Shown here: piece by piece, positions 1 to 49,261 of the stretch
Layout: each line of letters begins with the position of its first letter
Position numbering within the stretch: the stretch's first letter is position 1
IMG/VR virus record: IMGVR_UViG_3300028840_001533
Coordinates: 1 to 49,261 of that record
DNA length: 49,261 nt
Direction: 5' to 3' (one strand)
Source: a virus
Position numbers and translations under genes: made by a program
The notes under the pieces: generated by a model
The model's input: only the letters and a program-made list of their open reading frames with translations
Told to the model about the DNA's origin: nothing
Databases searched by the model: none

Positions 1-26
1 TCCATGACAATTGGAGAGAGGCTCAT
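1..26 (-). CDS. First codons of the GNAT-like gene (partial copy at the contig end)
   Basis: This is the duplicated 5' end of the gene given in full at 48664-49143. The ATG on the minus strand (24-26) overlaps the holin stop codon (23-25) as ATGA. It is a consequence of the terminal repeat and not a separate gene. Confidence 0.85.
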
Positions 27-144
27 TCGTCATCCTCGTTCATGGCCTTGAGAACCTTTTTAAGCTGCCTCTTTGTGAGCTTCGGCTCACGCCCCAAGGT
101 CGTTTTCTCGTAGGTTCTCAAAGCCATGTAGCCGCCCATCCCCA
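1..144. repeat. Terminal direct repeat, left copy
   Basis: These 144 bases are identical to 49118-49261. The repeat lies inside coding sequence: it covers the start of the gene whose full copy is 48664-49143 and the C-terminal part of the holin gene. It therefore looks like the overlap left by assembling a circular or circularly permuted molecule, not like a long terminal repeat. The unit genome would be 49117 bases. Confidence 0.95.
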
Positions 145-511
145 AGGAGATGGTGGCCCACAGACCGGGCGGAAGCTCCAGCACCGGGAACACAGCAGCG
201 ACCCCAAAGAGGCTAGCCAGCCATGTGCCAATGGGACCCATCACGTAGTTCCACACCACGATGAACACAAAGCTCATCACTGTCACAGGGCGGTGGTTTC
301 GCTGTAGCCAGCTTTGCCCAGTGGCTTCAGCAATAATCACCGCCGCCTGCTGTGTGTGGAAGTTCGCTTCAAGCTCACCCTGTGCCTTGGCAAGGGCAAT
401 TTTCGCCGCGTCCTTCTCCTCGCGGCTGGTGCTCAGGTTGTCAATGAGATTCGCCACCGGCCCCAGCGCCCCCTCGACTGTTTCCTTGATGATTGCAAGA
501 TCTAAACCCAT
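23..511 (-). CDS. Holin, three-TM type (GTA_holin_3TM-like)
   Basis: The 162-residue protein is likely the holin that permeabilises the inner membrane at lysis. An N-terminal charged helix (about 1-75) precedes a Trp/Arg-rich boundary (SWLQRNHRPVTV) and hydrophobic segments, then the LPPGLWATISLGMGGY stretch and a basic tail. That order and wording match the gene-transfer-agent/phage 3-TM holin family (Pfam GTA_holin_3TM). The start at 511 was chosen over the upstream in-frame ATG at 628 because a GGGGG ribosome site precedes it and the family-like sequence begins there; the longer version would overlap the upstream gene heavily. It lies next to a degenerate M23-like gene and two small membrane proteins, forming a lysis cluster. 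The stop overlaps the next gene across the circular junction by ATGA. Confidence 0.8.
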   Translation of the reverse strand: MGLDLAIIKETVEGALGPVANLIDNLSTSREEKDAAKIALAKAQGELEANFHTQQAAVIIAEATGQSWLQRNHRPVTVMSFVFIVVWNYVMGPIGTWLASLFGVAAVFPVLELPPGLWATISLGMGGYMALRTYEKTTLGREPKLTKRQLKKVLKAMNEDDE

Positions 512-527
512 AGCTGCCCCCTTTGAT

Positions 528-905
528 TCACTGCATTGAAGAACGCGGCTGGCGATCAGGGTCCTGGTACCTCGATGAGATGTCCTGTGCAAACCCGATA
601 ATCTGAGCCGGGGTAACAATCTCCCCAATGCTCACAATCGGGCGCACGTAGAAATACCGCCAAAGTATCTTCGCGCCGACCTCAGTGTTGAAGGCCAGCA
701 TCTCTACCAGCTTGAAGCTTGGGTCATCCGAGTAGCATGTGCCAATTCTGAGTATCGTTGCTTCCATTGGCGACCGGACTTCCTCGTCAGGCTGATACAG
801 GTAATCGCGCCCCAGGTGGTATCGACCCCCTCTGGATGCGGCAAAGTCGCCGCTCCCCCAGTCGTCAGTTCGACGTACCGGGTGTGATATTCGCAAAACG
901 TTCAT
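528..905 (-). CDS. M23/LytM-like domain protein lacking the second zinc motif
   Basis: The 125 residues resemble a small M23 (lysostaphin/LytM) peptidase domain: the N-terminal RTDDWGSGDFAASRGGRYHL segment leads into an HxxxD-like site (HLGRD) and the usual 'no-entry' strand with a VRSPMEATI motif. A strand pattern of the type FYV-P-V-VGE-V-P-Q-IG follows. Active M23 enzymes carry an HxH near the C-terminus. Here the protein stops right after the DISSRYQDP segment, where that motif would be expected, and neither other frame restores it. It is either a non-catalytic cell-wall-binding or structural derivative, or a truncated endolysin. It starts with ATGA overlap to the upstream membrane-protein gene and has a GGAGG site. 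Its place next to the holin favours a lysis or virion cell-wall role. No other lysin candidate was found in the genome. Confidence 0.6.
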   Translation of the reverse strand: MNVLRISHPVRRTDDWGSGDFAASRGGRYHLGRDYLYQPDEEVRSPMEATILRIGTCYSDDPSFKLVEMLAFNTEVGAKILWRYFYVRPIVSIGEIVTPAQIIGFAQDISSRYQDPDRQPRSSMQ

Positions 906-1162
906 TCATCCTCCAGCCTATCGAGTCTCTTCTCGATTAGCTCAATCCTGCGATCCTGCCATTCGATGTCATCGTCTATTGCTGCCTGCGATATTTCCAC
1001 GATCTCGTCTTCTATTTCTTTGAAGTGAGCATCAACCAGATAATTTACTGCGCCAACGACAACTCCAATCATCACACTTATTCCACCTAGAATGGTCGCT
1101 CCAAGCTTGCACCAAGTAGCAACAGGCATGATTCTGTCGGGGGTAATTGGGTCTGGTGTCAT
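902..1162 (-). CDS. Small membrane protein with C-terminal coiled coil
   Basis: This is an 86-residue protein. A hydrophobic segment at about 18-43 (KLGATILGGISVMIGVVVGA) is followed by an acidic, heptad-like helix to the end (EIEDEIVEIS...RRIELIEKRLDRLEDE). The single TM plus coiled coil recalls small lysis-associated proteins such as XhlA-type or spanin-like proteins, but no family could be assigned. It overlaps the neighbours on both sides by ATGA, so it is translated as part of the lysis cluster. Confidence 0.65.
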   Translation of the reverse strand: MTPDPITPDRIMPVATWCKLGATILGGISVMIGVVVGAVNYLVDAHFKEIEDEIVEISQAAIDDDIEWQDRRIELIEKRLDRLEDE

Positions 1163-1602
1163 CGTTCTAGCAACCTGTCAATCTTTGCTTCCACTCTGTT
1201 AATGTCGCGCCTCGTGGCCGCAAGCTCGGTGGAGGTGGTGGACTCCAGCACAGTCAGCCGACCTTCGATCCCGTCAAGTCTTATTTCAAATGGTTGCTCA
1301 GCCGCAATTTTGTGAGCCGCAATCTTTGAGTCAATCGCTTCATCTACCCTTTCCCAAAGTTGTGGCCTCATCGTTTCATGGTAACCCTGAAGCTCTGTCT
1401 TGAAGACTTCAGCAGCAACATTTGCAATTGAATTTTCGCTCCACATTACAACGGCAACAAGCATTCCAATGATGGTCCCGACAGCAATAACAGCAGAAGC
1501 CCAAGCCTGAAGCCTCGACAGAGTGATGCAAAAACTGTGGTGGATAGTCCCGTTCTCTTCCATCGATGTTCGCTGAAACGTTGCTCGCTTTTCAGAACAC
1601 AT
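1159..1602 (-). CDS. Membrane protein with C-terminal coiled coil
   Basis: The 147-residue protein has a cytoplasmic-like N-terminus, one strong TM segment at about 36-58 (AWASAVIAVGTIIGMLVAVV) and a long C-terminal helix with heptads and a VEAKIDRLLER ending. It has the same plan as the following 86-residue gene, so the two may act together at the membrane during lysis, or one may be a spanin-like partner. The start at 1602 is preferred because AGGAG lies just upstream; the longer in-frame version from 1809 would run through the neighbouring gene and has a low-complexity Arg-rich N-terminus typical of out-of-frame sequence. The function is unknown. Confidence 0.65.
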   Translation of the reverse strand: MCSEKRATFQRTSMEENGTIHHSFCITLSRLQAWASAVIAVGTIIGMLVAVVMWSENSIANVAAEVFKTELQGYHETMRPQLWERVDEAIDSKIAAHKIAAEQPFEIRLDGIEGRLTVLESTTSTELAATRRDINRVEAKIDRLLER

Positions 1603-1610
1603 TTTTTCTC

Positions 1611-1838
1611 CTAATCCAGGTGCTCTGTTCCACCAGAGTACCCAGGCTCCGCCTGAATCTGGTCGTACATCCATGACCGGAGCTTGTTGAACTCGGCCTC
1701 GCTCATCGGGAAACCGGGGTCGCCGAGCGTCCCGGTATACTGCTTGGTCTGCACCACGAGGGGCGCTGCGCTGGCCGCTGCGTCGGCGAGCGTCGAGTAC
1801 ACGTTCCACTTCACTTCGAGGTATACCTCCTTGGTCAC
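1611..1838 (-). CDS. Small hypothetical protein downstream of fibre genes
   Basis: This is a 75-residue protein with the pattern TKEVYLEVKW near the N-terminus and a conserved-looking end (MSEAEFNKLRSWMYDQIQA). The first in-frame start is the GTG at 1838. A second GTG at 1814 lies about 11 bases after an AAGGAGG site and is a serious alternative. The reading frame stays open for a further 30 or so codons upstream without a start codon. It sits between small fibre-associated proteins and the lysis cluster. No family was recognised. Confidence 0.5.
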   Translation of the reverse strand: MTKEVYLEVKWNVYSTLADAAASAAPLVVQTKQYTGTLGDPGFPMSEAEFNKLRSWMYDQIQAEPGYSGGTEHLD

Positions 1839-1869
1839 CGGCTCGAATCGGAGGTTCAGCCCGGTGATC

Positions 1870-2346
1870 TCACAGACCGTTGCCTGAACGCTCTCCCCGT
1901 ATCGTCTCCACTTCCGCGTAATGAATGCGCCAGTCCCAATAATAGGCAGAGCTACTGCCGATGGTCTTCCCCCATACCTCGAACGATGACTCAGCGAAGC
2001 ACGGTCCTGCGGGGCGCTTGATGGTTGTGCCGGTCGCGAGCAGGCCGGCGAACGGCATCCCGACCAGACTGTTGTTCGCTCCAGACGTATGAGAAAGTCT
2101 GTGCTCAGAAACAGTGGTCCCGTCGATCACCAACCGCATGTCACCGCTGTAGTAATAGGTCGCGTCGGGGTCCATCCCCAGGAGCCAGATCCCATACGGG
2201 CCGCTGGTGTACTCCGCGAGCTTTGTCCAGGTCGTGCTTCGCGCCCCGCTCTGCCCGAATGCGGTGTAGCTGTTTTTCTGGTACAGCCCGAGCACCGGCA
2301 TGATGCAGGCCGGATGGAAGAACTCACCGCCAACGTAGGTAGCCAT
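1870..2346 (-). CDS. Small beta-rich virion/fibre-associated protein
   Basis: The 158-residue protein is rich in Gly, Ser, Thr and aromatic residues (MATYVGGEFFHPACIMPVLG at the start; YYWDWRIHYAEVET near the end). It shares a loose pattern with the end of the preceding fibre segment: a V-IDG strand, then P-F-SS, then a terminal strand pair, which suggests a related beta-sandwich. The start overlaps the upstream stop as TAATG. It is probably a tail-tip or fibre-tip component, inferred from position and composition only. Confidence 0.55.
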   Translation of the reverse strand: MATYVGGEFFHPACIMPVLGLYQKNSYTAFGQSGARSTTWTKLAEYTSGPYGIWLLGMDPDATYYYSGDMRLVIDGTTVSEHRLSHTSGANNSLVGMPFAGLLATGTTIKRPAGPCFAESSFEVWGKTIGSSSAYYWDWRIHYAEVETIRGERSGNGL

Positions 2347-2939
2347 TATGCCTGCTCCCAGGTGTTGTAGCTGACCACGTAGTCCAGGGTTCCAGAGAAG
2401 GTCTTGATCTCGACCTTGAGCGAGGATGAGCAGAAGATCGGAGCCGGGTGCTCCGCTGACCCTGGGCCAATGGCGATATTGCCAGCGCTGATCCACCCAA
2501 TCTCAACGGTGTAACTGCCGTCGATGGTGACTTTGACGTACATCGAAGATGCCGAATCGTCGTTCTCAACCAGACACAGCATGTACGGGCCGGAGGAGAC
2601 GTTCACCACCGTGACATAGCTGGTGCTCGAAGTCGAAGAATCGACAACCGTATGTGCGGTCGTGACAGGCACTCCGCCGCCGCCGCCTGACGCCGCCTCT
2701 GCATCCCACCTACTGTTGGCGTTGTCCCACGTCAGCACCTCGCCGTCAGCGGGAGAGATCGAAGAATAGACGTTGCTGAGGTCCTCAATATCTGCCGCAG
2801 CAATCCGAGCGTCAGCCCGAGCATTGGTGAAGTAAAGGTTCGTTGACCCCTCGCTGAGATCATCGGTGTCCTTCGCGGCAAAGTCCGTGCCGAAGTCAGT
2901 GCTGTCGTAGTGATCCAGGTCAGTGACATCCGACTCAGC
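2346..2939 (-). CDS. Distal part of the tail fibre, +1 out of frame with 2935-5169
   Basis: From 2939 the frame is open for 197 codons but has no ATG, GTG or TTG until a GTG at 2736-2738, 67 codons in. Those first 67 codons are plainly coding: they contain the phage-fibre pattern DLSEGSTNLYFTNARADARI followed by SPADGEVLTWDNANSRW, then a poly-Gly linker and a beta-rich tip. The upstream fibre gene stops at 2935-2937 within the same few bases, one frame away. The simplest reading is one fibre protein of about 940 residues with a +1 shift at the CTG-AGC-TGA junction, either a real frameshift or a one-base sequence error. If the break is genuine, a tip protein could start only at the GTG at 2738 (130 residues). 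Confidence 0.7.
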   Translation of the reverse strand, partial: AESDVTDLDHYDSTDFGTDFAAKDTDDLSEGSTNLYFTNARADARIAAADIEDLSNVYSSISPADGEVLTWDNANSRWDAEAASGGGGGVPVTTAHTVVDSSTSSTSYVTVVNVSSGPYMLCLVENDDSASSMYVKVTIDGSYTVEIGWISAGNIAIGPGSAEHPAPIFCSSSLKVEIKTFSGTLDYVVSYNTWEQA

Positions 2940-5169
2940 TCAGACCACCGAACCATGTTGGCGCACCATTAGAGTTAATTTGGAATGTGTAGTCGTCATC
3001 CCCAGCCTGTACCTGATCCCCGGCTGTGAGAACCAGTAAGTTCACATCATCAGTATCACCGGCATCGCGTGCTCTCAGATAAGTCAGATTGTCAAAATGC
3101 AGGTTTCCGGTTATTGGCCTTCCGCTCCCAGCCGTCAGCGGAAGATACTGCGGGTGATCGTCGTCCGTCAGACCGCTCAGTGCGCCGTGATCGTTGACGC
3201 TCGTAGATGACCCTGAGACCGCTGTGTACCGCCAGTCTACGAAGTCGTCGCCACCCTCTGTTGACTGGATCGCGGCCTCGACACCGTTGCTCATGGAAGA
3301 AAGGTGCTTATAGATCACCGTAGCAACCGGGATGATCTCTTCCTTCGGCCAATCCCCAAAGTCAATGCCCTGAATCTCTGTCAACGCAGCATCCTGCGCC
3401 TCTGCCTTCGATCCATACTCAGCGGTCCCTGGGGTCACAATCGGGTAGTAGTCGCCGCCTGCATCGGTGTGGATATTGGTAGAGAAGACGTGATAGCAGA
3501 TGTACTTGTTGTTGGTGACAGCCGTGAGCGTCCCTGCGTTGTTATACGCAATCACGCCCCCGATGGCGTATACCGGGAAAGTGGCCTCACAATCGGTCCA
3601 CCTGACGTTCCCAGATCCATCGACGTAGTAGCATTCCCAGGTGTCAGTTGAGGCGTGGGCCAGTGTGTCGTGCTCGATATCCTCGTCGTAGAACTCGCCA
3701 GCGGTGATGCTGAACTGCGCGTGGGAATCAGCAGATCCAGCCTGATCCACAGTGATGTCACCAAGCGTCATTCCGTTGACGTACTGTGCTCCGAGAATCT
3801 CGTGGAGATAGTGGTGCACCCCACGAGGGATGCCCTTGCCGGTGCCTGCGGCCACGCCATGCCGCTCGTCCAGGAGCCTGCCGTCGTTGTTGGTGGCATC
3901 CCAGTAGACATACGCGACGAGGCACTCGTTGAGGACTGCCTCTTCAACCTGCTCGTAGCTCGGATTGTGAATGGTTGAGAGAGAAGCGGCCCCACCGCTC
4001 CCGATATAGAACAACCACAACCCCTCGGTGTCGGTAATTGTGGCCGAGAGGTTCCCGCTCTCCGTGTACTCTACGCCGTCATAGTAGTAGTTGAAGCTCG
4101 TTACAGCAGGCGAGAGGGTCAGCGTGCGGGTGCCGTCATCCCACGCCAGAGCGGTGTCTGAGGCGTCCTCAAAACCATTTTCGCCCCATTCTGCGCGGGT
4201 GAGGTAATCCGAGATGTCAGCGATCTGAAAGCGTGAATTCGCAACATCCCAAACGTAAAATTCACCATCTGAAGCCGGGGTTCCATACGTGTCAGCCAAC
4301 ATTGTCATTGGCGGGACGGTCACGATCTGGCAGAGGATCTCGCCCTCAGTAGCATGGGATCTCACAACTACACCTACGTGCGTTGCTACCTCCGGTGCAG
4401 TTGGTGGCACGTTTGTTAAGTCACCTGGAGTCGAGTTGTCTAGGTAAAGCGCATCGCCCTCGCTCCATGCGCTTGTGTCAAGGCCGCGCACGAGGCCAAC
4501 CGTCGTTACGTAACCATTGCCATTGTTGTCAATATCCTCAGTTGCAATGCCAATAGCTGAATACCCAGACCATGGATTCGTAGCATCAGCTAACTCGATT
4601 TTTGGCTTATTGCCGGTTGCTCCTGTGATCTTGACAAGCGCCCCGTTGCTGATCTGACTTCCGCTGATATTCCGGCACTGAATCAGAAGTTCCAGCCCAA
4701 CCTGAAGCTCGACATCACCGCCGCGCATTCCAACATTCAAGCAGCCTTCATCGTCGTTCCAATGAACGCGGCCCTCCTGGTGCGCTGGAACAGTTGGGGT
4801 TGTATCAAAATCGATGTAATCAAAGTCGCCAAAGATGCTATCTGCATCAACTTTGATTGGCTTCCACTCTGGTGTTCCATCAACATCAGTTGCGATTTCA
4901 GCAACCTGTGTATCCTCTGAAATCCAGAATATAGGAGCAGTAAGCGACGCTTGATTAGCCAAGGTTGGCTTATCATCTTCGATCCCGAATAGGTTTCTGT
5001 AATACGCAATCACATTAATTGCACGAGCAATCTTTGCGCGGTCATCGGCTAGATAGTTATGCAGAGCTTGGAGGTAAGGAACGACATCCTTTTCCTCCTG
5101 AGGAGATGGCTGCAAAGGCAGCAGTGCAGGGATGTTAAATGTTACATCCTTCCACTTTTCATCAGCCAT
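2935..5169 (-). CDS. Tail fibre/appendage protein (proximal part)
   Basis: This 744-residue protein starts with a short helical N-terminus (about 1-70, ALHNYLADDRAKIARAINVI) that could attach to the tail. Beta-rich modules typical of phage fibres follow, including an EGDALYLDNSTPGDLTN segment and a C-terminal LTDDDHPQYLPL motif found in many fibre repeats. The start overlaps the nozzle stop as TAATG. The ORF ends at PTWFGGLS, and reading continues naturally in the +1 frame (see 2346-2939), so the mature fibre is probably longer. It would act in host recognition. The assignment rests on motif style and position. Confidence 0.75.
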   Translation of the reverse strand: MADEKWKDVTFNIPALLPLQPSPQEEKDVVPYLQALHNYLADDRAKIARAINVIAYYRNLFGIEDDKPTLANQASLTAPIFWISEDTQVAEIATDVDGTPEWKPIKVDADSIFGDFDYIDFDTTPTVPAHQEGRVHWNDDEGCLNVGMRGGDVELQVGLELLIQCRNISGSQISNGALVKITGATGNKPKIELADATNPWSGYSAIGIATEDIDNNGNGYVTTVGLVRGLDTSAWSEGDALYLDNSTPGDLTNVPPTAPEVATHVGVVVRSHATEGEILCQIVTVPPMTMLADTYGTPASDGEFYVWDVANSRFQIADISDYLTRAEWGENGFEDASDTALAWDDGTRTLTLSPAVTSFNYYYDGVEYTESGNLSATITDTEGLWLFYIGSGGAASLSTIHNPSYEQVEEAVLNECLVAYVYWDATNNDGRLLDERHGVAAGTGKGIPRGVHHYLHEILGAQYVNGMTLGDITVDQAGSADSHAQFSITAGEFYDEDIEHDTLAHASTDTWECYYVDGSGNVRWTDCEATFPVYAIGGVIAYNNAGTLTAVTNNKYICYHVFSTNIHTDAGGDYYPIVTPGTAEYGSKAEAQDAALTEIQGIDFGDWPKEEIIPVATVIYKHLSSMSNGVEAAIQSTEGGDDFVDWRYTAVSGSSTSVNDHGALSGLTDDDHPQYLPLTAGSGRPITGNLHFDNLTYLRARDAGDTDDVNLLVLTAGDQVQAGDDDYTFQINSNGAPTWFGGLS

Positions 5170-8100
5170 TAACGACCACCTCTCTTCTTATAGCTCATTA
5201 TCCCGCCGCCCCAGTTGAATGACCTGTTGATAGCGCCCTGAATATCAAGAGAAAATTGTACCCCGCTTACACGGTGCTTCGTCCTTCGTTGCCTTTTCCC
5301 AGAAGAAAGAGAAGACGCCTTTGATTCCCTGATATTCCTTCCAAGTTGCTGCGCCCTGAGCCTCACCAAAAGCTCTTGCTCTGGATCAACACATGAGAAA
5401 ACGTGATGGATTGTATCCGCCGTAGACACCTCAAGGCCAGCAGGAGTAATCCACCCTGTCCTCAAGTGGATCCCAATTGGAACCCCGTCATCGTCGTAGC
5501 TCGCGCTATCGTCGTCATATTTCTGCGAAAAGAATACGCAGTTCTGAAGACCCATCAGCATCTCAGATTGCCCCGACGAAAACGATGCCAGTGTTACATC
5601 ATCGGAGTACGAGTCAAGCCTTTTAAGCTCGCCAAGTGATATGTCATCAGTAAGCGTGATTTGCGCCCCTGTTACAAAGTTCCATGAAGACGGAAGATTA
5701 ACCTTCCAGCATGGCCACGGATATCCCTGGTCAGTTGATATTACGATCCCGCTATTCACAAATCCAGACTTCGTGGGATAGAAGAACCACACCAGCTTGC
5801 GCTTGTTATCCACCATCCCCCACGCTCTACCAAGTTTGTTTAGGTCGATGTCGTCTTGAATGAGACGACGGATATTTCTTCCCCCGTCAAGCGGCGCGAC
5901 ACCGTCGTACATATAGACTCCGCCATCACGGGCGAGGTAAATCTGTCGTCCATCAAAATTGCGGAGAACGGAGTTTGGTGAACACGGTCCAGAGATACCA
6001 GCTTTGGATAACTCAAATCTGAAGGGGGCTGAGACATTAAGAAATTCAGTTTGGGAAATTGCATGATAGATTGCATCCTCTTTATAGATCGCTACCTGGA
6101 GAGCAGAAATCTCATTCATGGAAATGATTTTTCCAGGTGTGTCAGTCAATAACACAAACTGGAAATCATCCTCGCCCCAAGAGCGATCAGGGTCATTCCA
6201 CCCGCCAACTGAAACCTCCGACCCTGTCCCAGATGGGTCATTTGCAAGCACAACCCTGTTGGCGGCAACAGCAATACACTTAGCCTTTGGCGCGAGGTCT
6301 CCAAGTGCTGAGCCATTCGTTGGGTTGGCAACATAGTTTGGATCATCTATCGTCATCTCGCCAAGGCGACGAGCAAACCCCCCAGGCATATCTGGGTGAT
6401 AAATCAGCGGGTAACACTGCCCGTTTGTCCCAATCAGATATGTCTCACCACTGGCCTCAAAGGTCCTGAAGACCCAGGGGTGATCTCCGTAAACTCCGTC
6501 TATGCTGACACCAGACACATAGCTGGTATCGTCAGGGTACGAAGACAGCGGCGGGATATCTGCATCATACCCAGTCCCGGCACCGCCATCATTCCAGTCT
6601 CCATCCGAGCCACCAGCATTGTCACCATCAACTGTTTCAGTATCGCTTGCTGTTATTCGTGTCCAGAGATTGGTGTCTCTATCAAGCCTTGCCCATGCTT
6701 TCGTTGTGCCGAGAATAACCGTATCATCCTCGTCATCCATGTTTGCCTGGAAAACAGTTGTTGCGCTACCAAGCGCGCCGCCGCCCTGAGAGTTAGGAGC
6801 AAGGTACGCTTTTGGATGATCGTATTCTTTGTAAACCGGATTCCAGTCATCATAACTACAGTGGCCAAACAGGAAAACTCTCCCATCAGTATCATTGATT
6901 GAGAGTCTCCACTGAGTCCAGTGCATAAAGCTGACCATCGGCTCACCGTCTGGCCAAGCATCAGACGCTTCCTTCTCATCAATGTAATGCTCGTCAGCAA
7001 TGAATCGCATCCACGTAGCACCGCCATCAACACTTGTGAGAAGATTCGGGAACCTGTAAAACGGGTACTCAGATTTCCCTGTGTACGCCAAAGCCATCAA
7101 CGAGCTTTCTGTTCTAACATACGTTATAACTTGGCCGCCCCAAGTATCAACCGGAGTATACTTTAAGGATGAATCAATGAAGCCAGTGCTATCAAGGTAG
7201 ATCTCTGCTTCAAAATCTTGGCCAGACGCCGATATCAAAAAGATGCACTTGCTTCCAGCTGCATCAACACCGCCATCAAAAACGGCTGTCCCAAATCTAG
7301 AGCTTGCTACACCGCCTACTGGATATGGGTTATACGAATTTGAAACCATCAACTTCGACACGCCGCTATCAAGATCAATGTTGTACGTGCTTCCGTCCCA
7401 TTCAATTGGATAAGCTGTCAACCATTGCTCAACATATGAATTTGCTGGCGCAGTTGTATCGTACGCACATGGGACAACGTACCAATTGCCACACAGCCCA
7501 CCTGGGCTGATTAGCCTGTTAGCTGTAGACTCAACAAAATCAGTCCCATCTGGGATGATGTTCTCTTTCGTCCACGGCCCACTTGCAGCAGTAATGTCGT
7601 ACACAACCCATACAACCAGGCTTGAATTGTCAGCAATGATCAACGCATCGTGTTCGTAGTCATATTGATAATGCAAAAACAGGCCATTGGGATTCATGTC
7701 CGTCATGCCTGTTGCAAGCGTTTCCCAGGTCAGCGACGAAGGAAGGGTTGATACCGGCGCTCTGTAAAGCGCAGAACCATCTGTCGAAGCAAACAGGTAA
7801 CCATCAACCTCGAACATCCAGTCAGGCGTTCGTGTCCCGCCATCAACTTTGTCAAGCGCCACGTCGTAAGACCAGTTTTGCCCGCCATCAACTGACATGG
7901 CCCACTTGTCTCCATTGTATGAAGTTGAATCCACGTACGCAGCAAGCATGACACCATTTGATGTTTCAACGAAGGCTGTTCCCCTGCGATCATACCCCAC
8001 GTTTCCTGCGTCATAAACTTCCTGGTACTGAGGAACAAGCTGTCTCCCCCCAACTGGGTCATCAATCTCCTTTGTAAGCGACGGCCTTGGACGAATGGTG

Positions 8101-8225
8101 CCGTCAAAAAACAGACAGTTGTCTCCTATCGACGCCATCTCTCCTGTCTGGACAAGCCTGTTCACATCGTTTCTAACCCCGCTTGACGGCACCGGGAACG
8201 GGACTTTCTCTTTCTTGTTTGCCAT
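5169..8225 (-). CDS. Tail nozzle-like protein with Asp-box repeats
   Basis: The protein has 1018 residues. The C-terminal third (about 690-880) carries a pattern seen in T7 gp12/P22 gp10-type nozzle and stabilisation proteins: a RFELSKAGISGPCSPNSV stretch, then IYLARDGGVYMYDG, then DLNKLGRAWGMVD and LVWFFYP. The N-terminal region holds Asp-box motifs of the S-x-D-x-G-x-x-W type at about 111-118 (SVDGGQNW) and 396-404 (SVDGGATW), as in sialidase-type beta-propellers. It is therefore likely a propeller-based tail tube tip with an extra propeller that may bind glycans. Between the adaptor and this gene lie two appendage genes. The length is greater than T7 gp12 (about 790), consistent with inserted blades. 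Confidence 0.75.
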   Translation of the reverse strand: MANKKEKVPFPVPSSGVRNDVNRLVQTGEMASIGDNCLFFDGTIRPRPSLTKEIDDPVGGRQLVPQYQEVYDAGNVGYDRRGTAFVETSNGVMLAAYVDSTSYNGDKWAMSVDGGQNWSYDVALDKVDGGTRTPDWMFEVDGYLFASTDGSALYRAPVSTLPSSLTWETLATGMTDMNPNGLFLHYQYDYEHDALIIADNSSLVVWVVYDITAASGPWTKENIIPDGTDFVESTANRLISPGGLCGNWYVVPCAYDTTAPANSYVEQWLTAYPIEWDGSTYNIDLDSGVSKLMVSNSYNPYPVGGVASSRFGTAVFDGGVDAAGSKCIFLISASGQDFEAEIYLDSTGFIDSSLKYTPVDTWGGQVITYVRTESSLMALAYTGKSEYPFYRFPNLLTSVDGGATWMRFIADEHYIDEKEASDAWPDGEPMVSFMHWTQWRLSINDTDGRVFLFGHCSYDDWNPVYKEYDHPKAYLAPNSQGGGALGSATTVFQANMDDEDDTVILGTTKAWARLDRDTNLWTRITASDTETVDGDNAGGSDGDWNDGGAGTGYDADIPPLSSYPDDTSYVSGVSIDGVYGDHPWVFRTFEASGETYLIGTNGQCYPLIYHPDMPGGFARRLGEMTIDDPNYVANPTNGSALGDLAPKAKCIAVAANRVVLANDPSGTGSEVSVGGWNDPDRSWGEDDFQFVLLTDTPGKIISMNEISALQVAIYKEDAIYHAISQTEFLNVSAPFRFELSKAGISGPCSPNSVLRNFDGRQIYLARDGGVYMYDGVAPLDGGRNIRRLIQDDIDLNKLGRAWGMVDNKRKLVWFFYPTKSGFVNSGIVISTDQGYPWPCWKVNLPSSWNFVTGAQITLTDDISLGELKRLDSYSDDVTLASFSSGQSEMLMGLQNCVFFSQKYDDDSASYDDDGVPIGIHLRTGWITPAGLEVSTADTIHHVFSCVDPEQELLVRLRAQQLGRNIRESKASSLSSGKRQRRTKHRVSGVQFSLDIQGAINRSFNWGGGIMSYKKRGGR

Positions 8226-9388
8226 CAGGCAACCCTTTCCATGTCAACGTAGAAGTCCATCCCACGACTTCCACCCTTGATTGTATGGACTGGAACAAGC
8301 GCAAAGTATGGAGCGCTGATCCTTTGTGTTCCCCCTTTTGAAACGAGGTAAAACGTTGACATGCCAGTTGGAGCACTATTGACTTGCAGCGGCCACGCCA
8401 TCAGCCAACTTTTATACGGCTCGACACCTGGATCAGCGTTCTCGAACGCCCACCACGTTTCATTCTGCAATGAAAATGCCGGGAATTTTTTAATGCCGCT
8501 GCTATGAAGAACAAACACTTCCATCTTCGGAGCGACGCCCTCTTCAAAGTTTAATGGAACAGTGTTGGTAAGCGATCCATCAGTCATTCGCCAGCTAAGG
8601 CTGATTTTATAGATGCCAGGAGTTGGCAACTCAAAAGTTTGCTCATACTCAAGAATGTGAAGCTCGTCCCCAGGAAGGTCGCCGTACTTTTTCCAATTTA
8701 TTAACTGGTCGTCATCAAGCGCAGATCTGACTCTATGCTTGTAAAACATCCCAACTTCAGTTTGGGTTCCAGCAAGCTGGATCGGAGTAATGTCACCAGA
8801 ACCATCTGTCCGCCATAGTGTCCCAGCTGCTGCAAGAATGTTTTCATCTGGGTGCCCAGTGACATCTGTAAGCTCTTCCCAAGTTTCAACCCCATTAGTT
8901 GAAGAGTCATTACCAAGCACCCAGGTCTTATCTGGACCAACCTTTACGCACAAGCCGCTTATGTTTGTTCCAGCAGAAATTTCCACATCTTCAAGATCAG
9001 TGAGGGCAACTGTAACGGTTTCCTCGAAGTCAATTACCTTAGACCAAGTACTCCCACTTACATGCTCCCAAAGCTGAATGCTTGAATCAACTTGAACTAA
9101 ACGCACCCTGCGGTTGCTGTCAGAAAACTCAATACCGACAGCCCTGCCAGCCTGTGACGATTTCCCAGCAGTAGAAAACCTCATCATGCTCCATGAGCCA
9201 TCAGCCGCCACAGTCCCAAAGATTGCATCAGAAATCACCGTACTCATTGGGATTCCAAAAATCTCACCAATGGCATACTCAAGCTCTGTATGCGCTTCAA
9301 CGAGACCTTTACCATCATGTATTTTCCCAAGAATACGCGCCTTGTCGAGCAGCGGTTCAATGTTTACATGACCGTCAATAGCCATCAT
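8225..9388 (-). CDS. Tail appendage protein, paralogue 1
   Basis: The 387-residue protein shares its N-terminal motif with the next gene upstream: ELEYAIGEIFGIP here and QLEADLEDIFGIP there, each followed by a DAIFG/NYIFG turn. It also shares a C-terminal jelly-roll-like pattern (GIYKISLSWRMTDGS here, GIYEFSLWYVTSDGD there) and an ending with FY-V-R. The two are a tandem duplication with strongly diverged middles. They are probably tail appendages or short fibres using a common attachment helix, by inference. The ATG (preceded by another ATG codon) overlaps the upstream stop as ATGA. Confidence 0.65.
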   Translation of the reverse strand: MMAIDGHVNIEPLLDKARILGKIHDGKGLVEAHTELEYAIGEIFGIPMSTVISDAIFGTVAADGSWSMMRFSTAGKSSQAGRAVGIEFSDSNRRVRLVQVDSSIQLWEHVSGSTWSKVIDFEETVTVALTDLEDVEISAGTNISGLCVKVGPDKTWVLGNDSSTNGVETWEELTDVTGHPDENILAAAGTLWRTDGSGDITPIQLAGTQTEVGMFYKHRVRSALDDDQLINWKKYGDLPGDELHILEYEQTFELPTPGIYKISLSWRMTDGSLTNTVPLNFEEGVAPKMEVFVLHSSGIKKFPAFSLQNETWWAFENADPGVEPYKSWLMAWPLQVNSAPTGMSTFYLVSKGGTQRISAPYFALVPVHTIKGGSRGMDFYVDMERVA

Positions 9389-10506
9389 TTAATCCTTCTG
9401 AGAACCGCATAAAACGTTATTGAGTTTCTCCCGCCTATTGTCTCCCCGCTGTTTTGCCTGACCTCACAGTGGAGGTCGCTAGTGCTCCCGTTGACTGTGA
9501 ACATGCGCGTCCCAAGGAACTTTGCGCCGTCGATTGGAACAAGCTCGCTGTTTTGGCCGAACCCAACTGTTGCTCGTTGGGCAACTCCAACAGTAGCTGG
9601 ACCGAGAATGTTTGTGCCCTGGAGCCGCCATTCCCTGGTGCCAGCAATTCGCTCATCGCCGTCTGATGTTACGTACCAAAGAGAGAACTCGTAGATCCCT
9701 TGCTCAAGCGCCTGGAAATACTTATTTGATTCTGACCCGTCGTTGCCAAGATACGTGCTCTCATCCGTTATTGTCCCCTGGCCGAGATCATTAAGCGCCC
9801 AGTTCCACAAATCGATGTAGCTTGCTGGAGAGGTGCCCCAGCCTTTTGTGGCAACAGATGAGAGGAACATCACAAACGATGCTCCAGTAGATGGTGGATC
9901 AACCCACTCGACCTCCGTGAGGTTGCTTTTTGTCGCAAGAACTTGGCCAGCTGTTCCGTAATCTCCGGGGCCATCAGTCAGTTGTATAAACGTAGTAACA
10001 CCTACGCCAGCAGATGGATCCTGTAGATCGAACCCGGTGCCGGACGAATCAACTTTCAGCAGCTTCCCAATCGAAGATGAAATATCAGCTGGGCCAGTGT
10101 AGTCCGTAAGACCAGTAAGCTTGCCTGACCCAGGTGATTCAATGTTCGCCACAAGCGACCAGTCCTCATTTGGGTAATCGTCATCGTTGTAAATCTTGAG
10201 TCCTGAATTCACAAATACCAGAAGCTTCGCAACAGTTCCGTCATCAAACTTTAGCCCAACTGCATCAGCGGGGTCAGATTCAACAGAAGCTGATTTCAAC
10301 ACCGGGACGCCCCTGATGGAGCCATCGGGCTGTACCGGCTTCCCGTCTGGATTCTCTGGGTTGCTGCCAAAAATGTAATTTGTGATCGGCGTGTCGTCTG
10401 GAATGCCAAAGATGTCTTCGAGGTCTGCTTCTAGCTGAACGTGCTGATCGTCAGTTCTGTTGACCTTCGTAGAATCGGCCATTCTGTTTTGGTCAAGCTT
10501 AGCCAT
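9385..10506 (-). CDS. Tail appendage protein, paralogue 2
   Basis: This 373-residue protein is related to 8225-9388 in the N-terminal DIFGIP motif and the C-terminal beta-sandwich region. The middle contains fibre-like phrases (GKLTGLTDYTGPADIS, FIQLTDGPGDYGTAGQVLAT) seen in the linker repeats of phage fibres. The start at 10506 is chosen because GGAGGAATTCA precedes it; the longer in-frame version adds ten residues overlapping the adaptor gene. It likely forms a hetero- or homo-oligomeric appendage at the adaptor/nozzle. Confidence 0.65.
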   Translation of the reverse strand: MAKLDQNRMADSTKVNRTDDQHVQLEADLEDIFGIPDDTPITNYIFGSNPENPDGKPVQPDGSIRGVPVLKSASVESDPADAVGLKFDDGTVAKLLVFVNSGLKIYNDDDYPNEDWSLVANIESPGSGKLTGLTDYTGPADISSSIGKLLKVDSSGTGFDLQDPSAGVGVTTFIQLTDGPGDYGTAGQVLATKSNLTEVEWVDPPSTGASFVMFLSSVATKGWGTSPASYIDLWNWALNDLGQGTITDESTYLGNDGSESNKYFQALEQGIYEFSLWYVTSDGDERIAGTREWRLQGTNILGPATVGVAQRATVGFGQNSELVPIDGAKFLGTRMFTVNGSTSDLHCEVRQNSGETIGGRNSITFYAVLRRIK

Positions 10507-11176
10507 TGAATTCCTCCATTGCGCGAGGGCCGTCACCAGTCATCGCCGCCCTTGCGTTATACCTCTCGTAAGCAGCGTCAGACAAGCCCTTGAACATGGG
10601 AACCCTGTTGTCATCAAGCAGCCAAATGCTCGCTGACATGGCAGCTTTATAAAGAACAGCATACGGACACTGCGCCAACATAATTGGCTCGCTGCTCTCA
10701 GCTGCGTCTCCTGGCATAGCCTGCCAGTGCATCCTGATGGTGTGGTCTGTCCCAGCCGCAGCGATTGGTCTCCAATAGAAGTATTCGCCATCAACGGCCC
10801 AGGCTTCAGGGGTCCCCTCAGAATCCCCGAATGTATCCATCAACTCAGAAAAATCCCTTTCTCTGAATGGATACGTCTCACCACTGACATCGATCCACCC
10901 ACGCTTGATGTAAGAGAAGCCGCCCCACGTCACTGACAACACATCAGTGATTAGCGCTCTCCCAGGCACGTCGGACCAGAAGTCCTCTTCCTCGCCAGAC
11001 GCCGGGGTTTCCAAGGTGTAGTTTGTGAGACGGTTGAGAAACCTGAATTCATTTTCCTCAGCCATCTCGAACAGCGCTTGGTTGACATCAAGAACAGCAT
11101 GATTGTAGGAATACTCTTCCTGGTCTTCCTGCTCCAGCAATTCAAGCAGCCGTGACGCGGCTTCTGAAACGTTCAT
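10499..11176 (-). CDS. Head-tail adaptor protein
   Basis: This is a 225-residue, largely helical protein with a beta insert. The N-terminus is a long helix (ASRLLELLEQ) and the C-terminus contains the helix pair AQCPYAVLYKAAMSASIWLLDDNRVPMF (broken up here: AQCPYAVLYKAAM, then SIWLLDD) and AYERYNARAAM, a wording typical of podovirus adaptor/tail tubular A-like proteins that sit under the portal. Size and gene order (capsid, small protein, adaptor, nozzle region) fit. The start at 11176 overlaps the upstream stop as ATGA; the longer version would start at a TTG. Confidence 0.7.
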   Translation of the reverse strand: MNVSEAASRLLELLEQEDQEEYSYNHAVLDVNQALFEMAEENEFRFLNRLTNYTLETPASGEEEDFWSDVPGRALITDVLSVTWGGFSYIKRGWIDVSGETYPFRERDFSELMDTFGDSEGTPEAWAVDGEYFYWRPIAAAGTDHTIRMHWQAMPGDAAESSEPIMLAQCPYAVLYKAAMSASIWLLDDNRVPMFKGLSDAAYERYNARAAMTGDGPRAMEEFNG

Positions 11177-11586
11177 AGCAAGCTTGCTCCATCCCTCGTG
11201 CAAATTTCGAGAAGCTGTACCTTCGTCAGCCTATGAATTTCCCTGTGCCCCAAAGCAACAGCGAGCTTGCGAAGCTGCCCAAACGAAAGATTTTCCAGCG
11301 CTAGCTCAACAGCGTCTGATTGCTCCTTCGTCATTTGCTCAACCCAAACGTGCCCCCGCTTGAATGATCGAGAGTTCTCGATTTTTTTCTGAATCTCTGG
11401 ATCCTCGACTGTCATTGGGAAATTACCAATCCCAACAATCGTGGTACCAGGAAGACCCATGTACGTACGAGGACCCTCTGGAACCTCCTCAAGCTCAGCA
11501 GCAGCTTTGACCTCATCTTTAATATTACCGCCGCTCTCAAGAGCTTGGACAATCGCCTTTTGTTTCGCTGTTCGCTTCTTTGCCAT
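11173..11586 (-). CDS. Small head protein with SAP/HeH-like C-terminus
   Basis: A lysine-rich N-terminus (MAKKRTAKQKAIVQALE) and a middle strand region are followed at about 100-135 by two short helices, FGQLRKLAVALGHREIHRLT then KVQLLEICTRDG. This has the spacing of a SAP/HeH helix-extended-loop-helix domain, often nucleic-acid binding. The protein is 137 residues. The start at 11586 has a GGGGG site. It sits between the capsid and the adaptor, where phages often place head-completion or minor capsid proteins. The function is unproven. Confidence 0.55.
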   Translation of the reverse strand: MAKKRTAKQKAIVQALESGGNIKDEVKAAAELEEVPEGPRTYMGLPGTTIVGIGNFPMTVEDPEIQKKIENSRSFKRGHVWVEQMTKEQSDAVELALENLSFGQLRKLAVALGHREIHRLTKVQLLEICTRDGASLL

Positions 11587-11599
11587 GGTTGCCCCCAAC

Positions 11600-11647
11600 C
11601 TATTTTTTCTTGGGCTTCTTCTTCTTTTTCTTTTTACCGCACGGCAT
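11600..11647 (-). CDS. 15-residue lysine-rich micro-ORF
   Basis: The ORF reads MPCGKKKKKKKPKKK and stops 13 bases before the next ATG. It has a textbook SD site (TTGGAG) seven bases before the ATG, better than that of the following gene, and it lies directly behind the hairpin that follows the capsid gene. Ten of the 15 residues after Gly are Lys, so a product would bind DNA or acidic capsid surfaces. Whether it is translated as a peptide or only delivers ribosomes to the next gene cannot be told from sequence. Confidence 0.5.
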   Translation of the reverse strand: MPCGKKKKKKKPKKK

Positions 11648-11660
11648 GATTGTCTCCAAT

Positions 11661-11687
11661 AAGGCCGGGGGCCGAAGCCCCCGGCTT
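11661..11687 (-). terminator. GC-rich UUCG hairpin downstream of the capsid gene
   Basis: On the minus strand an 8-bp stem of GCCCCCGG/CCGGGGGC type closes a TTCG tetraloop, with an AAG/CTT extension and one bulged base. It begins ten bases after the capsid stop codon. The tail is TTATT, not a long U-run, so it may attenuate transcription or protect the 3' end of capsid mRNA instead of terminating fully. Confidence 0.7.
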
Positions 11688-11697
11688 AGTTGATGGA

Positions 11698-12939
11698 TCA
11701 GGCGTCAGGTGCGTACGCCGCGATATCGGTCCACTTCTGGTGAACCTCGGGCAGTGCCAGGGAGAAGCCCAGTTCACCCTGGTAGTACCCTTTCTTGCCG
11801 TCACGGTCGTTCTCCTCGGCATTCGGGAACCACTTGGTGTCCCGGCCACGGAGTTTGACGCGCTGCACGTACTTCATGTCGAGGCAGTACCCGTCCTTGG
11901 TGTAGACGGAAGACTCCGACATCAGATCGTGCGGGATGAGACGCAGGATGCCGAACGGGGTCACCCAGGTCTTCACAACGAGGCCGAAGCTCTCGTCGGT
12001 GTTCATGTTGTCGGTGAGGTCGAAGTTCAGCGCTGCATGGTTGCGGGCAACACGGTTCAGGATTTTGATGGCCGTGTTTCCGCAGATGAACGCCTTGTCC
12101 TTCGATCCGTACTGGAAGAGGGTCTGAAGCTGATCTTCCAGGTCTTCCAGCGACATGGAGCCGCCCCAGTCCTTCGCGTAGGTGGCGGTGATGAAGTACT
12201 CCAGGCCACCCATCGAGCGCTTCGGATGCGTCCCGGTCAGGTCTTCCTTGCGCTGCCCACGAAGCAGAGCGGTCTCGTGCTTCATCAGGTAGCGCTCCAA
12301 GCACTCGGCCTTCATCTGCGGCCAGGGCTTCTTCGGGCGGAAGCGGGTGGCATCGGCGGTGCCGGTGATCTCCACCGCGTCCTTGAAGATCTGGGTCAGA
12401 TTGTAGACCACGGAGTGCAGGCGGCTGATCGACTCGGGCGAGAGTGAACCCTCCTCGTAGATCGAGCCAACCCACCGGAGAACATCGGCAGAAGCCGGGT
12501 CCGTGGTGGTGTTCCACTCGGTGACCTTGAAGTCTTCACCAGCGGTGGTCGCGTCGCCGGTTGCGGTGGTCACGATGTACTGCTGATCGGTGCCCTCGAC
12601 TTCGAGCAAGTCGCCAACCTTGACGCCGTATGCGTCACCGGCAGCGATGCCAGCAGCATCGATGGTGATCTCGTGAACGGTGGAATTGGTCGCAACCGAA
12701 TCCACGGTCCAGGTCATCACCGGGAGCCGCCACTCGAAGATCTTGTACTCCGGGTCGTCCACGGTGCGAGACGGGAGCTTTGAGGTCAGGTAGGTGAATG
12801 GCGTCGGGCTGGTCGGCCACAGCTTGAACGCCATCTCGTGGATGTTGCGCGGACGGAAGTCGCGGTCGTTCGCGCCAACCGAACTTCCCATTGTGCCGCC
12901 ACCAAGGGTGTGCGGGTTGGTCATTCCAAACAAAGACAT
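11698..12939 (-). CDS. Major capsid protein (HK97 fold, SU10-like)
   Basis: The 413-residue protein is the shell protein of the head. The central part reads AECLERYLMKHETALLRGQR, followed by RSMGGLEYFI, and the C-terminal half has the LVVKTWVTPFGILRLIPHDL strand region. These are hallmarks of the SU10/DUF5309 capsid family with the HK97 fold. A beta-rich insert at about 100-145 (a D-Y-GVKVGDLLEVEGTDQQYIV region) is likely a surface domain. It is preceded by the scaffold and followed by a strong hairpin. The SD site (TGGAGG, 8 bases from ATG) can pair with an upstream CCTCCA (see 12948-12964). Confidence 0.9.
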   Translation of the reverse strand: MSLFGMTNPHTLGGGTMGSSVGANDRDFRPRNIHEMAFKLWPTSPTPFTYLTSKLPSRTVDDPEYKIFEWRLPVMTWTVDSVATNSTVHEITIDAAGIAAGDAYGVKVGDLLEVEGTDQQYIVTTATGDATTAGEDFKVTEWNTTTDPASADVLRWVGSIYEEGSLSPESISRLHSVVYNLTQIFKDAVEITGTADATRFRPKKPWPQMKAECLERYLMKHETALLRGQRKEDLTGTHPKRSMGGLEYFITATYAKDWGGSMSLEDLEDQLQTLFQYGSKDKAFICGNTAIKILNRVARNHAALNFDLTDNMNTDESFGLVVKTWVTPFGILRLIPHDLMSESSVYTKDGYCLDMKYVQRVKLRGRDTKWFPNAEENDRDGKKGYYQGELGFSLALPEVHQKWTDIAAYAPDA

Positions 12940-12947
12940 TTCGTTGT

Positions 12948-12964
12948 CCTCCAGTCATTGGAGG
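12948..12964 (-). promoter_or_regulatory. Hairpin that would sequester the capsid SD site
   Basis: On the minus strand CCTCCA and TGGAGG form a perfect 6-bp stem with a 5-base loop. The TGGAGG arm is the ribosome-binding site of the capsid gene, eight bases before its ATG. It lies five bases after the scaffold stop codon, so ribosomes finishing the scaffold would melt it. This would couple capsid translation to scaffold translation. Confidence 0.5.
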
Positions 12965-12969
12965 AGGAA

Positions 12970-14052
12970 TCAGTATTCAGCGTCGTTGAAGGACTCCCTG
13001 TACTCTTTTTCAAACTGCGTCATTTCGTCGTCGTTTGCTCTCGGAATGGCTGGCTTTGTCTGCCCAGTCCCACCAGTGGCCATCTGACGCTCTTGGTCAG
13101 TTGCTTTTGGCTTTGCCTTCTTCTGAAACTTGTCTGGGTTTTGGTGCATATAAAGCAGAACCGAAGCCTGGATGTCAGGCGCGGTGACATCAGCCACCTG
13201 CTTATCCACCCAGTGCAAAGTGCTGTCCTCTGCCGTCGCCCACTTCATAAAATCACTGTACCCATCATCTTCAGAAAGAAACGAGAACATTTCGTTCGAC
13301 TCTGCGACTTCGTTTGAAAGAGTCCTGAGACGGCTTTCGCTGGCCTGCGTAGTGTCCCGCTGAGTCCAGGTATCATGGCCCTGCTTCAACTGATCGACCA
13401 TATCAACGAGAACTTTCCCAAGCTGTGAAGCAGCCTGGAAGCGATCCTCAATGTACGCAGCTGCCTTCGGGTAGTTCTGAACGAAGGTTGGCTCGACGCC
13501 GCCCGCTTCTGCGTAGCGCTCCATGGCTGGCAAATACTTCTCCACAAGTTGTGCAGAAATTTGCTCAGGAGTTAGATCAGGCTGCTTGCTCGCCTCTTCG
13601 ATCTGCCGCTCCTGTAAAGCAATATGCTTTTCCATAGCCTCTCGCATCTTGCGAGCTTCTTCGAGTTCCTCCTGCCCTCTCCCGATCATGTGCCGTCCCT
13701 GGTGTCCCCAGGTAACGAGGTTGTCTACTAATCCTTCCTCTGCCAGTTGTTGGTAAGAGATTTTTTGCCCAGCGAACTTGCCAAACGCATCGGCATCATT
13801 CGGCAGGGTCACCATTTTTGGCTTCTCTTCTGACTGGTCGGGACTCGCGGAATCGGACTCCTGGCTGGTCTCGGTTGGCGTCTCTTCCTCTACTACCGGC
13901 TCTCCCTCGTCGGGTTCCGGTGGCTTGGATGTGACATCCAGGTCCGCTGCCTGCACTGATTCGTTGTCGAAGTTTTCATCGTCAAACGAATCCTTGTAGT
14001 CTTTCTCGAAAGCCTCCAGTTCATCGATTGCCTCTTGTCTTGCGTCTGCCAC
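12970..14052 (-). CDS. Scaffolding protein
   Basis: This is a 360-residue, highly charged, mostly helical protein. It has an acidic disordered N-terminal region (about 25-75, rich in Glu, Pro and Ser), a central coiled coil (RGQEELEEARKMREAMEKHI) and a basic stretch (KFQKKAKPKATDQ) before the end. It lies directly upstream of the capsid gene, as expected for a scaffold. Both ends carry the same motif, FEKDYKDSFDDENF near residue 14 and FEKEYRESFNDAEY at the C-terminus. No protease domain was seen. Confidence 0.75.
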   Translation of the reverse strand: MADARQEAIDELEAFEKDYKDSFDDENFDNESVQAADLDVTSKPPEPDEGEPVVEEETPTETSQESDSASPDQSEEKPKMVTLPNDADAFGKFAGQKISYQQLAEEGLVDNLVTWGHQGRHMIGRGQEELEEARKMREAMEKHIALQERQIEEASKQPDLTPEQISAQLVEKYLPAMERYAEAGGVEPTFVQNYPKAAAYIEDRFQAASQLGKVLVDMVDQLKQGHDTWTQRDTTQASESRLRTLSNEVAESNEMFSFLSEDDGYSDFMKWATAEDSTLHWVDKQVADVTAPDIQASVLLYMHQNPDKFQKKAKPKATDQERQMATGGTGQTKPAIPRANDDEMTQFEKEYRESFNDAEY

Positions 14053-14061
14053 ATCTACCCC

Positions 14062-14415
14062 CTAATCCGTGGATCCTTCACCAAGGTGATCCGGTGAATC
14101 TTCGATGCCAACGTGTGCCTTGACATTTGCCTTGTATTCCTTCTGGCGCTCCTCGTAGTCCTCAATGAATTGAAGATCTTGGAAAACGCCAGCCAATCTT
14201 TCCTGCATCGATGCTACCACAGCCACAGCGGAGTGCGTGGGCTGGGTGTCCGGGTTGTACTTCATCAACGGAAGCATACGAGCCTTGAGGCTCTGAAGAA
14301 ATTCGACAACCTTCTCCGGGCTTTCGAGCAATTGCCGAGCTTTCCGGTACTGGATCTCGTCCTTCTCCAACGCCTCTCGTTGTTCCCTGATGACATCCTG
14401 CATTGACCTCGCCAT
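14062..14415 (-). CDS. Small helical head protein
   Basis: This 117-residue protein is mostly helix (MARSMQDVIREQREALEKDE at the start; VASMQERLAGVFQDLQFIE in the middle) with an acidic end. It lies between portal and scaffold with short gaps on each side. It could be a portal- or scaffold-associated assembly factor. No family was recognised. Confidence 0.6.
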   Translation of the reverse strand: MARSMQDVIREQREALEKDEIQYRKARQLLESPEKVVEFLQSLKARMLPLMKYNPDTQPTHSAVAVVASMQERLAGVFQDLQFIEDYEERQKEYKANVKAHVGIEDSPDHLGEGSTD

Positions 14416-14423
14416 AGTGCCCC

Positions 14424-16457
14424 CTAAAGTGGAATCATGTTCCCAGATTGCACAGCCTTGTCAATCTGCTCTTCACTCTGCACATTGACCCCAGGCTGCG
14501 ATGCCCCGGTCTGGGCCTCTGGCGGAAGCTGCCCAGGCAATCCGCCTACTCCCATGTTGTCAGGCATCTTATACTTGAACTGATCCAAGTAGTTGATGCC
14601 AGCACTCCTCACGAACTCGTCAAACACAGCAATCGGATTCAGCACCTTGCCTTCGAGGTCAGGGTTCATCAGCTGCGGCGCTTGCGCCAGCATCGTTAAC
14701 AGCTGGCCCCAGATTGCTGTCATACGCGCTGGGTCAGGTGTCATCATCTGAGTGTGAGGGATGTAATCGTACTCGCCTTGGAGATCATCTGGAGCAATTT
14801 TGAACATCTGAGCTTTGTCTGGCCCACCCAGCTGCTCAACCAATCGCCCAACAAGGCGATAAGTTTTTTCCATTGTGGAAAACTGCTGCCGATTAGTAAT
14901 GAGGCGACGAGCATACGGCTCCATCATCATCGTGTCTTGCAGCTGGGCTTCAATCCCAAGGCGAAGCGATGCCGATTCGTTAACGGTCTCGACTTCACCA
15001 AGCGTCCGCTTCCCAGGCAGCGGCATGCCCTGCATGGTATCTGGAGCAGCGCCCATCCGTTGCAGCATCTGGAAGAGTAGCTGGAATGTGCTGAGGTGCT
15101 GCTGAGTGATATCGGTAATGGCAAATTGAGCGTACATATCCTGGATACGCATTTGCCCCATTTCCTGCATTCTCTTGCCCCTGCGGGTCAAGCGAATGTG
15201 CTTAGCCGGTTCCGGCGAAGCCATGTCTACAGGGTTGATTAGATCGTCATTGAAGATCACCATGTCATTGACGATCTTCTTAGCATTGATCATGTGGGAG
15301 TTTACGAACCAGTCTGATGCGTCCTGTCCACCAATCATCTGCTGCGCCATGCCTGGGACAAACGGAGCATGGAAATCTGGGTCAGGAATTGAAACGCAGT
15401 AAGTAAACTCGTCATGCGAGTAAACACTCTTGTGCGCCCTGATAATCAGGCTTTCGTCGTAAACAGAGAACCACCAAATCTCTGGCTTGTCTCTCGCCGC
15501 AAGCCCCCACTCCTTCGGAATAATCTTCCACTGAAGGTGATCAACAGGCGGATTCGGGTACTTACGCGTACCCGAATTCGAGTACGACCCATCGATCCAC
15601 GTCCCGTCATCGTTGAAGGTGGTCGATTGCTCATTCGCCAACTTTCGCATCTGCTTCAGATTGAAGAATGCCCCAGTCCCCTGCATCAAACTGCGCTCAA
15701 GGTACCAAAGGATGTTCGTGTAATCAGTGTGGCCAATGTAGTTGGAAACCTGTGGATCACCGATTGGCACATTGGGATCAGGTAGGAAATTTCGGGGATT
15801 CACAGCAGCAACATTGTTCCACTCTTTTGTGCGAGTCCACACGGGTTCATCCAAGTTGACGCCCATGAGCATCGCTTCAAGGGGACTGAGGCCTTTCTGA
15901 GCTTGGTACCCGAACTTTTCCTCGAACGTGTCGTACCAGATCGCTATGCCGTACCGCTCCTGGTCCATGATCGCCTGCCACATCTTCAGGTCGAACTTGG
16001 ACTGCCGAAGATCGTAGCGGGCAACCACCTCGTGTACGCGGGACCCTATGAAATCGTCCGACTCCGTAGGCTCGTAATGGATACGCGGGTCCGTCTGCGT
16101 CAGCTGTGAATACTTGTGCGCTGCCCTGGTCATGATCAGCGTGTACATCACTGGCATACAGATGGCACCCTTGTAGGGCATTTGCTTCTTGCCTTCTGTA
16201 TCAAAGCTTTTGTCAGCGTACCGCTTGGGTGCGTCGAAGTCGTAGTACAACCGCATGTACTTATCGACCATGTCCCAGTCTTCAGCGCGTTGATCGATGT
16301 GCGCCTTCGATGCCCTGATCATGGATTGAAGCTCACTGAGGAGCCTGCCGTGCTCTGGGCTTTTCCAATTCAGAGTCTCATGCACGGGCTTATCAAGCAC
16401 CTGGATCTTTGCGTCCTGCTCGATAATCAGCCCATTAGAGTCCTGCGAGTCCGCCAT
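14424..16457 (-). CDS. Portal protein
   Basis: The 677-residue protein forms the dodecameric DNA channel at the capsid vertex. The N-terminal part reads AEDWDMVDKYMRLYY with a later MPYKGAICMPVMYTLIMTRA, then a wing-like domain with Trp/Arg clusters, a helical clip/stem region (MLQRMGAAPDTMQGM) and a Gln/Pro-rich C-terminus. Size and position right after the large terminase fit the portals of podovirus-like phages with SU10-type capsids. The start at 16457 has a GAGG site and overlaps the end of the terminase gene by 23 bases. The longer in-frame version adds 16 residues deeper in terminase. Confidence 0.85.
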   Translation of the reverse strand: MADSQDSNGLIIEQDAKIQVLDKPVHETLNWKSPEHGRLLSELQSMIRASKAHIDQRAEDWDMVDKYMRLYYDFDAPKRYADKSFDTEGKKQMPYKGAICMPVMYTLIMTRAAHKYSQLTQTDPRIHYEPTESDDFIGSRVHEVVARYDLRQSKFDLKMWQAIMDQERYGIAIWYDTFEEKFGYQAQKGLSPLEAMLMGVNLDEPVWTRTKEWNNVAAVNPRNFLPDPNVPIGDPQVSNYIGHTDYTNILWYLERSLMQGTGAFFNLKQMRKLANEQSTTFNDDGTWIDGSYSNSGTRKYPNPPVDHLQWKIIPKEWGLAARDKPEIWWFSVYDESLIIRAHKSVYSHDEFTYCVSIPDPDFHAPFVPGMAQQMIGGQDASDWFVNSHMINAKKIVNDMVIFNDDLINPVDMASPEPAKHIRLTRRGKRMQEMGQMRIQDMYAQFAITDITQQHLSTFQLLFQMLQRMGAAPDTMQGMPLPGKRTLGEVETVNESASLRLGIEAQLQDTMMMEPYARRLITNRQQFSTMEKTYRLVGRLVEQLGGPDKAQMFKIAPDDLQGEYDYIPHTQMMTPDPARMTAIWGQLLTMLAQAPQLMNPDLEGKVLNPIAVFDEFVRSAGINYLDQFKYKMPDNMGVGGLPGQLPPEAQTGASQPGVNVQSEEQIDKAVQSGNMIPL

Positions 16458-17757
16458 TGTATCGCCTCGTTTCCTCTCGCTCATAGATCTCGTTTGGCAC
16501 TTCAATATAGAAGCTAGACGGCATATCCATCATCACCCAATAGCCTAACCCGTCCGTTGCGTGTGTCAATAGCGCCCGGTCATCTTCCGGGTCCGAAATC
16601 TTCATCAGCCCCGTTCCGGGTTCATTCCATTGAACTCTCTGGAAGTCCTCGATGAGGTACTCACAGACATCTGAGATGAGCAGTGGCTTCCACTTGTTAG
16701 CGCCACGAAGCACCTGATTGACACTGTGGATCCTGTCTGGCACACGCGGGTTCTTCGGCGGAACGTAGAATTCAGGCTCGCTCGGATAACCCTCAAACTC
16801 TTTTTCCATAATCTCCAGCAAGCTTTGCCCTCCTGCTGAAGAGGATCCGGCTGAGGCATCAGGGAAAATTCGCAGTCCACCTGAGTGCGTTGGGAACATG
16901 GCGCGGAAGTTACGAACCATCTTCGGGATACTTGCTTTCTTATACTGGGAGACCTCTGAAATAACCACTGGCTGATCCCCGATCACCTGGATTACAGGCC
17001 ACGCCATGAGAAGGTGATTGAAGTCACAGCCAAGACGGATCGGCAATCGAGGATCGTACATCTCCATCGCCTTATCCGGTGGGATAACGTTGACGGTATT
17101 CTTGAAATCTTCGTACGCCGCCGCTTCCACGAATTCAACAAACGCGCCCTCAAGCTCCTGCTTGAGCCAGTAACCACTGTACTTCTCTTCCAGTGATTCA
17201 ATGAAGTAGTCAGGAAGAAACGTGTTGGTCTTCGAGGAGCACTGAGTAAGGTGATACTTTTCGCGTCCATCTCGAACGAAAAGTTTCCACAACCAATTCT
17301 TCCCCCTCGGGGTGGTTGTGACCCACGCTCTTCCTGGCCCCAGCCGGAGTCGGCCTATCATCAGGTCCCAAACCATTTGGGGCATCATCGCGGCCTCGTC
17401 CAACCAAAACCACCCAAGGTTGGGACCGCGTAGTTTGTCAGGGTCGTCGCATGAACGAAACAACAACTCTGTACCATTCTCCAGAGTTGCCGTCATGTCG
17501 GACTTCTTGTAATCCTTCAGAATGCCACACTCTTCCGTCACTTCGAGAAAGGTGTGAATGGTGGCATCCTGAAGCATCCTGTATGTAGGAGCTACCACAG
17601 TGCCTCGCGAGCGACTGGGCATCCGCATTACCTCGACAACACCAGCCCTGGTCTTCCCTGATCCAACCCCTCCTACGAAGGCGCGGAATCGAGCAGGGTT
17701 CTGCCAGAACTCCATCTGAGGATGCGTGCCGCCGTGGTCTATGCGGAACTTAGCCAT
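16435..17757 (-). CDS. terL: Terminase large subunit (packaging ATPase/nuclease)
   Basis: The 440-residue motor protein has Walker A at 29-36 (GGVGSGKT), Walker B ending in D120-E121 (WFWLDEA) and a motif III-like TTTPRGKNW at about 148. The C-terminal RNase H-like nuclease has first acidic residue D245 (LGCDFNH), a second site around FPDASAG and the late DGLGYW. It pumps DNA into the prohead through the portal. The start at 17757 has a GGAGG site seven bases upstream; the longer in-frame version (17916) is implausible because it reads through the preceding gene. The small subunit is separated from it by three surface-protein genes. Confidence 0.93.
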   Translation of the reverse strand: MAKFRIDHGGTHPQMEFWQNPARFRAFVGGVGSGKTRAGVVEVMRMPSRSRGTVVAPTYRMLQDATIHTFLEVTEECGILKDYKKSDMTATLENGTELLFRSCDDPDKLRGPNLGWFWLDEAAMMPQMVWDLMIGRLRLGPGRAWVTTTPRGKNWLWKLFVRDGREKYHLTQCSSKTNTFLPDYFIESLEEKYSGYWLKQELEGAFVEFVEAAAYEDFKNTVNVIPPDKAMEMYDPRLPIRLGCDFNHLLMAWPVIQVIGDQPVVISEVSQYKKASIPKMVRNFRAMFPTHSGGLRIFPDASAGSSSAGGQSLLEIMEKEFEGYPSEPEFYVPPKNPRVPDRIHSVNQVLRGANKWKPLLISDVCEYLIEDFQRVQWNEPGTGLMKISDPEDDRALLTHATDGLGYWVMMDMPSSFYIEVPNEIYEREETRRYNGGLAGL

Positions 17758-18631
17758 AATCCTCCGTCGTCGATCCAAGAGTTGTCGTCGGCCACGCGTC
17801 ATCCAGAGTCCCAATCCAGAAACCGGCAAAAAAGGGATAGTGCGTGGAGAATGCGTAAAAATAACAGAGGAACATTCCTGGCGGGACGTGACCGTAGTTC
17901 TGGAGATCGGTTTCAAACGTCTCCTGTAGAGTGTTCATGGTGGCGTCTGTTTGACACAGAATGTTCGAGACTGTCCCCTTGTTTGTCCTGAAGTTGATTT
18001 CATGCCGCGTCCACCACCAACGATTCTTCGTGTTCGTGCCGGTTTGTGTGTAACCCGGCGACCAAGTTTTCACTGACCCGTCATTGTATCGAACATACTG
18101 TCGGAGCTGATCTGGTGTAGTGTCTGTAATGATGTCTTGGCCGATGTAAGCCTCTCGGAGATCTCCGTTCAGGTCGTAGCTGGCCTTGGTCTGATCGTAA
18201 AGGTTAAACCTTACTGCCCTGTAGTCGATCCCAGGTGAGTACCTTCTGGCAAGACATGCGATACGAAGCCCATCAAGGGTTGGGTCAATCGTCTTAGAGT
18301 TGGGAAGTGTAAAGTCAAACGAAAAGTTTTGTCCACCCGATGCCGTAGCGACCTTCGTGACGCCCGTCGGCGTGAACGAATTGCTATCCGCAAGATTGGA
18401 TGTTCCGAGGGCAAGCCCACTACCAGCACCCCAAGCATCTCCACCATCGACCCATCCAGGAACCGAATCAAGTTGAGCGCCCGAACTTTCGGAGCGAGAG
18501 CTTAGATTGTACGTATACGGGAGCGTGAGGTAAGAGCCGCCACCACCGGCTGGGGGACTGCCAAACGCAGGCCCCCTGCCGGGGTTCAGGATATAGGAAT
18601 CACGAAGCGCCCGTATCCTGTGGCGTGCCAT
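17750..18631 (-). CDS. Virion surface protein, unknown family
   Basis: The 293-residue protein has a basic N-terminus (MARHRIRALRDSYILNPGRG), a Gly/Pro linker and a beta-rich body with many aromatic residues (NRWWWTRHEINF; FFAGFWIGTLDD), the composition of lectin-like or LamG-like jelly rolls. It overlaps the terminase start by eight bases and begins by TAATG overlap with the previous gene. The three genes between the terminase subunits share short basic N-termini or Ser/Thr-rich bodies and may decorate the head or tail. The function is unknown. Confidence 0.55.
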   Translation of the reverse strand: MARHRIRALRDSYILNPGRGPAFGSPPAGGGGSYLTLPYTYNLSSRSESSGAQLDSVPGWVDGGDAWGAGSGLALGTSNLADSNSFTPTGVTKVATASGGQNFSFDFTLPNSKTIDPTLDGLRIACLARRYSPGIDYRAVRFNLYDQTKASYDLNGDLREAYIGQDIITDTTPDQLRQYVRYNDGSVKTWSPGYTQTGTNTKNRWWWTRHEINFRTNKGTVSNILCQTDATMNTLQETFETDLQNYGHVPPGMFLCYFYAFSTHYPFFAGFWIGTLDDAWPTTTLGSTTEDYG

Positions 18632-19491
18632 TAGACGAAGGTCCAGTTGGTGTTGCCGGTCCCGTCCTCACAATCGTCGGTAGCATCGACCGCGTTCGTT
18701 GCGTTGGAATCGGTAACGTCGATGTACTGCACGTCCATGCTCTCCGGGTTGACGAAGTTCCACGCGGTGGCCGGGGTTGCGCTGACCAGCACCACGTCGT
18801 CGTCGGCAGTGCCGTCCCAGTCTCCCGTCGTGTAGGCGTCGAGCGTGAAGTTCGCCGACTCCTTGAACGTAGCTGTCTTCCCCGCTGTGAGTAGGAGCCG
18901 TGCCAGTTGCAGCGCAGCTGTGGTGGTGAAGTTCCCCTGCGCCGTCACCGTTCCAGGAATGGCGACGGAGGACGTGAACGTGCTGTTGCCGCTCAGCGTA
19001 ATGTCGCCGGTCCACGCCGCGAGCGCCGTAGCGTGTAGCGCGGTAACCGTGAAGTTGCCGCCACACACAATGTCGCCCGTCAGCAGCACGACCGCGTCAT
19101 CCGAGTGATCGATGGCCACGTTGCCAGTTGCCGTCAGCTGCTTGCTGTTCATGTTGAACGCGTTGGTCTGCTGACCTTCGTCAGCGTTCAGCGTGAAGTT
19201 GGCGCACGTCTTCGGAACCGTGAGCTTCAGCCCGTAGCTGTGGTCGCCGTCAATAACAACGTTGGTGTCATCTTGTGGGATTCCCGCTCCCCCGGTTCCA
19301 CCAGTGCTAGTAGACCAGTTGTCCGCGTTGTCCCAGTTCGTGGATACCGCACCCACCCAGTAGACGGTAGCTGCGGACGCCGCTACGTCGATGGTCGTGC
19401 CCCGCCGTGCCATGGCACGCCGAAGCAGAAACAGGCGTCGGGCTGCTGCGGTTTTGTACTTATGCAGCTTCGAGTAGCCGAAACGTGACAT
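18631..19491 (-). CDS. Beta-helix-like surface protein
   Basis: After a basic N-terminus (MSRFGYSKLHKYKTAAARRL) the 286-residue protein has a WVGAVSTNWDNADNWST motif and a P-DDTNVVIDG strand, then short Thr/Ser/Ala-rich strands of regular length (LTATGNVAID; ITLSGNSTFTSS; VTAQGNFTTTAAL). The W-x-G...NW...NW opening is typical of passenger-like beta-helices in bacterial surface proteins. It is therefore likely a right-handed beta-helix on the virion surface. It has a GGGAGGTGACAT ribosome site. The role is inferred from fold style only. Confidence 0.6.
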   Translation of the reverse strand: MSRFGYSKLHKYKTAAARRLFLLRRAMARRGTTIDVAASAATVYWVGAVSTNWDNADNWSTSTGGTGGAGIPQDDTNVVIDGDHSYGLKLTVPKTCANFTLNADEGQQTNAFNMNSKQLTATGNVAIDHSDDAVVLLTGDIVCGGNFTVTALHATALAAWTGDITLSGNSTFTSSVAIPGTVTAQGNFTTTAALQLARLLLTAGKTATFKESANFTLDAYTTGDWDGTADDDVVLVSATPATAWNFVNPESMDVQYIDVTDSNATNAVDATDDCEDGTGNTNWTFV

Positions 19492-19504
19492 ATGTCACCT
19501 CCCG

Positions 19505-19822
19505 CTACACGGTGTGCACTTCGTATGACAGCGCCGCGTCGGCCTCGTTGGTGTCCGAGTTCACCCGGAAGAGCGGAGCACGGATCGGGGGGTTGATCTG
19601 GTGGATCGCTCCACCGGAGACGTAGGTCAACTCGATGGCTGTGCCTGCCTCGTCGGTGATCGGATCCCAGGTCGTTCCTCCGTCCGGGCTGTACTCCAGG
19701 CTGTACGTGGTGCCGTCACCGCCAGCGCCCAGGTAAACGGCGACGATCATGCCGCCTCCGACTGCGTCGCCAGAGGTCGGGATCTGTGCGCCAACCGCAA
19801 TACTGTTGGTAATCGTGGCCAT
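19505..19822 (-). CDS. Small decoration-like protein
   Basis: This is a 105-residue beta-rich protein without Cys or a TM segment. The middle reads YSLEYSPDGGTTWDPITDEA, an Asp-box-like turn, and the end reads APLFRVNSDTNEADAALSYE. Such a pattern is usual in phage head decoration or tail-tip accessory beta-sandwiches. A very strong site (AAGGAGG) precedes the ATG, suggesting high expression. It is the first gene after the noncoding locus on the minus strand. Confidence 0.55.
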   Translation of the reverse strand: MATITNSIAVGAQIPTSGDAVGGGMIVAVYLGAGGDGTTYSLEYSPDGGTTWDPITDEAGTAIELTYVSGGAIHQINPPIRAPLFRVNSDTNEADAALSYEVHTV

Positions 19823-19915
19823 CGTTTTCCTCCTTGTGGTTCGTTAATAATCGGGGCCTAGATCACTGTAACATGGGTTTTCGGAAGTGGTTGGTAAATA
19901 AGAGTATTCGTGAAA

Positions 19916-19944
19916 TTGGGCCGCATAGAAGGGGGGCCTATATG
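19916..19944 (+). promoter_or_regulatory. Promoter-like sequence into the noncoding locus
   Basis: TTGGGC and TATATG are 17 bases apart on the plus strand. The sequence in front of the -10 (GAAGGGGGGCC) closely matches that in front of the strong promoter at 24326-24354 (GAAGGGAGGGCC). Transcription would run through the iterated locus and then antisense to the small terminase. The -35 is weak, so activity is uncertain. Confidence 0.4.
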
Positions 19945-20040
19945 CGTTTCGAGCAACGCAGACGCAACGCCGCACCCCCCTCCCCCTCCCCCGCCCGTGG
20001 GGGCCTCGATCTCAGGGCCTCGGCTCCAGTTGAGACTGGC

Positions 20041-20367
20041 CATGTGTTCCATTCGCGCAACTCCTTTGTTCCCTTGCACTTGGGGGCCACGAGCACGGTG
20101 AGACGGAACACATGGGCCAACCCTTGTGTTCCAGGTAAGGGGGCCTCTAAGTGCCTTGTCTCACAGTAGGTTAGGAAAGTGAGCGGCTCAAGTGGAACAG
20201 GTGGAACAGATCCACGACCCAAGTCCAGTGCGTGCACTGGGGTTGACCCCCCCCTTACATATGTTCCACTTGTTCCGCCGATGGAGAGAATCAAGGGGCA
20301 AACCCCCCAGTTCCAAGTACTTAGCTCCCCGTTCCCCTGGAACACAAGCCCTTCCCCTTATGTTCCA
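20041..20367. repeat. Iterated GTTCC/GGAAC boxes with nested inverted repeats
   Basis: GTTCC occurs at 20046, 20068, 20128, 20263, 20272, 20310, 20331 and 20362; GGAAC at 20105, 20194, 20203 and 20339. Strong pairs are 20105-20112 with 20125-20132 (8 bp), 20194-20208 with 20262-20276 (15 positions, one G-T pair) and 20338-20344 with 20361-20367 (7 bp). Inside the second lies a perfect 7-bp hairpin (20225-20231 with 20234-20240). The boxes could be binding sites for the small terminase or another phage protein, or parts of a folded RNA. Confidence 0.75.
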
Positions 20368-20381
20368 TCTGTGCAAGCCCT

Positions 20382-20810
20382 TTATTTTCGGGGCTTTGCA
20401 TCCGGCACCAGATTGACCTCGATGACGGAATCGGCCACCAGGGCGACCTCGTGCCGCTCCCGGTACCGCTCCGGGCGGTGGGCTTTGAGTACTCGGTCGA
20501 TGGCCTGGATGTCGCCGTCGAGCGCTTTCTCAACTAGCACTTGCTCCACATCGTCCACAGATTGCATGACGGCCTGATCCCAGGCCTCGCGGAACTCGGC
20601 GTTCCGGTCCCGTTCGGCGAGCACCCGTTTCCTGGTGAGGCCTGCCCTGCGGGCGGCGGTCCCGACGACCGGCGTCCTCATCAGTTCTTTGAGGAACAGC
20701 GCCCTCCGATCCAGGGCGATGCCTGACCCTTTGACGCCTTTGGCCAGCGCCTTTTCTCCTTGGTCGAGCGCCCTGGCCAGTGCGGACTGTTGTCGCTTCT
20801 CGTCACTCAT
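20382..20810 (-). CDS. terS: Terminase small subunit (DNA recognition)
   Basis: The 142-residue protein has an N-terminal helix, an HTH-like segment (about 45-70, TPVVGTAARRAGLTRKRVLA) and an acidic oligomerisation helix (FREAWDQAVMQSVDDVEQVL). It then carries DGDIQAIDRVLKAHRPERYRER, a stretch very typical of phage small terminases. It selects viral DNA for packaging and delivers it to TerL. It is the first gene of the minus-strand late operon and ends beside the GTTCC locus, a plausible binding site. The ATG has a GGGGG-type site. The name rests on pattern recognition and operon position. Confidence 0.8.
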   Translation of the reverse strand: MSDEKRQQSALARALDQGEKALAKGVKGSGIALDRRALFLKELMRTPVVGTAARRAGLTRKRVLAERDRNAEFREAWDQAVMQSVDDVEQVLVEKALDGDIQAIDRVLKAHRPERYRERHEVALVADSVIEVNLVPDAKPRK

Positions 20811-20849
20811 CGCAGCCCCCTCTCTCCAATTTTTTTTCTCACGTCCTAA

Positions 20850-20878
20850 ATACTAGCACGCGCTGGCATTTACGGCGT
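20850..20878 (-). promoter_or_regulatory. Putative late promoter for the minus-strand operon
   Basis: The minus strand reads TGCTAGTAT, an extended -10 (TG-N-TAGTAT), about 40 bases before the small-terminase ATG. The -35 at 17 bases (ACGCCG) is poor, which would fit a promoter needing an activator. The perfect palindrome TACAGCTGTA (20881-20890) is immediately upstream. Confidence 0.4.
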
Positions 20879-20891
20879 GTTACAGCTGTAG

Positions 20892-20928
20892 CGCAAATGT
20901 AAAAGTTCGGATCCGTCAGACATTTGCG
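20892..20928. promoter_or_regulatory. Operator-like inverted repeat between the divergent arms
   Basis: CGCAAATGT (20892-20900) and ACATTTGCG (20920-20928) form a perfect 9-bp inverted repeat with a 19-base spacer. It ends two bases before the -35 of the plus-strand promoter and lies just behind the minus-strand promoter. A dimeric repressor or activator bound here could switch between early and late transcription. Confidence 0.5.
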
Positions 20929-20929
20929 G

Positions 20930-20958
20930 TTGACGGAAACCCAATAAAGACTTACCTT
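20930..20958 (+). promoter_or_regulatory. Early promoter of the plus-strand arm
   Basis: TTGACG (20930-20935) and TACCTT (20953-20958) are separated by 17 bases. Transcription would start near 20965, which is one reason for preferring the antirestriction start at 21026 over the in-frame ATG at 20966. Confidence 0.55.
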
Positions 20959-21025
20959 GTAGCTCATGACGACGAACCATCAACCGGCTGAAACAGCCCA
21001 AATCACTGATGGGAAAGGGGTTATC

Positions 21026-21901
21026 ATGGCGAACAAGTTCCACACAGAGGCAGCGCAACAGGCGGCGGACGAGATCCTGAAGGCCTTCCAGGATCCAGAC
21101 TCGTTGCCGGAGAAGCTCGGCAACGTCGTGCTCCACTCCGGTGGCGCACACAGCGCCCGCTACAGCTTCGGCAACCAGTTCCTGGTATTCATTCGAGGCT
21201 ACAGCGACGCCGCTGGGTACAAGCAGTGGCTCAAGTACGGTCGGCAGGTCCGCAAGGGTGAGAAGGCCTTTCCGATCCTGGCCCCGGTGAAGCGCACGTT
21301 CACCGACCGGGACGACGAGGGCAACGAGACCAAGCGCTCGTTCATCGCCGGGTGGAAAGACGTGAAGGTCTTCGGCCTGGAACAGACCGACATCGTGGAC
21401 GAGGAGAAGTGGGAGAAGTTCCAGGGCCTCGACGCCGAAGCCCGTGAGACCGTCGCCAAGGTCGAGTCCTCGCCCTTCGCCGAGGTGGCCCACAGCTGGG
21501 GCCTCGCCTGGACGGCCAACGGTCGGCTCATCGACATCGGCGCTGCGGGCTGCTACACACATGGCAAGGGCATCGAGTTGGCCGTGGCCAATCTCTCCAC
21601 CGCTGCCCACGAACTCGTCCACGCCGCCGACGACAAGCTCGGCACCATCACAAAGCGCTACGGCCAGCAGCCCGACAACGAGCTTGTGGCCGAGCTTGGC
21701 GGGGCCATCTGCCTGTGGGCCATGGGCCTGAAGGCGGACGCCGACCTGGGTGGGTGCTGGGAGTACATCAGCGGCTACGAGAAGGGCGACACACTCGCCG
21801 CTGCTAACAAGCTCCTCAATCGGACCCTCGCCGCCGTGGCCGCAATCCTCGCTTGCCTCGACGGCGACGCGCCCCCCTGGGCCGCTGAAGAAGCGGCCTA
21901 G
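21026..21901 (+). CDS. ArdC-like antirestriction/zincin protein
   Basis: The 291-residue protein combines an N-terminal region with the ArdC-type phrase WLKYGRQVRKGEKAFPILAP (about 69-88) and a C-terminal zincin with HELVHA (H195, E196, H199) and a downstream acidic site (ELVAELGG, about E223). ArdC proteins bind single-stranded DNA and protect entering DNA from host restriction; related domains are also seen as metallopeptidases. As the first early gene it would be expressed at once after entry. The start at 21026 has an AAAGGGG site. The in-frame ATG at 20966 lies at the predicted transcript start and has no ribosome site. Confidence 0.8.
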   Translation: MANKFHTEAAQQAADEILKAFQDPDSLPEKLGNVVLHSGGAHSARYSFGNQFLVFIRGYSDAAGYKQWLKYGRQVRKGEKAFPILAPVKRTFTDRDDEGNETKRSFIAGWKDVKVFGLEQTDIVDEEKWEKFQGLDAEARETVAKVESSPFAEVAHSWGLAWTANGRLIDIGAAGCYTHGKGIELAVANLSTAAHELVHAADDKLGTITKRYGQQPDNELVAELGGAICLWAMGLKADADLGGCWEYISGYEKGDTLAAANKLLNRTLAAVAAILACLDGDAPPWAAEEAA

Positions 21902-21986
21902 CCTCGGACCCCGCAGCGGCCCCCCTCCGCAAGGACGGGGGCCGGTGCGCGGCCTGGAGCCGTAGCTAACACCCTAGGAGGCCATC
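21902..21986 (+). ncRNA. Intergenic structured element, copy 1
   Basis: The element fills the whole gap between two genes. A conserved head (CGGACCCCGCAG) is followed by a hairpin in which CGCA pairs with TGCG, then a G-G mismatch, then CGGCCCCC pairs with GGGGGCCG. A second hairpin (CGGC-CTGGA-GCCG) leads to TAGCTAAC and the SD site. Copy 2 has the same plan with a different inner stem. Confidence 0.6.
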
Positions 21987-22595
21987 ATGGCAGACATCAG
22001 CATCCACAACGTGACGGAGGTCAAAGCGGAGAAGATCCGGGAGCTTTCGTTCCCCTGTGAGACCCAGGTCCTTGTAATCCACAGCGACAGCGGCAAGGAC
22101 GAGGTCACGCTCTTCTCGAAGCGCGGAACAACCCTTCCGCGATTCTACGACGAGGACGACATGGACCGGGCCAAGTCGAACACCGCCATGAACGAGACAC
22201 TACGCAACACCATCGACTTCGAGCACAGTGCCAGGGGCCAGATCACCGGCCACGTCCAGGCCCTCTACGACGACCTGGACGACTGGGCACCGGGTCCCGA
22301 CGACTCCAAGCGCCTGATGTCCGACGCCCTGGAAGCGTGGTTGGACCTCGCCAACGGTACAACCGTTGCTGAGGCCGTCCACCGGGCCCAGGCCCACCGG
22401 GCGAATCTCCGCGCCGTGGCCCACGAGTGGGAGCAGTGGGAGGACGCCAATCAGGCCGAGTTGGCCATCTGCCACGCCCTGACCCAAGCGTTCTACCTGT
22501 GGACCTACCGGGCGACCAATCCCCGGTTCTTTAACGCCTTCGCCGCCGCCCTTCACGGCCTCGGCTGGGGCCAGGGCCTGCTGGCCAGCCGGTAG
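21987..22595 (+). CDS. Hypothetical early protein
   Basis: The 202-residue protein has a beta-rich N-terminal third (REL-FPCETQVLVIHSDSGKDEVTLF) and a helical, Trp/Ala-rich remainder (AVHRAQAHRANLRAVAHEWE). No TM segment or known motif was seen. It is preceded by an AGGAGG site and bounded on both sides by copies of the intergenic element. Codon use is strongly GC-biased at third positions, like its neighbours. The function is unknown; early position after an antirestriction gene suggests host takeover. Confidence 0.7.
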   Translation: MADISIHNVTEVKAEKIRELSFPCETQVLVIHSDSGKDEVTLFSKRGTTLPRFYDEDDMDRAKSNTAMNETLRNTIDFEHSARGQITGHVQALYDDLDDWAPGPDDSKRLMSDALEAWLDLANGTTVAEAVHRAQAHRANLRAVAHEWEQWEDANQAELAICHALTQAFYLWTYRATNPRFFNAFAAALHGLGWGQGLLASR

Positions 22596-22675
22596 CACCG
22601 GACCCCGCAGAGGTGGCCCCCCGCTGGGCCACCTGTGCGCGGCCTGGAGCCGTAGCTAACCCTGGGAGGAACGAC
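22596..22675 (+). ncRNA. Intergenic structured element, copy 2
   Basis: The head CGGACCCCGCAG and the tail beginning TGCGCGGCCTGGAGCCG are shared exactly with copy 1, with 25 identical bases in the tail. The inner stem differs: AGGTGGCCC pairs with GGGCCACCT over nine bases. The outer CGCA/TGCG pairing and the G-G mismatch are kept. Pairing is preserved where sequence is not. Confidence 0.6.
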
Positions 22676-23122
22676 ATGAGTACATTGACCAAGTTCAAGG
22701 AGATGGACGGAGACGACCGTGAGACGATCCTGCGCTTTAGCCCGCTGACCAGCTGGCCCCGGTGGCGCAAAGAGACAGCTGACCGGATTCGCCGCGAGCG
22801 TAACAAGTTCCGGGATGTCGTGGCCAAGATCCGCGAGGAGCGGCCCGACTACGATCCCGGCCCCGACTTCGCCAAGTTCGTCCGCGAGCATTGCCGGGAG
22901 TTCCTGAAGAACACGCCGCCGAAGCCGACCCGCGCCAACATCTGGGCCGCAATGAAGTCCCACGCCCGCGCCGCTGGGATGGCCTCGTCCAGGATGGGTG
23001 AGTGGGACACCGAGTACTACAGCGCCTGCGGCCACGACGACTACCTTGCCGAGGTCGCCTGGGATCATCGCGTGTCGGCCATCGCCTGCGGTCGCGACTG
23101 GTGCCGCCTGACGCACCGCTGA
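22676..23122 (+). CDS. Hypothetical early protein, helical and basic
   Basis: This is a 148-residue protein with a basic helix-rich middle (RWRKETADRIRRERNKFRDV) and three Cys near the C-terminus (YYSACGHDD...AIACGRDWC). The Cys/His content could bind a metal, but no standard spacing is present. The start at 22676 has a GGGAGGA site. It sits in the cassette of genes separated by structured intergenic elements. Confidence 0.65.
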   Translation: MSTLTKFKEMDGDDRETILRFSPLTSWPRWRKETADRIRRERNKFRDVVAKIREERPDYDPGPDFAKFVREHCREFLKNTPPKPTRANIWAAMKSHARAAGMASSRMGEWDTEYYSACGHDDYLAEVAWDHRVSAIACGRDWCRLTHR

Positions 23123-23208
23123 GGCCTTCGGACTTCGCCCCTAGGGCCAGGGTACCCCTGGCCCCTGGGGCGCAGCCTGCGGGCAATCTGAGCGCATTGG
23201 AGTACATC
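23123..23208 (+). ncRNA. Intergenic structured element, copy 3
   Basis: After a CGGACTTCGCC head, CGCCCC pairs with GGGGCG and, past a small internal loop, GGGCCAGGG pairs with CCCTGGCCC around a 3-base loop. The tail GCGCAGCCTG-(C)-GGGCAATCTGAGC is shared with copy 4. It ends in the SD region of the next gene. Confidence 0.6.
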
Positions 23209-23607
23209 ATGATCAAAGCCAAGCGGTTCGTTCCATACTCGGTCCTCTCGTCCACGCTGTGGGCCATGGATCGGGCGATCCCTCACGCCTCAATCATCGG
23301 CCTGAGTGAGCGCGGCGTGAAGTTTGCGAGGGCCATGCGTGACACCTTGGAGGAGTACTGGGAGACCGAGACCCCGGAGCGGGTCGTCATGGATGACCAG
23401 GACAGCAGGAACTGGGCCTCTAGCCACTCTCCGCTCTCACGCGGCGCGTCCGTCTCAGGCCTGTACCTCGGCCTGACCGGCCCTGACGCGGCCCAACTCA
23501 AGCGCCTCGTCCACCTCGTCCGCAAGAGCAACCTCTACTCGGACTCCCGGCATCACAACTCGATGCTCGCCGCCGAGCAGTGGTTCGACCTTCTGATCAG
23601 CGTCTGA
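23209..23607 (+). CDS. Hypothetical early protein
   Basis: The 132-residue protein reads ASIIGLSERGVKFARAMRDT in its first half and DAAQLKRLVHLVRKSNLYSD in the second, with no recognised motif. It begins at 23209 behind TTGGAG; the longer ORF in this frame would read through the intergenic element. It lies between copies 3 and 4 of that element. Confidence 0.65.
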   Translation: MIKAKRFVPYSVLSSTLWAMDRAIPHASIIGLSERGVKFARAMRDTLEEYWETETPERVVMDDQDSRNWASSHSPLSRGASVSGLYLGLTGPDAAQLKRLVHLVRKSNLYSDSRHHNSMLAAEQWFDLLISV

Positions 23608-23693
23608 GGCCTCGGACTCCGCCGCTAGGGGGTAGGGTAGCCTGCCCCCCGGCGGCGCAGCCTGAGGGCAATCTGAGCGCAAAGGAGGTCATC
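23608..23693 (+). ncRNA. Intergenic structured element, copy 4
   Basis: The stem has CCGCCG paired with CGGCGG, then GGGGGTAGG paired with CCTGCCCCC (one G-T pair) around a 4-base loop. The helix lengths equal those of copy 3, but most bases differ. The tail is nearly identical to copy 3 and ends in AAAGGAGG. Confidence 0.6.
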
Positions 23694-23900
23694 ATGGGAT
23701 GGATCGCAGAGGTCAGGACCGGAGGAGACGAGTGGAGCCGCAACGCGTGCGTCTTCGAGACCGAGGACGAGGCGACGCGAGCGGGCGAGGAGTTGGCTGG
23801 CCGGTGGCTCCTCGTCACGGAGTGGCGGGCGACCGAGGTGGACGAGCCTGCCAACTATGTTTTCAAAGCCAACGCCGACCGGCCTGGGAGGATCGAGTAA
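23694..23900 (+). CDS. Small hypothetical early protein
   Basis: The 68-residue protein opens MGWIAEVRTGGDEW and continues ACVFETEDEATRAGEELAGR, a compact alpha/beta pattern seen in many small phage early proteins. It has an AAAGGAGG site. Its stop overlaps the next start as TAATG. The function is unknown. Confidence 0.65.
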   Translation: MGWIAEVRTGGDEWSRNACVFETEDEATRAGEELAGRWLLVTEWRATEVDEPANYVFKANADRPGRIE

Positions 23901-24286
23901 TGATGCTGCAAGCGCCGCCCGAACACTGGAGCGATCACAACGCAAGCCCCTGGGGTTGCATCTGGGAGATCGCCGACGGCGACATGGCCGTGGCGACCGC
24001 CCAGTACATGGTGCTCGACCGCCCCGAGGGTGGCACCATGAAGCTCTGGACGCCCCGCGAGCACCAGATCGAGTGCAAGCGTCTCGTCGAGCTTGACATG
24101 AAAGTCAACGCTCACATACCGGACAAGCTCCGCTCTGTGAGACTCAGCAGTGGTAAACTCTCAGCCTATGCCATGCGACTCAAAGGCATCGCGTCGAGGC
24201 TGGCCAAGCTCACAGCGCACATCGACTTCGTCGAGTGCGCCAATGAACCGGCTGACCAGGACTTCATCGACTGGCTTCTCAGCTGA
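23900..24286 (+). CDS. Hypothetical early protein
   Basis: This is a 128-residue protein with an aromatic N-terminus (PPEHWSDHNASPWGCIWEIA) and helical C-terminus (AMRLKGIASRLAKLTAHIDF). It starts by TAATG overlap with the gene before it. It is the last gene of the first early block; a strong promoter follows. No family was recognised. Confidence 0.6.
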   Translation: MMLQAPPEHWSDHNASPWGCIWEIADGDMAVATAQYMVLDRPEGGTMKLWTPREHQIECKRLVELDMKVNAHIPDKLRSVRLSSGKLSAYAMRLKGIASRLAKLTAHIDFVECANEPADQDFIDWLLS

Positions 24287-24325
24287 CGGAATCGGACAGT
24301 TATCGGATCCGGCCAGCGGAAGGGG

Positions 24326-24354
24326 TTGACAAATACGAAGGGAGGGCCTATATT
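24326..24354 (+). promoter_or_regulatory. Near-consensus sigma70 promoter
   Basis: TTGACA (24326-24331) and TATATT (24349-24354) are separated by 17 bases. It drives the ParB-like gene at 24412. The spacer sequence GAAGGGAGGGCC is shared, with one base less, by 19916-19944. Confidence 0.75.
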
Positions 24355-24411
24355 GAAGGGGCGTCGAAAAACGACCGATTACCAACGACCGAACCAGAAA
24401 GGGGCAACAAC

Positions 24412-25215
24412 GTGGCCAAGAAAACAATGAAAGTCGATCCAAAGAAGATCGTCGTCCTGGAGGGCACCTATCCGCGCTCGCGGAATCCTCTGGAGATCGA
24501 AGACGACGCCGCCGCCGAAAAGGCAGTGGCGCACCTGCGCGGGGCCGACTTCCCGCTCATCGTGACCGCCAACGGCGGCACGAACCTCGTGGACGGGGCG
24601 CACCGCCTCACCTCCCTCATCCTCGACGGAGCCAAGGAGATCGAGGTCCAGGACCTGGGCACCCTCAACGCCGACCGGGTCCTCAAAGAGGCCATCAAGC
24701 GCAACGCGACGCACGGGAAGCAGCTGAGCCTCACCGAGAAGGCCCGCCTCGCCCGCAGGCTTGAGGGCACCATGAAGCAGGCCGAGATGGCCAAGGTCTT
24801 CGCCGTTTCCACCCGCACCATTTCCCGGTGGGTGGACGAGGTCAAAGAGGCCCGCCGCATCTCCAAGACCAAGAAGGCCCTCAAGCTCATCGAGAAGGGC
24901 ATGAGCGTCAACGCCGCAGCCAAGGAGATCGAGGAGTCGCGCTCGACCCTCACCGGCTGGCTGAAGCAGGCCGAGGGCGACCCGACCTTCACCGAGCCGA
25001 AGAAGGCCAAAGCCAAGGCCAAGAAGAAGGAGAAGGCCAAAGCCAAGGCCGCTGCCAAGGCCGAGCCGAACGTCGAGGCCAGCGAGGTGGACGACGCGAT
25101 TGACGAGATCGTGCTCGTCGCCTACAACGCCGTCAAGGCCGTCGCCAAGGCCCACGACAAGACCATCGAAGATGTCGGCTTCGAGGTCATCCGGCTTCTC
25201 AACGAGCGCCTGTAG
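24412..25215 (+). CDS. ParB/Srx-like DNA-binding protein with two HTH segments
   Basis: The 267-residue protein begins with a ParB-N-like fold: an early PRSRNPLEI strand and NLVDGAHRLTSLIL (58-71), the ParB/sulfiredoxin loop. Two HTH-like segments follow (about 120-143, EMAKVFAVSTRTISRWVDEV; about 158-185, GMSVNAAAKEIEESRSTLTGW), then a Lys/Ala-rich linker (about 197-218) and a helical tail. It starts at GTG 24412 behind AGAAAGGGG. Such proteins in phages act as transcription regulators, partition-like proteins or nicking nucleases; the catalytic possibility cannot be judged here. A strong promoter and a downstream GC-rich hairpin make it an independent unit. Confidence 0.7.
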   Translation: MAKKTMKVDPKKIVVLEGTYPRSRNPLEIEDDAAAEKAVAHLRGADFPLIVTANGGTNLVDGAHRLTSLILDGAKEIEVQDLGTLNADRVLKEAIKRNATHGKQLSLTEKARLARRLEGTMKQAEMAKVFAVSTRTISRWVDEVKEARRISKTKKALKLIEKGMSVNAAAKEIEESRSTLTGWLKQAEGDPTFTEPKKAKAKAKKKEKAKAKAAAKAEPNVEASEVDDAIDEIVLVAYNAVKAVAKAHDKTIEDVGFEVIRLLNERL

Positions 25216-25237
25216 CTCTCCCTTCAGCTATAGGCTG

Positions 25238-25265
25238 CCCCGCCCCCTGCAAATGGGGGGCGGGG
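25238..25265 (+). terminator. GC-rich terminator-like hairpin
   Basis: CCCCGCCCCC pairs with the GGGGGCGGGG that follows a short loop, and TTCTCCCTTTT comes after. It ends the ParB-like unit. The rest of the gap to 25322 holds a second hairpin (GCGCC-TGC-GGGCGC) and an AAGGGGG site; this order (long stem, short GCGCC stem, SD) resembles the intergenic elements at 21.9-23.7 kb. Confidence 0.65.
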
Positions 25266-25322
25266 TTCTCCCTTTTATGGGGCGAGCGCCTGCGGGCGCT
25301 GGGCCGATGAAAGGGGGCCAAC

Positions 25323-25538
25323 ATGGCAGAAAAGAAATTGTCCGACCGTCAAACCCTAAACAGGATGGCCAAGCGCATTCATGAAGGCACCGGCCTGCAC
25401 CTGGAGATCCAGGGCCGAGGCAAGGGATCGTTCCAGGTCATCCTCTACGGGAACAACATCAACCTCGTCTACGGCGGCACGTTCAAGGAGTGCGTGGCCT
25501 ACCTCTGGGGCGTCCGTGATATGTGGACTGCCTCATGA
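25323..25538 (+). CDS. Small early protein, paralogue A
   Basis: This 71-residue protein has a basic N-terminal helix and the pattern FQVILYGNNINLVYGGTFKE followed by a Trp-containing helix. The GT-(F/Y)-KE...YL-G...M pattern recurs in the next gene, suggesting a small repeated alpha/beta domain. It has a GGGGG-type site, and its stop overlaps the next start as ATGA. The function is unknown. Confidence 0.65.
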   Translation: MAEKKLSDRQTLNRMAKRIHEGTGLHLEIQGRGKGSFQVILYGNNINLVYGGTFKECVAYLWGVRDMWTAS

Positions 25539-25849
25539 GTGAGGAAAGCAGAGAGCACCGCCGAGCCAGAGAGCTTGAATCGCTCCAGGAAACGGCCTCT
25601 GCCATCGTCAACGGCACAGACGGAACCATCATCGCCGAGGTCACAACGCCGCAGGCAGGGACGATCCTGGACGGCGACAAGTACCCTCTCGTGTACAGCA
25701 TCGAGATCGGGGCGCTCGGCACGCACGGCTGGACGATGAACGGCACATACAAAGAGGCGCTGTCCTACCTGAATGGAGCGCAAATGATGATCATGCTGCT
25801 GTCCGAAATGGTTCAGGTTGGGACACATGAGGAAGGAGCGGAAAACTGA
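25535..25849 (+). CDS. Small early protein, paralogue B
   Basis: The 104-residue protein opens with a charged helix (MSEESREHRRARELESLQET) and carries the same C-terminal pattern as the gene before (WTMNGTYKEALSYLNGAQMM). The start at 25535 is chosen for the ATGA overlap; the first in-frame ATG at 25523 has no better site. The function is unknown. Confidence 0.65.
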   Translation: MSEESREHRRARELESLQETASAIVNGTDGTIIAEVTTPQAGTILDGDKYPLVYSIEIGALGTHGWTMNGTYKEALSYLNGAQMMIMLLSEMVQVGTHEEGAEN

Positions 25850-26349
25850 TGTTCAGACTAGGCAACGCCCGGTACCACAACGAGTGGAAGAACCGGCAGG
25901 ATGTCTTCAATGATTTCTTTCCAGAGTGGAAGCAAAACAACGAAGAGGACATGAAGACCTTTCCAGAAGACAGCGCCATCCTCTTCGCGTCGTACGTCCA
26001 TGAGGGCTACGAGGGCGACGCGGTGCTGCTGTTCGTGCGCGAGGGCACCATGTACCTCGTGACCGGCGCTCACTGCTCGTGCAACGGCCTGGAGGAATAC
26101 TACGACCCAGAGCCGACGACCTGGGTCGAGCTTTGGCAGCATCACCAGCTGAAAAACGACAGCTGGAGCGGCCACGGCACCAGGGCTGCTGAGGCATGGA
26201 ACACTATGATCGGCCACAACATCACGTCCCTGGTGGAAATCATTGGCGAGGATGACAACGGCGATCTGACCGTAACCCGCAAGCTGTCCGGTTCCGGCAA
26301 GCGGTACATGCTGGTTCCAGAGGAATTCATCAAGAAGGAGGAAGAATGA
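25849..26349 (+). CDS. Hypothetical early protein
   Basis: This 166-residue acidic protein is rich in Trp, His and Asp (EEYYDPEPTTWVELWQHHQL) and has a central beta stretch (DAVLLFVREGTMYLVTGAHC). The latter part (TSLVEIIGEDDNGDLTVTRK) looks like a beta hairpin. It starts by TGATG overlap and ends by ATGA overlap. No known family. Confidence 0.65.
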   Translation: MFRLGNARYHNEWKNRQDVFNDFFPEWKQNNEEDMKTFPEDSAILFASYVHEGYEGDAVLLFVREGTMYLVTGAHCSCNGLEEYYDPEPTTWVELWQHHQLKNDSWSGHGTRAAEAWNTMIGHNITSLVEIIGEDDNGDLTVTRKLSGSGKRYMLVPEEFIKKEEE

Positions 26350-26726
26350 TAGAGCATCTCATGAAACCCAACACCGAAGACGGAGTGCTGCCATCCTTGG
26401 CCAACGCCGCTGTAGAGGCAACGAAAGAGGACGACGTTCTCCTCACTGTGAGACGAGACAACCCAGAATCCTGCCTGATGTGCAAGGCAACCAAGGGCCT
26501 CACAGAGCAGGTCATTTCCACCAAGCTCCACACCGATGTGATGCTGCTGTGCCCCGGCTGCGTCCCCAACGGCTCAATGAGCGTGATTGACTTGATGCAG
26601 GCCATCAGGGACATGAGCGAAACCGGGCAGCTGGAAACGTTTTTCATCTACGAGGTTGGCGGCAAGGTCAACGTGCTCACAGATGACCTGCGCCGCATGG
26701 AGGTCCCAAGTGGCACCGAAGGGTGA
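26346..26726 (+). CDS. Zinc-ribbon-like early protein
   Basis: The 126-residue protein carries CLMCKATKG and, about 25 residues later, LLCPGC, a four-Cys pair layout that would bind one zinc ion. The rest is helical (SVIDLMQAIRDMSETGQLET) with a beta end. It overlaps both neighbours. It is one of a run of small Cys-pair proteins up to 27694. Confidence 0.65.
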   Translation: MIEHLMKPNTEDGVLPSLANAAVEATKEDDVLLTVRRDNPESCLMCKATKGLTEQVISTKLHTDVMLLCPGCVPNGSMSVIDLMQAIRDMSETGQLETFFIYEVGGKVNVLTDDLRRMEVPSGTEG

Positions 26727-26898
26727 TCCTGAATCGCTGCCAATGCCAGAGCTTTGGCGCTTTGATCGCTATACACAGTGCCAGCTGCACAAGCGACCCA
26801 AAACCAACGCCGACTGGGAATTCATAAAACGAGAAATCAACATCGCCCTCGACAAAGGCGAGCCGTTCGTGATCATCCCAGCGAAGGAGAAGAAATGA
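26710..26898 (+). CDS. Small early protein with GTG start
   Basis: The reading frame opens before the gene, but the best start is the GTG at 26710, seven bases after GGAGG, giving 62 residues. It overlaps the previous gene by 17 bases. It contains a Trp-rich stretch and KTNADWEFIKREINIALDKG, a compact helix. The function is unknown. Confidence 0.55.
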   Translation: MAPKGDPESLPMPELWRFDRYTQCQLHKRPKTNADWEFIKREINIALDKGEPFVIIPAKEKK

Positions 26899-27116
26899 TT
26901 ACTTGTCCTAAATGCAACGAGCCGTCCATCCTGTGGAGCAGGCGGCACGGCTGCTGCAAAGACTGCGCCGCCGTCCTCGACCTCGACCGATTCATCCCTG
27001 CTGACGGCCAGTACGCCAAGGCTTTCTACAAAGACAACGAAGGTAAAACCCAGATCAAAGAACTCAACTTCAAGTCGGGGAAATGGGAATGTCTTTCGAG
27101 AAGCGATTCCAGGTAG
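26895..27116 (+). CDS. Small zinc-ribbon protein
   Basis: The 73-residue protein starts MITCPKCNEP and has CCKDC at 20-24, so two Cys pairs lie 17 residues apart, a classical zinc ribbon. The remainder is polar with a C-terminal WECL. It overlaps the previous stop as ATGA. It may bind nucleic acid or a host protein. Confidence 0.65.
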   Translation: MITCPKCNEPSILWSRRHGCCKDCAAVLDLDRFIPADGQYAKAFYKDNEGKTQIKELNFKSGKWECLSRSDSR

Positions 27117-27238
27117 AGCGCAACAAGCGACGCACGGGCCTCGCTCTGCTGCGAGACCTGATCGAGCGGCTGCACAAGCGGCTGCTCGTTGTTGAGCGCA
27201 AGATCGAGGAGCTATCAAAGAAGGAGCAGGACGAATGA
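27083..27238 (+). CDS. 51-residue helical microprotein
   Basis: The peptide is nearly all amphipathic helix (GLALLRDLIERLHKRLLVVE, then RKIEELSKKEQDE). It overlaps the end of the zinc-ribbon gene by 34 bases, and its stop overlaps the next start as ATGA, which supports translation. A GGGGAA site precedes the first ATG; the third codon is also ATG. Confidence 0.55.
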   Translation: MGMSFEKRFQVERNKRRTGLALLRDLIERLHKRLLVVERKIEELSKKEQDE

Positions 27239-27375
27239 TTTACTTACTCATGCTAGGCCTCTGTGTGGTTTTCTTTTTTCTCGGCCACGAGTTTGGTAGA
27301 GCAGCCGAAAGAGAATACCAGCACGAGCAGACAGCGAAGAGGATGGAAAGGGATAGACGAGATGGTAACGCGTAA
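27235..27375 (+). CDS. 46-residue membrane microprotein
   Basis: One hydrophobic segment (IYLLMLGLCVVFFFLGH) is followed by a charged, helical tail (REYQHEQTAKRMERDRRDGN). It is coupled by ATGA to the previous gene and overlaps the next start. Small phage membrane proteins of this form often block superinfection or modulate host envelope functions, but nothing here proves it. Confidence 0.55.
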   Translation: MIYLLMLGLCVVFFFLGHEFGRAAEREYQHEQTAKRMERDRRDGNA

Positions 27376-27694
27376 CCTCAAGTGCCCCCGTTGTGGATGC
27401 CAGGAAGAGCGCACTGCCATTGGCATGAAAGAGCCTGACCGCTACTGCAACCAGTGCGCCGACGAGGCCGACGTAGCAATCCCAATGAAAGTCATGCCGA
27501 ACGCCGTGGCCGGGTTCAAGCTGCGAGGTCAAGGGTTCCACGCTGTGGATTACCCCAAAAGCAACGAACAGAAGATCAAGGACTATGGACTCAAAGAGCA
27601 CGATTCCACCGATCCCAATTCTGATTATCACCAGGATGGGTACGCCGAAGAGATGGTCTCGAAAGTGCCTGGAACAGGCAAGCCAAAGGGTTGA
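27362..27694 (+). CDS. Zinc-ribbon phage protein
   Basis: The 110-residue protein begins with CPRCGC and has CNQC at about 35-38, a zinc ribbon. The middle GFHAVDYPKSNEQKIKDYGL is a phrase seen in small phage zinc proteins. The C-terminus is polar. The stop codon lies within the promoter/operator of the next gene. Confidence 0.65.
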   Translation: MVTRNLKCPRCGCQEERTAIGMKEPDRYCNQCADEADVAIPMKVMPNAVAGFKLRGQGFHAVDYPKSNEQKIKDYGLKEHDSTDPNSDYHQDGYAEEMVSKVPGTGKPKG

Positions 27695-27725
27695 CAGTCA
27701 ACGTCTTAACTGATAAGGTTGACAG
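27690..27725 (+). promoter_or_regulatory. Promoter with operator repeats for the HTH gene
   Basis: TTGACA (27691-27696) and TAAGGT (27714-27719) are 17 bases apart. The -35 is inside a perfect inverted repeat GTTGAC-A-GTCAAC (27690-27702), and GGTTGACAG is repeated directly at 27689-27697 and 27717-27725. The downstream HTH protein may bind here and regulate itself and the replication genes. Confidence 0.6.
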
Positions 27726-27740
27726 ATTGGAGGTTCGCAA

Positions 27741-27956
27741 ATGAGCATACACGCAGGGAAGCGATTGCAAGACAGGCGCAAGGAAATGGGGTTGACGCTT
27801 TGCGATGTTGCTGAGCGTGTTCGCGCCAGAGGCAACGTAAAGGTGTCGGAATCACACTATCGCCGCATTGAAAGGGCCATCTGTGTGCCAACCGTTGTGC
27901 TGGCCATGGAAATCACAGAAGTGCTGGACACAGATGTCTACTCAGTATGGGGATAA
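27741..27956 (+). CDS. Cro/CI-type HTH regulator
   Basis: This is a 71-residue XRE-like helix-turn-helix: GKRLQDRRKEMGLTLCDVAE is helix 1-2 and VSESHYRRIERAICVPTV carries the recognition helix, with the end helix EITEVLDTDVYSVWG. It has a GGAGG site. It leads the replication module and overlaps the helicase gene by ten bases. Repeats in its promoter suggest autoregulation. It could be an early-to-replication switch. Confidence 0.75.
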   Translation: MSIHAGKRLQDRRKEMGLTLCDVAERVRARGNVKVSESHYRRIERAICVPTVVLAMEITEVLDTDVYSVWG

Positions 27957-29635
27957 GGATAGAGACCACAACGTCGAGGATCCTGGTGATCGGGACTCCC
28001 TACGAGCAGCGGACGGTCCTGAAGGCGATAGCGGGATCCCGTTGGGACCGGGAGCGACGATGCTGGACATACCCTCTTTCATCCTCCATTGTCCCTGGGC
28101 TACTCTCATTGTATCCGTCTGCACAGATCGACTCAGGAATCAAAGCCTTACTGGAAGCCAGCGAAAAGCAGAGGCTCGCGGCATCGCTGAAGCAATCGTC
28201 AGCCAACTTGCTCGATCCGATACCAAGTACTGTTTTACCACCTTGGGAACACCAGTTACAGTCCTATCATTTTGGGCGGCTGCGTCTCAACTTGGATGGG
28301 GTGCCGATAGGCGGCGGGGCATTACTTGGCCTGGATATGGGGACCGGGAAGACCAAGGTGGTGTACGACTTGATCAGGAATTACCCGAAGATCAGGACGG
28401 TACTGGTCACTTGTCCGAAAACGGTAATCCAAACGTGGGCGGACGAGAGGGAGAAGCACGCGGGGGACACAGACGTAGTCGTCACTCTGCTCGGAGACAG
28501 AGTTACCAGGACTGGCTCCAAAGCGCAATGGCCAATCAAAAAGCGAACGGAAGCAGCCAAGAGATTCTTGGCGGCGTTCCCCAGTTCGAGTTACAGTCGG
28601 GTAATTGTGATCAACCACGAGAGCGTCTGGAGGGAACCCTTCAGGACCCTCGTCAAGTCGAGGATCTGGGATCTTCTAGTGATGGACGAGTGCCACCGAG
28701 CGAAAGCGCCTGGGGGGAAGCTGTCCATGTTCTTGGCCAAATCAGTCGGGCAATATGCTTGCAGGCTGGGCTTGACTGGGACCCCGATGCCGAAGGATCC
28801 GATGGACATCTACGCTCAAGCGAGGTTCCTGGATCCGGGGATATACGGAACATCCTTCACGGAATTCAAAGCTCGATACGGCATCTTCGGTGGCTTCGAG
28901 AACAGGAAATTCTTGAGACTCAACAACGAGGAGGAGTTCAAGGAGAAGCTCGACAGCCTGATGATTCGAGTGATGGCCGACGATGTGCTGGACTTGCCGA
29001 AACGACATCACATCATCCGTACTACTGTCCTCGATGCGGAGGAATCACGTATCTACAATTCAATGAAGCGGGATCTAATAGCCCAGCTGAAATCTGGTGT
29101 GGTTACTGCGGCAAACAGCTTGGTCAAGCTGGTCCGCCTGCAACAGATCACACAGGGGACGGTCCACGATGAAGACGGACGCTATCACCGAATCGGGTTC
29201 TCAAAGCAAAAGCTACTCGAAGAAGTGCTTGAGGATCTGCATCCCGACGAGCCAGTCTGTATCTTCGCGAATTATACAGATGATCTCAGTCGAATTCGCG
29301 AAACCTGTGAGGCTCTCGGACGCAGGAGTTTGGAGCTATCTGGCAAGGTTGATGAACTGGCCGACTGGAAAGCTGGCAAAGCTCCGATACTTGCAGTCCA
29401 GTATAAGTCGGGTGGAGTTGGAGTGGATTTCTCTCGGTCCCGCTACACCATCTACTACTCACCCACCTTTGATATGGGAGATTACGAACAATCAATCAAA
29501 CGAACCCATCGACCCGGACAAACTCGAACAACCTTTTACATCCACCTTCGAGTGAAAGGAACCATCGACGTAGACATCTCGCGTGCCCTACGTCAGAAGA
29601 AAGACATTGTGGAAGGGGCGTTAGCAGGAATATGA
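27947..29635 (+). CDS. SNF2-type superfamily 2 helicase
   Basis: The 562-residue protein has Walker A DMGTGKT (130-136), motif II DECH (247-250), motif III TGTP (277-280), and a second RecA domain ending in SGGVGVDF and RTHRPGQTR (about 525-533), the SNF2/RapA motif VI. A short N-terminal domain (SRWDRERRCWTYPL) resembles the HARP-like fold of SMARCAL1-type annealing helicases. It is likely a replication or fork-remodelling motor using ATP. No good ribosome site is seen, so it is probably coupled to the regulator gene it overlaps. Confidence 0.85.
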   Translation: MGIRIETTTSRILVIGTPYEQRTVLKAIAGSRWDRERRCWTYPLSSSIVPGLLSLYPSAQIDSGIKALLEASEKQRLAASLKQSSANLLDPIPSTVLPPWEHQLQSYHFGRLRLNLDGVPIGGGALLGLDMGTGKTKVVYDLIRNYPKIRTVLVTCPKTVIQTWADEREKHAGDTDVVVTLLGDRVTRTGSKAQWPIKKRTEAAKRFLAAFPSSSYSRVIVINHESVWREPFRTLVKSRIWDLLVMDECHRAKAPGGKLSMFLAKSVGQYACRLGLTGTPMPKDPMDIYAQARFLDPGIYGTSFTEFKARYGIFGGFENRKFLRLNNEEEFKEKLDSLMIRVMADDVLDLPKRHHIIRTTVLDAEESRIYNSMKRDLIAQLKSGVVTAANSLVKLVRLQQITQGTVHDEDGRYHRIGFSKQKLLEEVLEDLHPDEPVCIFANYTDDLSRIRETCEALGRRSLELSGKVDELADWKAGKAPILAVQYKSGGVGVDFSRSRYTIYYSPTFDMGDYEQSIKRTHRPGQTRTTFYIHLRVKGTIDVDISRALRQKKDIVEGALAGI

Positions 29636-30048
29636 GTGACTATGAAAAGTTTGTGAAGCTGCACATCAAAAGGGACAAGCTCAAAGAAAAGCTTGCCAAA
29701 ATCAACGCCGACATCGAGAAGAGCGAGGAGGTGATGCTGAAAAAAATGGTGGACGATGGACTGGCCAGCGCGAAGACCCCGTTTGGCACGCTTGGGATCA
29801 ACAGGATCGTTCGCGCCTCTGCCGGTGGCAACATGCCTGCCCTGGTAGATGCAATGAAGAGGGCTGGGAAGGAGGATATGGTCAAGGATACGGTCAATGG
29901 AACATCGCTGGGTGCCTGGGTCAGGGAGTTTGACCCAGACAATAACCTGTCGCCTGAGCAAATTGAGCGCAAGCTTCCCAAGGAGCTACAAGGCGTCATT
30001 AAAATCACCGAACAAACAACCATCAGAGTTACAGGGAAAAAGGGGTAA
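29632..30048 (+). CDS. Hypothetical replication-module protein
   Basis: The 138-residue protein begins with a coiled coil (KRDKLKEKLAKINADIEKSE) and ends with LPKELQGVIKITEQTTIRV. It is linked by ATGA to the helicase and by a 3-base gap to the next gene. Similar small proteins accompany phage helicases; it may be a helicase or ssDNA-binding partner. Unproven. Confidence 0.6.
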   Translation: MSDYEKFVKLHIKRDKLKEKLAKINADIEKSEEVMLKKMVDDGLASAKTPFGTLGINRIVRASAGGNMPALVDAMKRAGKEDMVKDTVNGTSLGAWVREFDPDNNLSPEQIERKLPKELQGVIKITEQTTIRVTGKKG

Positions 30049-30051
30049 CAC

Positions 30052-30780
30052 ATGGCAACCAAGAAAAAAGCAATCGTTGCATCAGGCTTCGCGGCTCTCA
30101 CACCGCAGAGTGACAAGGGATCGCGGCTCAGCCAGGAAGAACTCAGGGAATCCATGGGCCACGCTCGCCCGTCTCTTGGCGACCTCGACAAAATCAAAAT
30201 CCCTTCCGGTGGAACCCGGTACTGGTCAATCGGCGAAGAGGATGTGAAGGAGTTCGAGGCCATCATCGTTGCTGCTCAGGATGTGAGGATGTGGTACGCG
30301 ACGAAGTACAGCGGCGGCAATGAGCCGCCCGACTGCATGTCCTTGGACCTGCGTCACGGCATCGTTGGCGAGAACTGCCCGGATGAGATCACGGGTGACT
30401 GCGCGACCTGCCCGAAGGCTCAGTGGGGCACCGCTGTCAACGACAAAGGCGAGCCGACGAAAGGCAAAGCCTGTTCCGAGCGCAAGCAAATGCTCATCTT
30501 CCGTGAGAACGATCTCGCTCCGCTGTTCATGTCCATCCCTCCGTCTTCACTCAAGGAAGTTCAGGGATACATCAATCGTCTCGTCCCGACCGGCGAGGCC
30601 TTCTGGAGCGTTGTCACAAAGTTCTCGCTGAGAAAGGAGAAGAACGACTCGGGGATCGATTACTCACAGGTGGAGCTTGAGATGGTCAGGCCGTTGACCG
30701 ACGAGGAACTCAAGTCCATGCGGTTGCTCCGAGCGCAGTTCACGGAGACGGTGGAAACAACTTCGGCGCTCCCGGAATAA
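30052..30780 (+). CDS. Conserved phage replication-module protein with Cys cluster
   Basis: The 242-residue protein contains a Cys cluster (GENCPDEITGDCATCPKAQW, then C about 22 residues later in GKACSERKQ) and a beta-rich second half (PLFMSIPPSSLKEVQGYINR; FWSVVTKFSLRKEK). This layout is frequent in phage proteins encoded between helicases and primases; an OB-like ssDNA-binding role is a guess from position. An SD-like run precedes the ATG. Confidence 0.6.
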   Translation: MATKKKAIVASGFAALTPQSDKGSRLSQEELRESMGHARPSLGDLDKIKIPSGGTRYWSIGEEDVKEFEAIIVAAQDVRMWYATKYSGGNEPPDCMSLDLRHGIVGENCPDEITGDCATCPKAQWGTAVNDKGEPTKGKACSERKQMLIFRENDLAPLFMSIPPSSLKEVQGYINRLVPTGEAFWSVVTKFSLRKEKNDSGIDYSQVELEMVRPLTDEELKSMRLLRAQFTETVETTSALPE

Positions 30781-30795
30781 TCCTCTGATGCTAGT

Positions 30796-30839
30796 GCCCC
30801 CCGGCTGGGAAAGGTTTCTGGAAAACCCAGTCGGGGGGC
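30796..30839 (+). promoter_or_regulatory. Long hairpin before the primase gene
   Basis: A 14-position stem (GCCCCCCGGCTGGG against CCCAGTCGGGGGGC, one G-T pair) encloses a 16-base loop. No U-run follows, so a simple terminator is unlikely. The strong AGGAGG site of the primase gene follows the hairpin by about 20 bases. Confidence 0.6.
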
Positions 30840-30873
30840 TGACCCTAGGAAGGAGCCAGGAGGATTATACCGG

Positions 30874-32457
30874 ATGAGCCAGATAGACACAATCACCGTA
30901 CCCTTTTTGGAGCAGTTCTATGGCGACGCAATCAGCCACGAGGCACGTTTCGCCATATGGACTAAGCATAACAGGGCACACGTATGGTGTTCGTCTATCG
31001 ACGCGATCAAGAAAGCGGTCAAGCCAGAACGTGATACCTACTTCACGATGGCCGCGTATCCGAGGGGCATTACTAAGCGGACAAAAGATAATGCTTACGG
31101 GCTATTCGGTGTTTGGCTCGACATCGATTGTGAGAAAGACAATGGAGAAAAAAATTACTTCCCTTCAGTCAACAAAGCTATCGACTGGGTCACTGATGAG
31201 CTTTCAGGATTTTGGACCTGGATTATTCACAGTGGGGGCGGGATCCATGTCTACCTCATGTTTGACGAACCTTTCTGGATCGAGGAAGACGAAGACAGAA
31301 TACGGGCCAGCAAGATCATCAAGGCGTTTCATAGATGGGCTGATGGCCGGTGCCCACACACCATTGATTCACTTATCGACCTGTCGCGGGTCATGCGCTT
31401 ACCTGGGACAATCAACACAAGGACAAAATCACCATGTCAACTAATCGAGGAAAGCGGGCACTCAACTTCCTTCAGCGACTTGGAGTCATTCTTACCGGAG
31501 GTTTCCTTAGACGAAGACAGCCGGTCAGCGGAGTCGATAGACGGAGAAGTAAATATCTCCGAATTGAAGCGCCAGCTGCACCTCCTTCAGGAGTCAGATT
31601 CTACGTTCGATTCTACTTGGCGTCGAGCACGAAGACTGAAAGACTCTTCGCCGAGTGGCTACTGCATGTCACTAGCGAATCTCCTGTGTGCATCAGGCTT
31701 CCACGACGGCCAAATTATTGTGGCATTGAAGTTGTGGAGGGAAGCACAGAACGACGCCTCGGAGAAGCCGGAATCTTGGTATATGAGTACCGTAAAACGT
31801 GCTCGTGCGAACACAAAGGGGGAGGTGGTAGGAAACAAGGTCACCGCAGCCTTGGAAGAGGACGACCCGGAATCTCACATAGCTGGCATCTCAGCGGTCT
31901 TGAGCAAGACAGTAAAAAGGATCGAGAAGAGAATCATCCCGGAATTCAAGGGGCAAAAGGAAAAGAGTAGCTACGTGTTCTACTTTGAAGACGAAAGCAC
32001 GCTGGTCATACCAGACACTGACACGCTCATGAAGCAAGAGCGTATGCGAGCTATTGCTTACGAAGAAGCAGGTGTCATGATTCGGCGGCTCAAGAATCCT
32101 CAGTGGGATGATTTCCTATCGTTGGTACTACAGGCCAAAGTAGACGTGAAAGAAGCAGAGGAGGGGAACAGGGCGTACAACATTCTCAACGAGCTACACA
32201 ATTTTGTAGATCGCAAGCGCGACTTATCGAATATTGTGGCGGAGCTTGAGAACATGACAGCCACCACGCTCTACGAGGAAGACGGTGTTGTGTACTTCAA
32301 ATGGGAGCTTTTTAAGCGACACTTGTCCGGTTCCGGCTACCAGATTCAGAACTCCAACATGGCGAGGTTACTTAGAGATCTAGGGTGTGAGAAACGACAA
32401 TTCTCAGGACATGGTAGGCCCAGGCTTTGGTCTGTGCCGCCAAAGGAGGAACAATGA
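30874..32457 (+). CDS. AEP-family primase (prim-pol type)
   Basis: The 527-residue protein shows the archaeo-eukaryotic primase signature: LDID (D83, D85), GGGIH (121-125) and DLSRVMRLPGTIN (169-181). The C-terminal half is helical and may be a PriCT-like or winged-helix region (GYQIQNSNMARLLRDLGC near the end). It would synthesise primers, possibly also extend DNA, at the phage replication fork. No replicative polymerase was found in the window, which raises the weight of this gene. An AGGAGG site is upstream; the end overlaps the pilin-like gene by ATGA. Confidence 0.8.
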   Translation: MSQIDTITVPFLEQFYGDAISHEARFAIWTKHNRAHVWCSSIDAIKKAVKPERDTYFTMAAYPRGITKRTKDNAYGLFGVWLDIDCEKDNGEKNYFPSVNKAIDWVTDELSGFWTWIIHSGGGIHVYLMFDEPFWIEEDEDRIRASKIIKAFHRWADGRCPHTIDSLIDLSRVMRLPGTINTRTKSPCQLIEESGHSTSFSDLESFLPEVSLDEDSRSAESIDGEVNISELKRQLHLLQESDSTFDSTWRRARRLKDSSPSGYCMSLANLLCASGFHDGQIIVALKLWREAQNDASEKPESWYMSTVKRARANTKGEVVGNKVTAALEEDDPESHIAGISAVLSKTVKRIEKRIIPEFKGQKEKSSYVFYFEDESTLVIPDTDTLMKQERMRAIAYEEAGVMIRRLKNPQWDDFLSLVLQAKVDVKEAEEGNRAYNILNELHNFVDRKRDLSNIVAELENMTATTLYEEDGVVYFKWELFKRHLSGSGYQIQNSNMARLLRDLGCEKRQFSGHGRPRLWSVPPKEEQ

Positions 32458-32984
32458 AAAAAGGTTTCACATTGATTGAGGTGCTGATTACGGTTGCTGT
32501 AATCGGGATCCTCGCAGCCGCTGTGGCGTACGGACTGAGCCTCACTGCACAGGCGAGGCTCACAGCTTGCGTTGCGGACATCAGGGCGCACGCCGAGATG
32601 ACGATGCAGCTTGAGGAGCAGACGAGATGGACGGCCCCAACCACTGAAGAGATGTATGAGTGGATGGGCAGCAAGCGGAAGAAGCACTACTACTACGTGC
32701 CAAACAATTACGATGCAAACAGCGGGCACGGCAACGACCTCGACATCTGTGACGAGGAGAACCCAGGCGCATCTACTGAGAACAGGGATTGCCTCGATAT
32801 TAAATGGGTGTGGATTTGCAACCACCACCATGGCTCCCTTGGAAGGTACGTGTTTGCTGATTCAAACTTGAATGTATGGGTTGTGCCACTGAGTCCTGGA
32901 CAGCTGCCAGCAGAAGTAATGATCAAGGATTTCTTTTATTGGATGGGCAAGGACCCGAACCTACAGAAATGGATAAGGGAGTGA
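32454..32984 (+). CDS. Type IV pilin-like protein (prepilin)
   Basis: The protein starts [18 protein letters not shown], an unmistakable class III signal: cleavage after Gly4 by prepilin peptidase, new N-terminal Phe, Glu at position 5 and a 20-residue hydrophobic helix. The remaining 140 residues form a polar globular domain with Cys at about 39, 97, 111 and 120 ([24 protein letters not shown]). At 176 residues it matches minor pilins/pseudopilins in length. It has an AAAGGAGGA site. A pilin in a phage replication operon is unusual; it may enter the host pilus or secretion machinery and alter phage receptor function. The host peptidase would be required. Confidence 0.85.
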
Positions 32985-32986
32985 AC

Positions 32987-34318
32987 ATGAAATCTGTAAA
33001 ATACTGGGATGACGAGTGGCTCGCAATTGCCGTTGTTTCTGCTTTAATGCTCCTCTGCGCGTCTTTCGTAGCAGCAGACGTAATCCACAAGCCGATTGTG
33101 GCCGTGTCCGGTGAGCCGGTGGTCATGCCCTTCACATCTGGGGCAAACTGTTCGTTCCCACTGATCGCGGCCCAGAACATCGAGGTTGGCGAGGTTCTGC
33201 TGACCTGGACCGACACGCATCTGTGGGTGACGTATCTGATCACGGACTACGACTGGACAATCACGGAGGCAAATTTCGGATGGCAAGAAACCCCATTCCC
33301 GTATGCGATACCTGGGAAACTTCAACGGGTGTTCGATCACCTAACGACACAAGCTCTTCAATTCAAGATTCCACGGACGGAGGTCCACTCGGATCTCTAC
33401 TTCGCGGCGCACGCCGTTGTGAAAAGCACGACCCCATGTTCAGCTGGCACGAAGCACTTGACCCCGAACCAGAGGAACAACCCTCACTTGCCGAGCTACA
33501 CTTCCTTCAGGGCGTACCAGGGTGGCTCACGGGCTATGTTCCGATTGGAACTAGAGGGCGCCCCGCCGTTCAACAGGAACGGATTCAACGGATGGTGCCT
33601 CGACCGCCAGCGCAAGGTACGCACGGGCCAGACCTACGATGCACGGGTAATTACGGACTGGGACGAACTGGCCGGTATCGTTGACCACCCGGAGAACATC
33701 CACTACGTCGAGTGGATCATGGAACAGAACTTCGTTGGAAGGGAGATCGTATGCGGAAAGATCGTGACGAGAAGGCATGTCCAGCTTGCAATATGGAATC
33801 TGCTCGACGACCCGAAGAAACCGATGACATGCGTCCCACGGGCGCTGGTTCGCCGCGCATTGAGCCACAAGGGACCCCACCAGAAATCAACTACGCGAAA
33901 CTGCTGGGGGACACAGGCGATCTTCGTGCTCGATCCCTTGTACAAGACCTACATGGACGACTCGGGTCAGCAGATCGTGTCACCAAACCACAAGGTACAG
34001 CCGATGATCGTGGACTTGAGGGGGATTATCGAGTGCCCGTCACCGACACCCACACAGACGCCCACCGAAAAGCCATCGCCATCGCCCACGCCCACGCCAA
34101 GCAACACGCCGACGGCTACACCTACGCCAACCGGAACCTGGACGCCACCGCCTACGCCCACGTATACGCCCACCGCTACGCCAACGCCTACGTGCAAGCC
34201 TTCCAAGACGCCTACGCCGACGCCATGCGTAACCGTGTCTTCTGAGACAGCCTGGGCGCAGGGGCAGTACTGGTTCAACCAGAAGTGGGGCTGGTCCTTC
34301 AGGTGCAGCGATGAGTGA
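32987..34318 (+). CDS. Secreted Pro/Thr-rich protein with possible thioester motif
   Basis: The start at 32987 (two bases after the pilin stop) gives 443 residues. Residues 12-31 are a signal-peptide-like hydrophobic stretch ending VAA. The body holds GWCLDR (C204) and VQLAIW (Q266), which fit the [W/Y/F/L]C-hydrophobic and hydrophobic-Q-x-x-hydrophobic-W motifs of thioester domains, though the spacing is shorter than in streptococcal examples. Residues 351-413 are a Pro/Thr linker, and the end ([17 protein letters not shown]) resembles a C-terminal module of bacterial exported proteins. It would lie outside the cytoplasm, perhaps as a lysine-reactive adhesin or surface blocker. The coding frame was chosen over two other open frames because only it gives these coherent motifs. 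Confidence 0.65.
34037..34225 (+). repeat. Pro/Thr-coding low-complexity repeat
   Basis: This stretch of short ACGCCC/ACCCCG-type units encodes the Pro/Thr linker of the secreted protein. It also creates open frames on both strands that are not genes. Repeat length is likely to vary between relatives. Confidence 0.8.
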
Positions 34319-34811
34319 CAAGGACAAGCGCATCGAGCAACTAGAGGAAGCTCTAAAGGTGTGCCGCGAAGTGCGGGACGATTGGCACAATCAAACCGAC
34401 GATCTTCTCGTTAAAGTTCAGGAACTGGAGATGTACCAGGGCGGCTTCATGGAAGTGAGAGCGGAGAACGCCTCACAACGCGCCACGATTGACGCTCTTG
34501 CAAAAGAAAATAAGAGCTTACTGGAGCGCATCGCGGAGTTGGAGATGCGGCTGTCTCTGAAGGGCGAGGTCAACGCAAACCTTGAAGCAGACAACAGGGC
34601 ATTCTACAAGCGCATCGAGGAGTTGGAGAAAGATCGAGATTCCTACCACGAGATTGAAATAGATGAAGAAGGTCAACCAACCAACCTCCACATCATCACC
34701 CGCAAGCAGATCAAACGAGCGTTGGCGTACACGAAGTGCTTCATCGGACCAGCGCGGAACAATCTTTTCAAGCTGCTGGAAATCCTCGGCATCGAGGTGA
34801 GCGATGAGTAG
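34311..34811 (+). CDS. Coiled-coil protein
   Basis: Most of the 166 residues form a long coiled coil ([52 protein letters not shown]), followed by a short helical C-terminus ([14 protein letters not shown]). It overlaps both neighbours by eight bases, so translation is coupled between the secreted protein and the UvrD-type helicase. The function is unknown. Confidence 0.65.
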
Positions 34812-36339
34812 AACTACACTCTTCGGCCCCCCTGGTAGCGGGAAGACAACAACCTTGTCTAAGTGGGCAAGGCAGGCTGCTGACAAACATGGTGGACACA
34901 ACATCATGATCTGCTCACTCACAAAGACTGCCGCCATCGAAATCCAGTCCCGTAATACAGGGGTTCCCAAGGAGAATGTAGGCACTCTCCACGCACATGC
35001 CTATCGATCTGTGACAGCTGAATTTGAAGGCCGGTACAAGGTAATCACAGACAAGGATCGAGACGAATTCAATAGGGGACGACCACATTCTCAGCACTTG
35101 CCGAAAGACAAGATAAGTGAAGACAGCGAGCAGAGATTCAGTGACAGCATCTCTGGGAGAGTGGCGCTATTCAGGGCACAGTGCATACCAAGTAGGAGGT
35201 GGCCAGATAGCGCGAAGAACTGGTGGGATCAATACATTAGCTGGAAAGAAGCCAACAGCCTCATCGACTTTACTGATATGATCGAGCTAGCATTGAACCA
35301 CATCGATTGCCCACTCGATCACATCATCCTAGACGAGGCGCAGGATTGCTCTGCTCTTGAATACAGGCTCCTCCAAAAGTGGGCCTCACAGGCGAAGAAT
35401 GTGGTGATCGCTGGCGACGACGATCAAGCTGCTTACGAATGGCGAGGCGCATCCGTTGATGCCTTCCTAGGGTTCTCGACTGATCAGCGGGTGCTGCCTC
35501 GCTCTTACCGGCTACCAAAAAGGGTTAAGGAGTACGCAGACAGATGGATAAGGCAAATCAAAAATCGGAAGATGAAGGAGTACGAGCCAACAGCCAACAA
35601 TGGACTAGTGTCCGAAATGGTCACCCGACACCCTGCCCACATTGTGGAAGAGGCATCAGCGTTAGATGGAACCACCATGATCTTATCAACGTGCGCCTAT
35701 ATGCTGAAGCCGATCCTCCAGGTTCTCCAGGAGAACAAGATTGCGTATCACAACCCCTACCGTGTGAAGGGGGATTACGCCTCGACATGGAACCCACTCT
35801 TGGCTGGAAGTGGTACCACTGTAACAAGTGCGGATGCGGTGCGTGCATTACTCACAACACCGTGGAGCTACAGGCTGCTCCATTCATGGGTGAGGGAGAT
35901 GTCATCATCGCACTTGGCTTATGGCACGAAGGCAAAATTGAAACGCGAACGCTCGAACGATTCCTTAGTGCCAATGGGAGAACTCTCCAACTTGCTTGGA
36001 CCGGAGAACCTCAACCGCGCACTCAAGGGGGACGTGCAGTGGTGGCTGAGCACCGTGAAAGACGGGAAGAGAAGAGAACAACTTGCGTTCAGGTATACCC
36101 TGATTTCAGCCATGTCATCTATGAAGGAGACCCCGTCTATAATTGTGGGGACCATTCACAGCGTGAAAGGTGGGCAAGCGGACAATGTTTTTCTCATTCC
36201 AGATCTGAGCATGGCTGGGAAGGAGTCTTACCTGGAGAACCCGGACCCAATCATCCGTCAAATGTACGTAGGGATGACGAGATCTAAAGACAAACTTATC
36301 CTCGTTCCTGCTGCAAGAAGGGCAATGTTGCAATGGTAA
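34804..36339 (+). CDS. UvrD/Rep-type superfamily 1 helicase
   Basis: The 511-residue protein has Walker A GPPGSGKT (8-15), motif II DEAQD (177-181), motif III GDDDQ (204-208), motif IV RSYRLP (about 235), motif V GTIHSVKGGQADNVF (about 453) and motif VI YVGMTRSKDKL (about 490). It is a 3'-5' type translocase by family. It may unwind at the phage fork or process recombination intermediates. It is encoded next to a VRR-NUC nuclease, and the two could work together in end processing. The start overlaps the coiled-coil gene by eight bases. Confidence 0.88.
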   Translation: MSRTTLFGPPGSGKTTTLSKWARQAADKHGGHNIMICSLTKTAAIEIQSRNTGVPKENVGTLHAHAYRSVTAEFEGRYKVITDKDRDEFNRGRPHSQHLPKDKISEDSEQRFSDSISGRVALFRAQCIPSRRWPDSAKNWWDQYISWKEANSLIDFTDMIELALNHIDCPLDHIILDEAQDCSALEYRLLQKWASQAKNVVIAGDDDQAAYEWRGASVDAFLGFSTDQRVLPRSYRLPKRVKEYADRWIRQIKNRKMKEYEPTANNGLVSEMVTRHPAHIVEEASALDGTTMILSTCAYMLKPILQVLQENKIAYHNPYRVKGDYASTWNPLLAGSGTTVTSADAVRALLTTPWSYRLLHSWVREMSSSHLAYGTKAKLKRERSNDSLVPMGELSNLLGPENLNRALKGDVQWWLSTVKDGKRREQLAFRYTLISAMSSMKETPSIIVGTIHSVKGGQADNVFLIPDLSMAGKESYLENPDPIIRQMYVGMTRSKDKLILVPAARRAMLQW

Positions 36340-36788
36340 AGCACGTTTATCATCCTGACTTCATTGGACCGGAGGATCTGTATGCTCCAAAAGCTGATCA
36401 ATACATTAAGCTCAGAAAACTGGGAGGAGGCGAGATGGCTCGCAGAGGCGATTCTCCATTTGAACGAAGTATCCAGAGTTCAATCATCGAAGCACTCAAC
36501 GAAAACTCTTGTACCGTTGTCCGCTGTCGATCTGCGGACTCTGTTGGTCACATTGCTGGAGATCCAGACATTACAGGGTGTATCGATGGACTCCACATCG
36601 AGATCGAAGTTAAAGTCTTTCCTGAACAACCCGAGCCTCTCCAACGCCACCGCCTCAAACAGTGGGCAAAAGCAGGAGCCTGCTGCTGCTGGGTCACGAG
36701 CAAAGCCCAGGCGCTTACCTTCCAAAAGGAGGTACTGGCCGGGAGAGGCAAAGGACGTGTTCTGGAACCTAGTGAGATCACTGAATAA
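36333..36788 (+). CDS. VRR-NUC-type nuclease
   Basis: The core is a PD-(D/E)xK fold: an early E in FERSIQSSII, then GDPDI (D of the PD motif), a strand with HIEIEVKV (ExK), and PLQRHRLKQWAKAG, the helix typical of VRR-NUC proteins. These act as structure-specific nucleases. The 36333 ATG overlaps the helicase stop (151 residues); an ATG at 36435 behind a strong GGAGGAGG gives 117 residues, closer to the usual family size. Either is possible. Confidence 0.75.
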   Translation: MVKHVYHPDFIGPEDLYAPKADQYIKLRKLGGGEMARRGDSPFERSIQSSIIEALNENSCTVVRCRSADSVGHIAGDPDITGCIDGLHIEIEVKVFPEQPEPLQRHRLKQWAKAGACCCWVTSKAQALTFQKEVLAGRGKGRVLEPSEITE

Positions 36789-36948
36789 GTATGACAAAGA
36801 GTTCATGCCTCAAGGGAAAAAGTCGCCGGTTCAGCTGGAAGTAGCTGAAGAAATCACCCGGCGATGGTGGGAGTTAGAATATGGAAATCAAAGTCCAGTG
36901 GTTAAGAGAAGAAGGGAAAGAGTGGGTGGTGGCCAACCAGCCGGATGA
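36772..36948 (+). CDS. Possible small gene overlapping the nuclease and zinc-protein genes
   Basis: The frame reads SPVQLEVAEEITRRWWELEY and RRRERVGGG from a GTG at 36772, or from an ATG at 36805 in the same frame. It fills the 92 bases between the nuclease and the next gene, where no other frame looks coding, and overlaps the next gene by 68 bases. No good ribosome site precedes the GTG. It is a weak candidate. Confidence 0.3.
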   Translation: MRSLNKYDKEFMPQGKKSPVQLEVAEEITRRWWELEYGNQSPVVKRRRERVGGGQPAG

Positions 36949-37168
36949 AGCAGACCATGTAATCATCGAGAAGGATTTCTTTGGCGTGCTCATGCGTGCT
37001 TGGAAGAAAGATGAAATGAGAATCACGAAGCCAGTACGCATCAATGTTGCTTACAGCGTGCAGTGCCCCGACTGCGGATTTGTGCAAACCGGCTTCGAGA
37101 CACAGGATGAGGCGGCTGCGTGGGAGTGTGACCAGTGCCAGCCCATGCTGCCCCTTGACGAACAATGA
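36881..37168 (+). CDS. Small zinc-binding protein
   Basis: This is a 95-residue protein with a beta N-terminal half (MEIKVQWLREEGKEWVVANQ) and a zinc ribbon of CPDC and, 18 residues later, CDQC (YSVQCPDCGFVQTGF; WECDQCQ). It has a GGGAG site. It overlaps the next gene as ATGA. The function is unknown. Confidence 0.65.
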   Translation: MEIKVQWLREEGKEWVVANQPDEADHVIIEKDFFGVLMRAWKKDEMRITKPVRINVAYSVQCPDCGFVQTGFETQDEAAAWECDQCQPMLPLDEQ

Positions 37169-37374
37169 GAAAACGAATACTCAATTGGGTTGCTTACCAC
37201 ATTGGTCTGTGGTCCATCCAATTCCGCGAGAATTGGTATCACGTAACGGGGACGTGGTTGTGGGGCATAGCTTCATTCATTGAGAGTCGCCCGCCTGGGC
37301 CTCGTGAGTCTCCTCCTATTGCAGACTCAGGGGAGTGGCACGCATTGATGGATAAGCTTTTTCAGTCAAACTGA
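37165..37374 (+). CDS. Small hypothetical protein, last gene of the plus arm
   Basis: This is a 69-residue, Trp-rich protein (LNWVAYHIGLWSIQFRENWY) with a possible membrane-surface helix. It ends 13 bases inside the end of the giant minus-strand gene, so the two arms converge tail to tail. No clear terminator was seen in this junction. No family was recognised. Confidence 0.5.
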   Translation: MRKRILNWVAYHIGLWSIQFRENWYHVTGTWLWGIASFIESRPPGPRESPPIADSGEWHALMDKLFQSN

Positions 37375-40300
37375 CTGAGCCACGCTTCTCGATACGATTT
37401 ATTGAATCCCTTTCGGATTCTATTCTTGGCATCCGGGTCGTCCGTTTCCCGGATGCCTTTTTGTGCATCTGTGAGCTTCTTGAACAACGGGACCATCCAG
37501 CCATTGTCTTCTTTCCAGTCAGCCAGTTGATCACCTTCGAGGTTCTTGTAAGCCTTCTCACCCTGCTCTAGCCCCTCGATGTTCTCATAGAAAACCGCTG
37601 CTGCCGTGTAGTCTGCAACCTCGCCGTAAATTCTCCGCAAGAAAACGATGTCGTTGGCCTCATACTTTGAGAGGTCGCCACCTGTCATCACGTCTTTCAG
37701 CCACTTGGCATCAGTGAAAAGTCTTGCGCCAGTCTTCGCGCCAGCGCCAGTGTACGCGCCAACGAGGTACTCCAGAGTCTCAGGGTTCTGGTCGATCCAC
37801 CCCGACTCATACTCGTTCCCGCCAGTCCATCGATTCACAAAAGCTGTGAGTTCCCTTGCGATTGGATTAACGCTTTTGAAGTACCGCTGCGAGTCCGGGC
37901 TATGGTCCCACGAGGACCTCACAGGGGCAATCGGAGCGCCGTAGTACGTCTCGTTCACGAACGTGTCTGCAATCGGGGCAAAGGCTGACGGAACCAGCCA
38001 CCTGACGGCTTCCCACTTGCTGTCCAGGCTCGCGCCGCCAAGCGGGTTGAAGGCTGTCATGATCGCGTTGAACAGGTTCGCCGCCCCTTTTGCTGTCCCC
38101 TCTACTGTCGATGTCCCAGACAGGACTGCATGTAACATTGCCTCAAGCTGAGTTCCAACCACATGAAACACGTTATACCCGTAAGGCAGCGGGATTTTAA
38201 TGTGCTGGCCTTCGCCCTCTGGCATCATGACAATCAGGCTGCGCTCCTTCTGCCAGTCTCCGATTTTCTCCCACCAAGGATACCCGTCTTCCTCATCTTC
38301 CCCGCCAATGCCGCGATTGAATGCAGCCAGTGCCCACGATGCCATGATCTGTGCGCCGACCAGCTTTTGAAGCGACTTGTTCTTGGGATTCAGCACAGCT
38401 GACATCATGCGGGCGGTGCCCTGGATCGACGCATTTGCAAACAAGTAAAAAGCGTTCAGCGCCTGCCCTGCGTCACCCTTTTTGTTGAAGTTAACTGTGA
38501 GGTTTCGACCTATCGCCGCTGCCTTCTTACGCGAAACTCCAGCCTTACGAGAGGCAACATAAACGGAAAGGCGCGCAGCATTCTCAACCGAAGAGTTAGC
38601 ACTAGAGACAAGATCGCCTACTTTCTGCGCGTACGAAAACGTGTTGTACACCTTGCTGTTGCCAGCACGTTCTACCTTGCGCTGGATAGATCGCGCTTTT
38701 GTAACCACGTCCGTGTATCCAAAGAACCCGATTTTCCCGCCGTCTGCTACGTACTCATTGTAGTACTTGACCCACTCGTCAGCTGCTACCTCTGCATCTT
38801 CCTTGAACGTGAGTCCCTCTGCTTTGCGGATTGCGTTGATTGCTTTCGGCACATTCAACAGGGTCTCATTCCTCACATGCTTGAGATCCTCTGCTGTCAT
38901 ATTGAAGCCCGCTGTTTGGACATCACGAAGTAGGTTGGCGATTACAAACTCTGGGTTGTACGTTGTGTTGGCAGCTGCCATGAACCTGTTAACGGCAGCG
39001 AATATCCTCACAGCGCTGTGCATCGGCCCTGAGCCAAGGTTCTTCATTGCGGTTGACAGCCTGGAATCAAAGATCTCAATGTAATGAGTCTTGCCATCCT
39101 TCTTGACGGCGACCACGTTGTCCTCGTTATTTGCGAACGCGTCCTTTACAAGCCTCACTGTTCCGGTGCTGCGGTCCCATACCCTGCGCCGCGTGACAGA
39201 GTTCACTTTGTAGAGATTCTCATTCGGAAACTCTTGCACAAGCTCAAGGAATGCTTGACCAACACGATTCTTTTCTGCCCTGACAATGGCTTCCTCGATA
39301 TCCACAACCGCCTGTGCAAGAACTGGACGCGTGTGCTTAGTGTCTCCGACTCTTCCAAAGCTGAACCCAAGCTCATCGCCTCTGATGTCAAAGCCTTGCC
39401 CTGTGTGGATGTTTGCATCCTCTAGGATTTCCTCAAGGTCTCCCTTGAATTCCTTCCCTTTGAGAGGGACGTAGTGCTCGTAGATGCTCACGTTCTCAAG
39501 CTGCTGATCTGTAATCAGCCCAGCCTCATGAAGGATCTTCAACTTCTGATCCATCATGTTATCGAAAAGCCTTGCCACACCATCGAACTTGTTGCCAGCC
39601 TCTTTAAGCACCCCTTCAGCTTGTTCGTTTGTCATGCCTGAGTGCTGGATATTCGGCTTCAGATTCGCTAGATCTTTCTTCCGTCTGTAAAGCCTTCGCT
39701 TCAGTATCGTTGTGTCGTAGTCACGAGATTCAGCATACTCAATCTGGTTTTCGATGTTTGAGATTTCTTTTTCCCACCGCTTCTTCTTCCGGTTGTACCA
39801 AACATCGTCAAGATGAGCGTTGCGTTCCTCTGCGTGCCGTGCGTGCAGCCAGTTTTCAAATTCCTCTATGTTGAAGTTGCCTTCATGCAAGGCGTCGAGC
39901 AATGGATTCACGTACTCGCGCTCGAACGCCTCAACTTGGTCAGCGGCCTTTCCGTGGTACAGCATTTCGTGAAGGTAAGCATCCATGTCTTCGTGGATGT
40001 TCCCGTACCTCTTTTCAATCTCAGTCTGAAGCTGCTTCACGCGATAGAACTTGTCCTGGAATTTGTTAATCAGCCACGACTTCCAGGTTTGGTCAGGTAG
40101 CCCCCAGGCTGGGCCTGATTCTGGGTCGAGGCCAGAAAGCGGCTGGGCCTGATGGAGGTTGTACAACGGTGTACGAAAACCTCGACCCGGAGGGAAGTGG
40201 CCTGGGCCTTCCGAGAACGAATAGTAATTCAGCGAGCCAAGGGGGGCAGTCTTGACAGGCTTCAAACGTATGTCCACAGATTCCGTCGGTCTTCCCTTCG

Positions 40301-43300
40301 AGTCGAGAACTGGTACTTTCTCTTTCGTTCCAGCAAGGTACCCAGCTGCGGAATGCTGCTCTTTTGCAAAATTAATTTCCCGCTTTGAGAGATGCGGCAG
40401 CTTGTACAAGCCTGGGAAGTTGATCTCATGCGGCTCAAGGCGACGGCGATATCGATCCCACTCAAACCACTGCGTCGCGAACAAGCCCATGTTTAGTTCT
40501 TGTGCTCGCTTTGCATTCACAAGCAGCGCGTCCTTGTATGCCTCGGACATCTTCTGAATCGTGATGTCTTTCTCAGGCCCAAGCCACTTGCCTTCAAAGT
40601 TCTTCCAGTGTTCAGGCAGTTTGTGGTTTTTCTCGCCCTTCTTCGTAAGGTAGACAGCGGTTCCAGGCTTCATCTTATCCATGATTGCCTTTACAAAATG
40701 GCCGTCTCCACCTGGACGCATGAACAACTCATCAAAGTTTTTGATTTCGCCTTCCTCTACCCTCGCCTTGATTCTCCCTTCCTTCTTAGCAGCCTTGCTT
40801 TTGTTCCAGTCTTTAATGACCTTCATTTCCCACTCAAGGCGCTCTTGTGGAGTTGGGAAAAGCACCGGCTCATAGATCCGCCCCATGTGACGGTCAACCG
40901 CTGAAATGGCAGCGCCAAGCGGGTCCTGCCAGACAGCAGCGAAGCTGGCCACCTTCGTCGCCATGCCCCTGAATTGTGAGCCAAGGCGCTCAACGTATGT
41001 GTGCCAGGATGTAGGCGACTCAGGGCCACCATCCATGTTCTGCTTCAAGAACCAATCTGGGTCCGACTGATAAAACTGATTCAACTCAGCGATGTTCGTC
41101 ATCTCAGCAGTACCGAGCAGCCCCATCCCGCCGCTCTCTTTTGCTTGGAGATTGAACTCTCTAGAAATCTTCGAGTTGTAATAGTTCCTGTACCACTTAT
41201 CGAATCCGTGCCCTCCAGGCCTGTTCTCCATCAGCCATTCAATCGACCGGGTCTGAGGCTTCGCTTTAATCTTGAGCCTCTTCCGTCGGTCAGTCTCAGC
41301 TGACTTGTATGCTGCCTTGATGAACCTGATTGCTTCCTCGTTGTCAGCATCGTACTTTAAGAATGATTCAGCGTTCCCTGATTCACCCTTTGTGGTATCC
41401 CAGGGAACCCGCTTCGCCCACTCCTTACTTTCCTCGTCGTTCCTCACACGGACGACAGCGTACGAAAGCTCATTCGGTGTGAGCGGCTGGTTGGGACTGA
41501 GCATCGAGAAGATGAAATGGTTCAGAACCTGAAGCGTGTCTTTTGGATCCGGCTGCATGGTACGTACGATCTTGTGGTGGAGATCGCGGTGGATGTCACG
41601 CGGCAAGTTGTACACATCAATGGCCTGATGCTTGAGCCAGAGGATCTCCTCATAGGTGAACGTGCCATCGAGGCCACCTGGAATCTCCACGCCTGGGTAG
41701 ATCTCTACCATCTTGCCCATGCCGCCGAGATTCTTAACCCCGTGCTTTTTACCGAGCGCATTCCAGTCCTCAGTTGTGTACTCGCTGACCAGCTTGTCGG
41801 AATCCTCGATGCCGGTAAAGGAGTAGAACGAATCCATGCCAAGGGCCTTAAAGATCTTTTGGACCTCCTCTAGCTGGTCCGTTCCTTCAGGCAACTCATC
41901 GATTTTCACTATGGGCTTCGTGCCCTCTGTGTCCATTCCGAGTGCCTCAAAAAGACTCTTGGCCTCTTCCGTCAATTTATCTTCTTTACTCAAAAAGTTA
42001 ATGACTTGCTGTAGCTCAGCGTTAACAGCTTTCAACATTGCTGATGTTTTGTCTGCATCCGGGTCCTTGCTGTGAAGCGAATACATGACATCATCCTGTG
42101 CGCGGATGTGCCGCATGGCATCGATCCTGGCACGCTCTGACTCTGTTTCCTCCTCAACATCGAAAACATCATGCACCTTGGTCTCGACTTCCCCTGAGTC
42201 AAGGACATTCGTTGTGGTGATATCGTCGTAGGCCTGCCTCACAGAGTCTTCGTCGAGGCCAAGCTCAGATCGTAGCTCTGCTTCAGAAAGCTCGTACTCT
42301 GTATCTGGGAGCGGATCTAAGTCGCCAAGCATGCCGATATATTGCTCGTCAGTATATCCGGTAGTCTCGAACACTCCGTGCCGGTCTAGCAAAACATCCT
42401 GTGAAAGCACGCCTTCCTGGTAGATGTCGTCATCAGTTGTCCACCAGCTGGGCACATCGCCTTCTTTCCTGCGGGACTTACTATAAAGAGGAATTCTTGT
42501 ATACGCGTCTTTCCCCTTCCAGCCCTTTTCAGCCCTGACGCCGCCAACTCTGTACCCGCCAATCCATAAAGCATCAGGATACATCTCTGAAAAGATGTCG
42601 CGTGCAGCAGCAACCTGCCTGACGCCCATGCTGGTGTAGCGCTTTTTCATGTCTGTAATCAGATCGCCCTTTTTGTCAAAAACCGCTTCAACGTACTCTA
42701 CGTAAACCTCGCGGTCTCGCTGCACACCGTCCCGATCAGCCCAGTAGGAGGAATTCTTATACCTCTCCCTTGTTAGGATGTAGCCAGCTGGCCCGTAATC
42801 ATTTGAAATGACATAGGCCCTTGTGCCTGGGGCACTGTCAACTTCCCAGCCAGACATTACTTCCAAGATCATTCCGTGTTTGTACAGGTGATCTTCGCGC
42901 TCCTCTGCTGTGAGATCCTCGTCAGCCGTTGGATCGACGCTCACAGGGGTGATGTTCAGCGAATACTGGCCCGCAGCTTTCTCTGCAAGCTCATCCTCTT
43001 CCTCGAACAAGGATCGCTGTGCTTCGAGTTGCTCGGCTGTTCTGCCCTCTTCAAAGAGATTTTTCTGCGGCCCAGCAAGGGCCTCTTCCTGGGGGTTCTC
43101 GAACTTCATAAACCGCTTGCCGCCGCTCACAGTCACCCGTGACACATCCCCGTCATTATTGACGTAATGAATCACTCGCTTGCCGCCTTTGGCCTCAGCT
43201 TTGGTGACCGTAACCACCTCATTGTCCACTTCCAGCTGGTCCCCAACCTCAAGCTTGGCAGCGGTGGTCCTAATCATAGGCTCATCGAGCAGGATTTGCG

Positions 43301-45821
43301 GCTCTCGCGGCTCCTGGACCACCTCCCTAGGGGTAGGGCCGACTCTGACCTCGGCGGGCTTAGAGGGCGTTTCAAGCAGCTTTTCTTGGGTGGCCTCGCG
43401 GGTTTCCTCCTCCACCGCAGGCTCTTCCTCGGTAATCAGTGCTTCACCGCGAGGCTCAGGCGGCGCAACCTCGCCAATATCTGTCAACTGTCGCTTTCCG
43501 GCACGCTTCCCCTTATCTTCAAGAATTGTGGGTTCACGAGGTACAACCTCGGTGTCCTCTTCAATGGTTGGGGTCCTTGGCGCAGGGGCCTCAACGCCTT
43601 CAATTGAAACCTTCTTCCTGCCTCTGCGCCCGAAGTTGTCAGGCTGGATATCGATGGCCTCACGCTGCCCAGTTTGCAGCATTTGCGCGAACTGGTTTAT
43701 CAATCGAGTGTTCGCTTCCCTTCTCTTGATGTCGAATTCCTCATCAAGGTACGGGAACGCATCCTTCACACCAGGAACTTTCCTGGCAACAGCGCGAGTG
43801 GTGTCCCAAATGGACTTCAACACAGATTTAATCGGCCCAGGACTCTTAACATCCAAATTCTGTGTTGCCGCTTGCAGCGCACGGTAGATTTCTTGTGACT
43901 TCCACTGAGCCACGTACGCGGTTGCTTCGTGAACCATGTCCACGTCATCGAGGGTTTGCCCAAGCTCAGCAGCCCTCGTCCTGATTCGATTCTCAACCTC
44001 TGCCATGTACTCTGGTCGAGCCGTATGCAGTGAGTCGTACATTGATTTCAGCGCATCGAAGTTGCGCTTCCCGAGAACGTGGATGGCCTCGTGCAGGGCT
44101 ACACCTGCAACCATCTGCGGCGCAGTTGCGTCCCAGCGCACCATGATCCTGCCATCAGTGCCGACTGAAACGCCGTTGGATCCAAGCATTTCTCCGTTTG
44201 TCGCTCTGAAGAAATCAACCCTGGCACCAAGGCTCTCGACAACCCCTTTGACGGTTCTGAGCGCAGTGCTCTTAGCATCAACAATTTCCAGCGTATCAAG
44301 GGCCTCTTGAATCTGAGCAGCGCCTTCCTCGTTGCCTTGCTCAACCATGTTTTGCTGCTCAATCAAGGCGATGTCTCTGATTGCTTGAAGCCCCTCATCT
44401 TGCTCAACTGTTTGCTGTTCAGGCGCGACCGGCTCTACGGACACGTCCTCCTGAGGCCCTATCTCTAACTTGGCACCCTTGTATGCCTCATCAATCATTG
44501 CACGCTGCTCGTCTGGGAACTGCCCCATGTCCAGTTCACCTTTGACAAACGCTGTGCGCTGGTCATCTGTGAGGAAATCAAGCCCCTCGGCGTAATTTGT
44601 GAAGATCTGGTTAATCTGGTCCTCTGTCAGCGGCCTCACAGCACGAGGCGTCTGGACGTACCCGGCTGCGCCTTGCTCCTCAGGAGTCAGGTTGCGAATG
44701 CGAGCCAAGGCCTCTTGCCGCTTCTTGGCGTTTTCGATAATGCTTTCCATCGCGCCGCTTTCAACAGCGCCAACAAATGAAACCGGAATTTGAAGCACTG
44801 ATGCGAGGATTCCGCCTTCCAGGATCTCTCTTTGCTCCTCTGGATCGAGGCCCATCCAGAACTGCTGATCCCCTTTGCTCCACTTCGGTAGCTGCTGATT
44901 CACATACTCCTGGGCTATTTCAGTTGTTAGCTCGCCGCCCATCCCACCGGCCATTCTCCATAGGCCGCGCCTGAATCCTGTCGAAAAGATGTTTTTCACA
45001 AAGCTGTTGGGTGCGGCTCCAATAAGTGACTCAGCACCGAACTTTGCTCCGAGAACAGACTGCGTAACACCTGACAAAACTAGCTCTAGGTCACTTGCTT
45101 CAACGCCCTCTTTTCTGAATTCCTCAGCCTGCATCCCTGTGAACGTTGGGACCATCCCAGCCCAGACGGGCGCTCCGGTCACAGCAGTCAACGCCGCAGC
45201 TGGAGTCATGAACGCTGCCGAATCAGCTGCACCACCAGCGACCCAGTCGCCAACATCAACAATGTTTTTCAAAATGCCTTGATCAAGGTCCCCTTTGACA
45301 GCGGCCCACGCCCTGTGCCCACTGGTTTTTTTGATTGGCTCTAACTGATTAATTTCCTTTTCAAGCCACTCACCAATGGGCTGAAGCGATCTTTCGACCA
45401 TGCCCTCTGCGGCCTCGACATCAGATGAAAGGTCAACATCAATCCCGCCGCCTTTAAGGTACTCCTCAGTCTGCTTCCCGAATTCTCTTATCATCGGGGG
45501 GAGACCCTCTATGGTTCTTGGGATTGTCCGGCCAGCGAGTGTTCTCACAAAGGATTCAGCTTGCCTCAGAATTGGAAGCTCATTAACCTCGTATGCCCCA
45601 ATTGTTGGGCTGGTAGGAACCTTCGGTTCCTCAGGCTCCTGAGGCATTGTGGCCTCGACATACCCTCCAAGAAACCGGAATCGCTGCTCGTCATTTAGCG
45701 GTTGCAGCTTCTCATCCTTATCCATCAACCCCCAAATGACTCGCTGCTGATTTTGTGGATCGAGACTCTGGAAAGTCTCGTCGTTCACTGCCCTGTCAAA
45801 CCATGTTTTGAAGTCGGACAT
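37362..45821 (-). CDS. Giant polyvalent virion/ejection protein (2819 residues)
   Basis: At 2819 residues this is one sixth of the genome. Parts visible by eye: N-terminal helical domain (1-130); a Gly/Ala-rich helical region (about 200-350) that could span membranes; a zincin-like motif HEAIH (577-581) with a later E632 in VHEATAY; a long acidic, Pro-rich spacer (about 740-960); middle domains including a VDRHMGRIY site near 1642; a coiled-coil region near 1950-2000; and a C-terminal region with LNAFYLFANASIQGTARMM (about 2455-2475), the mark of the phage LPD38 domain. Such polyvalent proteins are packaged in the capsid and ejected into the host, where their domains counter host systems. The exact borders and activities are not provable here. 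Confidence 0.75.
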   Translation of the reverse strand: MSDFKTWFDRAVNDETFQSLDPQNQQRVIWGLMDKDEKLQPLNDEQRFRFLGGYVEATMPQEPEEPKVPTSPTIGAYEVNELPILRQAESFVRTLAGRTIPRTIEGLPPMIREFGKQTEEYLKGGGIDVDLSSDVEAAEGMVERSLQPIGEWLEKEINQLEPIKKTSGHRAWAAVKGDLDQGILKNIVDVGDWVAGGAADSAAFMTPAAALTAVTGAPVWAGMVPTFTGMQAEEFRKEGVEASDLELVLSGVTQSVLGAKFGAESLIGAAPNSFVKNIFSTGFRRGLWRMAGGMGGELTTEIAQEYVNQQLPKWSKGDQQFWMGLDPEEQREILEGGILASVLQIPVSFVGAVESGAMESIIENAKKRQEALARIRNLTPEEQGAAGYVQTPRAVRPLTEDQINQIFTNYAEGLDFLTDDQRTAFVKGELDMGQFPDEQRAMIDEAYKGAKLEIGPQEDVSVEPVAPEQQTVEQDEGLQAIRDIALIEQQNMVEQGNEEGAAQIQEALDTLEIVDAKSTALRTVKGVVESLGARVDFFRATNGEMLGSNGVSVGTDGRIMVRWDATAPQMVAGVALHEAIHVLGKRNFDALKSMYDSLHTARPEYMAEVENRIRTRAAELGQTLDDVDMVHEATAYVAQWKSQEIYRALQAATQNLDVKSPGPIKSVLKSIWDTTRAVARKVPGVKDAFPYLDEEFDIKRREANTRLINQFAQMLQTGQREAIDIQPDNFGRRGRKKVSIEGVEAPAPRTPTIEEDTEVVPREPTILEDKGKRAGKRQLTDIGEVAPPEPRGEALITEEEPAVEEETREATQEKLLETPSKPAEVRVGPTPREVVQEPREPQILLDEPMIRTTAAKLEVGDQLEVDNEVVTVTKAEAKGGKRVIHYVNNDGDVSRVTVSGGKRFMKFENPQEEALAGPQKNLFEEGRTAEQLEAQRSLFEEEDELAEKAAGQYSLNITPVSVDPTADEDLTAEEREDHLYKHGMILEVMSGWEVDSAPGTRAYVISNDYGPAGYILTRERYKNSSYWADRDGVQRDREVYVEYVEAVFDKKGDLITDMKKRYTSMGVRQVAAARDIFSEMYPDALWIGGYRVGGVRAEKGWKGKDAYTRIPLYSKSRRKEGDVPSWWTTDDDIYQEGVLSQDVLLDRHGVFETTGYTDEQYIGMLGDLDPLPDTEYELSEAELRSELGLDEDSVRQAYDDITTTNVLDSGEVETKVHDVFDVEEETESERARIDAMRHIRAQDDVMYSLHSKDPDADKTSAMLKAVNAELQQVINFLSKEDKLTEEAKSLFEALGMDTEGTKPIVKIDELPEGTDQLEEVQKIFKALGMDSFYSFTGIEDSDKLVSEYTTEDWNALGKKHGVKNLGGMGKMVEIYPGVEIPGGLDGTFTYEEILWLKHQAIDVYNLPRDIHRDLHHKIVRTMQPDPKDTLQVLNHFIFSMLSPNQPLTPNELSYAVVRVRNDEESKEWAKRVPWDTTKGESGNAESFLKYDADNEEAIRFIKAAYKSAETDRRKRLKIKAKPQTRSIEWLMENRPGGHGFDKWYRNYYNSKISREFNLQAKESGGMGLLGTAEMTNIAELNQFYQSDPDWFLKQNMDGGPESPTSWHTYVERLGSQFRGMATKVASFAAVWQDPLGAAISAVDRHMGRIYEPVLFPTPQERLEWEMKVIKDWNKSKAAKKEGRIKARVEEGEIKNFDELFMRPGGDGHFVKAIMDKMKPGTAVYLTKKGEKNHKLPEHWKNFEGKWLGPEKDITIQKMSEAYKDALLVNAKRAQELNMGLFATQWFEWDRYRRRLEPHEINFPGLYKLPHLSKREINFAKEQHSAAGYLAGTKEKVPVLDSKGRPTESVDIRLKPVKTAPLGSLNYYSFSEGPGHFPPGRGFRTPLYNLHQAQPLSGLDPESGPAWGLPDQTWKSWLINKFQDKFYRVKQLQTEIEKRYGNIHEDMDAYLHEMLYHGKAADQVEAFEREYVNPLLDALHEGNFNIEEFENWLHARHAEERNAHLDDVWYNRKKKRWEKEISNIENQIEYAESRDYDTTILKRRLYRRKKDLANLKPNIQHSGMTNEQAEGVLKEAGNKFDGVARLFDNMMDQKLKILHEAGLITDQQLENVSIYEHYVPLKGKEFKGDLEEILEDANIHTGQGFDIRGDELGFSFGRVGDTKHTRPVLAQAVVDIEEAIVRAEKNRVGQAFLELVQEFPNENLYKVNSVTRRRVWDRSTGTVRLVKDAFANNEDNVVAVKKDGKTHYIEIFDSRLSTAMKNLGSGPMHSAVRIFAAVNRFMAAANTTYNPEFVIANLLRDVQTAGFNMTAEDLKHVRNETLLNVPKAINAIRKAEGLTFKEDAEVAADEWVKYYNEYVADGGKIGFFGYTDVVTKARSIQRKVERAGNSKVYNTFSYAQKVGDLVSSANSSVENAARLSVYVASRKAGVSRKKAAAIGRNLTVNFNKKGDAGQALNAFYLFANASIQGTARMMSAVLNPKNKSLQKLVGAQIMASWALAAFNRGIGGEDEEDGYPWWEKIGDWQKERSLIVMMPEGEGQHIKIPLPYGYNVFHVVGTQLEAMLHAVLSGTSTVEGTAKGAANLFNAIMTAFNPLGGASLDSKWEAVRWLVPSAFAPIADTFVNETYYGAPIAPVRSSWDHSPDSQRYFKSVNPIARELTAFVNRWTGGNEYESGWIDQNPETLEYLVGAYTGAGAKTGARLFTDAKWLKDVMTGGDLSKYEANDIVFLRRIYGEVADYTAAAVFYENIEGLEQGEKAYKNLEGDQLADWKEDNGWMVPLFKKLTDAQKGIRETDDPDAKNRIRKGFNKSYREAWLSQFD

Positions 45822-45824
45822 ACA

Positions 45825-46883
45825 TTACCCACCAGTAACCTGATTCCGAATCCATGTCCCGATTCCTTGCAACGTGTCTTTTGATCCCTTTAGGGTATCT
45901 GAGAACACGGTCCCTTGGTATTCAGTAGGCGTGATTTGTTTTTCGCCGCTTTTGGGATCCGAGTAAAAGTCAACAAGACCGGGCACCGGGTCCCCTGGAA
46001 CCTCTTCTTCACCGCCTTCTGTTTCGGCAAAGAAGTCCTGCTCAAGAAGACCAATGTACTTATCTCCGAGTCCCTTGCTGTTGTAGTACTCCTCTCTGGA
46101 TTCCCAGATTTTCCGAGGACTCTGCTCTTCTAATAGCTCCCCCCTCTTTGCTGCGGCGGCACGCTGAAGCCTTAGGTACTGAGCGCTGGTCTGCTCGCCA
46201 TCAAACTCGTTCATTTTCTCAACGGCATCAACCCAGGCCTCTTCTGCTTGGTTAATTTTCTTCTGTTGGTTGCGATCAGCCTGCCTCGTCCAAATGCTCA
46301 GCTGACGAGGAGTGAGTCCAGAAACGTTTTCTTGTGGCTGCACCCCAGTCCTCGTGAGCGTTCCCCCGCCAGCCAGCGGGATGCTTACCCTCTCCCCAGG
46401 TTCAATATTCAAGGCTCTCAGCATTTCAGCCGCCTCGGTGCTTGTCGGCTTCCCAGTTTGCTCCTTGAACATGGTTTCAAACTTGAGGATGTTGTCCTTG
46501 CTCTCCATCAAATCAGCAAGGTTCGTCCAAAATGGATCAGCGTCTGGGTTCGCTTCTTTCCAACTTGTCGCCCACGCGCCAACATGGGCACGCTCGCGCT
46601 CGCGCTCCTTGTTCTTTCGCTCCTGCTCCTCCGCGTACCGCGTCTCCCTGCTTTCGGCAAGCCGGGTGCCGCGCTCTGCACGCTTAGCAGCCTCTTCAGC
46701 AAGCTCAAGCTGACGGGCCGACTGCGCCATCGCCTGATCCCTACGCGCACTCGTTTCCTTGTCCAGCCGCATCTGCCTGGACGTTTGTGCAGCTTGGTTA
46801 ATCCCTGATGCAGCCGGTCGCCCGCCGAGCGCACCGGCTAGCCCTGCAAGCGCAATGGGGATAACATCCCTGGCACTAGCCAT
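45825..46883 (-). CDS. Internal virion protein, coiled-coil rich
   Basis: The 352-residue protein starts with a small hydrophobic Gly/Ala helix (PIALAGLAGALGGRPAASG). A long charged coil follows (RQLELAEEAAKRAERGTRLA; RKNKERERERAHVG), then a more globular C-terminal half. The position before the giant protein suggests an ejection protein that lines the DNA path or forms a trans-envelope channel. Short gap of three bases to the giant gene; overlaps the upstream gene by eight bases. Confidence 0.6.
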   Translation of the reverse strand: MASARDVIPIALAGLAGALGGRPAASGINQAAQTSRQMRLDKETSARRDQAMAQSARQLELAEEAAKRAERGTRLAESRETRYAEEQERKNKERERERAHVGAWATSWKEANPDADPFWTNLADLMESKDNILKFETMFKEQTGKPTSTEAAEMLRALNIEPGERVSIPLAGGGTLTRTGVQPQENVSGLTPRQLSIWTRQADRNQQKKINQAEEAWVDAVEKMNEFDGEQTSAQYLRLQRAAAAKRGELLEEQSPRKIWESREEYYNSKGLGDKYIGLLEQDFFAETEGGEEEVPGDPVPGLVDFYSDPKSGEKQITPTEYQGTVFSDTLKGSKDTLQGIGTWIRNQVTGG

Positions 46884-47460
46884 ACAGTCCTCTTGCAGTC
46901 ATCTGCTGGAAGACCGGGGCCATCTGTATGCCGCCTCCCCTCGGCGCTCCAGGCGGGGGCGGGGCACCTGGGCCAGCCAGCACCGAGCCAAGACTCGCAG
47001 CAAGCCCAGCAAGCTGCATCTTCTCGTCAAAGCTCATGCCGCCCTTGCCGCCGTCTTTTGGCATAGGAGCCTTGAAGGCGTCTTGCATCTGCGTGTCGAG
47101 GCTTTGCCCAACACCCTCTGTCCCAGCAACAGTCTTCGTTTGAGTTGAAGGCGTCCCCTGGTACTTCCCAGAATTGACCATCTCGATTTCCTGCTGCATC
47201 TTCGATTCAGGAGTCATCGAGCCAATCTTTCCTGTTACCTCAGGAAACTGCTCTGTCCCACCAGTTACAGCGCCGTAGCCTAACGGCGACTGCGGCGGCG
47301 GGGTAGCGTTGAGGAACTCTGGACGGAGATCAAGCCCTTGTTTATTCCCAGCCGCTCCGCCAGCCGCCTGCGCTGTGCCAGCAGCCGACTTGCCCATACT
47401 CCCGCCAACTGCACTAATGAGGGCACCAAGTATTGGCGCTGCTAATGCAAATGCTGCCAT
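46876..47460 (-). CDS. Internal virion protein with Gly-zipper N-terminus
   Basis: This is a 194-residue protein. An N-terminal Gly/Ala membrane-like helix (ALAAPILGALISAVGGSMG) precedes a Gly/Pro/Gln-rich disordered body and a C-terminal QLAGLAASLGSVLAGPG helix. Such proteins are common among podovirus ejection proteins that insert in the host envelope. It lies in an uninterrupted operon with the two other ejection candidates. Confidence 0.6.
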   Translation of the reverse strand: MAAFALAAPILGALISAVGGSMGKSAAGTAQAAGGAAGNKQGLDLRPEFLNATPPPQSPLGYGAVTGGTEQFPEVTGKIGSMTPESKMQQEIEMVNSGKYQGTPSTQTKTVAGTEGVGQSLDTQMQDAFKAPMPKDGGKGGMSFDEKMQLAGLAASLGSVLAGPGAPPPPGAPRGGGIQMAPVFQQMTARGLYG

Positions 47461-47468
47461 GTCTCACC

Positions 47469-48431
47469 TCACTTCTTCGAGGTAGTGCTTGTCGCACCAC
47501 CCAGGCTTCCGATCATTCCCAATGGCCCGTACATCGCATTCAGCGCCTCAGCCCACAGGCGCTGCTGCTCCTGGTACGGGGCATCAAGCTGCTCCTGCTC
47601 AACGCCACGAAGCTGTGTACCCATCTGGTTTGCAGCCTGAATTGCGCTGCCATACTGCGCCGCTTCCTGCTGCCCCAGCCCAAGCTGAGTCTGGAGCGCA
47701 GTGGAAAGCCCTGTCCTCTCATCACCAGCTGCACCAGTCAACGCGGTGAGCAGGTTCTGAAGATCCCCCTGTCTCACACCTAGCTCAGCGCCACCACGGC
47801 TCATGGCATTCTGGATAGAGCGCTCAATACCGCTCATTTCGCGCCCTATGCCCCTCTCCTCGCGTGCAAGCCCCTCCTGGATGAGTGGAAGTAGCTCGTT
47901 GCTCTGAGCCAGTGCAGCGGCATTTGCGACCGTATTTGACTTGCCAAGGCCCATTTGGCTTGCCATGTTCTGAATCATCGGGAGCCTTGCCTTGTTGAAC
48001 CTCTCCTGGGCAGCAAGAATTGCCGGATCCGTCTCAAGGCCAGCGCCTGTGACCCTGCGTCCAGCTGTCCCACGCAGAGCGCCTGTGAGGTTCTGCGCTT
48101 CCCTGAATGCCCCAGGCATCGCGCCAACGCCAGATCTGGCCGCATCAATAGCTTGGTTGTAATACTGAGAAGGTCCAGCCAATTGACCGGCAAGGTTGCT
48201 GGCATTGTTGTAATACTGCCTGCCAGCAGTTGCGAGTCCAGGGACCCCCCTGGCCGCTTGACGCATCATTGGATTCAGGCCAGCAATGGCTCGCGGGTTG
48301 AAGTCCCAGAAATTACCTCCACCCTTGTAACCTTTTGCGCCTGAAGTCATACTTGGATTGCGACCCGTTCCCCCAGGCTTACGCCCAAAAGTCGAGTTGC
48401 CGCCAAACCCGCCTGTCGCTTGGCTTCCCAT
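47469..48431 (-). CDS. Internal virion protein, Gln/Ala/Gly-rich helical
   Basis: The 320-residue protein has a Gly-rich, basic N-terminus (about 1-45) and a mostly helical body with many Gln and Ala (QTQLGLGQQEAAQYGSAIQA), typical of internal core or ejection proteins. No cysteines. It begins immediately before the stop of its upstream neighbour. The functional name is inferred from composition and order only. Confidence 0.6.
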   Translation of the reverse strand: MGSQATGGFGGNSTFGRKPGGTGRNPSMTSGAKGYKGGGNFWDFNPRAIAGLNPMMRQAARGVPGLATAGRQYYNNASNLAGQLAGPSQYYNQAIDAARSGVGAMPGAFREAQNLTGALRGTAGRRVTGAGLETDPAILAAQERFNKARLPMIQNMASQMGLGKSNTVANAAALAQSNELLPLIQEGLAREERGIGREMSGIERSIQNAMSRGGAELGVRQGDLQNLLTALTGAAGDERTGLSTALQTQLGLGQQEAAQYGSAIQAANQMGTQLRGVEQEQLDAPYQEQQRLWAEALNAMYGPLGMIGSLGGATSTTSKK

Positions 48432-48671
48432 TTACTTATTCCCTCCAAGCAGAACCTCAAGATCTCCTGGGTTGATCTTTGGATTCCCAACAGGAACGCT
48501 GCGTGTGCCGCCCTTGGCCGCATCGCGGTAATCAAGGCCTTGGAGAACATTGAACCCCTGATTTGAGAAGGTCCCCATGTTCTGCGTTTGCTGCTCAATG
48601 AGCGGCCTCAGGGCATTCATGAGCCACGGAGGGAATGTGTTTTGCGTTGACGATTTTTGTTCCTTACCCAT
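48432..48671 (-). CDS. Small hypothetical virion-operon protein
   Basis: This is a 79-residue protein with an amphipathic N-terminal part (NTFPPWLMNALRPLIEQQTQ) and a Pro/Gly-rich end. It overlaps the gene upstream by eight bases. It is probably a small internal head protein. No family was recognised. Confidence 0.55.
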   Translation of the reverse strand: MGKEQKSSTQNTFPPWLMNALRPLIEQQTQNMGTFSNQGFNVLQGLDYRDAAKGGTRSVPVGNPKINPGDLEVLLGGNK

Positions 48672-49143
48672 CGAATTTTCTCCTCAGTAATACTGGCCCC
48701 TTGGCGTACCCAAATTGTGAGAACAACTTCGCTCTACTGTTAGTTTCGGCCATCGCCATGATCTCGTCAAGTCCACCTTTTCGTGCCCACAAATCAACCA
48801 AAGTCTGAACCGTTATGTTCATGTCACGCCAGCCAGGATCAGGCTCTCCGCTTTTCTCAAACTGGTAAACAAGGCCGACTCTTCGCCCCATGAATGATTC
48901 GACGCCAGCAACCAAATGCCCCACTAAGGCGTCATTGATGTTCCCCTGATCATCCTTGAGAATTGCAATCATCAGCACCTCTGGAATGGAGCTTCCGAAC
49001 GCAGTCGCGCAGATCTCAGGCAACGGGTCTTCCCCGACATCGGTATGTGATCCAGTGAACTTCCTGACCCGCTCAAGGAAGGCTGGCATCAGCGCCCAAC
49101 AATAGGGCGTACCTTTGTCCATGACAATTGGAGAGAGGCTCAT
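48664..49143 (-). CDS. GNAT-like small virion-operon protein
   Basis: The 159-residue protein has a strand-loop-strand core (PEVLMIAILKDDQGNINDAL, VGHLVAGVESFM) and a helix with LVDLWARKGGLDEIMAMAET, then SRAKLFSQFGYAKGPVLLRR. This is the layout of the last helix and strand of an acetyltransferase-like (GNAT) fold. An acetyl-CoA loop is not evident, so activity is uncertain; similar small proteins occur among phage head/ejection genes. It overlaps the holin gene by ATGA across the circular junction. Its first 26 bases are repeated at 1-26. Confidence 0.55.
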   Translation of the reverse strand: MSLSPIVMDKGTPYCWALMPAFLERVRKFTGSHTDVGEDPLPEICATAFGSSIPEVLMIAILKDDQGNINDALVGHLVAGVESFMGRRVGLVYQFEKSGEPDPGWRDMNITVQTLVDLWARKGGLDEIMAMAETNSRAKLFSQFGYAKGPVLLRRKFDG

Positions 49144-49261
49144 TCGTCATCCTCGTTCATGGCCTTGAGAACCTTTTTAAGCTGCCTCTTTGTGAGCTTC
49201 GGCTCACGCCCCAAGGTCGTTTTCTCGTAGGTTCTCAAAGCCATGTAGCCGCCCATCCCCA
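49118..49261. repeat. Terminal direct repeat, right copy
   Basis: Identical to 1-144. It shows that the contig closes on itself. The minus-strand operon therefore continues from position 1 to 49117 on a circle. Confidence 0.95.
49140..49261 (-). CDS. Holin C-terminus (partial copy at the contig end)
   Basis: This is the duplicate of 23-144 and encodes about the last 40 residues of the holin given in full at 23-511. It is cut by the end of the window. Confidence 0.85.
   Translation of the reverse strand, partial: GMGGYMALRTYEKTTLGREPKLTKRQLKKVLKAMNEDDE

Follow-up and report, generated by a model that had tools for sequence, protein, structure and literature searches.

A four-copy family of structured intercistronic elements in one gene run of a phage, probably acting as mRNA punctuation

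The window, a virus record of 49,261 bp, carries a family of structured intercistronic elements that is real, non-random, and so far private to it. The elements probably punctuate phage mRNA, a role of a known general type that here takes a new sequence form. Four copies occupy four consecutive gaps (21902-21986, 22596-22675, 23123-23208, and 23608-23693; 85, 80, 86, and 86 nt, respectively), each of which extends exactly from the base after a stop codon to the base before the next start codon. The coordinates and the repeat, first noted in a preliminary description of this DNA, were confirmed.

An identical 144-base repeat occurs at both ends of the record, so the window is probably a complete genome. 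Among the gene products of the phage are an SU10-like capsid protein, a portal with weak similarity to SU10, and a large terminase. A single ORF of 2819 aa with the large polyvalent protein domain LPD38 fills positions 37362-45821 on the minus strand, and the protein encoded at 29632-30048 resembles gp33 of phage Pam3 (DUF7307, 1.2e-15), a possible hint to the relatives of this phage. Adjoining the small terminase gene, a largely non-coding stretch of about 320 bp (20045-20366) contains ten TGTTCC/GGAACA motifs, several of them arranged as TGGAACA/TGTTCCA pairs, and looks like an operator or origin array.

The hairpins sit in a run of six plus-strand genes (20966-24286), presumably transcribed together as one operon. 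The first (20966-21901) encodes an ArdC-like antirestriction protein (Pfam ArdcN, 2e-8; phrog_7245 anti-restriction, 6e-12), and its true start is likely the ATG at 21026, which follows GGGAAAGGGG. Genes 2 to 5 encode orphan proteins of 202 aa (21987-22595), 148 aa (22676-23122), 132 aa (23209-23607), and 68 aa (23694-23900) that belong to no Pfam or PHROGs family, and tblastn found no match to these four genes in GenBank phages or plasmids. Gene 6 (23900-24286), which encodes an orphan protein of 128 aa, overlaps gene 5 (TAATG), so this junction has neither a gap nor a hairpin. From their position and the antirestriction gene, the genes of the run are presumed to be early. Upstream of the operon we noticed by eye a weak promoter-like pair on the plus strand, TTGACG-17-TACCTT (20930-20958), which is absent from the consensus promoter scan and therefore tentative. 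A strong sigma70-type promoter, TTGACA-17-TATATT (24326-24354, plus strand), matches 11 of 12 consensus bases and starts the next unit, which encodes a DNA-binding helix-turn-helix (HTH) protein (24412-25215). Across the operon and this next gene (20966-25215) GC3 is 0.80-0.91, and in most other genes it is about 0.60. A foreign origin of the operon, considered because of its high GC, was rejected since the capsid gene has an equally high GC3 (0.83, compared with 0.80-0.87 in the operon). Strong expression, which the GC3 of the operon may reflect, explains it equally well.

Each gap contains one extended imperfect hairpin of about 60 bases without a bulge. The preliminary description had proposed a head, a long hairpin, and a separate tail hairpin. 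The head and tail sequences stand, but the tail GCGCRGCCTG is in fact the pairing partner of the CGGACYYCGC head. Scored under a covariance model of the element, copy 1 (21900-21961, plus strand) reaches 71.3 bits, copy 2 (22594-22651) 64.3 bits, copy 3 (23124-23184) 70.4 bits, and copy 4 (23608-23669) 75.6 bits, all in the same orientation. Counted from CGG up to the loop, the arms comprise 24 opposed positions in copies 1, 3, and 4 and 21 in copy 2, and about five weaker outer positions extend them. Read from the bottom, the ungapped stem consists of variable outer pairs, CGG/CUG, A.C, CY/RG, Y.C, CGC/GCG, a variable inner stem, and the loop. The loops vary in length from 3 to 6 nt and are not conserved among copies (GCAA in copy 1, 6 nt in copy 2, 3 nt in copy 3, and GUAG in copy 4). 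All mismatches in the four helices are symmetric, either 1x1 or 2x2; the G.G mismatch described previously as kept does occur in copies 1 and 2, but only there, and the mismatches constant in all four copies are A.C and Y.C. The pattern CGGACYYCGCN{20,50}GCGCRGCCTG has four matches in the window, with 0 expected in shuffles, and each 62-nt hairpin folds well below shuffles (z from -3.2 to -5.0). Of the five most stable 62-nt loci in the genome, these hairpins make up all but one, which lies around a U-tailed terminator at 25237.

Selection on the structure is suggested by compensation between the copies. The inner stems of copies 1 to 4 pair at 12/14, 10/11, 12/14, and 13/14 positions with their own partner strand, compared with only 1-9 of 14 (or 3-6 of 11) with the partners of other copies, and sliding the partner strand by one base destroys the pairing. 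In a test whose structure was derived from these same four copies, which are paralogous, belong to one genome, and form two close pairs, 16 of the 27 pairs changed on both sides (8.0 in shuffles) and 87.7% of cells were paired (68.6% in shuffles), values each reached by none of 500 shuffles. The pattern is thus compensation between copies rather than independent covariation across phages. Along the stem, CY/RG is CC/GG in copies 1 and 2 and CU/AG in copies 3 and 4, and the pair next to CGC/GCG changes from A-U to C-G between the same two groups. Copies 1 and 2 are identical at 36 of 36 outer positions and at 11 of 20 inner ones (Fisher p 2e-5), and copies 3 and 4 at 34 of 36 and 11 of 20 (Fisher p 8e-4). 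The combination of a near-invariant outer part and a divergent inner part suggests that the stem base is read by some factor, with pairing as the only requirement on the upper stem. The earlier proposal that conserved structure with changed sequence reflects selection is supported by this compensation. Copies 1/2 and 3/4 form two closely related, adjacent pairs that share 13-14 more bases beyond the hairpin core. Gene duplication was rejected as the source of the repeat because the flanking proteins are unrelated to each other.

Selection likely acts on RNA. All four copies lie in the same orientation, along transcription, and occupy every real gap of the gene run. The hairpins start at the stop codon and end 25, 24, 24, and 24 nt before the next ATG. 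At the stem base the half-sites differ from each other at three positions, the same three in every copy, and this constant asymmetry means that the element is oriented. Predicted fold energies are about equal on both strands, so energy cannot decide between RNA and DNA. For selection on the RNA, as first suggested, the best indications are orientation, stop-to-SD placement, and half-site asymmetry. Confinement to a single operon, the exact fit of the hairpins between stop codon and ribosome-binding site, and the free upper stem also favor RNA. Sequestration of the SD was considered as a common role and rejected, as it is not shared by all four copies.

The hairpins are not plain terminators, in agreement with the preliminary description. 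No U-run follows them (2-4 T in 15 nt on the plus strand and 1-4 on the minus strand), and the terminator scan did not report them. A canonical U-tailed terminator, GCCCCGCCCCCTGCAAATGGGGGGCGGGGT, lies behind the HTH-protein gene at 25237-25266, which suggests that the phage does use ordinary terminators. Another intergenic hairpin without a U-run, with 14-bp arms and a 16-nt loop, was found at 30796-30839, between a gene ending at 30780 and a primase-like gene at 30874. It was rejected as a member of the family, scoring only 20.3 bits on the minus strand and 11.3 on the plus strand, and its match to Rfam PK-repBA is sub-threshold (26.3 bits, cut-off 45).

Within the 49-kb phage the covariance model finds exactly four copies, at 64-76 bits, and the next best match has 20.3 bits. 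Scans of IMG/VR and GTDB with the head/tail pattern, in collections that may omit the record of the window itself and near-identical ones, gave no convincing second carrier; the matches look like chance in coding-like DNA and lack the long paired arms, and those rescored with the covariance model reached at most 24 bits, compared with 64-76 for true copies. A widespread dispersed repeat of the REP/MITE type was rejected, with only four copies in this genome and chance-like matches in these collections. No match was obtained by blastn of the region against GenBank phages or of the elements against plasmids, and no relatives were found in IMG/VR with ArdC, a SNF2 helicase, and the orphan genes as protein queries. 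A TerL search recovered one close relative (L084, 84%), which is only 4.4 kb long and does not include the hairpin region, and four further relatives at 26-27%, all without the element. A covariance search of six GTDB genomes and 299 genomes of one phylum, an insensitive search in which 18-150 candidates were scored per genome, found none. At the elements, no Rfam 15 family scored above its curated cut-off, the only matches being far sub-threshold chance matches to microRNA hairpins.

Among the roles proposed in the preliminary description, processing or translation control appears to fit best because the RNase III sites of phage T7 have the same layout. We predict, with moderate confidence, that the elements are T7-like mRNA processing or insulating hairpins. 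The four would then constitute one family of intercistronic RNA hairpins that punctuates one operon of the phage. Each member is an imperfect helix without bulges, 24-29 positions long, which begins at a stop codon and leaves 24-25 nt free ahead of the following ATG. The helix base, CGG-A-CY-Y-CGC paired with GCG-C-RG-C-CUG and carrying the constant A.C and Y.C, would serve as a fixed recognition module, and double-strandedness would be the sole requirement on the upper helix. A double-strand-specific RNase, most simply host RNase III, may cut at the mismatched base or close to it; a length of about two helical turns is suitable for an RNase III substrate. Cleavage would convert the operon transcript into separate messages with ends protected by hairpins, and each gene of the operon could then be translated independently. 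The analysis shows the predicted fold, the compensation among copies, the layout, and the confinement to one operon; co-transcription of the operon, RNA as the functional strand, the cleavage, and the cutting enzyme are inferred.

The main rival, possible but doubtful, is that the hairpins are not cut and act by insulating translation or stabilizing the mRNA, stopping terminating ribosomes from reaching the next start, blocking 3' exonucleases, and keeping the ribosome-binding site open. A hairpin from the stop codon to 24-25 nt before the ATG leaves just the initiation footprint free, and a role of this sort has been proposed or established for the intergenic stem-loop of phage 7-11 and for the T4 CUUCGG hairpins (PMC8948821). 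The constant A.C and Y.C and the near-invariant base module would, however, be needless for insulation, for which a plain hairpin such as that at 30796-30839 would be enough. We consider it unlikely that the family is instead a new kind of phage RNA element, in which the mismatched base is a dedicated recognition module bound by a protein, encoded by phage or host, that acts on the cistrons in step, while the upper stem diverges fast, with only its pairing mattering. Very improbable are attenuators of transcription, or terminators of a non-canonical type, by which expression would be graded from gene to gene along the operon: a very stable GC-rich hairpin does follow each gene, but a U-run, the mark of an intrinsic terminator, is lacking on both strands, and the terminator scan that passes over these hairpins reports the U-tailed one at 25237-25266 in the same genome. 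An anti-termination RNA like put of phage HK022, or some other RNA acting on RNA polymerase, would share the long mismatched stem with conserved bases near its base, although the likeness is of kind only. There are few put sites, they follow immediately after early promoters, and they consist of two adjacent stem-loops, whereas four elements lie between genes here, making this reading exceedingly improbable.

An element acting at the level of DNA, either a recombination boundary at which gene cassettes were gained or a site recognized by a DNA-binding protein of the phage, is quite unlikely. The adjacent close pairs 1/2 and 3/4, placed directly behind genes with their additional shared bases, do resemble duplicated units, both strands fold alike, and an HTH protein is encoded just downstream. 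Against this, every copy lies between stop codon and SD in one orientation, and the inner stem keeps its pairing despite its variable sequence, which a duplex DNA site would not need. The recurrent difference between the half-sites is unlike a simple dyad for a dimer. The cassette-boundary idea of the preliminary description found no direct support: the flanking genes are not homologous to each other, an integron attC site was rejected because both core boxes, RYYYAAC and GTTRRRY, are absent from every copy, and no recombinase or transposase was called among the larger proteins scanned, bar one PHROG 'integrase' label. That label falls on a protein of 166 aa (25849-26346).

For the preferred reading, mRNA processing, we used the T7 early operon as a yardstick and located by folding the hairpins in the gaps known from the literature to hold its RNase III sites. 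In both phages, a family of hairpins occupies gaps within an operon whose first gene is an antirestriction gene (gene 0.3 in T7), and the T7 sites (R0.3, R0.5, R1, R1.1, and R1.3) likewise combine a common base with a varied apex. The T7 layout of irregular helices of about two turns is found here in four of four real gaps of a presumably early gene run. At R0.3, R0.5, R1, and R1.3 the hairpin end is separated from the following ATG by 16-23 nt, compared with 24-25 nt here, and R0.5 and R1 begin at most 6 nt from the previous stop codon, like the elements described here. The T7 sites differ in having an asymmetric internal loop, whereas the elements have only symmetric mismatches, and in being shorter and less GC-rich. 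There is no sequence kinship, as the covariance model of the element has no match in T7 700-8400. Given the unrelated sequences and differing internal loops, the claim is that the element would work like a T7 R site, not that it is one. If true, an unrelated, SU10-like phage evolved T7-style message punctuation in a sequence code of its own, placing compensated hairpins in every gap of one operon and, in the collections searched, nowhere else. As natural variants that combine a constant base with four different upper stems, the copies are also a ready mutant series for studying recognition by a double-strand RNase or RNA-binding protein.

Several other phage repeats resemble these elements in part. 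The ESAS of cluster K mycobacteriophages are imperfect inverted repeats with a variable spacer upstream of the starts of non-structural genes, with no known function (PMC3203893), and thus, as here, lie upstream of phage start codons. ESAS are 17-bp repeats of conserved sequence tied to a 13-bp GGGATAGGAGCCC beside the start codon, which is absent from all four start regions here, and the arms of the present elements are longer, with an inner half that is variable but compensated. Cluster O mycobacteriophages have 17-bp inverted repeats in many copies, partly intergenic (PMC4351075), which are likewise multi-copy within one phage group but differ in having 7-bp perfect arms, in occurring also inside genes, and in having no tie to start codons. 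In the phiEco32-like phage 7-11 a stable intergenic stem-loop lies upstream of the sigma gene, and the stem-loops of 7-11 and GAP52 and the T4 CUUCGG hairpins share with our elements their stability, intergenic location, and position upstream of genes, with proposed roles in RNA processing or stability (PMC8948821). Those hairpins have short stems and a fixed UUCGG-type loop, whereas in the family described here it is the base of the stem that is conserved and the loops that are not.

Follow-up and report, generated by a model that had tools for sequence, protein, structure and literature searches.

A phage prepilin-type gene with a conserved four-cysteine domain, located among the replication genes of a tailed phage

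Introduction

Why would a tailed phage carry, in the midst of its replication genes, a gene whose product starts like the precursor of a type IV pilin? The question is raised by an open reading frame of an IMG/VR virus record, the whole 49,261-base stretch of which was analysed and is called the window below. A sequence-only reading of this DNA had proposed a phage-encoded type IV pilin-like protein, and had argued that a pilin would be of no use to a virus except by acting on the host pilus or secretion machinery. Class III prepilins have a short, positively charged leader with Gly as its last residue, a hydrophobic residue at +1 and Glu at +5, and a prepilin peptidase cleaves and N-methylates them; both the peptidase site and Glu5 are important for processing and for assembly. 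In the type IV pilin fold, the long alpha-1 helix is packed against a head made of an antiparallel beta-sheet, and a disulphide-stabilised C-terminal region is a common, although not universal, element. In our judgement, the frame is almost certainly a true gene of the phage and encodes a prepilin-type protein, hereafter P0001. We give a probability of roughly 40% to the view, drawn from its sequence, that P0001 is a phage-made prepilin that would work with the host type IV pilus or the type II secretion pseudopilus and alter or poison the filament.

Results

The prepilin-like gene and its operon

The features used below are as follows (L053 designates the record of a second phage described in the next section):

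30874–32457, plus strand: primase-like gene (phrog_2478, E 8.6e-9; phrog_21866, E 1.6e-7; no Pfam match); four-base overlap with the ATG of the pilin-like gene
32442–32449, plus strand: Shine–Dalgarno site AAAGGAGG, read directly, ending four bases 5' of the ATG
32454–32984, plus strand: pilin-like protein P0001, 176 aa (PF07963, E 6.1e-8; TIGR02532, E 5.1e-9; L053 homologue, 45% identity, E 3e-59)
32724–32768, plus strand: acidic loop, residues 91–105 of P0001 (14 of 15 residues identical in L053)
32987–34318, plus strand: exported-looking protein, 443 aa, from translation (no Pfam match; PHROGs matches in the linker region only)
34311–34811, plus strand: coiled-coil protein (C-terminal motif ITxxQIxxA...CFxGPARNNLxKxL; match to L195:11197–11829, E 3e-12)
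34804–36339, plus strand: UvrD/Dda-like helicase (PF00580, E 3e-22; phrog_1967, E 1.1e-62)
16435–17757, minus strand: terminase large subunit (phrog_2, E 6.2e-43)
11698–12939, minus strand: major head protein (phrog_1328, E 1.2e-24)

The start signals and the complete prepilin signal described from the sequence alone are both borne out. The gene runs from an ATG at 32454 to a stop codon that ends at 32984, and a Shine–Dalgarno site precedes it. The N-terminus of P0001 is a class III prepilin signal in which the leader MKKG precedes the mature sequence FTLIE; the predicted cut follows Gly-4, which makes Phe residue +1 and Glu residue +5 of the mature protein. This region scores well above the curated cut-offs of PF07963 (32.4 bits for a cut-off of 21.2) and TIGR02532 (35.6 bits for a cut-off of 16.3), and P0001 is the only PF07963 match in the whole record. 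The signal continues into a hydrophobic helix, with a peak 19-residue hydropathy of 2.66 from residue 7, and the protein contains four cysteines, at positions 39, 99, 113 and 122.

The gene order, all on the plus strand, is primase-like, pilin-like, exported-looking, coiled-coil and UvrD-like helicase. The ATG of the pilin-like gene overlaps the stop codon of the upstream gene (ATGA, 32454–32457) and the exported-looking gene starts two bases past the pilin-like stop codon; such overlaps or two-base gaps between neighbours make a single transcript very likely. The earlier placement of the gene between those for a primase and a helicase is thus right on one side, where the gene directly upstream is weakly primase-like, but not on the other, where two genes intervene before the helicase. 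The 443-aa protein encoded directly downstream consists of an N-terminal hydrophobic segment, a long Thr/Pro-rich linker and a short C-terminal tail; from this layout it is likely to be Sec-exported.

The pilin-like gene sits among replication genes and not with the head, tail or lysis genes. More specifically, ArdC-like, SNF2-like, primase-like and UvrD-like genes make up part of a plus-strand block between about 21 and 37.4 kb, and the virion and lysis genes lie on the minus strand; the record, an IMG/VR virus record, also encodes a head–tail adaptor and a GTA-type holin. The operon is of an early type and the phage is a tailed one. A role of P0001 as a virion component, displayed or injected, is very unlikely given that the gene belongs to a primase–helicase operon and that the head and tail proteins are encoded on the opposite strand, even though a few phages have their prepilin-like genes near late genes (see below). 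Farther downstream, the minus strand encodes, at 37362–45821, what is probably a large polyvalent protein, 2819 aa in length and with an LPD38 domain.

No close relative of the window phage was found that contains the pilin-like region. Neither the primase-like gene nor the exported protein had a relative in IMG/VR, and megablast of window positions 22000–46900 against phages gave none either. A terminase scan yielded one 4.4-kb fragment (85% identity), which does not contain the pilin-like region, and the window terminase has at most about 29% identity to the best 20 of 950 matching named records.

An end-to-end homologue in a second phage

A search of IMG/VR with the acidic loop gave 33 loci, a single one of which (L053) had a prepilin start. 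This record, IMGVR_UViG_3300037524_000450, encodes a 183-aa protein (P0003) that aligns with P0001 over its full length, with 82 of 181 columns identical (45%, E 3e-59). The four cysteines occupy the same positions in both proteins, which also have in common the loop GHGNDLDxCDEENPG and, near the end, the motif DPNLQ[KR]WI. A match of this extent rules out chance for the pilin-like frame. Moreover, the sequence-only reading would have been undermined by homologues existing only as degraded fragments, whereas the gene is intact and its four-cysteine family contains an end-to-end homologue. The acidic loop is possibly a metal-binding site. Outside the search motif, identity between these two members, the only ones, is 24/43 in the core vs 13/36 in the helix; at p = 0.11 once the motif was removed, the idea of an inverted conservation, with the head more conserved than the helix, was dropped.

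The second phage is of another type and the gene has other neighbours there. Its 82,783-base record contains genes for a tail sheath (phrog_23, E 4e-98), a major head protein (phrog_138, E 5.3e-68), DnaB, a primase and a CobS-like protein, which identify it as a sheath-bearing phage. As in the window, the pilin-like gene overlaps the preceding gene by ATGA. An exported-looking protein is encoded one gene further upstream; it shows no relation to the one encoded in the window. Comparing all window open reading frames of at least 60 aa with those of the same minimal size in loci L192–L195 and L057 (E <= 1e-3) gave two matches only, the pilin-like protein and the coiled-coil protein. The latter match amounts to 33% identity over 123 aa between the protein encoded at 34311–34811 and that of the second phage (L195:11197–11829), with 19 of 35 residues identical in the C-terminal stretch; neither coiled-coil protein, each with the CFxGPARNNLxKxL motif, had a match in 50,697 phage records. 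That two otherwise different phages keep the pilin-like gene together with a nearby companion argues for a function and suggests exchange between phages with related hosts.

These data bear on two trivial explanations. Contamination with host DNA, or a spurious frame in a chimeric contig, deserves mention since some 'phage' prepilin records do look bacterial (a 289-kb Salmonella record and the Microcystis phage MaAM05 record), but overlapping same-strand phage genes on both sides, the single PF07963 match and the second-phage homologue refute it for practical purposes. A recently captured host gene, useless to the phage, would fit with the prepilin signal being common in bacteria; it is a highly improbable origin in view of the 45% end-to-end identity with a protein of an unrelated phage, the absence of frame breaks, the tight operon overlap and the failure to find a cellular relative of the C-terminal domain in the genomes searched.

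The C-terminal domain

No relative with a known function was found for the C-terminal domain of P0001. Two more viral scans with the C-terminal part gave no further member, and tblastn gave no full-length match for P0001 in phages or for P0003 in phages and plasmids. A C-terminal profile (A2) searched against cellular genomes at E <= 0.001 had matches in 0/21, 1/398, 2/294, 0/249 and 0/28 genomes, that is 990 genome searches that covered part of the phyla and counted a few genomes twice, those with an empty result lacking a positive control. The three matches are all weak and none is a full relative: L165 is a long protein without a prepilin start, and L166 and L167 align over little beyond the acidic motif. 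In a scan of genome contigs, the best 80 of 189 matches were mostly N-terminal, and the C-terminal profile detected no full relative among them.

The acidic loop by itself is not diagnostic. The motif GHGNDxDxxDxxNPG was rejected as a family marker, with a prepilin start in only 1/33 of the IMG/VR loci that contain it (L053). It was found in 8/294 genomes of the G004 phylum (Planctomycetota), where, among the loci read, one protein only (L166/L173) has a prepilin-like start, and in 0/240 genomes of the G012 phylum. This acidic, glycine-rich motif occurs, often repeated, in many unrelated secreted-looking viral and bacterial proteins (e.g. L026, L033, L045 and L183).

Structure prediction gave models of low confidence. 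The first AlphaFold model of P0001 (pLDDT 44, pTM 0.25) has a helix at residues 7–51 followed by five strands, with a pLDDT of 75–87 in the first 20 residues only; a second model had a pLDDT of 39 and a pTM of 0.21. Foldseek with the first, low-confidence model returned no match at E <= 0.001. The likeness to cellular pilins is confined to the N-terminal part: geopilin (PDB 9egp) has a similar signal and helix (E 1.2e-4, residues 2–42), and the best stretches of sequence likeness to geopilin, PilA and GspG end at residue 69 or earlier. Likewise, the NCBIfam matches to the GspG major pseudopilin (TIGR01710, 24.4 bits for a cut-off of 88.85, E 2.4e-5) and to myxococcal PilA (NF041775, 25.8 bits for a cut-off of 400, E 9.1e-6) span the N-terminal part of P0001 and stay below their cut-offs.

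These comparisons have a bearing on the possibility that P0001 helps the host filament, as an additional or improved minor pilin or pseudopilin with which the infected cell would maintain a receptor pilus, the uptake of DNA or type II secretion. The GspG and Myxococcus PilA matches, N-terminal and far under cut-offs, point that way, as does a cyanophage pilin gene located near psbA, psbD and talC, which are host-metabolism genes. We consider such a helper role improbable, however, because the C-terminal part is unrelated to cellular pilins but for the short acidic motif, with three weak matches in 990 genome searches.

Prepilin-like genes in other phages

A pilin-like gene in a phage is less of an isolated case than it had seemed, as such genes are already annotated in public genomes. 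PHROGs contains a 'pilin' family in its moron / host takeover category (phrog_3433), and five more families that are listed as of unknown function match via the prepilin signal (phrog_27437, phrog_10597, phrog_13280, phrog_11263 and phrog_11596). P0001 matches five of these six families, in the N-terminal region only (residues 2–46 at best). Thus, the phrog_3433 proteins of cyanophages such as ACG-2014f, whose pilin matches the family over its full length (1–123, E 3.7e-60), are phage-encoded and have a prepilin signal and helix like those of P0001, but they align with P0001 over residues 2–44 only (E 7.9e-5) and their C-terminal part is unrelated. Similarly, phrog_27437, phrog_10597, phrog_13280 and phrog_11263 have the same signal as P0001 and tails that are shorter or unrelated.

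Prepilin-like genes of 28–157 aa with unrelated tails occur in phages of Vibrio, Aeromonas, Pseudomonas and Synechococcus, and in others. The intact ones encode 28 (Aeh1), 31 (PX29), 44 (PhiW-14), 59 (LSL4, CHA_P1 and Ab11, the last in an unannotated record), 66 (KVP40), 82 (Vibrio 1.081.O), 99 (PhiXhv-12), 107 (Acibel004), 123 (ACG-2014f) and 157 aa (Vibrio 033B); in S-CAM7, the annotated start of a 100-aa pilin falls inside the signal. Gp97 of Acinetobacter phage Acibel004 ('PilE-like'), KVP40.0030, Aeh1 ORF040c, PX29p038 and the 'type IV pilus subunit' of Xanthomonas phage PhiXhv-12, whose pilin-like label comes from the record or its notes, have a complete prepilin signal like P0001; unlike P0001, these 28–107-aa proteins lack the four-cysteine domain. 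The genes of Aeh1 (L198:1498–1584) and PX29 (L199:1501–1596) encode a prepilin leader and helix alone and adjoin ribonucleotide reductase genes; the two records themselves note the likeness to pilin N-termini. The 59-aa proteins of LSL4 and CHA_P1 (L201:1495–1674 and L202:1495–1674) belong to Pseudomonas aeruginosa Nankokuvirus phages, and LSL4 gp166c matches phrog_10597 over 59/59 residues. A tblastn search with the 31-aa PX29 stub gave matches in 161 of 50,697 phage records; some of these records are probably bacterial, and the matches listed are mostly annotated 'hypothetical protein'. Near its prepilin-like gene, the Microcystis phage MaAM05 record (L162) looks bacterial, with uvrA and a cardiolipin synthase gene as neighbours.

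The genomic contexts vary. Among 14 named phage records whose gene neighbourhoods were compared, including one without annotation and one that looks bacterial, five have the prepilin-like gene beside dNTP-synthesis genes (Vibrio 1.081.O, Aeh1, PX29, KVP40 and PhiXhv-12). Three of the named phages count against a uniformly early setting: in Vibrio 033B the gene adjoins a small terminase gene, in S-CAM7 a tail fibre gene is about 3 kb from the pilin gene, and in Acibel004 a 'structural protein' is encoded about 2.2 kb away.

In IMG/VR, 21 loci encode proteins of 36 to 326 aa with MKKGFTLI-type starts. They were rejected as relatives beyond the signal, 19 of them matching P0001 within residues 1–48 only; L009 and L017 reach residues 1–109 and 1–96, at 26% and 25% identity. 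At L021:6001–6531, in a record with a terminase match (G729), a TPM domain (PF04536, E 3.8e-35) follows a prepilin signal, the frame being broken by stops.

In all these phage proteins, the signal is common and the remainder differs. This pattern suits a reading in which the prepilin leader is an export or membrane-anchor tag only, with P0001 remaining in the inner membrane and its domain acting on the periplasmic side without entering a filament; it might there block entry, serve some role in the envelope or assist the exported protein encoded next to it. Indeed, the C-terminal parts of phage and viral prepilin-like proteins are unrelated to one another, from none at all in the 28-aa protein of Aeh1 to the TPM domain of L021, and an exported-looking protein is encoded directly 3' of the pilin-like gene in the window. 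An anchor-only leader would look the same as that of a filament-entering prepilin. Yet a plain transmembrane segment would suffice as an anchor, whereas the peptidase site and Glu5 are kept, and we regard this reading, the main alternative to the preferred one, as unlikely, if worth keeping in view.

Phage pilin-like genes are therefore already known as annotation, and P0001 adds to them a full-length four-cysteine family. Within the open PMC set, we found neither a functional test of a phage-encoded pilin nor a title or abstract opening about one; searches by term in PMC7911016 and PMC4128745 gave no result.

Dependence on host machinery

The PilB/GspE assembly ATPase (PF00437) scored above its cut-off in 0/24 virus records and in 14/14 control genomes, and the prepilin peptidase (PF01478) was found in neither the window nor the second phage record (0/2) and in 12/14 control genomes. 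With no ATPase or peptidase in either phage record, any processing must be the host's. A phrog_2 terminase match is present in 9 of 24 records (23 and the window), and PF07963 has four matches in G717 and two in G720, so that these records may hold bacterial DNA. The proposal that the pilin could profit a virus only through host machinery is supported by these absences as far as the need for a host machine is concerned. It is too strong in its exclusivity, as the leader may be a mere export or membrane tag, which in L021 is joined to a TPM domain.

Discussion

The preferred reading, that P0001 is a phage prepilin that would serve as a minor pilin or pseudopilin and alter or poison a host filament, can be laid out as a series of steps, assuming a host with a type IV filament. 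P0001 would be made early in infection, along with the replication proteins, and the host prepilin peptidase would cut it after Gly-4. Its helix would then lie in the inner membrane, from where the protein might be taken into the host filament or block it, the conserved domain being displayed or capping the base or tip of the filament. The four fixed cysteines suit a head located outside the cytoplasm, as expected in an oxidising compartment. The exported-looking protein, and likewise the coiled-coil protein, are possible partners. The dynamics or surface of the filament would be changed as a result; P0001 may in this way alter a receptor, and the most likely effect would be the exclusion of other filament-dependent phages from the infected cell.

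We tentatively extend this reading, at a lower level of confidence, to a whole class of proteins. Phages may repeatedly have made 'pilin mimics', from stubs of 28–31 aa to full-length proteins, counting at least six PHROGs families and the new four-cysteine family; as a class, they might become part of the host's type IV filament machinery or jam it, acting from the membrane, and so control a receptor or secretion filament during infection. P0001 would represent the domain-displaying form, which unrelated phages of a common host group would have exchanged along with its coiled-coil partner. It is a full-length addition to a known, functionally unexplored kind, and brings in a family with a conserved head domain, which the stubs lack. 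The phages with recurrent prepilin-like genes include phages of Vibrio natriegens (nt-1) and of P. aeruginosa PAO1 (LSL4); with such laboratory hosts, the function is directly testable.

Finally, there are phage proteins with which P0001 can be compared. According to two reviews (PMC11436027 and PMC11656802), Tip/Gp05 of D3112, Aqs1 of DMS3 and Zip of JBD26 inactivate the type IV pili of the host and impede other phages; as described there, control is exerted via the cytoplasmic motor or its cofactor, these proteins acting on the motor PilB or on PilZ, whereas P0001 is a prepilin look-alike. If the preferred reading is true, the phage would supply the filament with a subunit of its own and thereby reach a change of receptor by a different route. 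What P0001 would have in common with Tip/Gp05, Aqs1 and Zip is the proposed purpose, namely an action on the host pilus that excludes other phages; by analogy with these proteins, the best-precedented benefit of P0001 would be to counter competing phages by controlling the receptor filament.
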